A DNA stretch of 57,301 nucleotides from an uncultured Clostridia bacterium (GTDB taxonomy: Bacteria; Bacillota; Clostridia; Christensenellales; Borkfalkiaceae): NCBI GenBank assembly GCA_944340905.1, contig CALVLT010000011.1, positions 1-57,301 on the forward strand. The letters run 5' to 3'. The position numbers and the translations under genes are program-made. Below are positions 1 through 57,301 of the stretch, in pieces. The notes below the pieces were generated by a model. That model was not told where the DNA came from. It ran no database searches and saw only the letters and a list, made by a program, of their open reading frames with translations. Position 1 is the stretch's first letter. Each line of letters starts with the position of its first letter.

Positions 1-686
1 TCGTCCAGCATCACGTTGTTGAGCTTGGTATCGTTGTGCGTGACGCGCAGCGGGATCTCCTTCCTTTCGATCGCATCCACGATCTTTCCGCAAAGACCGC
101 TGTGTGCCTTCACCCATTCGATCTCCGCCCGCACTTCCTTTGCCCTGCCGCATACATCCTTTTGGACTGCGGTCCCAAAATTCGCATAACGTATGCGTGT
201 GTTGTGAAAATCCGGCAGCACCTCGTACAGCTGCGACGCGTCAAAATCTGCAAGAAGATTTGCAAAGTTCCCGAACGCCACCGCGCTCTCGTAGAAATCC
301 CGTGGCTCGCGCACGCTCTGGTAGGACGTGGCGTTTTCAATAAAGACGTACATACGAAAATAATTTTCTCCGTCATAATAGTACGCCCTGCCGTCCTTTG
401 TGCGGATGAGCGTGAGGCACTCTCTCTGTGGATCACCACCCCGCGCAAGCACGCTCCTGCGGCAGAACTCCGTCACCAATTCGATGTTGTGCATGAGCTT
501 TGCAACATCCGGAAACAGGCGGTTGTTGATACGCTGCAATATATAGTGCACCTCTTTGCCGCCTTCCTTCATCGTCACTTTGAAGGTGTCGTTGATGTGC
601 CCCTCGCCGTAACGGACGCACGACATAAATATGCCAGGCACCTGAAATTTCCCGACGATTTCACGATAACCAAACTGTTCTTCCAT
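1..686 (-). CDS. N-acetylhexosamine 1-kinase-like phosphotransferase, C-terminus cut by window edge
   Basis: Only the first ~228 codons are in the window. The translation has the APH-type kinase fold signature of the NahK group: GHINDTF near residue 30, YILQRIN near residue 50, and the catalytic loop THNDTKLNN close to the window edge (Asp and Asn of the HxDxxxxN motif). NahK-type enzymes phosphorylate the anomeric carbon of GlcNAc or GalNAc in the cytoplasm. The ATG at 686 is preceded by AGGGAAGG at a good distance, which fixes the start. The gene is divergent from the AraC regulator at 791 and close to sialidase and sialic acid lyase genes, which fits amino-sugar salvage. The exact substrate cannot be read from the sequence, and other sugar kinases share this fold. 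Confidence 0.8.
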   Translation of the reverse strand, partial: MEEQFGYREIVGKFQVPGIFMSCVRYGEGHINDTFKVTMKEGGKEVHYILQRINNRLFPDVAKLMHNIELVTEFCRRSVLARGGDPQRECLTLIRTKDGRAYYYDGENYFRMYVFIENATSYQSVREPRDFYESAVAFGNFANLLADFDASQLYEVLPDFHNTRIRYANFGTAVQKDVCGRAKEVRAEIEWVKAHSGLCGKIVDAIERKEIPLRVTHNDTKLNNVMLD

Positions 687-737
687 CTGTAACCTTCCCT
701 TTTTCTGTACCATAACAATATTATTGAAAGTTCTCTC

Positions 738-766
738 TTGACAATTTGTCTGTTTCATAGTATAAT
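738..766 (+). promoter_or_regulatory. Sigma-A promoter of the AraC regulator at 791
   Basis: TTGACA (738-743), 17 nt spacer and TATAAT (761-766) match both consensus boxes exactly. Transcription would begin near 773, giving a leader of about 18 nt without a clear ribosome binding site. Confidence 0.8.
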
Positions 767-790
767 TTCAATAGGTATCATTTCCTGAAT

Positions 791-1669
791 ATGGCGACTA
801 TCTATAAATATTTTCATGTAGGAAACCAAAGCGTTTTCTCAAACGATATCAATTACCAATCCCCTATTTTGCTCACCTTCAGCAAAATTAAAAATGGGAT
901 GCGCGGAGAAACCAAGCCGCATAGTCACACACACCTTGAGTTGTTTTACTTTGAAAGCGGCTCGGGGTTTTTAGAATTGAATTCAAAAAAATATCCCTTG
1001 AGAGCACACGATCTGCTTGTCATCAACTCCAGATATATTCATGTTCAATATTCAGAAAACTGCGATACGCCGCTCGTCTATTATGATTTCGCTATCGACA
1101 ATGTTCACATGAACGGGCTTCCACAAAATTGTATCGGCGCAAAAGAGTTTTTTCTGCATTCTTTTCAGCATGGAAACAATGTTTTTTATCAAAATATCCT
1201 GCGTATTCTGAACGAATTTGATTGCAAACAATACAGCTACCACAGCAAAGTACAGGCAATTTTCATCGAGATTCTCGTGGATACAGTCCGCCTGTTTTCA
1301 TCCGAAAGAAATCTTCTGCCGGAAAACGAGAACCCGAATACCAACCGCAGTCAGCTGGAACAGATAAAAAAATATATCGATGAACATTACTCCGAGCAAA
1401 TAACACTCGATCAGCTTTCCAAAATCATCTATATCAACAAAAGCTATATCGTCACACAATTTAAAAAACTGTTCAATGTCAGCCCCATTCAGTACCTCAC
1501 TTTGGTGCGCATGGAACATGCCAAAAATCTTTTGTCATCCACATCGAAATCCGTTACGGAAATCGCCGCAGAAGTCGGATTCAATAATCCGGTATATTTT
1601 ACCGAAATATTTTCCAGAACGATCGGGGTTCCTCCCTCGGTATTTCGGAAGAATGTAAGCGAAGAGTAA
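791..1669 (+). CDS. AraC-family transcriptional regulator
   Basis: This 292-residue protein has an N-terminal cupin-like sensor (KPHSHTHLELFYF near residues 42-54) and a C-terminal AraC double helix-turn-helix from about residue 190, ending in the typical second-HTH segment (VTEIAAEVGFNNPVYFTEIF). The family binds a small ligand, usually a sugar, with the N-terminal domain and activates nearby catabolic promoters. It is divergent from the kinase gene at 686 and faces the end of the long leftward sialoglycan operon, so those two units are likely targets. ATG 791 keeps a normal-length sensor domain but lacks an obvious ribosome binding site. The ligand is unknown; a sialic acid or amino sugar is an inference from the neighbours. 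Confidence 0.88.
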   Translation: MATIYKYFHVGNQSVFSNDINYQSPILLTFSKIKNGMRGETKPHSHTHLELFYFESGSGFLELNSKKYPLRAHDLLVINSRYIHVQYSENCDTPLVYYDFAIDNVHMNGLPQNCIGAKEFFLHSFQHGNNVFYQNILRILNEFDCKQYSYHSKVQAIFIEILVDTVRLFSSERNLLPENENPNTNRSQLEQIKKYIDEHYSEQITLDQLSKIIYINKSYIVTQFKKLFNVSPIQYLTLVRMEHAKNLLSSTSKSVTEIAAEVGFNNPVYFTEIFSRTIGVPPSVFRKNVSEE

Positions 1670-1686
1670 ACGCAGCGGAATCCATG

Positions 1687-1715
1687 AAAAAGATCGGTTA
1701 AATACCGATCTTTTT
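1687..1715. terminator. Bidirectional rho-independent terminator
   Basis: A perfect 12-bp stem (AAAAAGATCGGT / ACCGATCTTTTT) with a 5-nt loop has A and T runs on both sides. It separates the AraC gene from the convergent operon that ends at 1787 and can serve both strands. Confidence 0.9.
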
Positions 1716-1786
1716 CCTTATGCGCCCTGATTCGGGAAACGTTGAGTACATCTCCGACGTTCATGGAAACCTCACCATCCCGAATA

Positions 1787-4700
1787 TCATGATGCCAGGT
1801 TCACTGGATACGGAATCCCATCCACCAAGGCCCAGAATTCGCCCTCCCAGGAACTGAAATCAATGCCGTTTGTCTCAATATAGTCACGAAATTCTGAGGC
1901 ATCGCTGAATGCTCCCCACTTCTTGCCGGACGAATTGCTTGTGACACTCTGGTAGTCGACAGCGGTATTGTTGTTGTATGCTGCCGTTGTACCGATTGCA
2001 TAGACGCCGTCAATCGTACCATTGAGCTTTCCGAATACAGAACCCATGTTGGCCGTTGTCACCGCATCATCCCGTACAAAAGAATCTACCTGTATCATCA
2101 CGTTGCGGATCGTTCCGCTGCCATAACAATTCACGGAGTGAAAGACGGCTGCCTGGAAGTTATTGGTATTACTTCTTGTACGAAGTGAATTCAGCTGCAG
2201 ATAGACATTTTCGATGAGACTGCCTGCCCCGCCGCCACTGAAACACAGCGAGCCGTCCATCAGACTCATGTTCGTGAAAGACACGTTCCTGACAATGCCG
2301 CCGTTGGCAATTGTTCCGAACATAGACCCGCCCGAATAGTATTCAATCCGAAGGCCGGAAATATTATACCCTTTGCCGTCAAAAGTTCCTTTGAACCCGT
2401 TTACGCCCGGATTTGCCCAATCGTTGACGCCCGTAATATCGACGATATTGTTTGCACTTCCGCTGCCTGCCTGCGGTCCGCCGTAATAGGCGCTGCTGAA
2501 ACTGATATCATTGCGCAATGCAAAGTAACCGTCCCAATATGCCGCATCCGCCGATTGTTCATAGGCGATCCGCATAAATGCCGTCAGGTCAGACGCGCTT
2601 TGAATGAGCAGGGTATAGATATCAGCCTGAAAGCTGACCGTAATGCGGTCGGTAATATACCCGTTGGTGTCCTCTGTCTCAAAGACAAGCGCAAAATCGA
2701 CATCTTCCCCGAACAAACTTTGCAAAGCCGTTCTGGGCACCGTCAGGGTACCATCCGAGAAAACGGCGCCATTTACTGTGGTTTGTCCCTGTCTTAATGC
2801 CACATTCCAACCGGAAACATCCCCGATTTCAGTTGCGTAGTCGCTCAGATCAAACGAAAAATCCAACCCTTCAAGAGAAGAAACGCTGATCTCCGAGTAT
2901 CTGGAGCCAACCGCCGGAACTGTAGCCATAAGCGTACTGCCATTATGATACAGATCGACCTCAAATTGTTCTTGCACAGTCACGGTTTTCTCATTGACCT
3001 TGACTGTGACCGTAAGAACATAGTCATGCGATACCTGCGGATTGTACGCGTCCGCGACGGTAACTGTGATCTGCGTATTGCTGACAACCCCTTCGGGAAC
3101 AGTGAGCGAATAATTCCCTCTCCCGTTGCAGATGAGCGCAACCCCTGCCTCGGCAGAACCGGAATCGAGCATGACCAGTGCACCGACGGGAATGTCAAAG
3201 GCCACTGAATCACCCGCAGGAACCGACACAGGAAGATCGAGCTCCGCTACAGCAACGGGAGTGCGGTCTTCAAGCAGATGCTCCGGATAGGGCAGCCCGT
3301 TTGCAAGCGTCCAGAAATCTCCCTGCCATGAAGAAAAGTTGTTTCCTGCCGCAATCAGTTCATTGTAATCGTCATACGCAGCCCCGGCAGATGCGGGAAG
3401 CGTTGCCCCGACGATCAGATCATCCGCATCCATTCCTATGACATATACGCCGCTGAAAGATGCTTTCGAGGAGTTGCCCAATGCGTAACAATTCTCTGCG
3501 GCAACATCGCTGACAGTTACGATGAACACATTGCTGACCGAGGCGCCGCCCCAGCAATTGGCTGAGAACACAAACGAGGTTCTGTCATTGTTCTGTGTGC
3601 CCGTGCCGCCATGGAGCGCAATACATTCAATGAAGACATTTTCGATCTTTCCCGTGCCGCCGACATTGAGAAGGGCGCCCCGTTCAGAAATCTTTGCATT
3701 TGTAAAAGAGACGTTGCGGATTACGCCATCCCGTGCGAGCGTACCAAACAGCGAACCCTGCACGGTTGCCATTTCAAATTGGTCGATGTTATATCCTCTG
3801 CCGTCAAATATCCCGCAAAATCCCAGATACGAACCGTTCGTCCAATCAACCAAAGCGCCGTTTTCCGTGGGACGATGATTTTGCAGATAAGAAATGGTGA
3901 TCAATCCCGTAAACGGAGACTGACAGACAATATCCTGGCCGAGGACATAGTAACCATCAAAATAATAACTTGACTGTGTGCGGTTTGCAATTGCAAATGC
4001 AACCCCGTCCGGAGCCATTGCCGCCATCAGTTCCGCCTCCGAATTGATGACCATTGTATAGACTCCCGCATCAAACAGGTACATTGCCTTGTCCGTCTCG
4101 ATGATCAGCTCATGTGATCCGAGCGAAGATGTTCCCGCATCCAAAAACCATGTAAGATCAAGTGTCACAACGGTTCCGGACAAAGAATCGAATACATCGG
4201 CCGAAACATCGGAAAACCTGACATCCGTTATCGTTCCGACAAGCGCATCGTCCGCAGTATCATATTGCGGATTTAACGCAAAATCGGAGGGCTGCGATGC
4301 CGATGTCCCGGGCACAAGTTCAAATTCCAGCGTCTTGCCCAAATCAATGGTCGGGCGATAGACAAGGACATGAATCGTGACGGTACCCTCACCGTCATTA
4401 TAAATTCCGGTTACAGTCGTTTCGCCCGGCTGCAGTCCTGTAAGCGTCTCGTCTGAAACAGACACGATCTGCGGATCATCGGCCACATATACGAACTTGT
4501 CTGCCGCGTCCGCAACGGTCTCCCCATGGTCAGTCACGGTGACGTTTCTGAGCGAGACCGCAGCGACGTCCGATCCATGTTCCACAAGCGACACCTGTGC
4601 GGAGTAACCGCCGGCAACGGGCGTCAGATCGGCAAATGTGATCTGCAGGTCAGCGTTCACCACTTTGATATTGACATACTTGACGAGCTCCACGCCCCTG

Positions 4701-5275
4701 TATTCTGCCGATACGACATACGCCGTTTCACCCCAGGCAAGCCCCGTAAAAGTAACGCTCTCTCCGTGTGCAGCAGGTGTGGCCGACACGATATCATCCG
4801 CCGCATCGTCTGCAAGCATCCATTCATATTCGATCGTATCTGCAACCGGTTCTCCCTTCCAGGTTGTCGTTACGATGACGGTAAAAGACTCGTCCCTTGC
4901 AATCGATACGTTGGAGGCGCTTACAGCCATGACCGGAGCCGTATAGGAATTGACGACTGTAATGTTGCACGAATCAGATGCTCCTCCTGCGGATGCGGTG
5001 ATCGTTGCGCTGCCTTCGGCAAGCGCAGTGACGAGCCCGTTTTCCACCGAGGCGATTGTTCCGTCCGACGTTTCCCATTGAACGGGGTCGTCCGTATTCT
5101 CGACGCTTGCATTCAATTGCAAGGTATCCCAAACATCCATTTCCGCGGTAGTTCTGTCAAGAACAACCCGCGGGGGATTTTCTGCCGATGGATCCGAACA
5201 AGCCGTCAGCCCCACCCCCATCACAAAAACCGCCAGCACTGCAAGAAATACGATCTGCCACTTCCTCTTTTTCAT
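1787..5275 (-). CDS. Large surface lipoprotein with Big_2-like Ig domain and duplicated GLUG-like beta-helix module
   Basis: This 1162-residue exported protein has a lipoprotein signal peptide (hydrophobic core 8-22, lipobox LTAC with Cys26). Residues ~36-108 resemble a bacterial Ig-like group 2 domain (VQWETSDGTIASVENG...). A large module occurs twice, at ~404-668 and ~886-1162. Each copy has a FDGRGYNI or FDGKGYNI segment, then RNVSFTN and IENV(F/Y) strands, and closes with a FSSW(Q/E)G(D/E)FW...PYP motif. This suggests GLUG-type or parallel beta-helix repeats. Between the copies lie further Ig-like stretches. It is the last gene of the leftward operon and has a GGAGG site ending 8 nt before ATG 5275. 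A glycan-binding or adhesin role is inference; no catalytic motif is recognised. Confidence 0.8.
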   Translation of the reverse strand: MKKRKWQIVFLAVLAVFVMGVGLTACSDPSAENPPRVVLDRTTAEMDVWDTLQLNASVENTDDPVQWETSDGTIASVENGLVTALAEGSATITASAGGASDSCNITVVNSYTAPVMAVSASNVSIARDESFTVIVTTTWKGEPVADTIEYEWMLADDAADDIVSATPAAHGESVTFTGLAWGETAYVVSAEYRGVELVKYVNIKVVNADLQITFADLTPVAGGYSAQVSLVEHGSDVAAVSLRNVTVTDHGETVADAADKFVYVADDPQIVSVSDETLTGLQPGETTVTGIYNDGEGTVTIHVLVYRPTIDLGKTLEFELVPGTSASQPSDFALNPQYDTADDALVGTITDVRFSDVSADVFDSLSGTVVTLDLTWFLDAGTSSLGSHELIIETDKAMYLFDAGVYTMVINSEAELMAAMAPDGVAFAIANRTQSSYYFDGYYVLGQDIVCQSPFTGLITISYLQNHRPTENGALVDWTNGSYLGFCGIFDGRGYNIDQFEMATVQGSLFGTLARDGVIRNVSFTNAKISERGALLNVGGTGKIENVFIECIALHGGTGTQNNDRTSFVFSANCWGGASVSNVFIVTVSDVAAENCYALGNSSKASFSGVYVIGMDADDLIVGATLPASAGAAYDDYNELIAAGNNFSSWQGDFWTLANGLPYPEHLLEDRTPVAVAELDLPVSVPAGDSVAFDIPVGALVMLDSGSAEAGVALICNGRGNYSLTVPEGVVSNTQITVTVADAYNPQVSHDYVLTVTVKVNEKTVTVQEQFEVDLYHNGSTLMATVPAVGSRYSEISVSSLEGLDFSFDLSDYATEIGDVSGWNVALRQGQTTVNGAVFSDGTLTVPRTALQSLFGEDVDFALVFETEDTNGYITDRITVSFQADIYTLLIQSASDLTAFMRIAYEQSADAAYWDGYFALRNDISFSSAYYGGPQAGSGSANNIVDITGVNDWANPGVNGFKGTFDGKGYNISGLRIEYYSGGSMFGTIANGGIVRNVSFTNMSLMDGSLCFSGGGAGSLIENVYLQLNSLRTRSNTNNFQAAVFHSVNCYGSGTIRNVMIQVDSFVRDDAVTTANMGSVFGKLNGTIDGVYAIGTTAAYNNNTAVDYQSVTSNSSGKKWGAFSDASEFRDYIETNGIDFSSWEGEFWALVDGIPYPVNLAS

Positions 5276-5304
5276 GTTTTATTTCCTCCTTATCATTTTT
5301 ATTT

Positions 5305-7269
5305 TCAAACTCCCCAGGACGCCCATACCGTCGCGATGGAACCTGTCTCAGATTCCTGACGGATGTTGAGTGCCGTGCAGTCCTCTTTGAACTGCGTGCG
5401 GAGACGAAACAGTTCTGTAGAATCATAATAGGACGAATACAATTCAAGCAACGCAAACCGCGGAAATATCGTTTCAAGCAGAATGTGTTCGCTGAGCACG
5501 GCATAGAGCTCAGGATCTTCTTCCTGATAGTGTGCGATTGCTTCATAAGCCTGATCGCACAGCGCAAGCCAGCCATCCAGCGTTTTCTTCGGCCAAAAAC
5601 GCGCCTGTTCCATGTTGTTATAGATATTTCCGTTCACATCAACGGGATATGCATTTTCAAGCATGCGCAAATGCGCGACAAGCTGATCGTAAAATTCCCG
5701 CATAGGCTGCGCGGCATCACGGAAGTAATAGGTAAAAAATCTGTCAGTGATATCGGAAAGTTCCGCGTTGACATCAAACTGAGCAACCGCATTGATATAC
5801 TCCTTTAGCCGCGAAAAGTGCGTCACCGCTCCCTGGTTGTACTGCCCCTGATTCATCATATAGATGGCACCGTTTTCTTTACAAAAACGATATGTTTCAA
5901 TCATACTGTCATAGTTGTTCAGGGGATAAAAATAGTAGTGAAAATTGGTCTCGTACAGCCACATGTAAAGCTTTCTGGAACAGGCAGTCCATCCTTGGAT
6001 ATTTTCCGCCGTAGTGATATTTGTCTCATCATAAAAACTTTGGTTATACGCCGCACGGATGGGGGCAATGTAAACGCCGACATGTTCGTTGCATACCACT
6101 GACTCATCGATCGGCCGGAACGTTCCGTCCGCCAGCTTTGTTACAGGCGCAGCTTCCGACTGATGATAGGCAAAAAAGAGAAGATTAAATTCCCGTTTTG
6201 CCGTACCGCTCTCCTCCGCCTTACACTGTAAATATTCCTGCACAATATCATCCACACCATTACAGAACTGAATGATAGCAGCGGAGATTGTCCCATACTC
6301 GCTCACGATCGCGTTGCATCCGTCACAAGTACAACGGGTGGCTGTATCCTGCTGCGTGAAAGTAATATTGCCGATCGTGGGGTTTGCCTCGAGCGCATCG
6401 ATCACGACGTCTGCGACTGTTCCGACCATTTCATCCAGCGTCCCCTTCCGATCGCCCCTTGCCGTATAGCAAAGCTGCGTCCCGTCCGTCGAATACCATT
6501 CGGGATAGGCCGTCTGATAGGTTGTCTTGGGCAGATAGTCGAAGGCATTGTGTACAATGTTGCTTCCGACCGGTGCGAAAACATTGTTTGTCGCAACAAA
6601 ACCCATTCCGTAACGGGCATCCGACGTTGTCTGATTGCCCTGAACGCGGAACTGAAAATCAGGACTTTCGATAATATAAAGATCGGGGAGCGTTGACCCG
6701 TCTTTTTCAAATATCACGGTATCCCCCGCGATCATATCGTAACCGACCGTATGCCGAAGAAATGCAATTGCCGCCTGCTGCCAACCATAGACGCTGAGCA
6801 CCTGGAGGAACACCGAATCCCCGACGGAGGCAATATAATATCCGCTCTGACCGATATCATCCTCCAATTGATCCGGCGCGTCCAGTCCCGCGCGCTCGAT
6901 CAGCGAAGAAACACCCATCACGATATACTTTGACTCGTGATCCCATTCCGACGCATTCACTTCACTCTCTGTCAGAAGCTCCGGTGCGCCTCCCGTTGCC
7001 GCTGTCAGCTGTGTTCGTATAAATCCGGCCGCTGTTCGCAGCTCTGCGCCGTCGTCCGGAACCACAAGCTTATATTGCGTTGTGCCGTTTACAATAAACT
7101 CCCTTCCCGTTTCCGTAACCGAAACTTTGTGCAATCCGTTTGTGACATGGTGCGCCTCCGGCGGGGTGAGCGTGCCAAGCGGAGTGGCCGTGCGTCCGCC
7201 CTCACCGCAGCCCACAAGCATCAGCGCCAGCACAGCCGCAAGGAACCCGGAAACCCATTTATATTTCAT
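5305..7269 (-). CDS. DUF4838-containing lipoprotein (GH67-like N-terminal architecture)
   Basis: This 654-residue protein starts with a lipoprotein signal peptide (lipobox LVGC, Cys21). The N-terminal ~40-190 region (ELRTAAGFIRTQLTAATGG, then YIVMGVSS) resembles the small domain that precedes alpha-glucuronidase-like barrels. The central part carries the DUF4838 pattern TRCTCDGCNA followed by a FNLLFFAYH strand. DUF4838 proteins are seen in polysaccharide-utilisation loci of many gut bacteria and are presumed extracellular glycosidases, but the reaction is not established. GGAGGAAGGAC precedes ATG 7269. The gene lies 13 nt after the Ig protein gene and 29 nt before the GLUG lipoprotein gene, so all three should be co-transcribed. 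Confidence 0.8.
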   Translation of the reverse strand: MKYKWVSGFLAAVLALMLVGCGEGGRTATPLGTLTPPEAHHVTNGLHKVSVTETGREFIVNGTTQYKLVVPDDGAELRTAAGFIRTQLTAATGGAPELLTESEVNASEWDHESKYIVMGVSSLIERAGLDAPDQLEDDIGQSGYYIASVGDSVFLQVLSVYGWQQAAIAFLRHTVGYDMIAGDTVIFEKDGSTLPDLYIIESPDFQFRVQGNQTTSDARYGMGFVATNNVFAPVGSNIVHNAFDYLPKTTYQTAYPEWYSTDGTQLCYTARGDRKGTLDEMVGTVADVVIDALEANPTIGNITFTQQDTATRCTCDGCNAIVSEYGTISAAIIQFCNGVDDIVQEYLQCKAEESGTAKREFNLLFFAYHQSEAAPVTKLADGTFRPIDESVVCNEHVGVYIAPIRAAYNQSFYDETNITTAENIQGWTACSRKLYMWLYETNFHYYFYPLNNYDSMIETYRFCKENGAIYMMNQGQYNQGAVTHFSRLKEYINAVAQFDVNAELSDITDRFFTYYFRDAAQPMREFYDQLVAHLRMLENAYPVDVNGNIYNNMEQARFWPKKTLDGWLALCDQAYEAIAHYQEEDPELYAVLSEHILLETIFPRFALLELYSSYYDSTELFRLRTQFKEDCTALNIRQESETGSIATVWASWGV

Positions 7270-7282
7270 GTCCTTCCTCCGT

Positions 7283-10200
7283 TCAATTTGCAGTCACATT
7301 GACCGATACTTTTACAAGGCATATATTGCCTGCCTCGTCCACTGCCATAATTCTGAACTCATATCTGCCCGCCTGCGTTGCCAGCACAGAGTTGCTGTTT
7401 CCCGTCAGCGAAAGGAGAACTCCGGACGGGAGACATACAAACTTTCCGACAGTAATCGCATCAGAGGCAGATAAATTATCGCTGACGATAAAGTCCGGTA
7501 TCACAAGAATGTCGCCCACCTTTGCCGTCTTGACAAAATCGTACTCAAATACGATCTCCGGAGGGATATCATCGTCCACAATGAGCGAATATACAAACAA
7601 TGTCTGATTTGTCACCCCGTCGAACGTCTCTTCAGATGCGCTGTATCGGACGGAATAAGTACCATACCGATCGAGCACAATGGTGTATTCCACAGTCGGA
7701 TCGACCCCTTGGAGCACCCTTCCGTTGACATCCGTAACGTAGTTTCCTGCGGGATCCGTCACGGAAACCTCAAAGGAGACCGTGGGGTTGAGTACGTCCG
7801 AAGCAAGAGCCGCAGGCAGCGTCACCTGTTCTCCGAGTAATTTTGCGCCGCCGTAAGAGGATGCCACCGAAATTTTTGGTCCGATAATGTCATACGGGGC
7901 AGCATTGACACTGTGATTGTCGATTTGAGTGACAAGATAAGCCGACGATGCATTTGCTCCGCAGAAACGCACGTTCACGCACAGCCGTCCGGAAGGAAAA
8001 CCTGCGAAGGGTACCCCGCCCGATGTGACAGAAACAGAGGTGGAGCCGAGGTTCACCGTCCCCTTGCGGTACCCGATCGTAAAACTGCCGCCGCCATTGA
8101 AGGATGCTGCAATCTCCACGGTATGATCTCCCACGATCAGACGCGCGCCATCCGGGCTTGTATTTTCCAAATATAATTCAAGCGCACGGGAGCGATCCTG
8201 TTCATCGTAGAGACGAATGAGCAGCCCGTCAAAAAAGGAAGCGCCCGAAATCCCCTTTATGGTCAGTTCAAAGTTCTCCGCAACCAAAGCGTTGGCAAAT
8301 GTCCATTCTCCGTCCGCATCTCCTGCATTCCTCACCGTAAGCCCGTCATCCGAAAGGCCGTAAGACACTCCGGTTCCATAAAAATAATTTTCAAGCCGCA
8401 GGCGGATGGTGTCATCTTCTGTTTCCGATCCAATGACCACAGGCAGCCGGACAACATACGGCTCAGCATTGCCGCACTCAAAAGAAATGGTAGCAATCTC
8501 ACCGTTATATGTTGCCGCAGGGGCAAATGTTTCACCGTACGAATAGTACTGCGTCCCGTTTGCGTCTGTCAGTTTCAGCATGGCAATCCGTCTGACCAAT
8601 GTTCCGGAACTATAATCATTTGCATACACTTCGGGAACGGTATAGACGGCACCAGAAACCAACACTTCCGGCAAAACGGGAACCTCCACAAAAACAGGTT
8701 CGTCTCCGCGCACGATCGATACGGTATAGCTTTCGGTATCCGCCTGTCCGATATAGTCCGTGACGCTGTATGTCAACGTAAATGTTCCTTCCGTTTCAGG
8801 GCGAAAATACCGCACTTGCGTCAAATCCGTGACGGCGCCGGAAGGATCCGTCAGCGTGATCGTTACGGTCTTTTCTCCGCTCCCTCCTTCCCCAAGCGTA
8901 TAATCGGCACAGGCGATCAGATGTCCCATGGCGCCCTCCGTCACGCGCTCCTGTGAAATCGCGATCGACACCGGAGATATTCCTTCCGCAACGGCGTCTA
9001 CTGTTAAAAATTTCGTTGCCGTATTTCCGGAACGATCGGCGGCCTCGTACAAAATGACATAGGTCCCCGCGCGGCTTGTACGGAATTTTCCGTCCTCAAT
9101 GGCAACGGATACCGCATTGGAAGAAAAATAATTGAACCAGACGCTCACATTCACTTCACATGTTCCGGAATACATGTCATATGCCGTGGCAACGGGGATG
9201 GGATAGAGATAATTCCCTCCCGCAATTGTTTGCGGCATCTCATCCGTCTGTACGTCGATCGTGATTTCCGGCTCCTGCTCATCGGAGAAAGACTCGGCCT
9301 GCAGATCGACCCCCATGACACTGTAAATACAAAAGTTTGCGGTGTCGGCAGTATAACTGTCGGCGGTAATGGACAGCCGCACTTTTCCGGAAGGAAATCC
9401 CGTCCACAGGTTGTCGTTTACGAAATGGGTCGGATTGTCAAAATCGACAACCGTATACAGCGTGCCCGCCGATTCACAGTACAGGATATTTGCACTTGTG
9501 TCGAACCTGAAATCGAGATGAAGTTCATCAAACGGCGCCTGAAATGTTCCGCGATTACCGACGAAGGAATGCGGTACCTGCGCGCCATATTTGTTTGCGA
9601 CGTGCACCTTGCCCGTCTGACTTTCGTACCCGGTCAGTTGCTGACCGTTTCCCGCGGCAAGAATATAGGTCGCCTGTGTATTGGCATCCAGTGAACCCTG
9701 CGGCGATATCGTCATGGTTATATCGGGATCAACCGCGTCCGTCAACGTAATATACAGGCGGTTGAAATCCCCGATCCCGAGCGTATCCGGCGTTGCGAAT
9801 AATCCGATCACTGTATCCGAAGATGTCGCTCCGCTCAAATCGATGATTTGGGGAAATGACAGTGTATCGCCCTGTGCCAAGCGCACCATCAGGCCGTTTC
9901 TTGTAATGCGCTCCGCCTCCTGCGGATCGGAGGGAACCCATTTCCCCCAGACAGCAGACGATTGATCCCCCACCAGAACGGCGGGAAGGGTTACATCAAA
10001 TTCCACGTCCTCGGCATATGCCGTGCCGTCCTGTCTGGCGGTGTAATGCACGGTGTAGCGTCCTTCCGTATCAAGCACCACAGTGGTCCTGCGTGTAGCG
10101 CTTCCATCCGGATACTCCAGAACAGAACTTGCGGCAAATGTTTTTCCTCCCGCAGTCACGGTGCGTTGCGGGATTTCAAGCACCGTATTCAATGAATATG

Positions 10201-10336
10201 TTTCCTCAAAGACGGCGTCCGACCAGACAGACGCCGCCAAAGCCGCCTGATTCGTATCGGTTGCCAACCAAATCCCGATTCCTCCCGCTGCAATAGCGAA
10301 AGCCAGACTGAAAATTGTCAACCCCTTTCCTTTCAT
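7283..10336 (-). CDS. Secreted multi-Ig-domain protein
   Basis: This 1017-residue protein has a signal peptide (Lys-rich start, hydrophobic 8-24, likely cut after ALAAS near residue 36). It is built from several beta-sandwich repeats. Segments such as DMYSGTCEVNVSVWF, SRAGTYVILYEAADRSGNT and a final DIPPEIVFEYDF...AGRYEFRIMAVDEAGN follow the pattern of bacterial Ig or HYR-type domains. A central region near residues 650-800 (FANALVAENFELTIKG...) looks like a laminin-G or concanavalin-like sandwich. No enzyme motif is visible. AAAGGAG lies before ATG 10336. It sits between the ABC permease and the DUF4838 lipoprotein. A substrate-capture role at the cell surface is inferred from this position. 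There is no lipobox or sortase motif, so attachment is unclear. Confidence 0.72.
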   Translation of the reverse strand: MKGKGLTIFSLAFAIAAGGIGIWLATDTNQAALAASVWSDAVFEETYSLNTVLEIPQRTVTAGGKTFAASSVLEYPDGSATRRTTVVLDTEGRYTVHYTARQDGTAYAEDVEFDVTLPAVLVGDQSSAVWGKWVPSDPQEAERITRNGLMVRLAQGDTLSFPQIIDLSGATSSDTVIGLFATPDTLGIGDFNRLYITLTDAVDPDITMTISPQGSLDANTQATYILAAGNGQQLTGYESQTGKVHVANKYGAQVPHSFVGNRGTFQAPFDELHLDFRFDTSANILYCESAGTLYTVVDFDNPTHFVNDNLWTGFPSGKVRLSITADSYTADTANFCIYSVMGVDLQAESFSDEQEPEITIDVQTDEMPQTIAGGNYLYPIPVATAYDMYSGTCEVNVSVWFNYFSSNAVSVAIEDGKFRTSRAGTYVILYEAADRSGNTATKFLTVDAVAEGISPVSIAISQERVTEGAMGHLIACADYTLGEGGSGEKTVTITLTDPSGAVTDLTQVRYFRPETEGTFTLTYSVTDYIGQADTESYTVSIVRGDEPVFVEVPVLPEVLVSGAVYTVPEVYANDYSSGTLVRRIAMLKLTDANGTQYYSYGETFAPAATYNGEIATISFECGNAEPYVVRLPVVIGSETEDDTIRLRLENYFYGTGVSYGLSDDGLTVRNAGDADGEWTFANALVAENFELTIKGISGASFFDGLLIRLYDEQDRSRALELYLENTSPDGARLIVGDHTVEIAASFNGGGSFTIGYRKGTVNLGSTSVSVTSGGVPFAGFPSGRLCVNVRFCGANASSAYLVTQIDNHSVNAAPYDIIGPKISVASSYGGAKLLGEQVTLPAALASDVLNPTVSFEVSVTDPAGNYVTDVNGRVLQGVDPTVEYTIVLDRYGTYSVRYSASEETFDGVTNQTLFVYSLIVDDDIPPEIVFEYDFVKTAKVGDILVIPDFIVSDNLSASDAITVGKFVCLPSGVLLSLTGNSNSVLATQAGRYEFRIMAVDEAGNICLVKVSVNVTAN

Positions 10337-10363
10337 AACGTTTCTCCTTTGAATTTCATTTCG

Positions 10364-11266
10364 TCAGCCCTTTAATCCACCCAAAGTGAGATTGCCGAGC
10401 AGACGCTTATGGAATGCGAGAAATATGGCGAGTATGGGGATCAGCATGATGATCGCACCTGCCATGCGCATGGGTACCGTTGCGAAATTCTGTATATTTG
10501 TAGAGGCCATCTGCCACATTCCCATGGAGATCGTCGGGAAACTCGGCATAAAGATGAGCGGCGTCTGATAATCATTCCAGAATGTGATAAAATTGATGAG
10601 CATGACCGTGAAGAAGGTATTGCGGACCAAGGGCAGAACGATTCGGAAAAGCACCGTAAAATTCCCCGCGCCATCCACCTTGGCAGCCTCGGAATATCCC
10701 TTGGGAAGTACTTTGAAGATCCCGAAAAAGACGAGAAAATACATGCCCAAAAAATTTGCTTTCATGATCCATAAGCCCCAGATCGTATCATACAGACCCA
10801 ACATTCTTGCCATCTGAACCTCGCTCGGCTGTGAACCAACGATCGGGATTACCATGACGATTATCACGGTCATGCAGATGACCTTGCTGAACTTATAGGG
10901 AAACCGTGCGCATAAATATGCCGTAATACACGGCACAATGGTCGCGCAGAAGGAACACCCGAGCGCATAAGCGAGCGAATTCAAATAGAGCATCCCCACT
11001 CCGACCTGACGCGTCCCTGCCACACTGTCAACGGAATAGGAAAATTCCATAAAAATAGTTCTGAAATTATCGATAATCCACTCTTTCGGAAAGCCAATGA
11101 CATTGATGCGGAAATCTGTATTCTGATCTTTAAAAGAAGTTACAAACGCCCAGAAAAGCGGAATAAACAGCGATATGACATATAGGATGAGAAGTCCCAA
11201 CAGAATGGCTGAAAATACCGTAAATTTTTCGCGGGGCGCCGCAGATCTCGTTCCGGATGACTTCAT
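10364..11266 (-). CDS. Carbohydrate ABC transporter permease, MalG type
   Basis: This ~300-residue inner-membrane protein has six predicted hydrophobic segments. Its EAA loop (EAAKVDGAGNFTVLFRIVLP) contacts the ATPase subunit, and it ends in the CUT1-type tail LLGNLTLGGLKG. It forms the import channel with the MalF-type protein encoded just upstream. ATG 11266 is preceded by GAGAGGGGG at a good distance. An ATG two codons earlier (11272) is too close to that site. The ribosome binding site overlaps the stop of the upstream gene, so translation is probably coupled. No ABC ATPase is encoded in this operon, so a shared MsmK-type ATPase from elsewhere is implied. Confidence 0.9.
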   Translation of the reverse strand: MKSSGTRSAAPREKFTVFSAILLGLLILYVISLFIPLFWAFVTSFKDQNTDFRINVIGFPKEWIIDNFRTIFMEFSYSVDSVAGTRQVGVGMLYLNSLAYALGCSFCATIVPCITAYLCARFPYKFSKVICMTVIIVMVIPIVGSQPSEVQMARMLGLYDTIWGLWIMKANFLGMYFLVFFGIFKVLPKGYSEAAKVDGAGNFTVLFRIVLPLVRNTFFTVMLINFITFWNDYQTPLIFMPSFPTISMGMWQMASTNIQNFATVPMRMAGAIIMLIPILAIFLAFHKRLLGNLTLGGLKG

Positions 11267-11279
11267 ATACATCCCCCTC

Positions 11280-12251
11280 TCAGTCTTCTTTCGGCCCGAA
11301 TTTTTCAAGCAGCCGCCGCACAAGCAGGGTCAGCGGCACCGCAATCAGCGTCATAATAAAGCCGAGCGCCGCGATCGGAGGATACTCTGCAGAATTCCCC
11401 GCAGCCGCCACCGTTCGCATATAGAGGTAATAGCCGTATGTCTGCATATTTAAGGGCGCAGACCCGCCGTACAAAGCATACAGATTGATCTGATTGGTAA
11501 AGATACCCGCCACACCGACGATCACGAAAGTCGAAAACGTTTGCCAAACGAGCGGCAGAGAAATGTACCAAAACTCGCGAAGACCGTTTGCCCCGTCGAT
11601 GTGCGCCGCATCCACGATCTCCTGTGAAATCGTGCTCATTCCATTGCTGTACATCAAAACTGAAGTCCCGAAACCGACCCAGATATTAAAAAATATCAGC
11701 GTCCCATACCGTGTTTGCGTGTTCGTAAACAATCCGCTCACACCCTGGATCCCAAACCACTCGGATGCCGCAGCCGGGATCGCGCGTTCAACAAAGAAAT
11801 TATAAATGGTTGCCATAACAATTGCCGAAAGAATGCTTGGTAAAAACAAAATCACGCGAAACGCCTTACTCAGCGGAAACTCTTTATAAATATAGAAAGA
11901 AAAAATAAGTCCGAGCGGCGTTCCGATGATCAGGATCAGGAACCATGACAATACGGACGTCCACATGATTTGCAGCATCGCCGGATCACCGAACATATTT
12001 TGAAAGGCATTGGAAATGGTCTCCAAAGTCCAGCGCGTCACATATTGTCCGGCCGTCACATCGATCTCTATTTTCTGAAAGGTCATCAGGATAGAATTAA
12101 AATTGACTCCGATCCAAAAAAAGGAAAACTGAACAACAGGGAAGGCGATCAGGAGAATATAAAAGATCATATCCCTGTATTTTTCTTTCAGATACCCTGT
12201 CCTTCCGGCTTTTTTCCCGTGCAACATCTGCTGCCTGTACCCCCTGTTCAC
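11280..12251 (-). CDS. Carbohydrate ABC transporter permease, MalF type
   Basis: This 323-residue integral membrane permease has a hydrophobic first segment (MIFYILLIAFPVV near residue 28) and the EAA motif EIVDAAHIDGANGLREFWYI. It pairs with the MalG-type subunit and the lipoprotein encoded upstream to import an oligosaccharide or sialic acid-like sugar. The frame opens with GTG 12251, four nt past the stop of the binding-protein gene. An ATG eight codons later (12227) follows AGGGGG at 12 nt and may be the real start, giving 315 residues. The family assignment is firm. The substrate is inferred from the adjacent lyase and sialidase. Confidence 0.88.
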   Translation of the reverse strand: MNRGYRQQMLHGKKAGRTGYLKEKYRDMIFYILLIAFPVVQFSFFWIGVNFNSILMTFQKIEIDVTAGQYVTRWTLETISNAFQNMFGDPAMLQIMWTSVLSWFLILIIGTPLGLIFSFYIYKEFPLSKAFRVILFLPSILSAIVMATIYNFFVERAIPAAASEWFGIQGVSGLFTNTQTRYGTLIFFNIWVGFGTSVLMYSNGMSTISQEIVDAAHIDGANGLREFWYISLPLVWQTFSTFVIVGVAGIFTNQINLYALYGGSAPLNMQTYGYYLYMRTVAAAGNSAEYPPIAALGFIMTLIAVPLTLLVRRLLEKFGPKED

Positions 12252-12254
12252 ACT

Positions 12255-13964
12255 TCACCAACTGAGCCAATTGTCCTTTCTGTATTCATACAGCCCCGCA
12301 AAATAGTCAGCGGCAGTCACATTCGGGCTGGCATCGATCAAAGCTTCTGCAATCCATCCGTAAGTTCCCGCGCCTGTTGCGGAATAATACATATATTCGT
12401 TGCTGAATTGGGCCTGGTGATTGACATATGTGCTGTTCGTCGCGATTGGATATACCACCTCCGCCCGCTCCCGCATATTGATAAGACTGCGTCCGAACGG
12501 GGACATGCTTTGCTTTTGCGTATCCTTCATAGTGTAGTTGAGTGCTTTCGGCGTATCGGTGATCTGCGTAAATTCCACGAGGCTTTCCTGGGTATTCACA
12601 AATTTGATAAAATCAATGGCAAGCGGCCTTTTATACTCGGCTATATTTGCCTTCATAAAACACATTGAATAGATGTGATCGAAGAGGGTGATTTTATCAT
12701 TTTCCGAGGTAGGCGCTTTGGGGAGCGGCATAAAAGCAAAGTTTCTGTTGTATTTTGAATTTGCGGAATCCGTCGCCTCCATCGCCAAAAAAGTCTGATT
12801 GGCCTCTGACTCCCACCATATGCCGTCTAGCAGGATTGCAATGGGTTTGGTATAATTATCTTTCCCGCCATACAGAAAATCATTCTGTGCATCCAGATGC
12901 GTAAACCCGCGATTTATAGCAAGGTCATGATGGTAACTATCCGTCGTAACCAGTTCTTCCAGAAAATCAATGGCATAATATTTCCCCGCCTGACGCATGA
13001 TTTCATAGCCATTTTCCTCTGTGATCGCTGTTCCCTCCCCGTCCGGAACAAACAAACCGTCCCCGTTGATTGTTCCAAGATCGGTGGCCTCGCTGCCATC
13101 CATGGTAAAGTTGAGCATCATCTGATCAAGCCCTTCGTAATCCGCCACGAGTGCCTGTACAAAATTATTGAGATAGTCCTTGTAGTTTGCCCCCGTCCAG
13201 ACCATGGGAGTGACATTGTTGCGAGAGATATACTGCAGCAGGATAAAGAATTCTTCATATGTCGCGGGAAGTCCGTCGTCATAAGTTCCGTGTTTTCCGT
13301 CCGGTCCGGCACTCTTTTTATCGGATGAAGAGCGCACAAAGCGATCATAAATCGTATCTCCCGTCGGCTCATCCCGAAAATAAAAATTCCGCTCGTTGAA
13401 CAAGTCCACATTGTAAATCAAGCCCGTATAACCGGAATAATGCGGGATCCCGTAATAGTGCACCTGCCCCTGCGCATCCTGAACGCCGTAGTATGCTCTT
13501 TGTTCATCGGTAAGTTTTCCTTCGATCGTGGCCCCTTCCGCATCTCCGCCGTCATACACGGAAAGGTCTCCCGTCACCGCCTCGGTAATATCCCCCAAAA
13601 CGCCCTGCGCGCGAAGCGTCTGATAGTATGCATACTCTGTAAAATAAACCTCATAATGGTTGGTCAGGACTGTTCCCGCAACGTCTTCCCCCGTTGATTT
13701 CTGGTTGGTTACAAAGATCTGCACACCGGTTTTCCCCTCTTCATAAACAACGTCTTTGCTGTATTCCTCATACCGTTCTTTGACCGCCTGCAGCCAATCC
13801 GAACCAAAGCCGCCCGCATAATTGAAAACATAGAGCTGCGTGCGATTCGGGTCGATTTCTTCCGATGTGCTCTCGGGCGAGCATCCCCCCGCCAAAAGAC
13901 ACACAGAAACACTCATCATCAATCCAAGCATGATAGCGCATGTCTTACTCAGGATGTTTTTCAC
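12255..13964 (-). CDS. Extracellular solute-binding lipoprotein of sugar ABC importer
   Basis: The ~569-residue protein begins with a lipoprotein signal peptide (lipobox LAGGC) and continues as a type 1 extracellular solute-binding protein: an early strand QLYVFNYAGGFG, then a long alpha/beta body with TYEEFFILLQYI and NRNFAFMPLPKAP segments. It captures the ligand outside the membrane and delivers it to the two permeases encoded downstream. The start is GTG 13964, chosen because AAAGGAG stands just before it and because the signal peptide begins there. The same frame is open further upstream, but that part lacks these signals. It follows the sialic acid lyase-like gene in the same operon, which suggests sialic acid or a sialyl-oligosaccharide as cargo. 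Confidence 0.9.
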   Translation of the reverse strand: MKNILSKTCAIMLGLMMSVSVCLLAGGCSPESTSEEIDPNRTQLYVFNYAGGFGSDWLQAVKERYEEYSKDVVYEEGKTGVQIFVTNQKSTGEDVAGTVLTNHYEVYFTEYAYYQTLRAQGVLGDITEAVTGDLSVYDGGDAEGATIEGKLTDEQRAYYGVQDAQGQVHYYGIPHYSGYTGLIYNVDLFNERNFYFRDEPTGDTIYDRFVRSSSDKKSAGPDGKHGTYDDGLPATYEEFFILLQYISRNNVTPMVWTGANYKDYLNNFVQALVADYEGLDQMMLNFTMDGSEATDLGTINGDGLFVPDGEGTAITEENGYEIMRQAGKYYAIDFLEELVTTDSYHHDLAINRGFTHLDAQNDFLYGGKDNYTKPIAILLDGIWWESEANQTFLAMEATDSANSKYNRNFAFMPLPKAPTSENDKITLFDHIYSMCFMKANIAEYKRPLAIDFIKFVNTQESLVEFTQITDTPKALNYTMKDTQKQSMSPFGRSLINMRERAEVVYPIATNSTYVNHQAQFSNEYMYYSATGAGTYGWIAEALIDASPNVTAADYFAGLYEYRKDNWLSW

Positions 13965-14041
13965 TGTATTATCTCCTTTATCCAAAGATTTTACGATTCT
14001 TATTGATATCGGCATCTGTGATATTTTTCTCGTTACACAGC

Positions 14042-14929
14042 TCACTCAAACCCTTCGCGCTCGACGACCTCGATCAAGCGTCTCTTGGACTCTTCTGTCA
14101 AACGTGAAAACGGTTTTCGCGCATGACCGCAGCCGATTCCCTTTCTGCCGATCAGAAACTTAATCGATTCCAGCAGCCCGGTGGAGCAAAGCACGGAAAC
14201 AATTTCATTTGCGCTGTGCTGTACTGCACGCGCCATCTGCATATTGCCTTCCAGAAACAAACGATATATCTTCAGGTATTTTCCGAGCATGACGTTAAAA
14301 CTTGTACCGATCGCCCCATCCGCCCCTGCTGCAAGCGCCGATAAAAAAATTTCATCTTTTCCCGAATAAATAAATTTCCCTGTACGGCTTTTGATCTGCT
14401 CCAACATAAAACAGTCCATATCCGTAAACTTCATGTACTTTATCTTTTCATAGGATAATATTTCGACCAACTGTGCAACATTAAAATTTGTATTGGTCGA
14501 TGCGGGGAAATTATAAGCCATCATGGGAAGTCCCGAGTGATCGGCAATATCCACATAGTACTGCATGATTTCATCAAAGCTGTACTTAAAATAAAAGGGC
14601 GGAACACTGGAAATCGCACCGGCCCCCGCCTTTTCTGCATGGCGGGCAAGCCGCAGAGAATTTCCCGTCGCTATGGCTCCGATATGAGCCACAACAAAGG
14701 CGCCGTCTGCCGCCTCAAGCACAGCCTCCAAAACTTTCATCCGTTCGGCTTCTGTCATGGAAAAACATTCTGCAGACGAACCGCATGCATAGACACCATC
14801 TGCCCCTTGCTGCAGCAAGTACTCCACCAATCGCTGCAAAGCGTCATAATTGACCGTCTCATCATCATTGAACGGTGTTACGACAGGTACCAAAAATCTT
14901 TTTTCTGTTTCTTCTCTGTTTGCCGTCAT
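14042..14929 (-). CDS. nanA: N-acetylneuraminate lyase-like aldolase (DapA/NanA superfamily)
   Basis: This 295-residue class I aldolase shows the superfamily fingerprints: GSSAEC at the GSTGE position, the catalytic-tyrosine motif AYNFP near residue 148, and the Schiff-base lysine in YMKFTDMD near residue 175. The context around that lysine (KFTDMDCFMLEQI) is closer to sialic acid lyases than to dihydrodipicolinate synthases. The reaction would be reversible cleavage of N-acetylneuraminate to ManNAc and pyruvate. It is the first gene of the leftward operon and is divergent from a sialidase-like gene. GAAGG precedes the ATG. A different 2-keto-3-deoxy sugar acid as substrate cannot be excluded. 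Confidence 0.8.
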   Translation of the reverse strand: MTANREETEKRFLVPVVTPFNDDETVNYDALQRLVEYLLQQGADGVYACGSSAECFSMTEAERMKVLEAVLEAADGAFVVAHIGAIATGNSLRLARHAEKAGAGAISSVPPFYFKYSFDEIMQYYVDIADHSGLPMMAYNFPASTNTNFNVAQLVEILSYEKIKYMKFTDMDCFMLEQIKSRTGKFIYSGKDEIFLSALAAGADGAIGTSFNVMLGKYLKIYRLFLEGNMQMARAVQHSANEIVSVLCSTGLLESIKFLIGRKGIGCGHARKPFSRLTEESKRRLIEVVEREGFE

Positions 14930-14984
14930 TTAAAACCTTCTTTGCTCTCATTTCTTTCAATGAGACATAAAACATATCGTAGAC

Positions 14985-15013
14985 ATTATGCATGAAATCT
15001 TCAAAATTGTCCA
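14985..15013 (-). promoter_or_regulatory. Promoter of the sialoglycan operon
   Basis: On the minus strand TGGACA (15008-15013), a 17-nt spacer and CATAAT (14985-14990) form a near-consensus promoter upstream of the aldolase at 14929. The -35 box overlaps a CATAACAA element at 15012-15019. Confidence 0.6.
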
Positions 15014-15107
15014 TAACAATGTTAAATTTTATCATAACAAAATTTAATTATTGATCGCTGCTCTTTGGAAATTTGACTATTTCACTCAAAAAAATAATTT
15101 TGTTATG
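15012..15107. promoter_or_regulatory. CATAACAA element cluster, candidate AraC operator
   Basis: CATAACAA occurs at 15012-15019 and 15033-15040 and in reverse complement at 15100-15107. The last two extend to a perfect 11-bp inverted repeat (CATAACAAAAT / ATTTTGTTATG, arms 15033-15043 and 15097-15107). The same element, within CCATAACAAT, is repeated at 710-719 in the kinase/AraC intergenic space. The position between two divergent promoters suggests a regulator site. Confidence 0.5.
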
Positions 15108-15126
15108 GTTTTCTGTATTTTTGGCA

Positions 15127-15155
15127 TTGCATTTCGTGAAAAGCACTTCTATAAT
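15127..15155 (+). promoter_or_regulatory. Promoter of the sialidase-like gene
   Basis: TTGCAT (15127-15132), 17 nt and TATAAT (15150-15155). GGAGGT at 15168-15173 then precedes ATG 15180. Confidence 0.65.
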
Positions 15156-15179
15156 AGTGCTGGGACCGGAGGTAAAAAT

Positions 15180-16265
15180 ATGACAATCGTATCAAAAGGA
15201 ATCATCAGCCGTTGTATATCAACAGACTTTCAGTACAACGCTTGGGGGAGCATCATCTCTTTGCATGACGGAACGCTTCTTTGCGCATGGTCCGGCGAAA
15301 GGTATGCCCACATATGCCCGTTCGGACGGATCATGCTCTCCCGTTCCACGGATGGCGGAAAAACCTGGGATAAGCCGGCCTGCGTGTTTGACTCCCCTTT
15401 GGATGACCGCGATGCGGGTTTATGCCAGGGCAGCGATGGAACAGTTTACCTTACAACTTTTACCAATTCACGCAAAATGCAGCGGTTTTATGCCCAAGAG
15501 CGTCAATATCCGAAACACACGTTGCAATTGTTTGAAGAAAAACTCCGAAACATTTCGGATGCAGAGGAACACGCCTGGCTCGGCTCCATCATCGCGCGCT
15601 TAAATGACGGCGGACATAGCTTTGAAAACGCCGCTTTACTTCCAATCTCATCGCCGCACGGCCCCCTTGTGTTACCGGATGGCAAACTTTTGTACATCGG
15701 AAGAGCTTTCTCAGACCTTACCGATGCGGCTTTTGATTATCTTCCGGAAGGCATCTGGGCTATGACCATTGACAAAAATCTGCATGCAAATACCGCGCGG
15801 CTGCTCTTTCCTGCCGACCCCGATCCGCACACCTTGCTTTGCGAACCACATGCGTGTCTGCTCCCATCCGGAAAAATCATTCTGGGAATCCGCGTACAAA
15901 ACTACCGGACCGGTCTGTTCACGATTTTCGACTGCTTTTCAACGGACTTCGGAAAAACGTTTACCCCTTTGAGAAAAACCGATTTTGAAGGTTCTCCTCC
16001 CCACTATTTTGTGCACTCCTCCGGAGCACTCATTTTAACATACGGACGGAGAAAATTTCCGTATGCACAAATTGCAAGGGTCAGCTATGATGATGGCATT
16101 CACTGGAGTGAAGAAATCATATTAAACGATCAATGCTGTGACGACGATATTGGCTATCCGTCAACAGCAGAGAATCAACAAGGTCAACTGGTAACGACCT
16201 ATTATCAGCGTCCATCCTCTGATTATCAAAAAGCACAGATTTGTTATACAATCTGGGAATTGTGA
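15180..16265 (+). CDS. Sialidase/neuraminidase-like BNR-repeat protein, apparently cytoplasmic
   Basis: This 361-residue protein carries Asp-box (BNR) motifs of sialidase-like six-bladed propellers: SRSTDGGKTWDKP near residue 60, STDFGKTF near 255 and SYDDGIHWSEE near 300. GH33-type enzymes release terminal sialic acids. There is no signal peptide or anchor, so it may act on imported sialyl-oligosaccharides, with the divergent lyase taking the freed sugar. ATG 15180 is set by the GGAGGT site and the promoter at 15127; the frame is open 43 codons further upstream but that part overlaps the promoter. I cannot assign the full catalytic arginine triad, so a non-sialidase propeller hydrolase remains possible. 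Confidence 0.75.
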   Translation: MTIVSKGIISRCISTDFQYNAWGSIISLHDGTLLCAWSGERYAHICPFGRIMLSRSTDGGKTWDKPACVFDSPLDDRDAGLCQGSDGTVYLTTFTNSRKMQRFYAQERQYPKHTLQLFEEKLRNISDAEEHAWLGSIIARLNDGGHSFENAALLPISSPHGPLVLPDGKLLYIGRAFSDLTDAAFDYLPEGIWAMTIDKNLHANTARLLFPADPDPHTLLCEPHACLLPSGKIILGIRVQNYRTGLFTIFDCFSTDFGKTFTPLRKTDFEGSPPHYFVHSSGALILTYGRRKFPYAQIARVSYDDGIHWSEEIILNDQCCDDDIGYPSTAENQQGQLVTTYYQRPSSDYQKAQICYTIWEL

Positions 16266-16292
16266 CGCGAAATATTTATAGCCAAAAGAAAG

Positions 16293-16338
16293 ATCCGAGA
16301 ACGCTGATATATTTATCAATCGCTCTCGGATTATTTTT
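16293..16338 (+). terminator. Terminator after the sialidase-like gene
   Basis: ATCCGAGA pairs with TCTCGGAT (8 bp) around a long loop and is followed by TATTTTT, 28 nt after the stop at 16265. Confidence 0.7.
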
Positions 16339-16456
16339 GGAAAGCACAAACAGCTCAAAAGCCTTAAATTCTCATCTTATTGTTTTTTATAGTTGAGCAT
16401 GAAATTTTCAAACCAAAAACAGGCGAAAATCACCTATTTTTTGCCAAGGGCTGTGC

Positions 16457-16479
16457 TTTGAATCCAGCTACCCCAGCCA
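16457..16479 (+). other. 3' end of a tRNA-Gln gene, probable attachment-site remnant
   Basis: These 23 nt begin TTTGAATCC and end CCCAGCCA. They match the end of bacterial tRNA-Gln: T-loop, T-stem strand CCAGC, acceptor strand TACCCCA, discriminator G and CCA. The sequence to the left does not complete the T-stem or the rest of a tRNA, so this is only a fragment. Tyrosine integrases often recombine at tRNA 3' ends, and a truncated integrase ends 63 nt away. The segment 16266-16541 holds no gene apart from this and the terminator. Confidence 0.65.
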
Positions 16480-16541
16480 AAAGACACGGTTTCGACCGTG
16501 TTGTTTTCGTTATACACGGTTTTTTCGGGAAAAATCGAACG

Positions 16542-17189
16542 TCAGCTTGCGACTATCTCACCCGTTCGGGGTTGCGGTTTAGTGTACAAATTAGTGTACT
16601 TTCCCGCATTGAGTTTTTGCGCTTCCGCCTGTTCAAAGGCTGTCGAGATATGCGTGTATATCTTTTCCGTGGTCGAGAGGTCTTTATGACCGAGCCACTT
16701 TTGCACGACTTTGATATTCACGCCCCGCTCCACGCAGTTTGTGGCGAACGTATGCCGCAACATGTGCAGGGAGAACGGGAACGAAAGTTTTTGTTGTATC
16801 TTTACGACTTCCTTTTGAATGGCGGTGAGCGACATATCAAAGATATGTTCCCCTTTGCTCTCTGATCTCAAAGTGTGTAGCAGTTCTTTGAGTTCATCGT
16901 AAAGCGGCATCGGGCGTATCTGTGACGTGTCCGTTTTCGTACCCCGTACAATGAAGGTGTTTTCTTCTTCGTGGACGTCCGTCCAAAGCGACAAAAGCGG
17001 CTCTGCCTTGCGCGTACCCGTGTAGAGGTAGAAAAGAAACAGCGATTTGAAACGGCTTGTTTCAATGACTTGCAAAAATTCTTGCTGTTGCTCTTTCGTG
17101 AGCGCTTCGCGGGTTTCGCGTTTATGCTTTTTGTATTCGACGAATTCAACGGGATTTTCGTGTATCAACCTTGTTTTGTAGGCTACCTT
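16542..17189 (-). pseudogene. Tyrosine integrase, N-terminally truncated remnant
   Basis: The readable part is the catalytic domain of a phage/ICE-type tyrosine recombinase. Visible are Arg in YTGTRKAE, His-x-x-Arg in HMLRHTFA, His in WLGHKD and the nucleophile Tyr in EKIYTHIS. Family members are usually ~350-400 residues; here only ~210 remain. Integrase-like sequence ([14 protein letters not shown]) runs up to an in-frame TGA at 17190-17192, and no core-binding domain is found beyond it. The only starts are weak (TTG 17168). The catalytic residues are intact but the arm- and core-binding half is gone, so independent activity is unlikely. The gene points its 3' end at the tRNA-Gln fragment. 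Confidence 0.85.
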
Positions 17190-17209
17190 TCAATTTATAA
17201 CATAATAAC

Positions 17210-17243
17210 AAAGAGCGATGATACATCATATCAAACGCTCTTT
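17210..17243 (-). terminator. Hairpin downstream of fucose isomerase
   Basis: AAAGAGCG and CGCTCTTT (8 bp) pair around an 18-nt loop, about 130 nt past the fucI stop, followed on the minus strand by a short T-rich stretch. Terminator function is likely but not certain. Confidence 0.45.
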
Positions 17244-17371
17244 AATATTTTTGAAAACACTTGCCGCCCGAAACACTTAGAATCCCTTTTCGTTTTCTTT
17301 TACTGCCATAAACGGCAGGAACGATCGCAAATTGACCATCCCTGCCGTTCAGATTCAAGTTATAGCCGCAC

Positions 17372-19141
17372 TCAACGGTATAAGGGTCCGTAGACTTGAC
17401 AGGCGCGGTAGTCTTGTCCCTCCACGTCCATGCCGAACGCATTCCAACATGCAGGGCGGAAGATCTTTTCCTCAGGTACATTGTGCATACACACGGGAAT
17501 GCGCAGGATCGAGCACAACGTGATGAGCTCGGCGCCGATATGCCCGTACGCGATCGCGCCGTGATTGGCGCCCCAGCGGTTCATGACCTCGTAAGCGTTC
17601 CTGAACGCGCCCTTTCCCGTCACGCGCGGCGTGAACCACGTACACGGCCATGTGTAGTCCGTCCGTTTCCACAGTATGTCCGTCACCTCATCGGGCAGCG
17701 CAACCGTCCAGCCCTCTGCCAGCTGCAGGGCAGGACCAAGCCCCTTGATGCAGTTGATCCTCAGCATGGTGACGGGCATCTCCGCTTTGGTTACAAACCG
17801 CGAAGAATACCCTCCTCCGCGGAAATATCCAAGGTCCGCGCAGCTCCATTCCGTTGCATGCAGGCACGCCTTGATGTCCCGCTTTGTCATTTCCCAGAAC
17901 GGTTTTACCACACATTCCCCATCTTCGTTCCTGCTCTCGCCGCTGAAATCCAGCGCGGACGCCCCCGAATTGATGAGATGCAGAAAACCGTCCGCTTCCC
18001 CGGCATGGCCTTCCGGCGTATACCCCGCCACACGGCGTAAGCTCGCACCGCTCCAATAGGTGCGCACATCCGAGAACATCACCGACCGCCCCGTAAGGAG
18101 CTTTCCGAACAGCATGGACGCCGAATTGAGCGTATCGTTCTCCGTGGCGAGGATCACCGGTTCCCTTGCCCCGTTCCAGTCAAAAGAGGAATTCAGAATG
18201 GCTTCGGGGAAATCGGTGTTCGGCAAAAAGTCCGTCCACTGACGCTGGCCCTGGAAACCGCCCGCGATGGCGTTATGCCCCAGCGCCTCCTCTTCCCGTC
18301 CCGCGGGAAGATTTTTGTTTCCGTGGAACAAATCTTTGATGATACAAGCCGTCTTGACCGTAAATTCCCAGTCCTTTTCTTTCTGCTCCGCCGTACGGCG
18401 CAGTCCGGGCGGATTTTTATCCAGCCCTTCGCGACAATTTTCCCTGACCCATGCGATCGCACGTTTATATTCTGCCTGATCGAAAATCTCCTGCTCGATG
18501 CGGCGCAGGAGCTCCACCTCGTCCACCGATTCCACGCGCATACCGAGATATTCCTCAAAAAAATCCGCGTTGATGAACGATCCCGCAATCCCCATGCATG
18601 CCGAGCCGATCTGCAGATAGCTCTTCCCGCGCATGTATGCCGCCGCGACCGCCGCCCGTGCAAACCGCAGAAGTTTTTCCCTGACGTCTTCGGGAATGCC
18701 CTTCGTGTCCGCGTCCTGCACCTCTTTTCCATAGATGCCGAACGCTGGCAGGCCCTTCTGCGCGTGCGCCGCAAGCACCGCCGCAAGGTACACCGCGCCC
18801 GGACGCTCCGTACCGTTGAAGCCCCATACCGCTTTGATGGTGCCGCGCTCCATGTCCATCGTCTCGGACCCGTAACACCAGCACGGTGTGACAGTGAGCG
18901 TAATGTCCACACACTCCCTGCGGAATTTCTCCGCACAGGCGGCCGCTTCCGCGACCCGCCCGATCGTCCCGTCCGCAATGACCACCTTTACGGGTTCGCC
19001 GTCCGGACAGCGGACGTTCGCACGGAACAGCTCCGCCGCCTCCTCCGCCATGCGCATCGTCTGTTCTTCCAGGCCGCCGCGCACGTCGTAAACGCCCTGG
19101 CGCGCGTCGATCACAGGTCTGATTCCGATTACAGGTTTCAT
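17372..19141 (-). CDS. fucI: L-fucose isomerase
   Basis: At 589 residues it has the usual length of FucI. The N-terminus ([17 protein letters not shown]) and the metal and active-site segments ATENDTLN (Glu), [10 protein letters not shown] (Asp) and [16 protein letters not shown] (His) are all present. The enzyme is cytoplasmic and Mn-dependent and converts L-fucose to L-fuculose; some homologues also take D-arabinose. AAGGAG precedes ATG 19141, 16 nt after the broken aldolase gene. Neither L-fuculokinase nor fuculose-1-phosphate aldolase is found in the window, so the rest of the route must be elsewhere. It is probably co-transcribed with the aldolase remnant. Confidence 0.95.
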
Positions 19142-19157
19142 ATTTGTCCTCTCCTTA

Positions 19158-20117
19158 TCAAGAATGGATTTCCAATGTTTTGCGAAGATGCATTTCCAGC
19201 GTACGCATCTGCGACAGAATGCTCTTCTGATAATCCGTCAGCAGGGCCGCATCGACCGACCGGCTGTTTATCCGCAGCGGCAGCCCCTCAAATGCGGACA
19301 GATAGTACTTTGCCGCCGCAGGATAGGTCAACCCCTCCGCAAAGGCCGCCAAGGCAAGAAACGATTGCAGGACCTGCGCGGAGTCTGAATTGAAATTTTG
19401 GCAGAGCCGCACATACAGGTCGGGATGAAAGTTGGCCATGACGCCGCAATAGCCCGCACAGCCCTGCCGCAGCGTCTGCAGGAGCGTCTGCGCGTTTGCA
19501 TTATAGAGCGCAATATCCGTACCGCGCAGCAGTTCCAGCCTTCGCCCGATGAGTGCGCCGTCGCAGCAGGTATCCTTGATGAACGCAAACCGTCCCGTCT
19601 GCACACAGGCAGCAAGCATTCCCTCGCTCAGAAGCTGTTTATACGGCTTGGGACACTCGTACAGACCGAGCGGCAGATCGGGAGGCAGCCAGGAGACCGC
19701 CTCTCAGAGTCCTTCTGCCCAAGCCTCGTCCGAGCTGCCGTCAAAGCGGTTGGTCAGCAGAATGAGCGCGTCCGCGCCCGTCTGCGACATGGCGGCAAGC
19801 TCCTCCCTCTGATCCTGTTTTGTCTCCGAAACATGCCCGGAAACGACGATCGTCATGGGCGGCCGCCCGGACGAACGCGCAAGTTCGCGGGCGCGGCGCA
19901 CGACGCGCCGTGCGATGGCGACACGCTCTTCCAGCGACAGGAAGAACATCTCGCTCGACTGACAGACGGCAAATATCCCGTCGCACCCGTTTTTCCAGTA
20001 CCATTCGACGAGCGCGTCCACTCCGTCATAATCCACGGCGTTCTCCGCCGTGAACGGCGTGATCATCGTCGGAAACACGTTCGGCGACGTTACAGCTGCG
20101 CTGTTCCGATCCTGCAT
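19158..20117 (-). pseudogene. DapA-superfamily aldolase interrupted by one in-frame TGA
   Basis: Both halves read as one dihydrodipicolinate synthase/NAL-type aldolase in the same frame. The first half has FPTMITPF near the start and ends ...EAWAEGL at 19707. A TGA at 19704-19706 follows, and the frame continues EAVSWLPPDLPLGLYECP and IKDTCCD (Schiff-base lysine). Joined length is ~319 residues, normal for the family. The stop falls in a variable helix where CGA (Arg) to TGA would be a single transition. ATG 20117 follows GGAGG. It may act on a keto-deoxy sugar acid in the fucose context, but substrate and function are uncertain and the protein is probably not made in full length. Confidence 0.8.
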
Positions 20118-20194
20118 GCTTCGATATCCTCCTTGTTGACAGACCAGACCGCATAGAACCCACAACATTGCCTTTTCCTCCCATTCCGGACAAG

Positions 20195-20224
20195 AAGCCC
20201 GACGGCATGCGCCGCCGGGCTTTT
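20195..20224. terminator. GC-rich hairpin terminator
   Basis: AAGCCCGACGGC and GCCGCCGGGCTT pair with one A-C mismatch around a 4-nt loop. TTTT flanks it on the plus strand and TTCTT on the minus strand. It separates the surface-protein fragment (ends 20238) from the aldolase gene. Confidence 0.7.
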
Positions 20225-20237
20225 CACTGTCATCCGA

Positions 20238-20546
20238 TCAACGGCTGCCCTTCTTTTTCTTAAGTATCAGCAGAACTGCCGCACACAGAATGATGCCGCC
20301 GACGGCCGCAAACGGAGCAGCAACGATCGCAGAGCCGCATCCGCCCGTTTCTTCCCAACCGGCATAGAGCGTCAGATCGCCCGTCACCGTATCGGAGAAG
20401 TCATATGCCTGCGTACATGCCTCATCCGTATACCATCCCGTAAAGGTATAACCGTCGCGCGTGGGTGCAGCAGGCTGTGTCACCGTACCGCCGTAACTGA
20501 CCGTTGCAGGGTCCACGGCGCTGCCGTCATTTGCATCGAACGTCAC
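20238..20546 (-). pseudogene. C-terminal fragment of a surface protein: one Listeria-Bacteroides repeat plus membrane tail
   Basis: The ~102 residues hold a single InlB B-type repeat (VTFDANDGS ... YTFTGWYTDEACTQAYDF ... LTLYAGW), then GGCGSAI, a hydrophobic segment of ~22 residues and KKKKGSR. This is the end of a wall- or membrane-anchored surface protein, but there is no signal peptide. The only start is a GTG without a ribosome binding site. The frame is open upstream only to the TAA that also ends the GH2 gene, and the reading frame is the same as that of GH2. It is best read as the 3' remnant of a larger gene whose 5' part was lost. Confidence 0.65.
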
Positions 20547-20570
20547 CGTGTAGGTAATCCTTTGAATTTT

Positions 20571-23252
20571 TTATTTTACCAACGCACAAAGCGTTTCTTC
20601 CGTCATGTCCTGCGCGGGATCGAATGCATCGGATGCGGCATAGGCGCAGAGGCTTGCAAGCATGGCGCCGACCTCGGGCAGGTGCCTGTCCGCCGTCAGG
20701 TTCATGCTGCTCACGAGCAGCCTGCCCGCGCCGACCTTCACCTCGAACAACAGCGACAGGTTGCGCAGCCGCGCGTAGCTGTCCAATCCCGTGACGATGC
20801 TCTGCATCCCGTCGGGCAGGATCATCGCGCGGTGACTTGTGAGCTGCCACCACTGCCAGTCGGAGTGGAAGGACGTGGGGAACTGCGCAAACGCGGGATG
20901 CGTCTCATCCACGCAGACCCCCATGAACCCGCTCTGCGAAGGGAAGGTGCCCACCGACCAGAAGTCGGTGGAGAACTGCGCCTTGACCGACTGCGGGAAA
21001 TGCGCCTCGTCCGAAACGGGGTCGAGGAGCACCCTGCCGCCCCTGCGCAGCGCCGCGATCGCCTCCTCCACGCTGTCCGTGACCGTCACGCCTGCAGGAA
21101 GGCGTTCCGCCTTCGGATAGACCCAGACGGGATATTCGTTGCGATATTCGCCGACCATCACATTCAGGGTGTACTTTTCCGCCCTTCCCGTGCGCGGAAG
21201 AACCAGGGAAAAGGTGTGCGCGTGATGCAATTTTCCATGTACGTATGTCTTTTCTGCGGACATCTGCGTGCACACCGCCCTCCCGTCCTCCCCGACGAGT
21301 TCCGCCTTTGCCGCGCCCGTCACCGCCCCCTTGCCGTAGTTGGCAAACGCAAGTCGGAACGTAAGGCGCTGACCTTCAAAACAGGTATAGCGGGGCAGCA
21401 GGGCGAGCGGCAGGACGCTTGCAAAGAACGCCGCGAACCGGGCGGGATCGGCAAAGGAGAAGGGCTTGCTCTCCAGGTGGGAATTCATCATGCCCACGAG
21501 CGCCGTGCCCTGTCCCGTGAAATCCTGCAGCGAAAGCAGAGAAATTCCCGAAAGGCCGCGGGTGCGCAGGCACGCCTCCACCTCCTCGCGGTAGCACAGA
21601 AGGGACAGCTCGCCGCTTGCCTCCACCCGCCGTTTCCATACGGGCAGAAGCCCCTTTCCTTCCACGCGGTCGCGCACGTGAACGAGGTTGTCCGGGCTCG
21701 TCACCCCCTGAAAGAGGGCAAGTTCATCGAAATCGGGGAGCACTTCATACTGCCCCACTTCAAACTGCTCCACAGGCCCGTCAAATTCTTCGCGCACAGA
21801 GCGCATGCCCTCGTCGAAGTTGTGGCGGGCATCGGGGTAATCCCTGTTCAGATACCCGCCCATGCCCGCGAACGTGGCGCGCAGTTCGTGCTCGTAGAGG
21901 TTGGTGGCGGCGTAGAAATCGTCCGTCAGGTCGGGGCCGAACCAGCCGTAATGGTTGTTGGAGCCGCTTGCGAACAGGCGCGTCTTATCCATCTGCCGCG
22001 CAAGCCGCAGCAAAAGCTGCATGCGCTTATGCCCCTTGGATTCAGCGGCAAGCTCGTTGCCGAAGGTGAGCATGATGAAGGACGGGTGGTTGGCGAGCAT
22101 CTTCAGGACCTGCGCAAGTTCCAGCCTGTAATAGGCATAGCTCACGTCGTCCTCGAATGCCGTCTTGGGGTTCCAGTGTGAGAGTTCGGGTTGCATGAGC
22201 ATGCCCATCTCGTCCGCCGCCTCAAACGCCGCCTCGGGCGGGCAGTGCGAGTGAAAGCGCACGCAGTTGGCGCCGTAGTCCCTGTATTTTTGCAGGATCG
22301 TCCGCCAACTCTCCTTATCCATGGGCCAATGCCCCGTCTCGGGAAAGAGTGCGCAGTTCGCCTCGCAGCGCAGAAAGATCGTTCTGCCGTTGAACGTCAG
22401 CCTGCCGCCGGCCTTCCCCACCGTGCGCACGCCGAACGTCACGCACCGTTCCTCAAATCCGTCCGCCGAGACGCGCGCCGCGTAGAGCGCGCCCTCGTCC
22501 TCGTCCCACAGACGCACATCGGGCTGAAGGGGCACCCCCCTCAGCCACACCGTGCTGCGTCCCTCTCTGAGCGAAACGCTCTTCTGCCGCGTGCCGAACG
22601 CCTCGCTGCGCACGGTGAACGTGCGCGTCATCTTCTGCGCGCAGTCCACTTCGATGGCAATATCCGCGCTGCAGCGGGCGGGATAGACGCGGACTCCCGC
22701 AATAAAATTTTCCTGCTCGATGCGGATGCGCAGCCTGCCGATCAGCCCGTTCCAATTGGTCTGCGTCTCATCCGTCGCCGCCGAAGAAAACACGATGGGA
22801 TCGTGCGGCCAGCCGGGATAGGAATTGTCGGAGACAAACCCGATCGTGTTTTCTCCCTCCCGCACAAAGGAGGTGATCTCGAAAACATGCGGCGTGGAGA
22901 CCGTCCCCTGTTCATAATGGGGGACGTCCCGTCCGTTCACGCGCAGGGCAAGCTGCCTTGCCCGCTCCGCCTCCAGAAACAGGCGCTCCCCCGCCCTGGG
23001 ATGCAGCGTCACCGAACGGGTAAAGACGGCGGGGCCTTCATAGGTATGTTTGCGCGTCAGGCGGGTGAGAATGACGCCGCAGTCGGTGAACGTGCCCGTA
23101 TCGTCGATGGCGGCATCGGGATGCCACTTGAGCGCGACCGTCTCCCGCTCGCCGATTTGGTTGGTATCCAGCGTGCCCGGAAGGACGGCAGGATACGTCC
23201 TTCCGTCCTTTAAGGTCACCTGATATTCGCCTTGCAGATCGATATATTCCAT
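20571..23252 (-). CDS. Glycoside hydrolase family 2-type enzyme (beta-galactosidase/glucuronidase-like)
   Basis: This 893-residue protein follows the GH2 plan: jelly-roll sugar-binding domain (~1-180), Ig-like domain (~185-285), then a TIM barrel from ~290 (LTFNGRTIFLRCEAN, YGANCVRFHSHCPP). The acid/base Glu is in TFGNELAAE (GNE motif), and the likely nucleophile Glu is in FEVGQYEVLPDFDE. It would cleave non-reducing beta-linked sugars by a retaining mechanism. No signal peptide is seen, so it acts on imported saccharides. GAGGGG precedes ATG 23252, 12 nt after the DUF5107/TPR gene, so the two form an operon. Exact specificity cannot be read; the HSHCPP variant barrel is unlike classic LacZ. 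Confidence 0.82.
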   Translation of the reverse strand: MEYIDLQGEYQVTLKDGRTYPAVLPGTLDTNQIGERETVALKWHPDAAIDDTGTFTDCGVILTRLTRKHTYEGPAVFTRSVTLHPRAGERLFLEAERARQLALRVNGRDVPHYEQGTVSTPHVFEITSFVREGENTIGFVSDNSYPGWPHDPIVFSSAATDETQTNWNGLIGRLRIRIEQENFIAGVRVYPARCSADIAIEVDCAQKMTRTFTVRSEAFGTRQKSVSLREGRSTVWLRGVPLQPDVRLWDEDEGALYAARVSADGFEERCVTFGVRTVGKAGGRLTFNGRTIFLRCEANCALFPETGHWPMDKESWRTILQKYRDYGANCVRFHSHCPPEAAFEAADEMGMLMQPELSHWNPKTAFEDDVSYAYYRLELAQVLKMLANHPSFIMLTFGNELAAESKGHKRMQLLLRLARQMDKTRLFASGSNNHYGWFGPDLTDDFYAATNLYEHELRATFAGMGGYLNRDYPDARHNFDEGMRSVREEFDGPVEQFEVGQYEVLPDFDELALFQGVTSPDNLVHVRDRVEGKGLLPVWKRRVEASGELSLLCYREEVEACLRTRGLSGISLLSLQDFTGQGTALVGMMNSHLESKPFSFADPARFAAFFASVLPLALLPRYTCFEGQRLTFRLAFANYGKGAVTGAAKAELVGEDGRAVCTQMSAEKTYVHGKLHHAHTFSLVLPRTGRAEKYTLNVMVGEYRNEYPVWVYPKAERLPAGVTVTDSVEEAIAALRRGGRVLLDPVSDEAHFPQSVKAQFSTDFWSVGTFPSQSGFMGVCVDETHPAFAQFPTSFHSDWQWWQLTSHRAMILPDGMQSIVTGLDSYARLRNLSLLFEVKVGAGRLLVSSMNLTADRHLPEVGAMLASLCAYAASDAFDPAQDMTEETLCALVK

Positions 23253-23264
23253 GTTCCCCTCTCT

Positions 23265-26200
23265 TTACAGCGTCCCGAGCAGAGCAATGGCGCCCTGATC
23301 GTCCGCCTGTTCGCCCAGGATCTCCCTGCACAGGGCGCGCGCCTTGTCCGTCTCGCCCTTGCCCGCATAGCCGAGCGCCGCAAGGTAGTTGCAGTATTTG
23401 CGGTTACGGGCGGCAAGTTCATCCTGATAGACCTCGATCTCGGGAAGGGACACGGCAAAGTAATCGTAGCCCACTTCATCGAAGATGTGCCGCTCCCCGA
23501 ACGAGATAAGCTGATTGAACGCCTTGTTCGCCATGTGACGATTCCCCAGCTCGGCGAACGCCAGTCCCGCAAAGTAGATATAATCGGAGGGCTGATCGTG
23601 ATAATAGAGCGCGCGGTCGGGCGTCAGGCTCCCCTTGCTTGCCTTTTCAAAACATGCAAGCGCCTGTTCCGCCTGCCCCATGGCACGGTAAGCAATGCCC
23701 ATGTAGTAGTATGCCTGGTTGTCGGGCACATTGGGAAGTTTCCCTTCGCCGAGATTGACGGGGTAGGTGAGCGTGCGCTCCAGAAGCGCGAGCGCCTCGG
23801 CATACCGCTCTTGTCCGATCTTCTGCCTTGCCAGGCCGATCAGCGCATACTTATACTGTGCGCTCACCTTGCCTTCGCCGCCCTCCCACGAATGGAAGGT
23901 GCGCCGTTCGATGCAGGCGAGGGCATCGGCAAATCTGCCCGCACAGTTGAGCAGCGACACATAGCGCAGATACAGATCGTCGCGCCCCTCCACCACGGCG
24001 AGATTTTCCTCGAGCACGGCAAGGCGCTCCGCAACGCCGAACCCGACTTTGGACTTGAGCTGATCGCTCTCGAGCAGCAGCCTCGGGTAGGCGGGATCGA
24101 GCGAGCGGGCGCATTCGATCTGCGCAAGCGCCGCCTGTTGGTCCTTCGTCTTGTTGAAGTAGGCGATGGAGAGGTTGCGGTGCGCCATGGCAAACGCGGG
24201 ATCGAGCGCCGCTGCCTTTTCCCAGAGGGCGATCGCCTTTGCGTACACCTTTTTGTCGTAATACAGGTTGCCGAGATAGTAATAGGCGTTGGGCGCCTCG
24301 GGACGGAGCGCGATCGCCCGCTCGAGCACGGCGATCTCCGCCACGCGGTTGGGGAAGCAGTAGTCCGTGGGGAGCGCCTGCGCGCGGTCAAGGTACGCCT
24401 TCGCCTGCGCCTCGTCCCCCTTCCTGTCGTATGCATACGCCGCCAGATAGAGCAACATGGGATCGGCCGAGGACACGGGAGCCGTTGCAATGGCTGCGGC
24501 GTCGTCGAACAGCCCGCAGGCGAGATAGTCAAATGCAAGCTCCAGATGGTTGAATGCATCGGCGCGCATCCTTGCATTCCAGACGGAGAGATCGCCCCGC
24601 GCAAGGCCGTCCTCATACAGAACGTTCATGGCAAGCGGATCGATGGCGATGCTCTCTTCCAGGAATTTGCGGTCGGGAGCGCCGAGCTTTCTGTGCATGG
24701 CGGCAATAAAACCGCGCACCTTCATGTCGTGCCAGTTCCGCACGAGCGCAATGCGCGCAAAGTGCAATGCCTGCGCATATTCACCTTTGATCGATTTGAT
24801 CTGCGCGAGATGATAGTAGCCCGTGCCGCGCGTCTCGTCGCTCCAGGTGGACTTATAGTATGCATCGTATGCTTCGTCCAGGCGGCCCAGCGTTTCCAAA
24901 GCGATCCCAAGATTATAATAGCACTCTCCGTTGTACGGATTGGGTGTTTTCCATGTTTGTTTTTCAATCGCTTTGCGAAAATACGGTATACTCTCTTCCC
25001 CCTGCCCGTGTCTGTACAGATAGAAGCCGTACGTATTGTTCAGGCGGATATCGGTGGGGTCGCGGCGCAGCCCCTCGAGATAGTATTCCTCGGGATCGTA
25101 CGTCGCATGGCGGTACTGTTCGAGATGCTCGCCGGCAAGGTACAGTTCTTCGCACGATTTGAGTTCGGAGGGCTTTTTGAACGGCTCCGCAGGCTGGGGA
25201 ATGGGCTTGTTCTCCTTCTTGTATTCTCTGCAGGCCACAAGCACGTTTCCGTCTGCGTCCGTCACGGTCACGGTGTAGTCCGTTCCCGCAAGTTTTTCGG
25301 GCAGTTCCCACACGAGGCACTCGCGCGGGGAGAGATCGCACACGTGCTTGCCCGAATAGCCCGCCGCATTGGCAACGGTCACTTTTGCATCGGGATAGAC
25401 TGCCGTCGCATACACCTTGATGCGCGTCCCCTTTTCACCGCACTCCACGCCGACGGACGCCTCCTTCGTGGCATTCAGCACGCGGCCGACGCCCTTGTAG
25501 GGCATGAAGTACTGCGTGAACACCTTCTCTTCATGCGGCTTGAGCCAGGTGAAATCGGGCTGATTGTCCGCATAGACGCCCGTCATCAGTTCGATGTACG
25601 GTCCGTCCGAATCGGTCAGGTTCCTGTCCCAACTGATGCCGAAATCGCCGCTGCCCCACGTCCACTGTTTTTTGCCCGGGGAGAAATGGTGGTCGGCAAC
25701 GTGCAGAAGCCCCGCCTCCAGCTTTTCATCGTAATTGCCGATGAAGTCAAAATCGGAATGCGCCGCCATGTAGGAAGTGGGCACCTTGATATTCTTGTAG
25801 CGGGAGATGTCCACGCCCTCGGAGTAATCGTACTTGTAGTATTCCCCCGTCGCGATCGGGAAGGTGGAAACCGCGCGCTTGCCGTGGTCCATCACGGCAT
25901 TGACATCGGGCGGGAACACCGAATATGTATTGTCGTTGACGGGAACGGCGGGATTCGCCCACCACAGAAAGGTCTGCGGAAGATCGGTGGGATTGTAGAG
26001 CTGACCGCTGATCTCGATGTACGCCTTATCGGGATAGAGGCTGATCTTCGCCATGCCTTTCGTGCCGTACATCTTATCCGTTTCGCCCACGTACACCGAA
26101 CAGGAGCCGTCGGCATTTTCCTCGTAATAATAATCCACGGGCGCGAAGGTGCTCGGCCTGTGGTGCTGCGGCCAGTTGAATTCGATACCGCCCGACACCC

Positions 26201-26528
26201 ACGGCCCGACCAGCCCGACGAGCGCGGGTTTGATGACGTGGTTGAAATAGACGAAATCATACCCGTTTGTCTTGTCGTAGGCGCGGTGGATCTTGCCGCC
26301 GATCTCGGGCAGGATCATCACATACAGATATTCATTCTCCAGAATGAGCGCTTTATACTGCGCATCTGCCTTTTCATCGGAGATCTTCTCCGTGACGGGC
26401 AGCGGGTACACCTTGCCCGAACTACCCTGATAGGCGCGCTTTTCAATAAAGAGCGGGCCTTTTTCCGCCGCACAGGGCTTATATGTCGGAATCACGACCG
26501 TGGTTTCCGTTACTTTGACCTTATCCAT
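23265..26528 (-). CDS. DUF5107 domain protein with C-terminal TPR repeats
   Basis: The 1087-residue protein begins with a DUF5107 region (~20-430) rich in aromatic, aldose-epimerase-like motifs: LYVMILPEIGGKIHRAYDK, PWVSGGIEFNWPQHH, FLWWANPAVPVN. The rest (~440-1087) is a chain of tetratricopeptide repeats (YYNLGIALETLGRLDEAYDAY, YYYLGNLYYDKKVYAKAIAL). Such proteins occur beside glycosidase genes in gut bacteria; a role in binding or processing sugars, such as mutarotation, is inferred from the fold. There is no signal peptide. AGAGG precedes ATG 26528. It leads the operon with GH2 and faces a divergent AraC regulator. Its reaction is not known to me. Confidence 0.82.
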   Translation of the reverse strand: MDKVKVTETTVVIPTYKPCAAEKGPLFIEKRAYQGSSGKVYPLPVTEKISDEKADAQYKALILENEYLYVMILPEIGGKIHRAYDKTNGYDFVYFNHVIKPALVGLVGPWVSGGIEFNWPQHHRPSTFAPVDYYYEENADGSCSVYVGETDKMYGTKGMAKISLYPDKAYIEISGQLYNPTDLPQTFLWWANPAVPVNDNTYSVFPPDVNAVMDHGKRAVSTFPIATGEYYKYDYSEGVDISRYKNIKVPTSYMAAHSDFDFIGNYDEKLEAGLLHVADHHFSPGKKQWTWGSGDFGISWDRNLTDSDGPYIELMTGVYADNQPDFTWLKPHEEKVFTQYFMPYKGVGRVLNATKEASVGVECGEKGTRIKVYATAVYPDAKVTVANAAGYSGKHVCDLSPRECLVWELPEKLAGTDYTVTVTDADGNVLVACREYKKENKPIPQPAEPFKKPSELKSCEELYLAGEHLEQYRHATYDPEEYYLEGLRRDPTDIRLNNTYGFYLYRHGQGEESIPYFRKAIEKQTWKTPNPYNGECYYNLGIALETLGRLDEAYDAYYKSTWSDETRGTGYYHLAQIKSIKGEYAQALHFARIALVRNWHDMKVRGFIAAMHRKLGAPDRKFLEESIAIDPLAMNVLYEDGLARGDLSVWNARMRADAFNHLELAFDYLACGLFDDAAAIATAPVSSADPMLLYLAAYAYDRKGDEAQAKAYLDRAQALPTDYCFPNRVAEIAVLERAIALRPEAPNAYYYLGNLYYDKKVYAKAIALWEKAAALDPAFAMAHRNLSIAYFNKTKDQQAALAQIECARSLDPAYPRLLLESDQLKSKVGFGVAERLAVLEENLAVVEGRDDLYLRYVSLLNCAGRFADALACIERRTFHSWEGGEGKVSAQYKYALIGLARQKIGQERYAEALALLERTLTYPVNLGEGKLPNVPDNQAYYYMGIAYRAMGQAEQALACFEKASKGSLTPDRALYYHDQPSDYIYFAGLAFAELGNRHMANKAFNQLISFGERHIFDEVGYDYFAVSLPEIEVYQDELAARNRKYCNYLAALGYAGKGETDKARALCREILGEQADDQGAIALLGTL

Positions 26529-26583
26529 ACATCTTACCTCTGACTTTCGTTACCTTTATTTTATCGCACAAAAAATTTTTTAC

Positions 26584-26612
26584 AATATGAAATATCGCAA
26601 TATGATTGACAA
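26584..26612 (-). promoter_or_regulatory. Promoter of the DUF5107-GH2 operon
   Basis: On the minus strand TTGTCA (26607-26612), 17 nt and CATATT (26584-26589). The -35 box lies inside the inverted repeat 26597-26618. Confidence 0.5.
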
Positions 26613-26618
26613 TATTGC
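26597..26618. promoter_or_regulatory. Inverted repeat between divergent promoters, candidate operator
   Basis: GCAATAT (26597-26603) and ATATTGC (26612-26618) form a perfect 7-bp inverted repeat with an 8-nt spacer. It covers the -35 box of the leftward promoter and lies about 10 nt upstream of the rightward -35 box. Confidence 0.5.
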
Positions 26619-26627
26619 ACAACTTAC

Positions 26628-26656
26628 TTGACTTTATCACAATTTTCCATTATAAT
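26628..26656 (+). promoter_or_regulatory. Promoter of the AraC regulator at 26663, leaderless type
   Basis: TTGACT (26628-26633), 17 nt and TATAAT (26651-26656). ATG 26663 begins only 6 nt after the -10 box, where transcription itself should start. Confidence 0.7.
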
Positions 26657-26662
26657 ATTGAT

Positions 26663-27568
26663 ATGGAATACGAAGAAGAGGAAAGCGGCAAGGCCACCAA
26701 ACCGGATGGTTTTGTCGGGGAACGAATGACCGTTCTGCCCAAGGACGTCGTGGCAAAATACGCCGAAAACGTGTTTGTCAAGCGCCTCTATCTGACGGAT
26801 GTGGGCTACTTTCCGGATGCCAAAGGGCACTTTATCGATCGACCGGACGGCGTGGACGAGTACATTTATTTTTACTGCGTCGCCGGCACGGGCACGATCG
26901 TGATCGGCGGGAAGTCTTTTACGCTGCACAAAGACATGGCGATCTGCATTCCCCAACACAGCGCGCACTCCTACTTTTCTTCCGAGGATGATCCGTGGTC
27001 CATTCTGTGGGTGCACTTCAACGGAGAGGACGCCCGCTACTATCCGATCGAACATGTGCAGCCCGTCACCTTCCGATCGGCCTATTCCTCCAACAGGATG
27101 CTGTTCTTGTTCAACCAGCTCTTTGACGTCGTTGAAAGTCCCTATTCCATGGGAAACTTTATCTATATGTCCCATACCTTGCAGATGATCCTCTCCGAGA
27201 CCTACTTCAAAGACGATCTCAGCGACGATCTGAGCCGTCACAACGACTATCTGAACGCCATAATCAAATATCTGCACGCCAATATCTCCCGCAATCTCAC
27301 GCTGCAGGAACTGTGCGACGAGTTCAATCTGTCCAAGAGCTATCTCAACGCATTGTTCAAGAAAAATATGCACACCTCCCCCATCAACTACTTTATCTCC
27401 ATCAAGATGAAAGAGGCGTGCAGGATGCTGCGCTCCACCAACGATACCGTCAAGATCATTGCCGCAAACCTCGGCTATTACGATTCCTACTACTTTTCCT
27501 TTCTGTTCAAAAAAACAGTGGGCGTATCGCCCACCGATTACAGAAGTTCCAACATGATCTTTTTCTGA
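26663..27568 (+). CDS. AraC-family transcriptional regulator
   Basis: The 301-residue protein has a cupin-like sensor (YFYCVAGTGTIVIGGKSF, then ICIPQHSAHSYFSS) and a C-terminal AraC DNA-binding domain (LTLQELCDEFNLSKSYLNALFKK and VKIIAANLGYYDSYYFSFLFKK). It is divergent from the DUF5107-GH2 operon and probably controls it through the inverted repeat at 26597. ATG 26663 coincides with the predicted transcription start and has no ribosome binding site. An ATG at 26726 after CGGGGAACGA is the alternative. Upstream in-frame codons lie inside the promoter and are excluded. The inducer is probably a sugar released by the adjacent glycosidase; this is inference. Confidence 0.88.
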   Translation: MEYEEEESGKATKPDGFVGERMTVLPKDVVAKYAENVFVKRLYLTDVGYFPDAKGHFIDRPDGVDEYIYFYCVAGTGTIVIGGKSFTLHKDMAICIPQHSAHSYFSSEDDPWSILWVHFNGEDARYYPIEHVQPVTFRSAYSSNRMLFLFNQLFDVVESPYSMGNFIYMSHTLQMILSETYFKDDLSDDLSRHNDYLNAIIKYLHANISRNLTLQELCDEFNLSKSYLNALFKKNMHTSPINYFISIKMKEACRMLRSTNDTVKIIAANLGYYDSYYFSFLFKKTVGVSPTDYRSSNMIFF

Positions 27569-27745
27569 GCGGCAGAACACAAAAGAAACGGGGCGGCGTG
27601 GATCTTTTCAATCAGCTTTCTCATGATCACATATTGCAGATTTATTACATTTTCTGAACCACCTCGTTGACGCCATTGCTGTCCGGCGCGTTCAGATGTT
27701 TCCGATCCATCGCTTTTCTTACCGATCTGAAAGACAATGTTTTTC

Positions 27746-27789
27746 GGCATAATAAAACAGCTCCCCGCAAGGAGCTGTTTTATTATGCC
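27746..27789. terminator. Long bidirectional terminator hairpin
   Basis: A perfect 19-bp stem (GGCATAATAAAACAGCTCC and its complement) with a 6-nt loop contains A and T runs in the stem base. It lies between the convergent AraC (ends 27568) and CPBP (ends 27794) genes. The rest of 27569-27745 shows nothing recognisable. Confidence 0.75.
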
Positions 27790-27793
27790 ATAT

Positions 27794-28645
27794 TCAAAGA
27801 AGTGCGCCGTGCAAAGTAAATTTCTGCATGGCGGAGAGCGCACAGAGCTGTCCGGCGCGGCGTTCCTCCTCCCGCAGGGCGGTGAACGCGTAAAAGACGA
27901 GCGAAAAAACTGCCAGCACGACCGTGATAATGACCGTAGGAAGATTCCAGAGATCGGCAAAAGCCCCGTAGCCCAGCGTGGGAACGATGGTGCCGCCGAA
28001 ATTATAGACGGCGTGGAGAAACGTACACAGCGCGATGCTGCCCGTGCGCATCAGGACGACGGCCAGCATGCACCCGATCAGAAAGGAATACCCGACCTGC
28101 AACACCGTCGCGCCCACCGCGGCGCCAGAAAACAAGTTCAGAAGATGCGTCATGCCGAACAGGGCAGAGGAAAGCAGTACGGCGGAAAATCTTGCACGCA
28201 CCCCCGTTCCGAACCGCTGCAGCAGAAGGGGAAACATGATCGCGCGGAACGCAAGTTCTTCAAACGCCGCCACAAACAGACACTGCAGCGCAAACGCAAG
28301 GACGGCCGTCCCCTGCGCCGTGACAACGGCGCTGCCCGTTGCGAGCGCGATGACGGGAGCATTGTTGAGCGCCACGAGCAGCGCAGGCAGCGCGCTCAGC
28401 CATGCCGCGGCGCCCTGTCTCCGGCGCGGCGCATCGGAAAAGCCAAGCTGTACATACAAAAACAGCATGATTGCCGCGGCGAGCGCGCGGCAAACCGCCA
28501 TGCCGGCAATATCCGCCATGCGGGGATCGTCCGTCAGAAGGCTTCCGATCTGCCCGCTCGGCAGGCTCGCAAGCCCGATCGCGAACAGATAGATGATGAA
28601 CACCGCACCGAGCGGATCCTTTCGCAAAAACAACAATCCCCTCAT
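27794..28645 (-). CDS. CPBP-family intramembrane metalloprotease
   Basis: The ~283-residue polytopic membrane protein carries the three signatures of the CAAX/CPBP (Abi) family: EELAFRA (EExxxR), FGMTHLLN (FxxxH) and HAVYNFGG (HxxxN). The family includes prenyl-protein proteases and bacterial immunity or maturation proteases; the substrate is unknown here. The start is placed at ATG 28645, six nt after a TATAAT box with a -35 box (TTTACT) 17 nt further up, so the mRNA looks leaderless. The frame is open upstream but only through the promoter. It is a single-gene unit divergent from the Lgt-family gene and separated from the AraC gene by a strong terminator. Confidence 0.85.
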   Translation of the reverse strand: MRGLLFLRKDPLGAVFIIYLFAIGLASLPSGQIGSLLTDDPRMADIAGMAVCRALAAAIMLFLYVQLGFSDAPRRRQGAAAWLSALPALLVALNNAPVIALATGSAVVTAQGTAVLAFALQCLFVAAFEELAFRAIMFPLLLQRFGTGVRARFSAVLLSSALFGMTHLLNLFSGAAVGATVLQVGYSFLIGCMLAVVLMRTGSIALCTFLHAVYNFGGTIVPTLGYGAFADLWNLPTVIITVVLAVFSLVFYAFTALREEERRAGQLCALSAMQKFTLHGALL

Positions 28646-28651
28646 GCCCGC

Positions 28652-28680
28652 ATTATACCCGCAAGCCGTGAAAAAGTAAA
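28652..28680 (-). promoter_or_regulatory. Promoter of the CPBP protease, leaderless type
   Basis: Minus-strand TTTACT (28675-28680), 17 nt and TATAAT (28652-28657), six nt before ATG 28645. Confidence 0.65.
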
Positions 28681-28702
28681 GTGTTTTTTCATACATGTCT
28701 CC

Positions 28703-28731
28703 TTGACAAGCCCTGATCCGCGTGCTATACT
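28703..28731 (+). promoter_or_regulatory. Promoter of the Lgt-family gene
   Basis: TTGACA (28703-28708), 17 nt and TATACT (28726-28731). AAAGGACAGG then precedes ATG 28755. Confidence 0.75.
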
Positions 28732-28754
28732 TGAAAAAAGGACAGGTTTTACGC

Positions 28755-29528
28755 ATGTTTCCCGATATTACGTTTTTAGGCCTCGAACTCTATGACTGGT
28801 GCATCATTGCGGGCGTTGTACTCGCGCTGGTCGTTGCGCGCGTCTATTCCGATCTGCTGAAAATCCCCGCGCGGTTACAAAATCTGGTATACGTTACCGC
28901 AATTGTTGCCATCGCCGCGGGGCTTGGGGGCGCCATACTCTTTCAGTCCATCTACAATTGGATCGAAACGGGCGTATTTGAATGGCGGGGCATGACGTTT
29001 TACGGCGGGCTCATCTGCGGGGCGATCATCTTTTTGGTGGGGTACTTTCCCGTCGGCAAAAAAATTTGCGGCGACATGCCGAAAGAGTACTTTCCGCAGG
29101 TCGCCGGCATGGCCGCCTGCGCGATCGCCATTGCGCATTGCGTCGGACGCATCGGATGTCTGTTCGCCGGGTGCTGTTACGGCCGTCCCACCGATGCCTG
29201 GTACGGCATCTATCTGCCCGCCGTGGGCGAAAAGGTGATCCCCACGCAGCTGTTTGAAAGCATCTTCCTGTTCTGCCTGTTCATCGTACTGACCGTCCTG
29301 CTGTTCAAAACGAAGGTTTCACCGCTGGGCGTCTATCTCACCGCCTACGCCGTGTTCCGGTTCTGCATTGAATTCGTGCGCGACGACGACCGCGGCCAGT
29401 TCGTCGGCGCGCTCTCCCCTTCGCAGTTCTGGTCCATTCTGCTCTTTGTGATCGGCGTGTGCGTCATCATTCTCCCCTACCTTCTGAAATACCTGAAGGG
29501 CAGGCGCAACAAGTCCGACCCCGCCTGA
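28755..29528 (+). CDS. Lgt-family protein (prolipoprotein diacylglyceryl transferase-like)
   Basis: The 257-residue multi-pass membrane protein matches the Lgt fold: WRGMTFYGGLICG near residue 77, the signature region HCVGRIGCLFAGCCYGR near 130, and FRFCIEFVRDDDRGQF near 205 with the conserved Arg. Lgt attaches diacylglycerol to the lipobox cysteine; the window encodes at least five lipoproteins that need this step. The usual Asn of the GRIGN signature is Cys here, and the following loop is GCCYG. This variant is frequent in Lgt-like proteins of clostridia, so function as the housekeeping enzyme is likely but not certain. No lspA is adjacent. The start is fixed by its promoter and SD site. 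Confidence 0.78.
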   Translation: MFPDITFLGLELYDWCIIAGVVLALVVARVYSDLLKIPARLQNLVYVTAIVAIAAGLGGAILFQSIYNWIETGVFEWRGMTFYGGLICGAIIFLVGYFPVGKKICGDMPKEYFPQVAGMAACAIAIAHCVGRIGCLFAGCCYGRPTDAWYGIYLPAVGEKVIPTQLFESIFLFCLFIVLTVLLFKTKVSPLGVYLTAYAVFRFCIEFVRDDDRGQFVGALSPSQFWSILLFVIGVCVIILPYLLKYLKGRRNKSDPA

Positions 29529-29567
29529 GCGCCCCGCCGCGCAAAAGTTTTTTCCGTATTACATCTC

Positions 29568-29603
29568 AAAAATCCCGACGCAAGAGAATACGTCGGGATT
29601 TTT
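29568..29603. terminator. Bidirectional terminator
   Basis: A perfect 13-bp stem (AAAAATCCCGACG / CGTCGGGATTTTT) with a 10-nt loop lies between the Lgt-family gene (ends 29528) and the convergent surface-protein gene (ends 29612). Confidence 0.9.
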
Positions 29604-29611
29604 CATTGGTT

Positions 29612-31486
29612 TTATTTGTTCCTGCGCGACTTTCTGAGCCTCAGGCAAACGCCCAGCCCTGCAACGCCTGCAGCAAGCGCCAGGAATCCGATGCCTGCAC
29701 CGGAGATCGAACCGCCGCATCCGCCTGATCCGGAATCAGAAGGCGTACCGGATTCGTTGCCGGAATCGACCGCCGTAACCGTGATGGATTGCGGCGTTTT
29801 CTTGCGCTGGTAGTCGATCACGACCGACGTATCTCCCACGGCGAGCACGTCTTTACTGACGGTATAGTCTGTGATCTCAGCCTCTTTGCCGCTTTCATAT
29901 ACCGCAATGACGACCATGCCCGTCCTATCGAAGGATTCTCCCGCGACATACGTCGTCTTTGTGGGCGGCGTTTCGATCCGGATGCTTACGACCGTATCCG
30001 CAACAGCAGTGACTTCAACCGTTTTTGTAATGATTTCTCCCCCATACTCCGCAGTATATATGATGACATATGTTCCTGCCGTCTGAACGGTGAAAGCCCC
30101 TTCCGGAGCATCGACCGGCGACCCGTTCAGAGTAACGGACACATCGATGGAAATATCCTGCACCTCTTCACCGTTATCCATCAGAACAGCCCCGGGAAGA
30201 ACGACCTCCTCCCCCTCATAGACCTTTGCTGCGGGCATGCCGTCAAGCGCGATATAAGGCAGTTCATCAACGGTGATGTCTGCCGTACGCACGGTGACAT
30301 TGCCTTTGACGGTAACAAAGGTGAGAGCAAGCGTGTAATCGCCCGCCTCGGGCATCGTAAAGGAGATAGCGGCCTGGCCCGCCTTGCCCCAACTGTCCTT
30401 GTGCAACGTATCGGAGACCACACTGCCATCCTGTCTGGAGAGCGTCACACGGATACCGCTGTTTGTTTCCTCTCCTTTTGCTCCGTCCGAATTCCAGCCG
30501 ATGTCACCCATCAGCCCCAGATGGATCAGAGCATACACGGCCGGATCGTTTTCGGGCGCCGCAGTATTGACGGCCGCATCGTTTGCCGCAACGCTGACCA
30601 ATTCAAAGGTATAGGTCTCTCCTTTTAAAAAGTTGCTCTCACGCATTTTGAGCGAAGAAACGTTGAAACTGTCGGAAACGGTCAGCGCACCGTCTTTCAG
30701 GCATAGGTCCTGTCCGTTGAGTTCTTTGAGGACGACTTTCGTCGACGTGACCCCTGCCGTCTCCCATTCATGCCTCACCGCCTGCACGCGCGTGATCTCC
30801 TCCACAGTGATGGCAGAGAGCGCGGCATCGAACTGTCCGTCATCCGCTACCGCTTGGTAGGAGACAGCGGGTTCCGCTCCGTCGGTGTCTACGATATCGG
30901 CATACCAGCCCTTTTCAAGATCAAATCCAAGCCTGACGCCGCTGCCTTCTTCCATGCAGGACTTCGGAAGCTGAATCGAAGAAAGAGATTCGCTTCCGAC
31001 GGAAAAGTCGGCGCTCACATAGTTGTTATTATCATAGGAGTCTCCCCATATCGTAACGGCGGCAATTGTCGAACTTGCATTCATCAGATTGATGGTCATC
31101 TTGCGAACATATGCCGTATCGTCCGCCGTATCGGCTCTGTTGTAATAGGGGATGCCGAACACCATCTCAAAGCGCGCGCCGTCTGCAACGGACATGGGGC
31201 CGTTGATGAGGTTCATTGCGTTGCTGTTCGTACCCTCGATGACAACACCGTTCCCGGTATAGGTGACGCTGCCCGCATTGCTCCAATAATCGAACATCTG
31301 CTTCCACGGGTTACTGCTCACTGTGCCCGCGTTGAGCGTCTCCGCAGTGAGCGTAACGGATGCAGGAGCATTGTCCGCCGCCTGCGCCTGTGCGGACAGT
31401 CCTTGTACGCTGTCCACGCCGATGGTGCCGCCCGCCAACAATGCGCAGGCAAGCATAGTGCTTACAAACATGCTTTTCACTTTCAT
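29612..31486 (-). CDS. Secreted surface protein with Ig-like domains and GGCGG-TM tail
   Basis: This 624-residue protein has a signal peptide (hydrophobic ~8-24, likely cleavage after QAQAA near 37). A first beta-sandwich region (~45-230) precedes a segment with LKELNGQDLC (~255) that is shared with the neighbouring 495-residue lipoprotein. Ig-like domains follow, the last of Big_3/Big_4 type (TKTTYVAGESFDRTGMVVIAV). The C-terminus is GSGGCGGSI, a hydrophobic helix and RKSRRNK, which should anchor it in the membrane or wall. It is the last gene of the leftward operon that starts with the AraC-hydrolase fusion. GGGAG precedes ATG 31486. Its ligand is unknown; carbohydrate binding is inferred from the operon. 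Confidence 0.75.
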   Translation of the reverse strand: MKVKSMFVSTMLACALLAGGTIGVDSVQGLSAQAQAADNAPASVTLTAETLNAGTVSSNPWKQMFDYWSNAGSVTYTGNGVVIEGTNSNAMNLINGPMSVADGARFEMVFGIPYYNRADTADDTAYVRKMTINLMNASSTIAAVTIWGDSYDNNNYVSADFSVGSESLSSIQLPKSCMEEGSGVRLGFDLEKGWYADIVDTDGAEPAVSYQAVADDGQFDAALSAITVEEITRVQAVRHEWETAGVTSTKVVLKELNGQDLCLKDGALTVSDSFNVSSLKMRESNFLKGETYTFELVSVAANDAAVNTAAPENDPAVYALIHLGLMGDIGWNSDGAKGEETNSGIRVTLSRQDGSVVSDTLHKDSWGKAGQAAISFTMPEAGDYTLALTFVTVKGNVTVRTADITVDELPYIALDGMPAAKVYEGEEVVLPGAVLMDNGEEVQDISIDVSVTLNGSPVDAPEGAFTVQTAGTYVIIYTAEYGGEIITKTVEVTAVADTVVSIRIETPPTKTTYVAGESFDRTGMVVIAVYESGKEAEITDYTVSKDVLAVGDTSVVIDYQRKKTPQSITVTAVDSGNESGTPSDSGSGGCGGSISGAGIGFLALAAGVAGLGVCLRLRKSRRNK

Positions 31487-31506
31487 ACCATTTCTCCCCT
31501 TTTTTA

Positions 31507-32994
31507 TTATGATACGGTGACGCGCCAGACGCGCTCATCCGTTCCGTCCGCACTTTCCGAAGTATATGTAATAATGTAAATTCCGTTGCGATCGAAGGTG
31601 ATCGTTCCCTCTTCGCTGATTTCGACCTCCATTGCCAGCGGATCCTCCACGGTGACGGTATATGTGTAAGCATTGCCGCTTGCATCGGTGCGTTCCCCGT
31701 CCGCATTGGTCACATACGCCGAAGGCAGCCTGAAGGTGGATCCGCGCGATGCCGTTGCGGGGATGTCCCCTTCTATGTTGATGCGATAGGTATCCGCCGC
31801 CGTAAAGGTGCGCTCGGGCGAGGTGTACTCATTCCCGCTCTCGTCGCGCACGACCACCCTGACCTTGTATTCGCCCGCCGCGCCGATGGAAAATGCAAGC
31901 CCTTCCGTTGTGGTCACGCTGCCGTCGGGCGCCGTGATGACAAGCGAATAACTCAGGTTTTTCCAGGAGAGCACGTCAGTCGCAAAGGAGGAATAGAGCA
32001 CCGTGTCCCTGCCCGCCTCCGATGCCTCGTTGGTCTTGACCTCATACGTATAATCGGTGTATGCGGCAAGACTCTTGCCCTCCACAAGCTCGGGCGGAGC
32101 GATATAGGGCGCGCAGTCATCCTTGATGCGCCCGTCCGCCGTACACAGGTTCTGTCCGTTGATCTCTTTGAGCACAAAGCAGGAGGACGCCTCGAATCCG
32201 GTCATGCCCTCGTTGACAAGGTCCTCGCGCGTCTTGCCCGAGAAACGAAACACCGCACTGACAGACTGAACGTCTGCAAACAGTTCCTTCATGCCGTCGA
32301 TGACCTTCTTGTCCGTCTCCTTCGTTTCGTCGAGCAGAGGTACAAGCGTTTCGCCGTCCCCGTCCACATAGCTCTGAAAGAGGTTTTCTTTGTCGAACAC
32401 CACGGTAAAGGGCATGGAGGCGCGCATGTTGCCCGTGACCTTCTTCCCGTCCGCATAAGGATACGTTGCCGCTTCTTCCGCAAAGGAAGTATCGTAGGTC
32501 GCCGATTCGCCGTTCAGGCGGTATGTGATGCGGCTGGAAACGCACACGGCGTCTGGCGAACGCTCTGCCCACAGGCGCAGCTGCGCGGTGGGCCTCTCCG
32601 TTGTCTGTCCGATCAGAAGAATATCCACGCATGTCTTGGTGTGCATATTCACACCTGTGACAAGATAGTCCTCGCTGTCTTCTTCAAAGGTGGGCAGCGC
32701 AAACGTGCACGACAGTTTCTCCCCGTCCAGAATGGGGAAACGCATCTTGGAACATGCAGCCTTGAGGTTCTGGATGCCCTCCATCATCAGCCCGTCCGCC
32801 GTGGGCGTGATCTCGAAAATGTTCTCGTGCGCGTATTCGTTCATCAAAGTGAGGTCCATTTCGACCTTCCCGTCCGAGGGAGTCTCTCCCCCGTTCTCTC
32901 CCGTAGAGGCGGAAGGATTTTCCGCACACGCCGCAAACGGGAACGCAGCGCACAGCGCCAGCAACAGCGCCGTCATTGTTTTCCATCCTTTCAT
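31507..32994 (-). CDS. Ig-domain lipoprotein
   Basis: The 495-residue lipoprotein has lipobox FAAC (Cys22). Residues ~50-250 form a beta-sandwich similar in layout to the N-terminus of the protein encoded downstream. LKEINGQNLCTADGRI (~275) parallels LKELNGQDLCLKDGAL of that protein, so the two are diverged paralogues. The C-terminus carries Ig-like domains (AGEYKVRVVVRDESGNEY, FDRNGIYIITYTSESADG). No catalytic motif is seen. AAGGGG lies in the last codons of the upstream hydrolase gene and the start is 6 nt after that stop, indicating translational coupling. It is probably a surface glycan-binding component of this locus. Confidence 0.72.
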   Translation of the reverse strand: MKGWKTMTALLLALCAAFPFAACAENPSASTGENGGETPSDGKVEMDLTLMNEYAHENIFEITPTADGLMMEGIQNLKAACSKMRFPILDGEKLSCTFALPTFEEDSEDYLVTGVNMHTKTCVDILLIGQTTERPTAQLRLWAERSPDAVCVSSRITYRLNGESATYDTSFAEEAATYPYADGKKVTGNMRASMPFTVVFDKENLFQSYVDGDGETLVPLLDETKETDKKVIDGMKELFADVQSVSAVFRFSGKTREDLVNEGMTGFEASSCFVLKEINGQNLCTADGRIKDDCAPYIAPPELVEGKSLAAYTDYTYEVKTNEASEAGRDTVLYSSFATDVLSWKNLSYSLVITAPDGSVTTTEGLAFSIGAAGEYKVRVVVRDESGNEYTSPERTFTAADTYRINIEGDIPATASRGSTFRLPSAYVTNADGERTDASGNAYTYTVTVEDPLAMEVEISEEGTITFDRNGIYIITYTSESADGTDERVWRVTVS

Positions 32995-33000
32995 ACCATG

Positions 33001-34653
33001 TCACCCCTTAAAAAGTTCTGTATTCGACTGCAGCGCGCCCTCCGTCGAAAGGACGGGGATGCGCCATACGCCTTCGCCGCCGAGCGAAATCGTGTTGTTC
33101 TCCAATGCGCGCGTCTCCTGCGACTCCCACGCGCCGCCAACAAAGCTCCCACGCTCCGCCTGTCCGAACGTGCCGTTCCCCAGCGTGAGCGTTGCCTCCC
33201 CCGACGCATAGACGTACACGTACCCGTCCTGCACGATGGCAAAGCCCTTGGCGCCCTGCGTCGTCGTGAAGGTAAAGGAGACCGAAGTGGTATTCACCGT
33301 CTTGCTCCACGTCTCCCGCCCCGTGGAACTGTCCACATTGAACGCCGCAAAGTCGGCAGGGTTGACGCTTGCGGCAACCGGAGATACCGCCCTGAGCGCA
33401 AAGCACATGCTGCGGATCGCCTGTGTGTAGGAGTAATCCTCCAGCGTGTAGGCATCGATGATGCCCTGCGAGTAGCCGCCTTCGTCAAACGCTTTGGGCG
33501 AGGCAAGTTCATAGAGGATATAGCCGCAGTTGAGCGAGATGCTCAACAAAATTTCCCCGTCGCCGTTGACATAGGTTCCCTCGCCCGTGGTGCCCGTTCT
33601 GCCGTTTTCGGCAATGTGCGTGAAATTCTGCGGCAGCTGCGCCTGATAATACTGAATGGACGTCTTGAGATCGGTCAGGTTATTGAAGTAGGGATCGAAC
33701 CCCACGGCATCCAGACTCTCAAGGGCATACAGCTGCTGTGCCCGCTCGATGGGCGAAGGGCCGGGCGAGCTGAGATCGGCGCAGGCGGGGCGCAGAAGAT
33801 TGGTGCGCGTGATCACCTGATAGGGCGAGGATTTGAATGCCTTTGCGCAGTTCTCCATCGCCGTGCAGACGGTGTTCCACGCCTCGTCTTTGGTGAGCTT
33901 TTTCCCGTTCAGGCTGACGTCGTACGCGTCCAGCCGCACCTCCGGAAAGGCGTCCGCTTCGTTGTACACCTGCACGCCGATGAGCACTTTGGGGAAGGAG
34001 CGCGCCTCCTCCCAGGCATAGATGTGCGCCATGAGCGCCTCCACCACCTTGCGCTCCCGTTCCATGAAGGTCTCGTCGTCGATGCGCAGAAAGGTGCGTT
34101 CGCCGTAGATGGTGGAATTTTCTATGCTCGTTGCCTCCAGCCCGCCGACATACATCTGATAGCGGGGCGTCTCCTCGAAGATATAGTCGGGCAGGTGCCA
34201 CTCGTGCGAATCCCCGCACATGAGCGCCGAATACCACAAGAGTTCGATCTTGATGTCGTATTCGAGCGCATAACCGAGAATGCGGTTGATCACCGTAAAG
34301 TCATACACGTCCTTTTCCGTCTCGATGTCCGCCCAGTCGACGGAGACCGCCAGCACGTTGAACCCCAGATCGGCCGCCGCCTTGATATACTTTTCATAAT
34401 CTTCGTAGGAAGCCCTGTCGCAGTTGACGTAGGCCTCGAAACGACTCTCCGCGCCGAGATACAGAAACGGCTCCCCTCCCACGAGGAAGGTCTCCGTTCC
34501 GTCCGCATTGCGGCGGATCTCGGAGGCGATCACCGTATTCTCGGGCAGATCGTTTCCGCCGTCATCGCCGCCCCCTTCGCTGCAGCCTGCCAGCGGCGAA
34601 ACCGCGCACACGGCAGCCAAGGCAAGTGAACTCCACGTTCCCTTCTTTCTCAT
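33001..34653 (-). CDS. GH-A clan glycosidase-like lipoprotein (beta-galactosidase-type barrel)
   Basis: This ~550-residue lipoprotein (lipobox PLAGC) contains a TIM-barrel glycosidase domain: GEPFLYLGAESRFEAY at the start, LGFNVLAVSVDWADIE, an acid/base candidate in QVYNEAD (Asn-Glu) and a nucleophile candidate in HIAENGRTG. This layout matches retaining GH-A clan enzymes such as GH35/GH42-like or DUF4978-type proteins. The last ~100 residues are a small beta domain. It should act outside the cell on a glycan taken up by the ABC importer encoded upstream. ATG 34653 follows AAAGGAGG; earlier in-frame codons precede the signal peptide and are excluded. Substrate specificity is unknown. Confidence 0.75.
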   Translation of the reverse strand: MRKKGTWSSLALAAVCAVSPLAGCSEGGGDDGGNDLPENTVIASEIRRNADGTETFLVGGEPFLYLGAESRFEAYVNCDRASYEDYEKYIKAAADLGFNVLAVSVDWADIETEKDVYDFTVINRILGYALEYDIKIELLWYSALMCGDSHEWHLPDYIFEETPRYQMYVGGLEATSIENSTIYGERTFLRIDDETFMERERKVVEALMAHIYAWEEARSFPKVLIGVQVYNEADAFPEVRLDAYDVSLNGKKLTKDEAWNTVCTAMENCAKAFKSSPYQVITRTNLLRPACADLSSPGPSPIERAQQLYALESLDAVGFDPYFNNLTDLKTSIQYYQAQLPQNFTHIAENGRTGTTGEGTYVNGDGEILLSISLNCGYILYELASPKAFDEGGYSQGIIDAYTLEDYSYTQAIRSMCFALRAVSPVAASVNPADFAAFNVDSSTGRETWSKTVNTTSVSFTFTTTQGAKGFAIVQDGYVYVYASGEATLTLGNGTFGQAERGSFVGGAWESQETRALENNTISLGGEGVWRIPVLSTEGALQSNTELFKG

Positions 34654-34690
34654 CTTTTCCTCCTTTCCGCCCACAGAGCGGGAATACAAT

Positions 34691-35593
34691 TCATTCTTTG
34701 ACGCTCGTCGTCACGATGCCCTTCATGAACACCTTCTGCGCGCTGAACAGCAACACCAGAAGGGGCAGCGTGTACAGCGTGCAGCCCGCCATCTGCAGCT
34801 GTTTTTCCGTGGACGTGGTGCTGCCCGAAAACTGTCCGATGGAGAGTGCGAGCGTGAACAGACTCTTATCGGTCAGATAGATGCTCGGCCCCACGTAGTC
34901 GCTCCAGGAACCCGTCACCGCAAAAATAAGCATGGTGGCGAGGATGGGCTTCATGTTGGGAACGAGGATGCGGATCAAAATGCCGAGGCTGGAACAGCCG
35001 TCCAGCTCCGCCGCCTCGTCGATGGCTTTAGGAATGCCGCGCATGAAATTGCGCAGCATGTAGATATTGAAGGCGCTCCCGCTGATGGCGGGCAGGATGA
35101 GGGGCAGCCTGCGCACGAATTCAGAACTTGAACCGATAAAACCGAGTTCGGCAAAGATGACATAATTGGGCACCATCGTCACGATCCACGGCAGCATCAT
35201 GGTGGATAACAGCAACAGGAAGAACGGCTCGGTATACTTATTTTTGAACCGCGCGAACCCGTATGCCACGAGCACGGACGACGCCATCTGCAGCAGCGTC
35301 GACGTGCACAGGATCAGCATCGTGTTGCCCAGCGCGTTCCAGAAATCCATCACGCGCATCGCCTCCGCATAGTTGCCGATATTGGCAAAGCTGGGCGCGA
35401 CGAGCGGCCAGGAGGTGACGGTATCCGAAGTCGTCTGCAGCGATCCGTACACCATGAACAAAAAGGGAACAAAGAAGATCACCGAAAGCGCGATGGTCAC
35501 GATGTACAAGACCGTGCGCGCCGTGATGCGCCTGACGCGATATGCCGCGCTATGTACCGCTTTCCCCGGTTTGACAGCCATTCTATGCATCAT
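34691..35593 (-). CDS. Carbohydrate ABC transporter permease, MalG type
   Basis: This ~300-residue CUT1-family membrane permease has the EAA loop EAAELDGCSSLGILIRILVP and a typical tail (FSAQKVFMKGIVTTSVKE). It pairs with the MalF-type subunit encoded just upstream. The ATG at 35593 overlaps the TGA of that gene in an ATGA arrangement, so the proteins are translationally coupled. A second ATG follows immediately at 35590 and another at 35581. No ATPase gene is present in the operon. Confidence 0.9.
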   Translation of the reverse strand: MMHRMAVKPGKAVHSAAYRVRRITARTVLYIVTIALSVIFFVPFLFMVYGSLQTTSDTVTSWPLVAPSFANIGNYAEAMRVMDFWNALGNTMLILCTSTLLQMASSVLVAYGFARFKNKYTEPFFLLLLSTMMLPWIVTMVPNYVIFAELGFIGSSSEFVRRLPLILPAISGSAFNIYMLRNFMRGIPKAIDEAAELDGCSSLGILIRILVPNMKPILATMLIFAVTGSWSDYVGPSIYLTDKSLFTLALSIGQFSGSTTSTEKQLQMAGCTLYTLPLLVLLFSAQKVFMKGIVTTSVKE

Positions 35594-36519
35594 TCGTCTC
35601 CGTAATATACTTTCCTGTCCACCAGTTTGAGATAGATCAGCGTAAAGAGCATGATGATCAGAAAGATGATCCATGCCTCGGCACATGCGTAGCCCAGCGC
35701 CAGATTCCCGTTCGTCGCGTTATAGCGGGAGAGCACCGTCATCGTCATAGTGATGGTGGCATATTCGGGGTCTCCGCCCGTGAGGAGCTGTACATTGGCA
35801 TACGTCTGCAGCGCACCGATGAACCCCGTGACCGAAATAAACATCAGTCCCGAACTGATCATGGGGATCGTGATGTGCCAGAACCGCGTCATGCGCCCCG
35901 CGCCGTCGATGATGGCGGCCTCCTCCAGCTCTTTCGGTACGCCCTGCAGCGCCGCGAGTACAACGATCATCGTGGAACCGACGCTGCAGAACAGGTCAAG
36001 CGAAACCACGGTGAGCAGCGCGGTGGACTTGGAAAACAGATCGACGCCGTGAATGCCTATTGCCGCAAAGATGCGCTGCACGAGGGCGGAATCCCCCTTC
36101 AGCATGAGGATCCAGATGGCGGACGCCGCCGTGACGGGAATGAGCGAAGGCGCGTACGCCATCGTGCGGTACAGCCGCTTGCCGCGCAGGTCGTTGTTGT
36201 AGAGCAGCGCGAGCAACGTGGCGCCGAGAATGCCGCCGAACACGCGGATAAAGGCGTAGAGGAAGGTATTGCCCACCGAGCGCAGGAATACGCTGTCCTG
36301 TGTAAAGATATAGATATAGTTGCGCAGGGAAAATTCCAGCGGCTCGCTCGTCCATGTCGTGATCCTCGTCCCCCACGTAAAACCGAGCACCAGGGACAGA
36401 ACCATGGGGACAAGCGAGAAGAGGGCAAACCCGATGAGCCAGGGCGAGATGAACAGAAAGAATTTGCGCTCCTTCATCTTCTCCCGCGATGCCCTGCGCC
36501 TCGTTTGCGTCTTCACCAT
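35590..36519 (-). CDS. Carbohydrate ABC transporter permease, MalF type
   Basis: This 309-residue integral membrane protein has an N-terminal segment FFLFISPWLIGFALFSLVP and the EAA motif EEAAIIDGAGRMTRFWHITIP. With the MalG-type protein it forms the translocation channel for the cargo bound by the lipoprotein encoded upstream. GGAGG precedes ATG 36519, 17 nt after the stop of the binding-protein gene. Family assignment is firm; substrate is unknown. Confidence 0.92.
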   Translation of the reverse strand: MVKTQTRRRASREKMKERKFFLFISPWLIGFALFSLVPMVLSLVLGFTWGTRITTWTSEPLEFSLRNYIYIFTQDSVFLRSVGNTFLYAFIRVFGGILGATLLALLYNNDLRGKRLYRTMAYAPSLIPVTAASAIWILMLKGDSALVQRIFAAIGIHGVDLFSKSTALLTVVSLDLFCSVGSTMIVVLAALQGVPKELEEAAIIDGAGRMTRFWHITIPMISSGLMFISVTGFIGALQTYANVQLLTGGDPEYATITMTMTVLSRYNATNGNLALGYACAEAWIIFLIIMLFTLIYLKLVDRKVYYGDE

Positions 36520-36536
36520 ATTGTTCCTCCGAAAAG

Positions 36537-38087
36537 TCAGATCAGGGCGGTAGCGATCTCCGAATTGATATTGTTACCCGCCATACGCAGCGCCTCTTCC
36601 ACCGTCATATTGCCGTCCGCCGCACTCGTGAGATACGTCTTGAGGTACCCGTCCGCCACGGAATTATCGATATACTTCGTGAACGTGAGCGGATGCGTAT
36701 AGTCCGCAAGCCAGATATACCAGTTGTTCAGCTTGCTTGTACGCTCGTCCGAAGCGTTGAGAAAATCTTCGCCCGTTGCGATCGTTCTGTTCCCGGGGAG
36801 ATTGAATCCTTTGTTCAGGGTTGCCCGCGTACCTGCCGTCATGTAATAGCGGATGAATTTCCAGGCGAGGTCGGCATTTCCCGTTCTTGCGCTGACGGCA
36901 AGCCCGATCGCCACCGAGGAGCAGTAGACGTTGCCGCTGTCCTCTTCCCCGTCGCCGTCCGCGTCCGTGCCCATCGTCTTGGTGGGAGGGGGCGCCAGCC
37001 CGAAATCGATCGTCGACCAGCTTGGCTTTGCAAACTTCCAGCGGCCGTACCAGACCACCGCCACGTTGCCCTTGGGGAAGTCGGCATCCGAACTGACAGA
37101 GGAAACGCCGAATACTCCGGTGCTTGCAAGCGGCCCCTGCTGATAATTGATGAAATGCTGATATGCCTCGGCAAGGGCTTCGTCCTGCACCCCGCTCGTG
37201 CTGTAGTTGAAACTCGTGCCGTCCTCGCTGTAAATGGGTGCGCCGTTCATCTCTGCCTGCATCTGGGCAAATTTGAGCGGATCGTTGTCGAGAATGGTGC
37301 CGTAGATCTCGCGTATACCGTCGCTGTTGTAGGTCGTGAGCAGGAAACACATCAGTTCATTTTGCAGCCAGCTCATCGGAATGGTTTCGGAGGGATACTT
37401 CCCCGTCTCGTCCGTAGGATACCCCACGATCTCGGCGAGCGTGCGCCCGACCACCTTCGTCCCGCGCAGCGAGGCGTATTGTGGATCGTCCGCGGAAATT
37501 GCGGCGAGCTTATCCTCCGCCGCCTGTTTCACCGCCTGCGTGTAGTTGCCCGTTTCGGCGTCGAACTCGTCGATGAGCGCCTTGTTGTACACCATGGCAA
37601 AGTCGGGCGACCAATCCTTGATGACGGCATACAGGTCCCCGCTGCCCATCTGATCGTTTTCTTCGTTGTAACGGTAGCCGTCGTTGATGCTCCACAGATC
37701 CTCTTCTGTGAACGTGAGCCCGTCGTCGTACTCCGCTTCGATATAGGGCTGCAGGTTTTCGAGAAGGCCGTCGCGGATATAGCTTTCAATGGTGCCGCCC
37801 TGCATCCAGAACACGTCCGCCTCGCTCCTGCCCGAAAAGGAGAGCTGCAGGTTCCTGTAATAATCGTTGGAGTAGTGCACGAGCTCCACCTGGTACCCTT
37901 CGTCAGCGTACAGTGCCTCAAACCCGTCCACGATCTGATTGATGATGGCAAGCTCGTCCGTGCTGCCCCAAACGGCGTAGGTCAGCGTCTTGCCGTCGCC
38001 TGCCCGTCCGGCGCAGGCGGTCATACCCGCCAGCATCAGTGCCGAGAGCGCGACCGCTCCCATCTTTCTGCATCCTTGTCTTTTCAT
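36537..38087 (-). CDS. Extracellular solute-binding lipoprotein of sugar ABC importer
   Basis: The 516-residue protein has a lipoprotein signal peptide (lipobox MTAC, Cys25) followed by a family 1 solute-binding protein body: TLTYAVWGSTDELAIINQIV, ADVFWMQGG and DFPKGNVAVVWYGRWKF are characteristic segments. It presents a sugar or oligosaccharide to the permeases encoded next. Its ATG overlaps the stop of the AraC-nucleoside hydrolase gene (ATGA), so transport and the fused regulator are made from the same mRNA with coupled translation. Confidence 0.92.
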   Translation of the reverse strand: MKRQGCRKMGAVALSALMLAGMTACAGRAGDGKTLTYAVWGSTDELAIINQIVDGFEALYADEGYQVELVHYSNDYYRNLQLSFSGRSEADVFWMQGGTIESYIRDGLLENLQPYIEAEYDDGLTFTEEDLWSINDGYRYNEENDQMGSGDLYAVIKDWSPDFAMVYNKALIDEFDAETGNYTQAVKQAAEDKLAAISADDPQYASLRGTKVVGRTLAEIVGYPTDETGKYPSETIPMSWLQNELMCFLLTTYNSDGIREIYGTILDNDPLKFAQMQAEMNGAPIYSEDGTSFNYSTSGVQDEALAEAYQHFINYQQGPLASTGVFGVSSVSSDADFPKGNVAVVWYGRWKFAKPSWSTIDFGLAPPPTKTMGTDADGDGEEDSGNVYCSSVAIGLAVSARTGNADLAWKFIRYYMTAGTRATLNKGFNLPGNRTIATGEDFLNASDERTSKLNNWYIWLADYTHPLTFTKYIDNSVADGYLKTYLTSAADGNMTVEEALRMAGNNINSEIATALI

Positions 38088-39838
38088 CGTTCTGCCTCCC
38101 CTGTTCCGATCAAAATTTCATTTATCTGCTCGGTAGCGTCCTTCACCTTCCTTAGCTCGAGGAACCTGTGCCTGCCGCTGCCCGGGCAAAACGTCGTTAC
38201 ACCCGCATCGCTTACGTGCACCGTGCCGTATTCGGACGCCGCAAACATTCCGCCGCTGCCCAGCATGGCGTAGAGCACGGTGATGATGTCCCAGCTCTCC
38301 CTGTCTTCGACGCCGAACAGCTCATAGATGCGTGCCACGGGATTTTTGCGCAATTCCTTCAGAACGCCGCCCGTAAGCACTTTCAGCCCCTGATTGAAAT
38401 CGATGAACTCCAGGGGAAGGTCGGCAAACGACGTCACCTTCTGCGCGCTCTCCACGTCCAGTCCGATGTTGAACTCCGCCGTAAATTTCTGTTCGCGAAA
38501 AATATAGTACTCCCCGTTCTGGGAAAAATTGCCGCCCATGATGACGATCTTTGCGACCTTCTCGCGCACGAGCATCTCCCCTTCCTGCGTGGAAAGCAGC
38601 TTTGCCAGATTGTTCAGCTGCCCGATGAACACCATCGTGACAGAACCCGGCTGCGCTCCGCGCAGTTTTTCCTGCATCAGCCGCACGGCGGGGCGCAGTT
38701 TTTTGCTTCTGTCAAACTCGTCGCGCAGTTTATAGACATAACGCGGCATGTACTTTTCCGCCGGTACGCGGGAATTATCCGATACGCCAATGTCAAAATC
38801 GTTGCCGTAATAACTGTTGATCCAGCCGATGGCGCGCGCGGCGTCGGGATCGTTCAGGCTCTGCGTCATGCAGAGCACGTTGACCATCTTTTTGCGGTGG
38901 AATACGTTGACGATCGCAATTGCCGCGGCGTCGTCGCAGTCGCACCCGAGGTCGGTGTCAAGTATCAAATCAGCCATGTGTTCTTTCTCCTGGATATCGG
39001 AAAGATTGAGTACGACGCCCCATTTGAGCCTCTTGTTCATATCGCGGTATTTCAAAGGGGAAACGCCCGCCATCTTACCGAACCATTCGCAAAAACGCAC
39101 GCTGCTGCCCAGCCCCGTCTTTGCCGCGATCTCCGAGATCTTCATATCGGTGACCGCAAGCTGCTGTTTGGCATAGTTGAAACGCAGGCCCTGCTGAAAC
39201 GCATACAGCGTCATGCCCGTATATTCATAAAAAATGTGGCGGAAACGGTCATAGGAATAGCCGAAACTCTCCGCCAGAATGGGAAAATCGATCTTGGCGG
39301 AAAAGTGCTTGCGGATATACGATTTGACCGCGGTCACAATGTCGGTATAGTAATATTTTCCGCCCTTCTCAGACTGAGAGATCAGGCGGCACAGATCAAT
39401 GCCGAGGCGGGAAAGCAATTCGTCGAGACAGGTTTCGGCATTGCGGTCAGGTCCTGCCTTGAGCAGGCAATAGAGTCGGTTGATCTCCAGCATGCGGCTC
39501 TTGATGCGGCCGAACAGTTCCGCCGTCTTTACCGTTTTTTTGAAGAAGTGCGGCTGTGCAAACGCATCCCCTTCCACGTCCACTTGATTGCACACGATCT
39601 CCGTCTCCGTCGCCGCATACTCGTCGTGCTTGTGATGCGGGGGGATCACGGCGATGGAATCCTCGTCAAAGCGGAAATTATACAGTGTTTCGCCGTAGAT
39701 GTTGGCGAGCCCCTTTCCGCGGATATAGTAGACGACCTCGGTGTGATCGTGACTGTGCGGCGTCACGTAGTCGGTCTGTTTGTGGCTGTATGCGATTGAG
39801 CCGGCCGAATATGCTGTAAACGGCTGTTGTTCGTTCAT
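38084..39838 (-). CDS. AraC-type transcription factor fused to a nucleoside hydrolase-like domain
   Basis: One continuous frame of ~584 residues encodes two complete proteins. Residues 1-~285 are an AraC regulator: cupin sensor (YVTPHSHDHTEVVYYIRGKG, VIPPHHKHDEY) and helix-turn-helix pair (FPILAESFGYSYDRFRHIFYEY, ISEIAAKTGLGSSVRFCEWF). From residue 288 a full IUNH-type hydrolase follows: metal and ribose-binding DTDLGCDCDD, the EFN motif in TAEFNIGLDVESA, and ESWDIITVLYA near the end. The linker (SDIQEKEH) is encoded by a GGAGAAAG ribosome-binding-like sequence before an internal ATG at 38977, so the hydrolase may also be made alone. ATG 39838 follows GGGAGG. The gene heads an ABC-importer operon. 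Hydrolysis of a nucleoside or other N-glycoside linked to sensing is inference. Confidence 0.88.
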   Translation of the reverse strand: MNEQQPFTAYSAGSIAYSHKQTDYVTPHSHDHTEVVYYIRGKGLANIYGETLYNFRFDEDSIAVIPPHHKHDEYAATETEIVCNQVDVEGDAFAQPHFFKKTVKTAELFGRIKSRMLEINRLYCLLKAGPDRNAETCLDELLSRLGIDLCRLISQSEKGGKYYYTDIVTAVKSYIRKHFSAKIDFPILAESFGYSYDRFRHIFYEYTGMTLYAFQQGLRFNYAKQQLAVTDMKISEIAAKTGLGSSVRFCEWFGKMAGVSPLKYRDMNKRLKWGVVLNLSDIQEKEHMADLILDTDLGCDCDDAAAIAIVNVFHRKKMVNVLCMTQSLNDPDAARAIGWINSYYGNDFDIGVSDNSRVPAEKYMPRYVYKLRDEFDRSKKLRPAVRLMQEKLRGAQPGSVTMVFIGQLNNLAKLLSTQEGEMLVREKVAKIVIMGGNFSQNGEYYIFREQKFTAEFNIGLDVESAQKVTSFADLPLEFIDFNQGLKVLTGGVLKELRKNPVARIYELFGVEDRESWDIITVLYAMLGSGGMFAASEYGTVHVSDAGVTTFCPGSGRHRFLELRKVKDATEQINEILIGTGEAER

Positions 39839-39880
39839 GCGCCCTCCCGCTGTAAATATGGCTTTTTTCCCTTCGAATGC

Positions 39881-39936
39881 ATTATAACACATATAAATTC
39901 CGAAATGTGGCTAACTGTTTCTGCCATAAATTGGCA
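39881..39936 (-). promoter_or_regulatory. Promoter and candidate operator of the AraC-hydrolase operon
   Basis: A minus-strand TATAAT (39881-39886) lies 17 nt from a poor -35 box (CACATT, 39904-39909), as expected for an activator-dependent promoter. TGCCA-TAAAT-TGGCA (39922-39936) is a 5-bp-arm palindrome centred about 55 nt upstream of the predicted start. The remainder of the 341-nt gap 39839-40179 holds the divergent promoter and nothing else I recognise. Confidence 0.5.
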
Positions 39937-40125
39937 ATTACACAAAAAAAGGCATTTGCAGCGGTTTTATATTCCGCTTTTTGGCTGACTTCTGTACAAT
40001 GTATCCGACAGGCTCGCCGTCCGCACGCCCTGCAGATACCCCTCTTTTTTTCAAATATATCATATTGCCGTTCCGCTTTGTGGCTGAACTTGCCCACCCC
40101 TCGGTGGAAAAACGAGCGGGAAACC

Positions 40126-40153
40126 TTGACAGAGCAAGATTTCCCGCTATAAT
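40126..40153 (+). promoter_or_regulatory. Promoter of the FAD-dependent oxidoreductase
   Basis: TTGACA (40126-40131), 16 nt and TATAAT (40148-40153). GGGAGG then precedes ATG 40180. Confidence 0.75.
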
Positions 40154-40179
40154 GGAAAAAAACGATGGGAGGCTGCAAT

Positions 40180-41946
40180 ATGGCACCCGAACAGATCATC
40201 GAATGTGATTTTGCCGTCATCGGCGCAGGCATGGCGGGTATTTCGGCGGCGATCGCCGCGGCAAGACGGGGGCTGAAAGTGTGCCTCGTGCACGACCGCC
40301 CCGTGCTGGGCGGCAACGCCTCGGAGGAGGTGCGCATGTGGATCCGCGGCGCGAGCGACCACTTCCCCTTCTATCGCGAGGGCGGCATCCTTGAAGAACT
40401 CGCCCTCGACAACGCCCGCTACAATCCCGACATGACCTTTCCCCTGTGGAGCATGGTGCTCTACAACAAGGTCACGGCAGAGCCGAACATCACGCTCCTG
40501 CTCAACACCGTGTGCCTGGGGGCAGCGTGCAGGGAGGGGCGCATCGGGCAAATTTCCGCCTTCTGCCTGACGAGCTATGAACGTTTTTGCGTCCGCGCGG
40601 CTTACTTTGCCGACTGTTCGGGCGACAGCATTCTTGCCGAGGCAACGGGCGCCGACTTCACACGCGGGCGGGAGGATGCGGCGCAGTACGGCGAATCGCT
40701 CGGCAGAGCGGTGTGCGACGGCTGCACCATGGGGAACAGCCTGCTGCTGCAGGCGGTGGAGACGGACGCCCCCGTCACATTCACCCCGCCGCCCTTTGCC
40801 AAAAAATTCAGCGAAGAGGACTTCCGCTACCGCCTGAACACGGACGCCCGCATGGGATTTATCGCCAACAACTACTGGTGGATCGAACTCGGCGGCGAGG
40901 GCGATACGCTGCGCGACGCGAGGGACATTCATGCCGAACTGCTTGCGACTGTATACGGAGTGTGGGACTTCGTCAAGAACAGCGGCAAATTCGACGCGGA
41001 AACCTGGGATCTGCACTTTGTAGGCGCGCTGCCCGCCAAACGGGAGACGCGGCGCTACCTCGGAGACTACGTGCTCTCCCAGAGGGACATCGACGAAGGG
41101 ACGCCCTTCGAGGACGAGGCCGCATACGGCGGCTGGACGATGGACGACCATTCCCCCCTGGGATTTCGCGGCGGGCAAAAGCCCAACACCTTCCACCCCA
41201 TTCCCGCGCCCTACGCCATCCCCTGGCGCTGCCTCTATTCGCGCAACGTCTCCAATCTCGCCTTTGCAGGACGAAATATCAGCGTCACGCACCTTGCGCT
41301 CTCCTCCACCCGCGTCATGGCGACCTGCGCCATGCTGGGACAGGCGGTGGGAACGGTGGTCTCCTTTGCGCAGCCGCGCGGCCTGACCTTGCGCGAGGCG
41401 GGCGCTTACGCCGCCCAGTGGAAACAGATGCTGCGCGACGACGACTGCTATCTGCTGCATACGCCGCGAAAGACCTTTCTCACGCCCGGACGCATCCGCA
41501 CAAACGCATCGCGCGAACAGATGCGCGTTCTTTTCAGCGGCATTGAGCGCGAACTGGACGATGGAGACGCCCCCGCCGTTTTCCCCCTGCATACGCCTCT
41601 TGAACATACCTTTGAGAGCGTGTATGTCCAAAAAATACGCATCCTGTTCGACAGCGATATTGCGTCCTCCGAGCGCCGCGACCGCGAACTGAAGATGTAC
41701 CCCATGCGCTTCCATGTTCCGAAAAACAGGGAACGTGTTCATGTTCCTTCTGCACTCATACAAAAATATACCCTCTCCGTGCTTACGGAGAGGGGCTGGG
41801 AGATCGTGGAACGGGCGCAGGACAACTTCTCCCGCCTGCGCTATGTGGAGATCGGCCGCAGGATCGGCGGAATACGGCTCGTCGGCGAGGGATGCCGCGG
41901 AACGGGCAGTGCGCTCAGGCTGTTCTCGCTGGACGTCATCGTCTGA
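40180..41946 (+). CDS. FAD-dependent oxidoreductase (FAD_oxidored family)
   Basis: The 588-residue protein begins with a Rossmann dinucleotide fold (CDFAVIGAGMAGISAAIAAA) and the second motif VLGGNASEEVRMW. A later FAD-contact segment (LAFAGRNISVTHLALSSTRV ... GQAVGTV) is also present. The family is abundant in gut polysaccharide loci and is thought to oxidise sugars or sugar derivatives, though the reaction is rarely known. There is no signal peptide. The start is set by GGGAGG at ~40163-40170; an earlier ATG overlaps that site. It is divergent from the AraC-hydrolase operon and its stop abuts the stop of the convergent GH42 gene with no terminator between. Confidence 0.82.
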   Translation: MAPEQIIECDFAVIGAGMAGISAAIAAARRGLKVCLVHDRPVLGGNASEEVRMWIRGASDHFPFYREGGILEELALDNARYNPDMTFPLWSMVLYNKVTAEPNITLLLNTVCLGAACREGRIGQISAFCLTSYERFCVRAAYFADCSGDSILAEATGADFTRGREDAAQYGESLGRAVCDGCTMGNSLLLQAVETDAPVTFTPPPFAKKFSEEDFRYRLNTDARMGFIANNYWWIELGGEGDTLRDARDIHAELLATVYGVWDFVKNSGKFDAETWDLHFVGALPAKRETRRYLGDYVLSQRDIDEGTPFEDEAAYGGWTMDDHSPLGFRGGQKPNTFHPIPAPYAIPWRCLYSRNVSNLAFAGRNISVTHLALSSTRVMATCAMLGQAVGTVVSFAQPRGLTLREAGAYAAQWKQMLRDDDCYLLHTPRKTFLTPGRIRTNASREQMRVLFSGIERELDDGDAPAVFPLHTPLEHTFESVYVQKIRILFDSDIASSERRDRELKMYPMRFHVPKNRERVHVPSALIQKYTLSVLTERGWEIVERAQDNFSRLRYVEIGRRIGGIRLVGEGCRGTGSALRLFSLDVIV

Positions 41947-43947
41947 TCATCGTCTGCATCTGAACACCCGCACGTCGAACGGTTCCACCGTCAGACGGCG
42001 GGTGCTTTTTTTGCTCTCCAGATCGACACAGCCGTCGGGAAGAGCGACCTCCTGCGCCTGCGCCGAATAATTTTCCACAAACAGATATGCGGCGTCCTCC
42101 CCGATCCGCCTGTGCGCCGTGACGCCATCGGGCAGGGTCTGCGCATCGGGCAGGCAAAACGGGATGCGGCACTGTGCGAGAAGATACCCCAAAAAATCTT
42201 TCTGGAATTTTCCGCCAACACCGAATGCCTGATAGTACGCCCTCCCCCTGCCATAGCCGTGGACGGTGACGCAGGGCATTCCGGCATAGAATTCCGAATC
42301 ATACCATCCGAGCGCCTGCGCCCCCTTCAGGTGCAGGAGTTCGCAGTAACCGCCTGCCTCGTAGCGCTCCCCGTTCCAGGTGAGCGCTACGCGCTCCTCC
42401 GGAAAGAGCGCATCCGTTTCCTCGTTGCAGATGCCGAACACCTCCTTCAGCGTCCCGCCGGGGAACCCGCCGAGATGGCACAGATCGTTCTCGTCCGCCA
42501 TCCCGAGAAATCCCGCCGCCACAAGCGTGCCGCCCCTCTCCACATAGGAGGTAAGATTTTCTTCCGTCTTTTTGTCCGTCATGTACTGCCATACGGCGAT
42601 CACCAGCGAATAGCGGGAGAGGTCGGCGTGCGGATGCACGATATCGCAGGCGACCGCCTGCTGCCACAGTGCCTCATAGCAGGAAAGGACTGCGGCCCTG
42701 TAGTCCTTGTTCTGCATGAACGCACGGGTCCCCTCAAGCGCCCACATATTTTCCCAATCGAAGAGGATCGCCACCCGTGCGGGGGCGGTCTGGCTTCCGG
42801 AGATCTCCCCGAGCGTTTCGAGCGCGCTGCCGGTGGCGGATACCTCGCGGAATACGCGCGTATCGGACGTGCCGCCATGCCCGACGATCGCCCCGTGGAA
42901 CTTTTCCGTACCGCCGCGCGACGCGCGCCACTGGAAATACAGCACGCTCTCGCTCCCGTGCGCCACCGCCTGAAGCGCCGCCATTCTGTTGACGCCCGGG
43001 CGCTGCAGTTTGTTGACCTGTTTCCAGTTCACCCAGCCGGGCGCGCTCTCCATCAGATAGTACGCCTTCCCCTTCAGCGAACGGAAAAAGTCATGCCAGA
43101 ATGCGGAAAACGCCGCCTCATGCAGGTGTTCGGGTGCGTTCCAGCCCGGATAGTTGTCCCAGGAAATAATATCCAGATGCTCGGCAAACTTCTGATAATC
43201 CAGTCCGTAGTAGCCTGGCATCATGTTGGTCGTCACGGGAAGGTGCGTCGCATACTTTCTGACCGCCGCGATCTCTTCCTTCATAAAATCCACCGTCTGA
43301 TATGTCACGAATCTGCGCCAGTCGAGCACGAGCGCGGGGACGGAGTTTTCCCCCGATGCGCCCGGAGGGTCGATCTGAGAGAAATCGTCATAGGTATGGC
43401 TCCAGAATTTTGACCAGTAGGCGCGGTTGAGCGCCCCGATGCTGCCGTACCGGCTGCGCAGGTACCGCCGGAATGCGTCGCGGCAGAGCGCACAGTAACA
43501 TTCGCCGGAAAATTCGTTGGAGATGTGCCAGGCGATGACGGCGGGATGATTTGCGTAGCGGCGCGCAAGCTGTTCGTCGATGGCGCGTACCTTTTCCCGA
43601 TAGACGGGCGACGTGTAACAGTGATTGTGCCTGCCGCCGAAACGCAGGGACAGGCCGTTTTCCTGCGTGCGCAGGACTTCGGGATATTTGTCCGCCATCC
43701 AATGCGGCCTGGCGCCGCTCGGCGTTGCCAGAATCACCTTTTTGCCGCTTTGAAAGAGCCTGTCGATCGTCTCGTCGAAAAAGGAAAAGTCGTACTCGCC
43801 CTCGCGCGGCTCCAGTTCCGACCAGGCGAATACGCCCAGCGTCACCGTGTTGACGTGCGCCTCATCCATAAGGCGCAGGTCCTCCCCGAGGATCTCCTTT
43901 TCTTCCTTCCACTGCTCGGGGTTGTAGTCCCCGCCGTACAAAAACAT
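41947..43947 (-). CDS. GH42-type beta-galactosidase
   Basis: The ~666-residue protein opens with the family start FLYGGDYNPEQW. It has the acid/base Glu in WHISNEFSGECYC, nearby cysteines (CYCALC) as in the zinc site of GH42, and the nucleophile Glu in YYLMESAPGWVNW. It then continues into the trimerisation and beta-sandwich domains. It would release beta-linked galactose from short oligosaccharides in the cytoplasm; no signal peptide is present. ATG 43947 follows GGGAGGGCGGCG. Fifteen in-frame codons before it lie between the promoter boxes and start site and are not translated. It is a single-gene unit convergent with the FAD oxidoreductase. Confidence 0.9.
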   Translation of the reverse strand: MFLYGGDYNPEQWKEEKEILGEDLRLMDEAHVNTVTLGVFAWSELEPREGEYDFSFFDETIDRLFQSGKKVILATPSGARPHWMADKYPEVLRTQENGLSLRFGGRHNHCYTSPVYREKVRAIDEQLARRYANHPAVIAWHISNEFSGECYCALCRDAFRRYLRSRYGSIGALNRAYWSKFWSHTYDDFSQIDPPGASGENSVPALVLDWRRFVTYQTVDFMKEEIAAVRKYATHLPVTTNMMPGYYGLDYQKFAEHLDIISWDNYPGWNAPEHLHEAAFSAFWHDFFRSLKGKAYYLMESAPGWVNWKQVNKLQRPGVNRMAALQAVAHGSESVLYFQWRASRGGTEKFHGAIVGHGGTSDTRVFREVSATGSALETLGEISGSQTAPARVAILFDWENMWALEGTRAFMQNKDYRAAVLSCYEALWQQAVACDIVHPHADLSRYSLVIAVWQYMTDKKTEENLTSYVERGGTLVAAGFLGMADENDLCHLGGFPGGTLKEVFGICNEETDALFPEERVALTWNGERYEAGGYCELLHLKGAQALGWYDSEFYAGMPCVTVHGYGRGRAYYQAFGVGGKFQKDFLGYLLAQCRIPFCLPDAQTLPDGVTAHRRIGEDAAYLFVENYSAQAQEVALPDGCVDLESKKSTRRLTVEPFDVRVFRCRR

Positions 43948-43982
43948 CGCCGCCCTCCCGCTTTTCAGCTTTTCTGCGATAG

Positions 43983-44011
43983 AATATATCATATCAGTCC
44001 CCCGCTGTCAA
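43983..44011 (-). promoter_or_regulatory. Promoter of the GH42 gene
   Basis: Minus-strand TTGACA (44006-44011), 17 nt and TATATT (43983-43988). Confidence 0.7.
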
Positions 44012-44060
44012 GACTATTTTTACCGACGCTGCCGTCCGCGCGGTCTGAAACGACTCAAAT

Positions 44061-44096
44061 AAAAAGGGACTGCCCCGTCGGAGGCAGTCCCTTTTT
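44061..44096 (-). terminator. Terminator after the decayed P-type ATPase
   Basis: A perfect 14-bp stem (AAAAAGGGACTGCC / GGCAGTCCCTTTTT) with an 8-nt loop lies directly after the last readable codon at 44098. Confidence 0.88.
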
Positions 44097-44097
44097 G

Positions 44098-45142
<1,045 letters not shown>

Positions 45143-45178
45143 GCATTCCTCCCCCTGCGTGTCGTTATCGGTGTTCCG

Positions 45179-45207
45179 ATTATATCATATCGGGAGAAAT
45201 TTGTAAA
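45179..45207 (-). promoter_or_regulatory. Intact promoter of the P-type ATPase pseudogene
   Basis: Minus-strand TTTACA (45202-45207), 17 nt and TATAAT (45179-45184). Confidence 0.65.
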
Positions 45208-45282
45208 GACCTACCCGAAAAAACGCCGACTTTTCATCCCCCCGTCACAGTTTGGAAGTAAGTAATAAATTCTATACAAAGC

Positions 45283-45314
45283 GGGCGCCTCCGCCGCCAA
45301 CGGCGGAGGCGCCC
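45283..45314 (-). terminator. GC-rich hairpin after trpB2
   Basis: GGGCGCCTCCGCCG and CGGCGGAGGCGCCC form a perfect 14-bp stem with a 4-nt loop 23 nt past the trpB2 stop. The downstream T-run is weak (GCTTTG), so termination strength is uncertain. Confidence 0.6.
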
Positions 45315-45336
45315 CTCCGTTTCCTGTTACGCGCTC

Positions 45337-46728
45337 CTACAGCAGCCCCTCGTTGACGGGGCAGGCGGGAATGGTCGCGAACCCCTTGGCGAGGTCGGCG
45401 TCCGTGGGGATGGTGTCCGTCATCGCAGCGTCGTTGTACTGCTTGTAGGCGGCGAGGTCGAAGTACCCCGTGCCCGTCAGTCCGAACAGGATGACCTTCT
45501 TTTTGCCCGTCTGTTTGCAGGCGAGCGCCTCGTCCACGGCGGCGCGGATGGCGTGCGCCGATTCGGGCGCGGGCAGGATGCCCTCGCACCTGGCGAACAT
45601 GACCGCCGCATCGAACACCTTGGTCTGCTCAACGCTGACCGCGCGCAGGTACCCGTCGTGGTAGAGCTGGGAGACGACGGGGCTCATGCCGTGATAGCGA
45701 AGTCCCCCCGCGTGGTTGGGCGATGGCATGAACCCGCAGCCCAGCGTGTACATCTTGGCGAGCGGCGTGATCTGCGCAGAATCGCAGAAGTCGTACACGA
45801 ATTTGCCGCGCGTGAGCGAGGGACAGCTGGCAGGCTCCACCCCGATGAAGTCGATGTCGTTCTTACCGTCCAGCTTATCGCCCATAAAGGGCGCGATCAG
45901 CCCGCCGAAGTTGGAACCGCCGCCCGCGCAGCCGATGATGGTATCGGGCACGACACCGTACTTGTCGAGCGCCGCCTTGCTCTCCAGCCCGATGACGGAC
46001 TGGTGCAGCAGCACGTGGTCGAGCACGGAACCCAGCACATAACGGCAGGAATCGGACGTGACCGCCTTTTCCACCGCCTCCGAGATGGCGCAGCCCAGGG
46101 AGCCGCCCGTTCCCGGGAACTCCTGCAAGATCTTTCTGCCCGCCTGCGTGGTGTCCGAGGGCGAAGGAATGACGTTGGCTCCGTAGGTGCGGATGACCTC
46201 TTTGCGGTAGGGCTTCTGTTCGGCGGACACCTTCACCATGTAGACATCGAGGTGCAGCCCGTAAAACGTTGCCGCCATGGCGAGCGCCGTGCCCCACTGC
46301 CCCGCGCCCGTCTCCGTCGTGATGGACTTCAGACCCTGCTTTTTCGCATAGTACGCCTGCGCCGCCGCGGAATTGAGCTTGTGCGAGCCGGACGTGTTGT
46401 TCCCCTCGAACTTGTAATAAATTTCGGCAGGGGTATCCAGCATCTGCTCGAGGTAATAGGCGCGCACCAACGGGGACGGACGGAACATGCGGTAAAAATC
46501 GAGGATGCCCTGCGGAATGGCGATGCGCTCATCTGTTTCGTTCAGCTCCTGGTCGATGCATTCGTCGCAGAACACGGGCGAAAGGTCCGCCTTGGAGCAG
46601 GGCTGCTGCGTGGCGGGATTGACAAAGGGCGGGTGCTGCACCTTCATGTGCGGCTTGACGTTGTACCACGCCTTGGGCATCTCCTCTTCCGACAGGTAAA
46701 TTTTGTACGGGATATTCTTCTTGTTCAT
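45337..46728 (-). CDS. trpB2: TrpB2-type tryptophan synthase beta subunit
   Basis: The 463-residue PLP enzyme belongs to the long TrpB2 branch. It has PSPLVRAYYLEQ, the PLP-lysine motif GSHKLNSA, ETGAGQWGTALAMA, the phosphate-binding CAGGGSNFGG, and a GLTGTGYFDL end segment. TrpB2 enzymes condense indole with serine to make tryptophan and often act without TrpA. No trpA or other trp gene is in the window, so indole salvage is plausible. The start codon follows GGAAGGAC. Upstream lies a T-box leader with a UGG specifier, which ties expression to uncharged tRNA-Trp. The T-box matches the assigned product, which strengthens both calls. Confidence 0.92.
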   Translation of the reverse strand: MNKKNIPYKIYLSEEEMPKAWYNVKPHMKVQHPPFVNPATQQPCSKADLSPVFCDECIDQELNETDERIAIPQGILDFYRMFRPSPLVRAYYLEQMLDTPAEIYYKFEGNNTSGSHKLNSAAAQAYYAKKQGLKSITTETGAGQWGTALAMAATFYGLHLDVYMVKVSAEQKPYRKEVIRTYGANVIPSPSDTTQAGRKILQEFPGTGGSLGCAISEAVEKAVTSDSCRYVLGSVLDHVLLHQSVIGLESKAALDKYGVVPDTIIGCAGGGSNFGGLIAPFMGDKLDGKNDIDFIGVEPASCPSLTRGKFVYDFCDSAQITPLAKMYTLGCGFMPSPNHAGGLRYHGMSPVVSQLYHDGYLRAVSVEQTKVFDAAVMFARCEGILPAPESAHAIRAAVDEALACKQTGKKKVILFGLTGTGYFDLAAYKQYNDAAMTDTIPTDADLAKGFATIPACPVNEGLL

Positions 46729-46802
46729 GGTCCTTCCTCCTTTTTATTTTCCACCGCCCGGAACGGGCAGACGGTTTCATACCGAGGGTGTGCAGCCGGA
46801 AT

Positions 46803-47051
46803 AAAAAACACGGAGCAAACCCCTTATGGGACGAATTGCTCCGTGTTGCCACCCAATTTCACAGCAAAGTCTGCTGCCTCAAACGAGCACCATCATGCTC
46901 TCTTTCTGTAACGGGAAAGCCCCGTCGGACGCTACTTGATTCACGCCCGCCCTCCGTGATCCATTCACGCGCCGCGGACTGCTCCCATTCCACCGTCGGG
47001 GGCTCTCTGGAAATCCGTGTTCCGCACGCTACTCCTTCACATCTGCGGTTT
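46803..47051 (-). promoter_or_regulatory. T-box riboswitch, tryptophan specific
   Basis: On the minus strand the leader has the conserved T-box GGGTGGCAACACGG (within 46841-46857). It is followed by a terminator stem (arms 46836-46846 and 46808-46818) and a run of T. Part of the terminator's 5' arm is shared with the T-box sequence, as needed for antiterminator switching. In Stem I the specifier context GTGAATGGATCAC places UGG (Trp) at 46961-46963. Uncharged tRNA-Trp should stabilise the antiterminator and switch on trpB2. The whole gap 46729-47272 is occupied by this leader, its promoter and the divergent EamA promoter. Confidence 0.9.
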
Positions 47052-47057
47052 TGCGCC

Positions 47058-47086
47058 ATTATACGAAATTTTTCTCCGCCTGTCAA
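47058..47086 (-). promoter_or_regulatory. Consensus promoter of the T-box/trpB2 unit
   Basis: Minus-strand TTGACA (47081-47086), 17 nt and TATAAT (47058-47063), both perfect. Confidence 0.85.
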
Positions 47087-47236
47087 CCGAACGGGCGAAT
47101 TTCATTCATGCAAATTTACGATTGCCGCAATCGGGCGCTACTGCCACAGCACAAAGGAATCGACAATAAAGCGCCCTTTGCCGCGCAGAACATCGCAAAA
47201 AATTTCATGCGCGGACGCGCGGCGCTCCGTGCGCCG

Positions 47237-47265
47237 TTGACTTTTCCCGAAAAAAGACATATACT
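47237..47265 (+). promoter_or_regulatory. Promoter of the DMT transporter, leaderless type
   Basis: TTGACT (47237-47242), 17 nt and TATACT (47260-47265), seven nt before ATG 47273. Confidence 0.65.
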
Positions 47266-47272
47266 GGTAGAT

Positions 47273-48202
47273 ATGAAGGCGAAAAAGGGACTGGGCATCC
47301 TGTTCATCCTCGGCGCGGCCCTCTGTTTTGCGCTGATGAATCTGTTCGTCAGCCTTGCGGGCGACCTGCCGCTCATGCAGAAGGTGTTCTTCCGCAACGG
47401 CCTGACCGTCGTGGTGGTGTTCGTCATCCTCTGTTTTCAGAAGGAGCACTTCCGCATCCGCAGCAGGGCGTGCATCCCGTGGCACCTGTTGCGCTCGGGC
47501 ATCGGGCTGCTGGGCGTCGTGCTCAACTTTTACGCGATCGACCACATCGGCAGCATCTCGGACGCCTCCATCCTCAACAAGCTCTCCCCCTTCTTCGCCA
47601 TCCTCTTTTCAGTGTTTTTGCTCAAAGAAAAGCCCGCCATTCCCGAGCTGATCTTCGTGCTGCTCGCCTTTGCGGGCGCCGCGTGCGTAGTGAACCCGCG
47701 CTTTGACATGCGCCTCGTGCCCGCCCTCGCGGGTGTTGCGGGCGGCGCGTGTGCAGGATTGGCATATACGTGTGTGAGAATTCTGGGCAACCGCGGGGAG
47801 CGCGGCATTATGACGGTGTTCTTCTTCGCCGTCTTCTCCACCGTGGTGTCGCTGCCGCTGATGCTCGCGTTCTGGCAGCCGATGACGCCCATGCAACTCG
47901 TATGGCTGCTGCTTGCGGGCGCCGCAGCGACGGGCGGACAGTTCTGCATCACGGCGGCGTACCGCCTTGCCCCCGCAAAAGAGATCGCCGTATTCGACTA
48001 CATGCAGGTGTTCTTTGCCGCCATCCTCGGCTTTCTCTTCCTCGACCAGATCCCCGAGGTGCTGAGCTTTATCGGCTATGCCGTCATCATATGTGCGGCG
48101 ATCGGGCAGTGGGCATACCACCTTGTCCGCGCCCGCCGCGCACGCGGTCCCGCGACGCCCGAACGCGCCGACCCGCCGCCCGACCCCGCCAGACGCGAAT
48201 GA
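47273..48202 (+). CDS. EamA/DMT-family transporter
   Basis: The ~309-residue inner-membrane protein has ten hydrophobic segments in two EamA repeats (first repeat from ILFILGAALCFALMNLFVS, with VFFRN and ISDASILNKLSPFFA; second near GLAYTCVRIL and EIAVFDYMQVFFAAI). The DMT superfamily exports or imports amino acids, nucleotides and other metabolites; substrate is unknown. The position divergent from the tryptophan-controlled trpB2 gene is suggestive only. The start is ATG 47273, seven nt after the -10 box with no ribosome binding site. The open frame further upstream lies in the promoter and the trpB2 leader region and is excluded. Confidence 0.85.
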   Translation: MKAKKGLGILFILGAALCFALMNLFVSLAGDLPLMQKVFFRNGLTVVVVFVILCFQKEHFRIRSRACIPWHLLRSGIGLLGVVLNFYAIDHIGSISDASILNKLSPFFAILFSVFLLKEKPAIPELIFVLLAFAGAACVVNPRFDMRLVPALAGVAGGACAGLAYTCVRILGNRGERGIMTVFFFAVFSTVVSLPLMLAFWQPMTPMQLVWLLLAGAAATGGQFCITAAYRLAPAKEIAVFDYMQVFFAAILGFLFLDQIPEVLSFIGYAVIICAAIGQWAYHLVRARRARGPATPERADPPPDPARRE

Positions 48203-48209
48203 CAAAACA

Positions 48210-48246
48210 GCGCCGCGCCCCGCTCAAGATGAGCGGGGCGCGGCGC
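48210..48246. terminator. Strong GC-rich terminator hairpin
   Basis: A perfect 16-bp stem with a 5-nt loop is followed on the minus strand by GTTTTGTC. It lies between the EamA stop (48202) and the convergent yfcE stop (48260) and may serve mainly the leftward operon. Confidence 0.8.
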
Positions 48247-48259
48247 ATAATCGGGATTT

Positions 48260-48727
48260 TCAGCGGATGGGCACGATGGCGGGCGTGACAATATCCCCGT
48301 GCACGACCAGATAGCAGTAGGAGGGCGAGGCATAGTCCCCCACAGAACCGGGATTGACGAGCAGCACACCGTTCAACTGCGTGATGTCCGCACGGTGGGT
48401 GTGCCCGTAGAGCGCCACGCTGCAATCCAGCTCCTTCGCGCGGGCGGCAAGGCGGGCAAGCGTGCTCTTGACGCCGTACTTGTGCCCGTGGCAGCAGAAG
48501 ATGCGCACGTTCTCCGCCTCGATGACAATCTCCTCCAGTCCGTAGGAAAAATCGCAGTTGCCCTTCATAACATACGTCTTGTCGGGATCGTCGCGGAAAA
48601 AGTCGCGCATGTCGGACGAGCCGTCGCCCAGGTGCACCACATAGTCGTTCTCCGCAAAGAGGGGCAGCAGCTTTTCTACGTTCTTTTTTCTGCCGTGAGA
48701 GTCCGACAAAACAACAAACGTCTTCAT
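48260..48727 (-). CDS. YfcE/MJ0936-family metallophosphoesterase
   Basis: The 155-residue calcineurin-like phosphodiesterase has the metal-binding set in order: LSDSHG near residue 7, HLGDG, VKGNCD, CCHGHKYG and YGHTHRAD. Family members hydrolyse phosphodiester bonds with Mn or Ni; the natural substrate is unclear. Its ATG overlaps the rdgB stop (ATGA), so it is the last cistron of the adenine deaminase - GNAT - rdgB - yfcE operon. The same rdgB-yfcE pairing is common in Firmicutes. Confidence 0.9.
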   Translation of the reverse strand: MKTFVVLSDSHGRKKNVEKLLPLFAENDYVVHLGDGSSDMRDFFRDDPDKTYVMKGNCDFSYGLEEIVIEAENVRIFCCHGHKYGVKSTLARLAARAKELDCSVALYGHTHRADITQLNGVLLVNPGSVGDYASPSYCYLVVHGDIVTPAIVPIR

Positions 48728-49284
48728 AATTTCTGCTCCAGAGCGGCGAGCGCGCGGGCACGGTGGGACACGGAATTTTTCTGTGCGTCCGTCGCCTCGC
48801 CAAAGGATTTTTTCAGGTCATAGCTGTAAAAGAGACTGTCGTAGCCGAACCCATTGCCGCCGCGCTCGGAGGGCAAGATCTCCCCCTCCGTGCGCCCTTC
48901 GGCGCTCACTTCCCGCCCGTCGGGAAAGACGAGCGCAACGGCGCAGGCGAAGTGCGCGCGCCTGTCGGCGACGCCATACAGATTGTGCAGCAATAGCGCG
49001 CGGTTGGCGGCATCGTCCCCGCCCGAATAGCGGGCGCTGTAGACGCCGGGCGCGCCGCCCAGCGCGTCCACCGCAATGCCGCTGTCGTCCGCAAGCGCGG
49101 CAAGCCCCGTAGCTTTGCACACCGCGCGCGCCTTGATCAGGGCGTTTTCAAGAAAAGTTTCACCCGTCTCCTCCACCTCGCCCGAAAAGCCCGCCTCCCG
49201 TTCAGAGACGATCTCCCAGTCGGGAAAGATCTCCCGAAATTCTTTGAGTTTATGCTCGTTCGATGTTGCCGCAACCACCTTCAT
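48724..49284 (-). CDS. rdgB: dITP/XTP pyrophosphatase
   Basis: The 186-residue HAM1/RdgB-family enzyme starts with the nucleotide-binding motif ATSNEHKLKEF. It continues with EETGETFLENALIKA, ALADDSGIAVDALGGAPG and GGNGFGYDSLF, all typical of the family. It removes non-canonical purine nucleotides (dITP, XTP) from the pool. ATG 49284 follows AAAAGGAG; the longer open frame upstream overlaps the GNAT gene and is not used. The neighbouring adenine deaminase makes hypoxanthine, so a house-cleaning role next to purine salvage fits well. Confidence 0.93.
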   Translation of the reverse strand: MKVVAATSNEHKLKEFREIFPDWEIVSEREAGFSGEVEETGETFLENALIKARAVCKATGLAALADDSGIAVDALGGAPGVYSARYSGGDDAANRALLLHNLYGVADRRAHFACAVALVFPDGREVSAEGRTEGEILPSERGGNGFGYDSLFYSYDLKKSFGEATDAQKNSVSHRARALAALEQKL

Positions 49285-49285
49285 A

Positions 49286-49783
49286 TCAAAGCTCCTTTTC
49301 ATACGCAACGCGCCGCTCGCCCGTGGCGATGACGACGCTGCCGCACAACACAAATCCGTTTTTTTCGAGCGCCGCACGCATGGGAATGTTCCCCTCGTGC
49401 GTATCGATGCGCACCGACCCCGCCCCCTGCTCCCGCGCCCGGGCGCACGCCGCCCCGAAAATGCACGTCGCCACCCCGCGGCGGCGGAAGGCGGGCGCGG
49501 CGGCAACGCGGTGCAGCGCAAGGTAGGCGCCGTCGTGCAGCCAATGCCCCTCGATGCGCTCGTAGACGGCCTCATGCGGCACGAGCACGAAGGTGCCCGC
49601 AACAACATCGCCGTCGCGCACGACGTACAGCTCGCCCCGCGCAAAGTGCGCCAGCGTCTCCTGCTGCGTGGGCGGAAAGTTCTGCCACTGATCCAGCCCC
49701 TGCGCCTTCAGATATGCGCGCGCGTCGCCCAAAATGCGCTCCACGGCGGGAAGGTCGTCCGCCTTTGCGCGCTCCGCCCTCAT
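49286..49783 (-). CDS. GNAT-family N-acetyltransferase
   Basis: The 165-residue protein shows the GNAT acetyl-CoA-binding core: LHRVAAAPAFRRRGVATCIF (motif A with R-R-x-G-x-A), then the C-terminal GNIPMRAALEKNGF segment. The acceptor substrate is unknown. Its ATG overlaps the stop of the adenine deaminase gene (ATGA), and rdgB begins 2 nt after its end, so it is a middle cistron of a tight operon. Confidence 0.88.
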   Translation of the reverse strand: MRAERAKADDLPAVERILGDARAYLKAQGLDQWQNFPPTQQETLAHFARGELYVVRDGDVVAGTFVLVPHEAVYERIEGHWLHDGAYLALHRVAAAPAFRRRGVATCIFGAACARAREQGAGSVRIDTHEGNIPMRAALEKNGFVLCGSVVIATGERRVAYEKEL

Positions 49784-51525
49784 TCTTCCGCCTCGAGGGA
49801 GACGGGCGCGAACGCATCCACGTCGAACAGTCCCCTGTCCGTGAGTTTGAGATGGGGAATGACGGGCAGCGCCAGAAAGGCGAGCGTCATGAAGGGATCG
49901 TACCCCTCCTTCACCCCCATGCCGCGCGCGAGAGCACAGATGTACGCCGTGCGGGCCGCCACCTCCCGTGCGGGCGCGCTGCTCATCAGCCCCGCCACGT
50001 CGAGCGGGAACACCTCCTCGCCGCGTCCGGACACGAGCGCCATGCCGCCGCCCGCCTCCCTGAGCAGCTCCACGACGCGCGCCATCGCCGCATTGTCGTC
50101 CCCGAGTACGACCAGATTGTGGCTGTCGTGCGCGACGGAGATGCCCAGCGCGCCGCCGTGAAAGCCGTAATCTTTGACGAGCGCAAGCCCGATGTTTCCG
50201 CTTGCGAAGTGGCGCTCGACGACGGCAAGCTTGCACAGCCCGTCCTCCGGAACGACGTCCCCGCCGCGGCTCCTGACGGGAACGATCACCTGTTCGGTGA
50301 CAAGCTCGTTGGGCAGAACGTACATCGCCCGCGCCCTGTTCCCCTTCAGGCGCATGCGAAAGCTGTCCGCCGTGACGGCGCCCGCATGCACGGTATCGCG
50401 CACGGCGGCAGGCAGATAGGGCTGCGCCGAAAAGCACGCCTCCCCCTCCTTCGCCACGAGCGTCCCGCGCTTGAACACGGCGCGCACGCGGAAGTGCGTG
50501 ACGTCATCCGCCGCCACCATGTCCGCGACATACCCGGGCGCGATCGCGCCATAGCCGCGCAGTCCGTAGCACTGCGCAACATTGAGCGTGGCGGCGCGCA
50601 CCGCCCAAAGCGGGGGAACACCCAGCGCCACAAGGCGGGCGAGCGCATCGTCGATATGCCCGCGCTCCATCAGGTCGGGCGCGTGCTTGTCGTCCGAACA
50701 GAGCAGGAACCGCGCAGAATTTTCCGCCGTCATGAGGGGGGCGCAGACCGCCAGATTGTTGGCGGAAGAGCCGCAGCGGATCTGCACGTACATGCCGCGC
50801 GCGATCTTCTCGCGCACCTCCTGCGAAGAGAGGCTCTCGTGGTCGGTGGCGATGCCCGCGCACAGATAGGCATTGAGCGCATCGCCCGTGACGCCGGGCG
50901 CGTGCCCGTCCGCGATCTTGCCGCAGGCGAGCGCCGCCTCCAATTTTCTGAGCGTCTCACCGTCCCCCGCGATGACGCCCGGGTAGTTCATCATCTCGCC
51001 CAGTCCGAAGAACAGGGGTCTTTCCAGCTCCTCGGCGGTGGCGCGCGCATCGAGGACGGCGCCGCTCGTTTCAAAGGGCGTTGCGGGCACGCAGGAGGGC
51101 AGTTGCAGCCACACGTCCAGCGGTCGGGTATTTCCCGCGCGCAGGCGGGAGAACGCCTCGGCAACGTATTCCGCCCCCTCCACGCCGCACACGTTGACCA
51201 GCTCGTGCGGATCGGCGACGATGCCGCTCGTGCCGTGGGGCACGGCGAGGCTGGCAAATTCTTCGGGCGTGAGCATGGTGCTCTCCACGTGGATGTGCGC
51301 ATCGAGAAAGCCGGGCAGCAATACCGTTCCGGCGGCGTCGTATTCCTCTCTGGCGGAATAGCCCGTGCCGACGCCCACGATCACGCCGTCCCTGACGGCG
51401 ACGTCCGCGCGCTCCGTCTCCCCCGTAAATACATTGAACACGCTCCCGCCGCGGATGACGAGGTCGCATTCCGTGCGTTTCATGGCGCAGTCGATGCGCC
51501 CCTTGAGCTCGATTGACTGTTTCAT
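49780..51525 (-). CDS. ade: Adenine deaminase
   Basis: The ~581-residue amidohydrolase has the bacterial Ade signature: DLVIRGGSVFNVFTGE, PGFLDAHIHVESTM (metal His pair), SGIVADPHELVNVCG, GLGEMMNYPG, ADGHAPGV and LCSDDKH. It converts adenine to hypoxanthine and ammonia. ATG 51525 begins 7 nt after the -10 box, so the message looks leaderless. An ATG at 51483, after AAGGGGC, is a possible second start. It leads the operon with a GNAT protein, RdgB and YfcE. Confidence 0.93.
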   Translation of the reverse strand: MKQSIELKGRIDCAMKRTECDLVIRGGSVFNVFTGETERADVAVRDGVIVGVGTGYSAREEYDAAGTVLLPGFLDAHIHVESTMLTPEEFASLAVPHGTSGIVADPHELVNVCGVEGAEYVAEAFSRLRAGNTRPLDVWLQLPSCVPATPFETSGAVLDARATAEELERPLFFGLGEMMNYPGVIAGDGETLRKLEAALACGKIADGHAPGVTGDALNAYLCAGIATDHESLSSQEVREKIARGMYVQIRCGSSANNLAVCAPLMTAENSARFLLCSDDKHAPDLMERGHIDDALARLVALGVPPLWAVRAATLNVAQCYGLRGYGAIAPGYVADMVAADDVTHFRVRAVFKRGTLVAKEGEACFSAQPYLPAAVRDTVHAGAVTADSFRMRLKGNRARAMYVLPNELVTEQVIVPVRSRGGDVVPEDGLCKLAVVERHFASGNIGLALVKDYGFHGGALGISVAHDSHNLVVLGDDNAAMARVVELLREAGGGMALVSGRGEEVFPLDVAGLMSSAPAREVAARTAYICALARGMGVKEGYDPFMTLAFLALPVIPHLKLTDRGLFDVDAFAPVSLEAEE

Positions 51526-51532
51526 ACTACAA

Positions 51533-51561
51533 ATTATAGCAAAAAGCGGCATGCAATGCAA
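51533..51561 (-). promoter_or_regulatory. Promoter of the adenine deaminase operon, leaderless type
   Basis: Minus-strand TTGCAT (51556-51561), 17 nt and TATAAT (51533-51538), with ATG 51525 seven nt downstream. The AT-rich gap 51562-51805 shows only a short hairpin (ATTTAGA/TCTAAAT at 51785-51804). Confidence 0.65.
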
Positions 51562-51805
51562 GCCGCTGAAGAATATTTTTTCGGGCATCTTCCGTCGCCC
51601 TTTCATGGCTGACGCCGACAGACCGAAACATCATTATTTCGATTATTATCTAAATAAAAGCATTCACGTCGATAAAACGCAAAATAATCCACCATTATTT
51701 CATGGAAAAATGCCTGAAAACAAACGATTCGGCGCTTTTTCGGCACATTGGGGCACGGACAGGGAATTGTACAGCCATTTCTTTATTTAGATATTTTTCT
51801 AAATA

Positions 51806-52330
51806 CTATCCTTGTTCCCCTCTGCGCACGCAATAGACCAGGTGCGGCATCTCCATTCCGTAGTAATGTTTGACAAGCGTTCCGACCACGCGCATGCCGC
51901 AGCGCACGGCGACGCGGCGGGAGGGCAGATTGTTCTCGCGGATGATGGAATACACTTCCTCCAGTCCCAGCCTGTCAAAGGCGTAGTCCCTGCAGGCCGC
52001 CGCAGCCTCCGCAGCAAAGCCGCAGTGCCAGTAGCGGCGGGCAAGCAGGTAGCCGATCTCGGGAACCTGTCTCTCGCCGAATTGCTGCATGGTCAGACCG
52101 CACTGGCCCAAAAAGACGCCGTCCTGCCTGCGGATGACTGCCCACAGCCCGAATCCGTCCCGCACATAGCGCTCCAGCTGGCGGGCGAGCCATTCGTCCA
52201 CTTCCCGATCGGAAAACGCATGTTCATATGCATACATGGCCTCGCGATCGCGCAGCGTCTCGCACAGCGCCGCCCTGTCGGAAAGGGTGAGCGTGCGCAG
52301 AACAAGGCGGGGCGTTTCCAGAACGTTCAT
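51806..52330 (-). CDS. GNAT-family N-acetyltransferase (RimJ/RimL type)
   Basis: The 174-residue protein starts ETPRLVLRTLTLSD, typical of RimJ/RimL-like ribosomal or small-molecule acetyltransferases. It continues through IGYLLARRYWHCGFAAEA (acetyl-CoA site) and IIRENNLPSRRVAVRCGM. GAGGTGTGAT precedes ATG 52330, which begins just after the stop of the pseudouridine synthase gene. The acceptor is unknown. Confidence 0.88.
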   Translation of the reverse strand: MNVLETPRLVLRTLTLSDRAALCETLRDREAMYAYEHAFSDREVDEWLARQLERYVRDGFGLWAVIRRQDGVFLGQCGLTMQQFGERQVPEIGYLLARRYWHCGFAAEAAAACRDYAFDRLGLEEVYSIIRENNLPSRRVAVRCGMRVVGTLVKHYYGMEMPHLVYCVRRGEQG

Positions 52331-52331
52331 A

Positions 52332-53135
52332 TCACACCTCATGCGCCGAACAAAAGGTCTTGTCCGCCAGATAGGAGAGCGCGCCGCCGCACACAAGGCG
52401 CAGCTGCTTTGCCACCAGCCGCTGGCGGGCGGCGTGGTGCGCGCGGTTGAAGGCGCCGTCGCCGTACTTGCCGTCCCCCACGACGGGATGGCCGAGATGG
52501 GCAAGGTGGGCGCGGATCTGGTGCGTCTTGCCCGTGTGGAGGGTGACGCGCACGAGCGCGCACTCTCCCCCTTCCAGCACCTCGTATTCGGTGACGATCT
52601 TCTCCCCCGCGGGCGCGTCCGAAATGCGCACGCGGGCGGAGGCGGCGTCCTTGACGAGGTAGGCCTCCCGCACGGCATGGGCGGGGTGCGGCGTCCCCTT
52701 CACGCGCGCAAGGTACACCTTTTCGGCGCGGCGCTCCTTAAAACAGGCGAGCAGTTCGCGCTCCGCCTCCCGCGTTCGGGCAAAGACGAGCAGCCCCGCC
52801 GTGTTGCGGTCGAGACGGTGAATGAAGTAGGTCTCCCCGCGCGCGGAAAGCGCAGCGTACACCGCCTCGGAATTCACCCCGCTCTCCTTGTCCGCGACGA
52901 CCACGTTCGCGTCCTCATACACGATGCGAAACGCCTGTTTGTTCTCCTGCGCGGGCGTCATGTAGTAGCGCACGACGTCCCCCTTTTTCAGCGGAACGTC
53001 CGCGGTGACGCGCACGCCGTTGACGCGCACGCCACGCTCCTTCAGAAGGGTGCGCAGGCAAAAGGACGCCTGCGCGCACGTGTTATCGGTGAACGCGGCG
53101 AGCGTGGTGTTTTCGGGGACGGTGAATTGTTTCAT
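52332..53135 (-). CDS. RluA-family 23S rRNA pseudouridine synthase
   Basis: The 267-residue enzyme has an N-terminal S4-like RNA-binding part (LRTLLKERGVRVNGVRV) and a catalytic domain with HRLDRNTAGLLVFA, where the Asp attacks uridine. RVTLHTGKTHQIRAHLAHLGHPVVGD completes the family fingerprint. It isomerises specific uridines in rRNA. The ATG at 53135 follows AAGGAAACGCC and lies inside the feoB gene, giving a 53-nt overlap. A later start would cut the S4 domain, so the overlap seems real. Which Rlu subgroup it belongs to is not clear. Confidence 0.9.
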   Translation of the reverse strand: MKQFTVPENTTLAAFTDNTCAQASFCLRTLLKERGVRVNGVRVTADVPLKKGDVVRYYMTPAQENKQAFRIVYEDANVVVADKESGVNSEAVYAALSARGETYFIHRLDRNTAGLLVFARTREAERELLACFKERRAEKVYLARVKGTPHPAHAVREAYLVKDAASARVRISDAPAGEKIVTEYEVLEGGECALVRVTLHTGKTHQIRAHLAHLGHPVVGDGKYGDGAFNRAHHAARQRLVAKQLRLVCGGALSYLADKTFCSAHEV

Positions 53136-54861
53136 GGCGTTTCCTTACAAGCAGCAGGGCGAGCGGGGGCAGTGCGGCAAGCACGGCGTACGGCGCCCCT
53201 CCCCGCCACAGAAAATAGGCAAAATAACTCAACAGCAGTGCGCTGACCGTCTGCAGGGCGGCGTACAGCAGCGCCCTTTTCCAACCCACCTCGTGCGCCG
53301 TGGCGGCGATCGCCGAGACGCAGGGCGAACAGGTGAGCACGAACACGGCGAGCGCAAAGGCGGACGCCGCACCATACGGAAAATCACCGCAGAGCATGGC
53401 GAGCGCGCCCGCCACGTTCTCCTTGGCGATCAGGCCGGAGAGCGCGGCATAGGCGATGCGCCAGTCGTTCATGCCCGCGGGGGCGAACAGCCACGCCATG
53501 CCGCGGCACAGCGAGGCGAGCATGCTCTGCTGCGGCCCGGCAAGGCGGAAACTCCAGTCAAAGGAGGACAGCAGCCAGCTCAGCAGCAGAAATGCGAGAA
53601 TGACGGTCGCCGTCTTTATTATAAACTGTTTTGCCTGAAAGAGCAAGGACTTGGCGACAAAAATCGGGCGCGGACATTGCAGGGGCGCAAGTTCCATGAC
53701 GAAGGGCGCGCGCCCGCCGCCCGCCGTGGCGAGCGCAACCAGCAGCGCCAGCCCCACGCCGAGCGCATACAGGAGCAGGACGGCAAGGAAGGGATGGGGA
53801 AAAAAGGAGGCGGACAGCGTGAGAAAGACGGGCAGTTTTGCGCTGCACGAGATGTACGGAAGGCACAAGATGGTGCGCCGCTGCACCCGCTTATCGTCCA
53901 GCCCGCGCGTGGTGAGCACGGCGGCCGCCGTGCAGCCGAACCCCATGACGAGGGAAAAGACCGCCCGCCCGTTCAGCCCGACCGCCGCAAACGCGCCGTC
54001 CGTGAGTGCGGCAAGGCGGGAGAGAAACCCGCTCTCCTCCAGCACCACAAGAAAGAGAAAGAGCATGAGGATCTGCGGCAGGAACCCGAGCACCGTTCCG
54101 AGCGCGGGCAGCAGCCCTTCGGCAAGCAGGCTGCGCAGGACGGGGGACGGGATGCGCCGCGCAGGACCGCCCAGCACATCCGAAAAGAGCATTCCGATCA
54201 TGTCCTTCATCCACGCGCCCGGCGCGTACGGCGCAAAGGTCAGCCAGAACGCCGCCGCCAGCAGTACCAAAAAGAAGGGAACGCAAAACCAGCCCTTCAT
54301 CAGCAGGCGCTCCCACGGGGAAAGCGCCGCCTGCTCGGGCAGATAGCAGCTCGGCGGAAGGGGCACAGGCTCCCCCGCAAGGGGGCGCGCCGCAGCCACG
54401 CACGCCGCGGCGCGCGCGAGCTCTCTGCCCCGCATCCCCTCGGCGCAGAACACGTTCACCCCGAGAAGGCGGGAAAGCCCGCGCTCGTCCACCCTTCCGC
54501 CCCGCCGCACGAACTGCCGTTTTTTGGTGAGCACGAGGGCGGCGCGGCGTCCGCGGCAGAGGTCGTAGAAGAGCGGCATAACGCGCGCGAGCGTCGCACA
54601 CTCCGCCACGAACAGCACTGCCGCATCGCCGTCCGCATCGAGCGCGGCGCGCGCCGAACGCTCCTCCATGCTCCTGCCCTGCGCCGTGTACAGCCCGGGC
54701 AGGTCAACATAAACCGCGCGGCCGTCGCCGAACGCGCCCTCTTTTTCGAGCGCGCCCACCGTCACGCCGTGCCAGTTCCCCACCTTTGCGTGCCCGTGCG
54801 TGAGCGCATTGAAGAGCGTGCTCTTTCCCGCGTTGGGGTTGCCCACCAGAAATACCTTCAC
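53083..54861 (-). CDS. feoB: Ferrous iron transporter FeoB, short variant with altered G4 motif
   Basis: At ~592 residues this is a short FeoB. The N-terminal G domain has G1 GNPNAGKST and G3 DLPGLY; switch I reads GNWHGVTV instead of GNWPGVTV. At the G4 position, where NxxD reads the guanine base, it has VLTKKRQ. The membrane part keeps the two Gate motifs, LPYISCSAKLPVF and LTCSPCVSAIAA. FeoB imports Fe(II) and is regulated by nucleotide hydrolysis. The start is GTG 54861, overlapping the feoA stop (GTGA). Guanine specificity may be relaxed, which is inference. Confidence 0.88.
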   Translation of the reverse strand: MKVFLVGNPNAGKSTLFNALTHGHAKVGNWHGVTVGALEKEGAFGDGRAVYVDLPGLYTAQGRSMEERSARAALDADGDAAVLFVAECATLARVMPLFYDLCRGRRAALVLTKKRQFVRRGGRVDERGLSRLLGVNVFCAEGMRGRELARAAACVAAARPLAGEPVPLPPSCYLPEQAALSPWERLLMKGWFCVPFFLVLLAAAFWLTFAPYAPGAWMKDMIGMLFSDVLGGPARRIPSPVLRSLLAEGLLPALGTVLGFLPQILMLFLFLVVLEESGFLSRLAALTDGAFAAVGLNGRAVFSLVMGFGCTAAAVLTTRGLDDKRVQRRTILCLPYISCSAKLPVFLTLSASFFPHPFLAVLLLYALGVGLALLVALATAGGGRAPFVMELAPLQCPRPIFVAKSLLFQAKQFIIKTATVILAFLLLSWLLSSFDWSFRLAGPQQSMLASLCRGMAWLFAPAGMNDWRIAYAALSGLIAKENVAGALAMLCGDFPYGAASAFALAVFVLTCSPCVSAIAATAHEVGWKRALLYAALQTVSALLLSYFAYFLWRGGAPYAVLAALPPLALLLVRKRHETIHRPRKHHARRVHR

Positions 54862-55076
54862 CCTTCCACCCCGATCATGCGCGCCGTCTCCCGCCCGAGC
54901 GCAACGGTGCCTCCGGACGCCGTGCGCACATAAAACACCCGCCGGGAGGCCCCGACGAGCTGCACTTCCTCCCCTTCGCCCAGCCCCAGCGCACGCAGAC
55001 GGCCCTGCAGGGAGGGTTCTGCGTGCAGGCATACGATGCGCAGCCGCGCGGGCGCGCCCGCCTTGTCCAGCGTCAT
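54858..55076 (-). CDS. feoA: FeoA family protein
   Basis: The 72-residue SH3-like protein (LRIVCLHAEPSLQGRLRALG ... VALGRETARMIGV) is the small cytosolic partner of FeoB in ferrous iron uptake. GGAGG precedes ATG 55076, and its TGA overlaps the GTG start of feoB, so the two are coupled. Longer open frame upstream is not used. Confidence 0.9.
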   Translation of the reverse strand: MTLDKAGAPARLRIVCLHAEPSLQGRLRALGLGEGEEVQLVGASRRVFYVRTASGGTVALGRETARMIGVEG

Positions 55077-55152
55077 TTCCCACCTCCGCAACAATATAAA
55101 AAATGCGAGCGGGAGCATGTTTATGTCCCGTTCGCACTTTTTATTGCGTCCT

Positions 55153-55398
55153 TCAGTTCTGCTTGACGATGCGCGCCTCTCTGTCGCCCTGCAGCTTGAG
55201 CATCCCGTTCGTGATGATGGGCGAGATGATGAGCCAGATCGCCGCCGCCGCGATGATGCAGTAGATGATGATGGAACCCACCGCACGCGGCCCGCCGAAG
55301 ATGGCTGAGACAAGGTTGAAGTCGAAAATGCCGAACATTCCCCAGTTGAGCGCCCCGAGGAGCACGAGAATGTACGACAGCACATTGAAAAATACCAT
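55153..55398 (-). CDS. DUF378 small membrane protein
   Basis: The 81-residue protein has two or three hydrophobic segments (FFNVLSYILVLLGALNWGMFG and SIIIYCIIAAAAIWLIIS) with the LGALNWG signature of DUF378 proteins. Its function is not known. ATG 55398 follows AAGGAGGAAC. That site is part of a hairpin (see 55401-55433), so translation may be controlled. Confidence 0.85.
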   Translation of the reverse strand: MVFFNVLSYILVLLGALNWGMFGIFDFNLVSAIFGGPRAVGSIIIYCIIAAAAIWLIISPIITNGMLKLQGDREARIVKQN

Positions 55399-55400
55399 AC

Positions 55401-55433
55401 GTTCCTCCTTACGCACAGTTTGTGCGAAGGAAC
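55401..55433 (-). promoter_or_regulatory. Hairpin covering the DUF378 ribosome binding site
   Basis: CGCACA/TGTGCG (6 bp, 3-nt loop) is extended by GTTCCTT pairing with AAGGAGGAAC with small bulges. The 3' arm contains the whole Shine-Dalgarno sequence. Confidence 0.45.
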
Positions 55434-55470
55434 GGCTTTCATGCGCCGGGCAGGATGCAAAATGATTTCG

Positions 55471-55499
55471 TTGACAAATCGTGCGGCAAGTGGTATAGT
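55471..55499 (+). promoter_or_regulatory. Promoter of the D-2-hydroxyacid dehydrogenase
   Basis: TTGACA (55471-55476), 17 nt and TATAGT (55494-55499). Confidence 0.75.
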
Positions 55500-55530
55500 A
55501 CATAAGAACAGCAAGAACTGAACGGATAAA

Positions 55531-56520
55531 ATGAGAAAACACATGAAGATCATCTCGTTTGAGACCAAGGACTATGAGACAGCAGACTTTGCGCGCGCCG
55601 CACAGTACGGGCTGGAGGCGACGCTCTGTGCCGAGGAGCTGACCGCAGACAACGTCTCCCTCGTGCAGGGCTATGAGGGCATTACGACGCTGGGCTTTTC
55701 CGACCTGCGCGCCCCCATGCTTTGCGAACTCGCACGGCGGGGCGTGAAATACCTTGCCACGCGCACCGTCGGGTTCAACCATATCGACCTTGCCGCCGCA
55801 AAACAGTGCGGCATCCGCGTGAGCAGCGCGCGCTATGAGCCTTACAACGTGGCGGACTTTACCGTCATGCTCATGCTGATGCTGCTGCGCAAGGCAAAAA
55901 TCTCCGTCTGCCGCGCGCTCGTCAACGACTTCTCCCTCGACGGCATGTGCGGGCGCGAGATGCGCAACCTGACGATCGGCATTTTCGGCGCGGGCAAGAT
56001 CGGGCGCGCCGTCATACAAAACCTTTCGGGATTCGGCTGCAAGATCCTGTACTACGATCCCTATGCCCGGGACCCCGTTCCCGGCGCGCAGCGCTCCGAC
56101 CCCGACACCATCTACAGGACGTGCGACATCATCTCGCTGCACATGCCGCTCACGCAGGAAAACCGCCACTTCATCGACGCGGCGGCCCTTTCCAAAATGA
56201 AGACGGGCGCCCTGCTCGTCAACACCGCGCGCGGCGGATTGGTCGATACGCAGGCGCTGACGGAGGCGCTCGAATCGGGGCACCTGGGCGGCGCAGGCCT
56301 GGACACCATCGAATCGGAGGAGGGCGCGGTGCATATCGATCTGCGCGCCCGCATCGTCAACAAGCGCGACCTGTTCTATCTCAAGCAGTTCCCCAACGTG
56401 ATCTTCACCTCGCACTACGCCTTTTTCACCGAGGAGGCCGCCTCCGCCATGGTGCAGTGCGCACTGGAGAGTCTCTCCCGCTTTTCCCGCGGCGAGGAAA
56501 ACCCGTATGAGATCAGATAA
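55531..56520 (+). CDS. D-lactate dehydrogenase-like D-2-hydroxyacid dehydrogenase
   Basis: The 329-residue NAD-dependent enzyme has the Rossmann motif IGIFGAGKIGRAV near residue 148. The catalytic Arg lies in NTARGGLVD, Glu in LDTIESEEG and His in FTSHYAFF. TRTVGFNHIDL matches the D-lactate dehydrogenase/VanH branch, which reduces pyruvate or a related 2-keto acid. The start is ATG 55531 after ACGGAT; a second ATG four codons later is possible. It is a single-gene unit with its own promoter and terminator. No van ligase genes are adjacent, so a fermentative role is more likely than resistance. Confidence 0.88.
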   Translation: MRKHMKIISFETKDYETADFARAAQYGLEATLCAEELTADNVSLVQGYEGITTLGFSDLRAPMLCELARRGVKYLATRTVGFNHIDLAAAKQCGIRVSSARYEPYNVADFTVMLMLMLLRKAKISVCRALVNDFSLDGMCGREMRNLTIGIFGAGKIGRAVIQNLSGFGCKILYYDPYARDPVPGAQRSDPDTIYRTCDIISLHMPLTQENRHFIDAAALSKMKTGALLVNTARGGLVDTQALTEALESGHLGGAGLDTIESEEGAVHIDLRARIVNKRDLFYLKQFPNVIFTSHYAFFTEEAASAMVQCALESLSRFSRGEENPYEIR

Positions 56521-56548
56521 CCGACGCCGCACATCACAAAAATAGACC

Positions 56549-56574
56549 AAAAGGGAGGCCCTTGCCTCCCTTTT
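56549..56574 (+). terminator. Terminator after the D-2-hydroxyacid dehydrogenase
   Basis: A perfect 11-bp stem (AAAAGGGAGGC / GCCTCCCTTTT) with a 4-nt loop lies 28 nt past the stop at 56520. Confidence 0.9.
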
Positions 56575-56800
56575 GCTGTGATTTTTGATGGGTGCCTGTT
56601 TGCGGTGGGAAATAGGAATCTTAAAACGATTTTTTAACAGGATTGAACCATCAATTTTTCACGAATACTCTTTATTGAATCTTGTATTTTAAATAAATTC
56701 ACAAAAGAAATATTTACATGAACGTGATCATCGGCTAAAAATCGTATAATATCCATAAGTCAATTAGTAGAAGAATTACATTTATAATATTGTAATATAA

Positions 56801-56833
56801 GAAAATAGCAACGGTAAATCCGTTGCTATTTTC
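56801..56833. terminator. Bidirectional hairpin in the mobile-element flank
   Basis: A perfect 14-bp stem (GAAAATAGCAACGG / CCGTTGCTATTTTC) with a 5-nt loop. The AT-rich stretch 56575-56800 beside it shows no gene that I can support. Confidence 0.7.
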
Positions 56834-56896
56834 CTTCCTTGTATGCCACAAAGCCCGCAACACCATTGACAAAAATATATTCCGTCTTTGTGGTGT

Positions 56897-57301
56897 TCAA
56901 ACTCTGTCAACACTGGTGGAGATAACGAGATTTTCTGCGGCAAGGCCTTGAAGGCTTTGTCGGCGGGAAGAGTCTTTATCCCTTGCCTCCCTCCGTTCTT
57001 CACCGCCTCCGCGCGCGAACTCGTGTGAATTCACGTTTTCGAGCGGCTCATTATCTCCCCCACGAAAAAGGCACCGCCAAAGCGGTGCCTCATCGTGGTG
57101 GAGTAGCGGGGAAAGAGTTTGAACATTTTTCAAGCCCTTTATTGCCGCGTTTGTTTCGTCAAGCCGTACTCGCTCGATGGCTTTGTCAACGCCAAAATTC
57201 AGATAGGTTACAATTTCGTTATCATAGACATAGACCATAAACACAAGGTTATCAATAATTTTGCGCTGGTACTCTTTGTCGGTCGGTTCGCCTTTGATAA
57301 G
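56897..57301 (-). CDS. 3' end of a large serine recombinase, partial and possibly frameshifted
   Basis: The frame is open to the window edge. It begins TDKEYQRKIIDNLVFMVYVYDNEIVTYLNF, typical of the C-terminal part of large serine recombinases of mobile elements (the segment after the zinc ribbon). The frame then runs on to 56897 through low-information sequence and across a terminator hairpin at 57065-57090. In another frame a TGA (57090-57092) stands exactly before that hairpin, so the original gene probably ended there and a frameshift has extended this one. The catalytic domain lies outside the window. Confidence 0.65.
   Translation of the reverse strand, partial: LIKGEPTDKEYQRKIIDNLVFMVYVYDNEIVTYLNFGVDKAIERVRLDETNAAIKGLKNVQTLSPLLHHDEAPLWRCLFRGGDNEPLENVNSHEFARGGGEERREARDKDSSRRQSLQGLAAENLVISTSVDRV
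57065..57092 (-). terminator. Terminator-like hairpin at the recombinase 3' end
   Basis: AGGCACCGC and GCGGTGCCT form a 9-bp stem with a 4-nt loop, followed on the minus strand by TTTTT. Confidence 0.75.

Follow-up and report, generated by a model that had tools for sequence, protein, structure and literature searches.

The 57,301-nucleotide stretch of DNA analysed here (the window) contains one open reading frame that appears to join a transcription regulator to a hydrolase, raising the question of whether the two belong to a single protein and what an activator would do with an enzyme attached to it. The sequence-only reading had proposed an AraC regulator joined in one frame to a complete nucleoside hydrolase, with both halves looking intact. 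The open frame, the Pfam matches and homologous fusions elsewhere confirm the join, and both halves indeed look intact; AraC_binding and HTH_18 exceed their cut-offs, and the aligned active-site columns of the hydrolase are complete. One correction concerns the strand: the fusion gene and its operon are encoded on the minus strand. The protein is composed of the following parts.

38084..39838, minus strand: AraC-IUNH fusion gene, 584 residues plus stop (open frame, Pfam, homologous fusions)
39029..39838, minus strand: AraC half, residues 1-270, cupin sensor and AraC-type helix-turn-helix region (Pfam, Foldseek)
39041..39277, minus strand: HTH_18 DNA-binding domain, residues 188-266 (61.1 bits, cut-off 33.6)
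38978..39028, minus strand: linker, residues 271-287 (pLDDT, junction sequences)
38087..38977, minus strand: nucleoside-hydrolase (IUNH) half, residues 288-584
38930..38959, minus strand: acidic block DTDLGCDCDD, residues 294-303 (alignment, 28 IUNH rows)
38468..38476, minus strand: EFN motif, residues 455-457 (alignment, 28 IUNH rows)
38288..38302, minus strand: RESWD motif, residues 513-517 (final Asp kept in 28/28 rows)

The AraC half shows the layout of the AraC/XylS family, a sensor domain followed by a double helix-turn-helix region. Specifically, AraC_binding covers residues 18-94, the HTH_AraC profile reaches 24.8 bits, under its cut-off of 26.6, and Foldseek matches of this half include ToxT, Rns and CsvR. 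Linker residues 271-285 have pLDDT values below 50 and are predicted to be disordered, and the model of the whole fusion (pTM 0.58) places no fixed contact between the halves. A 602-residue version starting at 39892 was set aside because that start lies within the promoter.

Five fused proteins were found in four genomes, at the window and at loci L060, L061, L062 and L063. The L060 protein (Lapin-023 bin33) is 58% identical to the window fusion over residues 8-581; its frame is open far upstream, and the start was taken at 9983, 56 nt past an operator-like box. L061 and L062 come from RGIG4110, Roe_deer_Cecum (genome G192), and L063 is on CASETU010000137.1 (genome G051). In a sample of 301 genomes of the family, matches to both halves occur in at least three (the window's own, G192 and G051). 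G192 encodes two fused proteins, on contigs G192:C16 (51% identity) and G192:C23; the match on the latter stopped at residue 347, and its 561-codon frame runs on through both halves. A TGA flagged inside the G051 match proved to be the regular stop codon of that gene, where the match ends. The sequence-only reading had raised recurrence beside the same ABC genes as a check, and the fusion indeed stands with a binding protein and two permeases at L060, L061 and L063 as well. The window genome is fragmented (55 contigs, 84% complete), which would speak for an assembly or sequencing artefact; because the same fusion recurs on contigs of other genomes (L060, 58% identity; L061, 51%), we reject a private mutation and regard the chance of an artefact as negligible.

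The fusion is rare in the samples searched. A profile search of 57 genomes of the genus of G192 and five of that of G051 (E up to 1e-35) gave no additional fusion, and samples of the order (396 genomes, E up to 1e-40), class (391) and phylum (398, both E up to 1e-55) gave that of the window alone; this rarity is approximate, as these three samples are parts of larger groups, partly overlap, and had the top three candidates per genome scored. A tblastn search of plasmids for the fusion gave no match at 1e-15, and a contig scan of other genomes with a single window protein gave 27 pattern matches and no relatives. In all three other fusions with an intact active site, the IUNH half resembles its window counterpart more closely than the AraC half does (64 vs 49% identity in L060, 55 vs 47% in L061, 36 vs 33% in L063).

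The C-terminal half matches the IUNH family (PF01156) by profile and by predicted fold, which spans the whole half in comparison with structures 6ba1, 4kpn, 8qnd and 1mas, at 18-22% identity. With IUNH nucleoside hydrolases it shares, besides this fold, the acidic block, the EFN motif and the final Asp, so that the acidic metal-binding and catalytic residues of the family appear to be present. In the classical family, the acidic block reads DxDxGxDD and the later motif is HD; in the window the block is two residues longer (DxDxGxDxDD) and SWD takes the place of HD. We equate Asp294, Asp296, Asp302, Asp303 and Asp517 with IUNH Asp8, Asp10, Asp14, Asp15 and Asp242, the last being a probable equivalence. 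The columns of Asp294 and Asp296 are kept in 28 of 28 aligned rows, and those of Asp300, Asp302 and Asp303 in 27, L062 being the one exception; E and N of the EFN motif are likewise kept in 27, with L062 gapped and the F position variable. In L060, an ATG lies two codons ahead of the DTD block. Overall, 4/5 fused and 23/23 separate IUNH rows retain every aligned active-site column, and the window hydrolase is apparently competent.

The hydrolase half begins at a methionine codon, so the gene could yield two products, the full fusion and a free hydrolase from an internal AGGAG-ATG.

38975..38977, minus strand: internal ATG (Met288), AGGAG at 38987-38991; weakly supported start

The AGGAG lies nine bases ahead of this ATG. 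However, across 11 window genes such a site precedes 9 of the 128 in-frame ATGs that lie inside a gene but just 4 of the 11 starts assigned, and L060, L061, L062 and L063 have no ATG at the Met288 codon. We therefore consider a second product very improbable.

The genes around the fusion indicate what the hydrolase might act on.

36537..38087, minus strand: ABC solute-binding protein (SBP_bac_1, 65.2 bits)
35590..36519, minus strand: ABC permease 1 (BPD_transp_1; UgpA/MalF-like, below equivalog cut-offs)
34691..35686, minus strand: ABC permease 2, start uncertain (BPD_transp_1; UgpE/MalG-like, below equivalog cut-offs)
33001..34689, minus strand: GH35-like/DUF4978 protein, probably a lipoprotein, start uncertain (DUF4978, 57.2 bits)
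31507..32994, minus strand: secreted-looking protein, PKD/Ig-like (Pfam matches below cut-off)
29612..31486, minus strand: secreted-looking Big_3 surface protein (Big_3, 35.4 bits; also at L060 and L061)
40165..41946, plus strand: divergent FAD-dependent oxidoreductase, sharing an intergenic region with the fusion (FAD_oxidored, 244.6 bits)

The ATG of the binding-protein gene overlaps the stop of the fusion (ATGA) in the window, L060, L061 and L063. Homologues of the GH35-like protein, for which Glyco_hydro_35 scores below its cut-off and GH35_fam reaches 63.4 bits against a cut-off of 500, lie near all five fusions. Homologues of the PKD protein are found at L060, L061, L040, L041 and L065, and the oxidoreductase takes the same divergent position at L060 and L061. 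Of 28 IUNH places, 15 have a same-strand permease homologue no more than 8 kb away and 13 do not, some of these 13 sitting on contigs shorter than 7 kb. The UgpAE/MalFG-like importer and the GH35-like protein suggest an imported glycoside as the target of the hydrolase. Because of these two features and the longer acidic block, we do not treat a nucleoside as the established substrate; it is assumed only because the family is named for it.

The two partners are also found as separate genes. A paralogous cluster in the window's own genome (L040, contig C34) has the order AraC, binding protein, two permeases, GH35-like protein, PKD protein and, last, IUNH. L065 has the same order, and L041 has the same gene set with IUNH about 5 kb past the PKD gene. 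At L042, in another family of the order, the AraC and IUNH genes are separate, adjacent and on the same strand. At L064, from a MAG with the label Erysipelotrichaceae, AraC comes first and is followed by IUNH, the binding protein and two permeases; only a few bases part the first two genes, whose frames differ, and L064 was rejected as a fusion. AraC and IUNH thus belong together, in one cluster (L040, L065) or side by side (L042, L064).

Comparison of the intergenic regions of the window, L060 and L061 yielded an operator-like box, which was scanned strictly as T-N-A-[AG]-CCA-[AC]-A.

39906..39914, minus strand: promoter-proximal operator-like box TTAGCCACA, 76 nt ahead of the start codon
39881..39886, minus strand: -10-like hexamer TATAAT, beginning 28 nt downstream of the box start
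39980..39988, minus strand: second operator-like box TCAGCCAAA
40079..40087, minus strand: third operator-like box TCAGCCACA

Three boxes lie in the 326-bp region between the fusion and oxidoreductase genes, and three more elsewhere in the 57 kb. A count of three in this region was reached by 1 of 1000 shuffles, a partly circular result, as the motif was partly derived there, and whole-window counts are not above chance (3 vs 1.39 expected; 3 vs 2.53 expected). In the window, the box is therefore unusual only by its clustering and spacing. At loci outside the motif derivation, it precedes the binding-protein gene (L040, L065, L041) and the GH35-like gene (L043, L044, L062), sitting between divergent AraC and GH35-like genes at L043 and L044; at L062 it also precedes the gene of a long secreted-looking protein. 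One box lies ahead of a gene at L083; the L065 and L083 boxes were chosen by eye with relaxed bases. L090 has five box matches. The observed count was reached per 1000 shuffles by 1 at L040, 1 at L041, 18 at L062 and 49 at L065; the tests covered these four loci and the window.

The spacing to the -10-like hexamer is fixed. A hexamer agreeing with TATAAT in at least five of six bases begins exactly 28 nt downstream of the box at 12 of 12 chosen sites, four used for the motif and eight independent of it; such hexamers occur at a frequency of 0.0185 when four of the same intergenic stretches are pooled. Six of the eight non-motif sites (L062b, L040, L065, L041, L043 and L044) have a second half-site, exactly 31 bp upstream; at that distance it is absent from all four motif-derivation sites and from the window, L060 and L061. 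No box stands where it would be expected at L063, L064 and L042, so the operator reading does not extend to what we describe below as a second fusion, L063.

Taken together, the architecture, its recurrence, the gene order, the active-site residues and the box with its fixed -10 spacing, all read from the DNA, support a working AraC-type activator of its own operon that bears an apparently competent hydrolase. We lean slightly towards a bifunctional, autoregulated one-component regulator that would activate its own operon and carry a glycoside-cleaving IUNH half. In the proposed mechanism, the AraC half would bind boxes of the form NNARCCACA that lie in the -35 region, within the promoter ahead of its own gene, and activate one co-transcribed unit, comprising the fusion, the ABC binding protein, the two permeases, the GH35-like protein and the surface proteins, so that enzyme and activator would be produced together. 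The IUNH half would cleave an N-glycoside, or a related glycoside, delivered by the importer of the operon. As the hydrolase is carried on the activator, its pocket would probably shape the response when it binds or turns over the substrate, either through removal of the inducer (self-limiting induction) or through service as a second sensor; this coupling is the least certain step. Counting against this reading are the catalytic residues missing from L062, the loci lacking a box, the window counts at chance level, the second half-site absent from the window, L060 and L061, the disordered linker and the 13 IUNH places that lack a nearby permease. The suggestion made earlier, that the fusion uses up its inducer or acts as a flux reporter, is plausible.

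How often the fusion arose was addressed with trees of each half. The AraC tree (23 rows) unites the window, L060, L061 and L062 in a clade (100/100) and places L063 apart from them, at a weakly supported position. In the IUNH tree (28 rows) a branch supported at 100/98 has the same four on one side; L042 adjoins them (99/95), and L063 is grouped weakly with L064 (80/80); the L062 branch measures about 4.3 changes per column, and its own place is unsure. From the separate loci of the family sample, the trees contain the fetched subset; L073, L074 and L076, of 17 loci from a second contig scan, were left out, as were L079 and L096 (partial matches) from the AraC tree and L078 (match values equal to those of L077) and L092 (overlapping L041) from the IUNH tree. 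AU tests reject trees in which all fusions are made to share one clade, for AraC (p 0.0211, five rows) and for IUNH (p 0.000115, four rows, L062 being excluded for its long branch), the tested group having been named after the trees were inspected. A single origin is thus disfavoured. The simplest reading is two fusions, each out of an adjacent gene pair; fission following one fusion is possible.

These results also bear on a fusion of convenience, in which neighbouring araC and hydrolase genes merged through loss of a stop and the halves work independently, at equal dosage and without coupling. The few bases and differing frames at L064, the adjacent genes at L042, the disordered linker and the AU tests favouring at least two fusions are all consistent with it. 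However, the linker motif WGVVLN is common to the window, L060 and L061 and nearly kept in L062 (WGVILN; LGVTLL in L063), the fused state is retained at 47-49% AraC identity, and the C-terminal half of L062 is still an open frame despite the loss of its DD pair. We judge a neutral fusion rather unlikely and retain the coupled, bifunctional regulator as the preferred reading.

The earlier remark that AraC regulators normally sense without catalysing needs correcting, as enzyme-joined regulators are known, among them Ada, PutA, BzdR and AraC regulators with a glutamine amidotransferase-1-like (GATase-1) domain. Ada has an AraC-type helix-turn-helix, and in the GATase-1 AraC regulators the enzyme-like domain is N-terminal with a non-catalytic sensing role. 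In the window the enzyme domain has another fold and is C-terminal, added to a complete cupin-AraC regulator. GbdR and CdhR, described as AraC-family regulators with a GATase-1-like domain (PMC5806209), share with the window protein the combination of AraC family and enzyme-like domain. Ada is described as methyltransferase and transcriptional activator in one, an enzyme doubling as activator as proposed here; by that account it moves methyl groups from damaged DNA onto itself and has no metabolic substrate (PMC3788762). PutA is described as both a metabolic enzyme and the autogenous regulator of its own regulon, but it is a repressor, has a ribbon-helix-helix domain and can switch to the role of membrane-associated enzyme (PMC5293562). 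AraC/XylS proteins are reported to have 106 different companion domains across 761 genomes, and the main text of that report contains no word starting with 'nucleoside' or 'hydrolase' (PMC5882156). Among the matches listed, judged by title and start of abstract and with supplements and most subscription papers outside that scope, none describes an AraC-IUNH pairing, in keeping with the earlier statement that no characterised protein of this design is known.

The closest parallel to a further feature of the family is BzdR, described as an XRE-type helix-turn-helix joined to a shikimate-kinase-like domain (PMC3602430). Like the window protein, it combines a DNA-binding domain with an enzyme-derived C-terminal domain, which in BzdR serves as effector domain; BzdR is XRE and kinase-like, with no second sensor domain seen in that description, whereas the window protein is AraC and hydrolase-like (PMC3602430). 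Its authors retraced in the laboratory how an enzyme can become a ligand sensor, noting few experiments on this, and among their chimeras the inactive version of the enzyme responded to inducer in vivo and the active version did not (PMC3602430). In contrast to BzdR, natural fusions with and without catalytic residues exist here side by side. In L062, both the DD pair and the EFN region are gone, while its AraC half is kept (49% identity to the window) and its C-terminal part remains an open frame of 245 residues, predicted to keep the IUNH fold by a model whose underlying alignment included active relatives. Catalysis is therefore apparently not required in every member and, judged by these residues, is dispensable in at least this one. 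Loss of the residues with the regulator kept fits the inactive-chimera result and suggests that the enzyme-like domain of L062 may be an effector-binding domain of the BzdR type.

L062 further raises the idea that the IUNH half is chiefly a ligand sensor in all members, with the active site used for binding and the window protein hardly catalytic. Its kept AraC half and predicted fold, the boxes ahead of two of its neighbouring genes and the BzdR precedent (PMC3602430) point this way. Conversely, the window, L060, L061 and L063 keep all aligned catalytic residues, which binding alone need not demand, and the cupin domain is already available as a sensor. A sensor role throughout the family is thus improbable, and we continue to prefer an active hydrolase in the window protein.

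We tentatively propose, at somewhat less than an even chance, that the family forms a natural series from enzyme to sensor within one gene family, with separate genes, adjacent genes, fused active proteins and a fused pseudo-nucleosidase sensor, and with at least two independent fusions. If so, the fused member with an active site would be a regulator that breaks down the signal to which it responds, and the L062 type would be one in which the fold was kept and the residues lost. Living genomes appear to contain the steps from enzyme to sensor, and a single genome combines two of them, L061 with the active site and L062 lacking it. Natural proteins would thus allow a test of whether catalysis must go before such a domain can sense, and the fusion offers a concrete lead to the inducer and the substrate of an operon for sugar import in gut Clostridia.

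Fused, adjacent and separate forms of the regulator and hydrolase, and glycoside hydrolase or hydrolase-like genes near the window's fusion:

L062, 9364-10956: AraC fused to a pseudo-nucleosidase domain
L064, 235-1966: araC and hydrolase genes side by side
L040 (contig C34, window's own genome), 5531-13834: unfused paralogue of the fusion cluster
Window, 33001-34689, minus strand: GH35-like protein with DUF4978
Window, 41947-43992, minus strand: complete GH42 beta-galactosidase (490.9 bits)

In the pseudo-nucleosidase domain of L062 the two catalytic Asp residues are missing, as is the EFN region; the same genome holds the L061 fusion, which is apparently active. In the unfused paralogous cluster, AraC stands at the head and the hydrolase at the tail.

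The GH35-like/DUF4978 protein is found repeatedly alongside the fusion's regulator family, with three successive homologues in L063, another fusion locus. The GH42 gene adjoins the window's fusion cluster, and no homologue of it is present in the L060 and L061 neighbourhoods compared. The third operator-like box (window 40079-40087) lies near the divergent oxidoreductase gene, which may be regulated together with the fusion cluster.

The L064 contig is low in GC (28%), is labelled Erysipelotrichaceae and also carries the importer genes of the fusion cluster, a possible case of horizontal transfer of the cluster.
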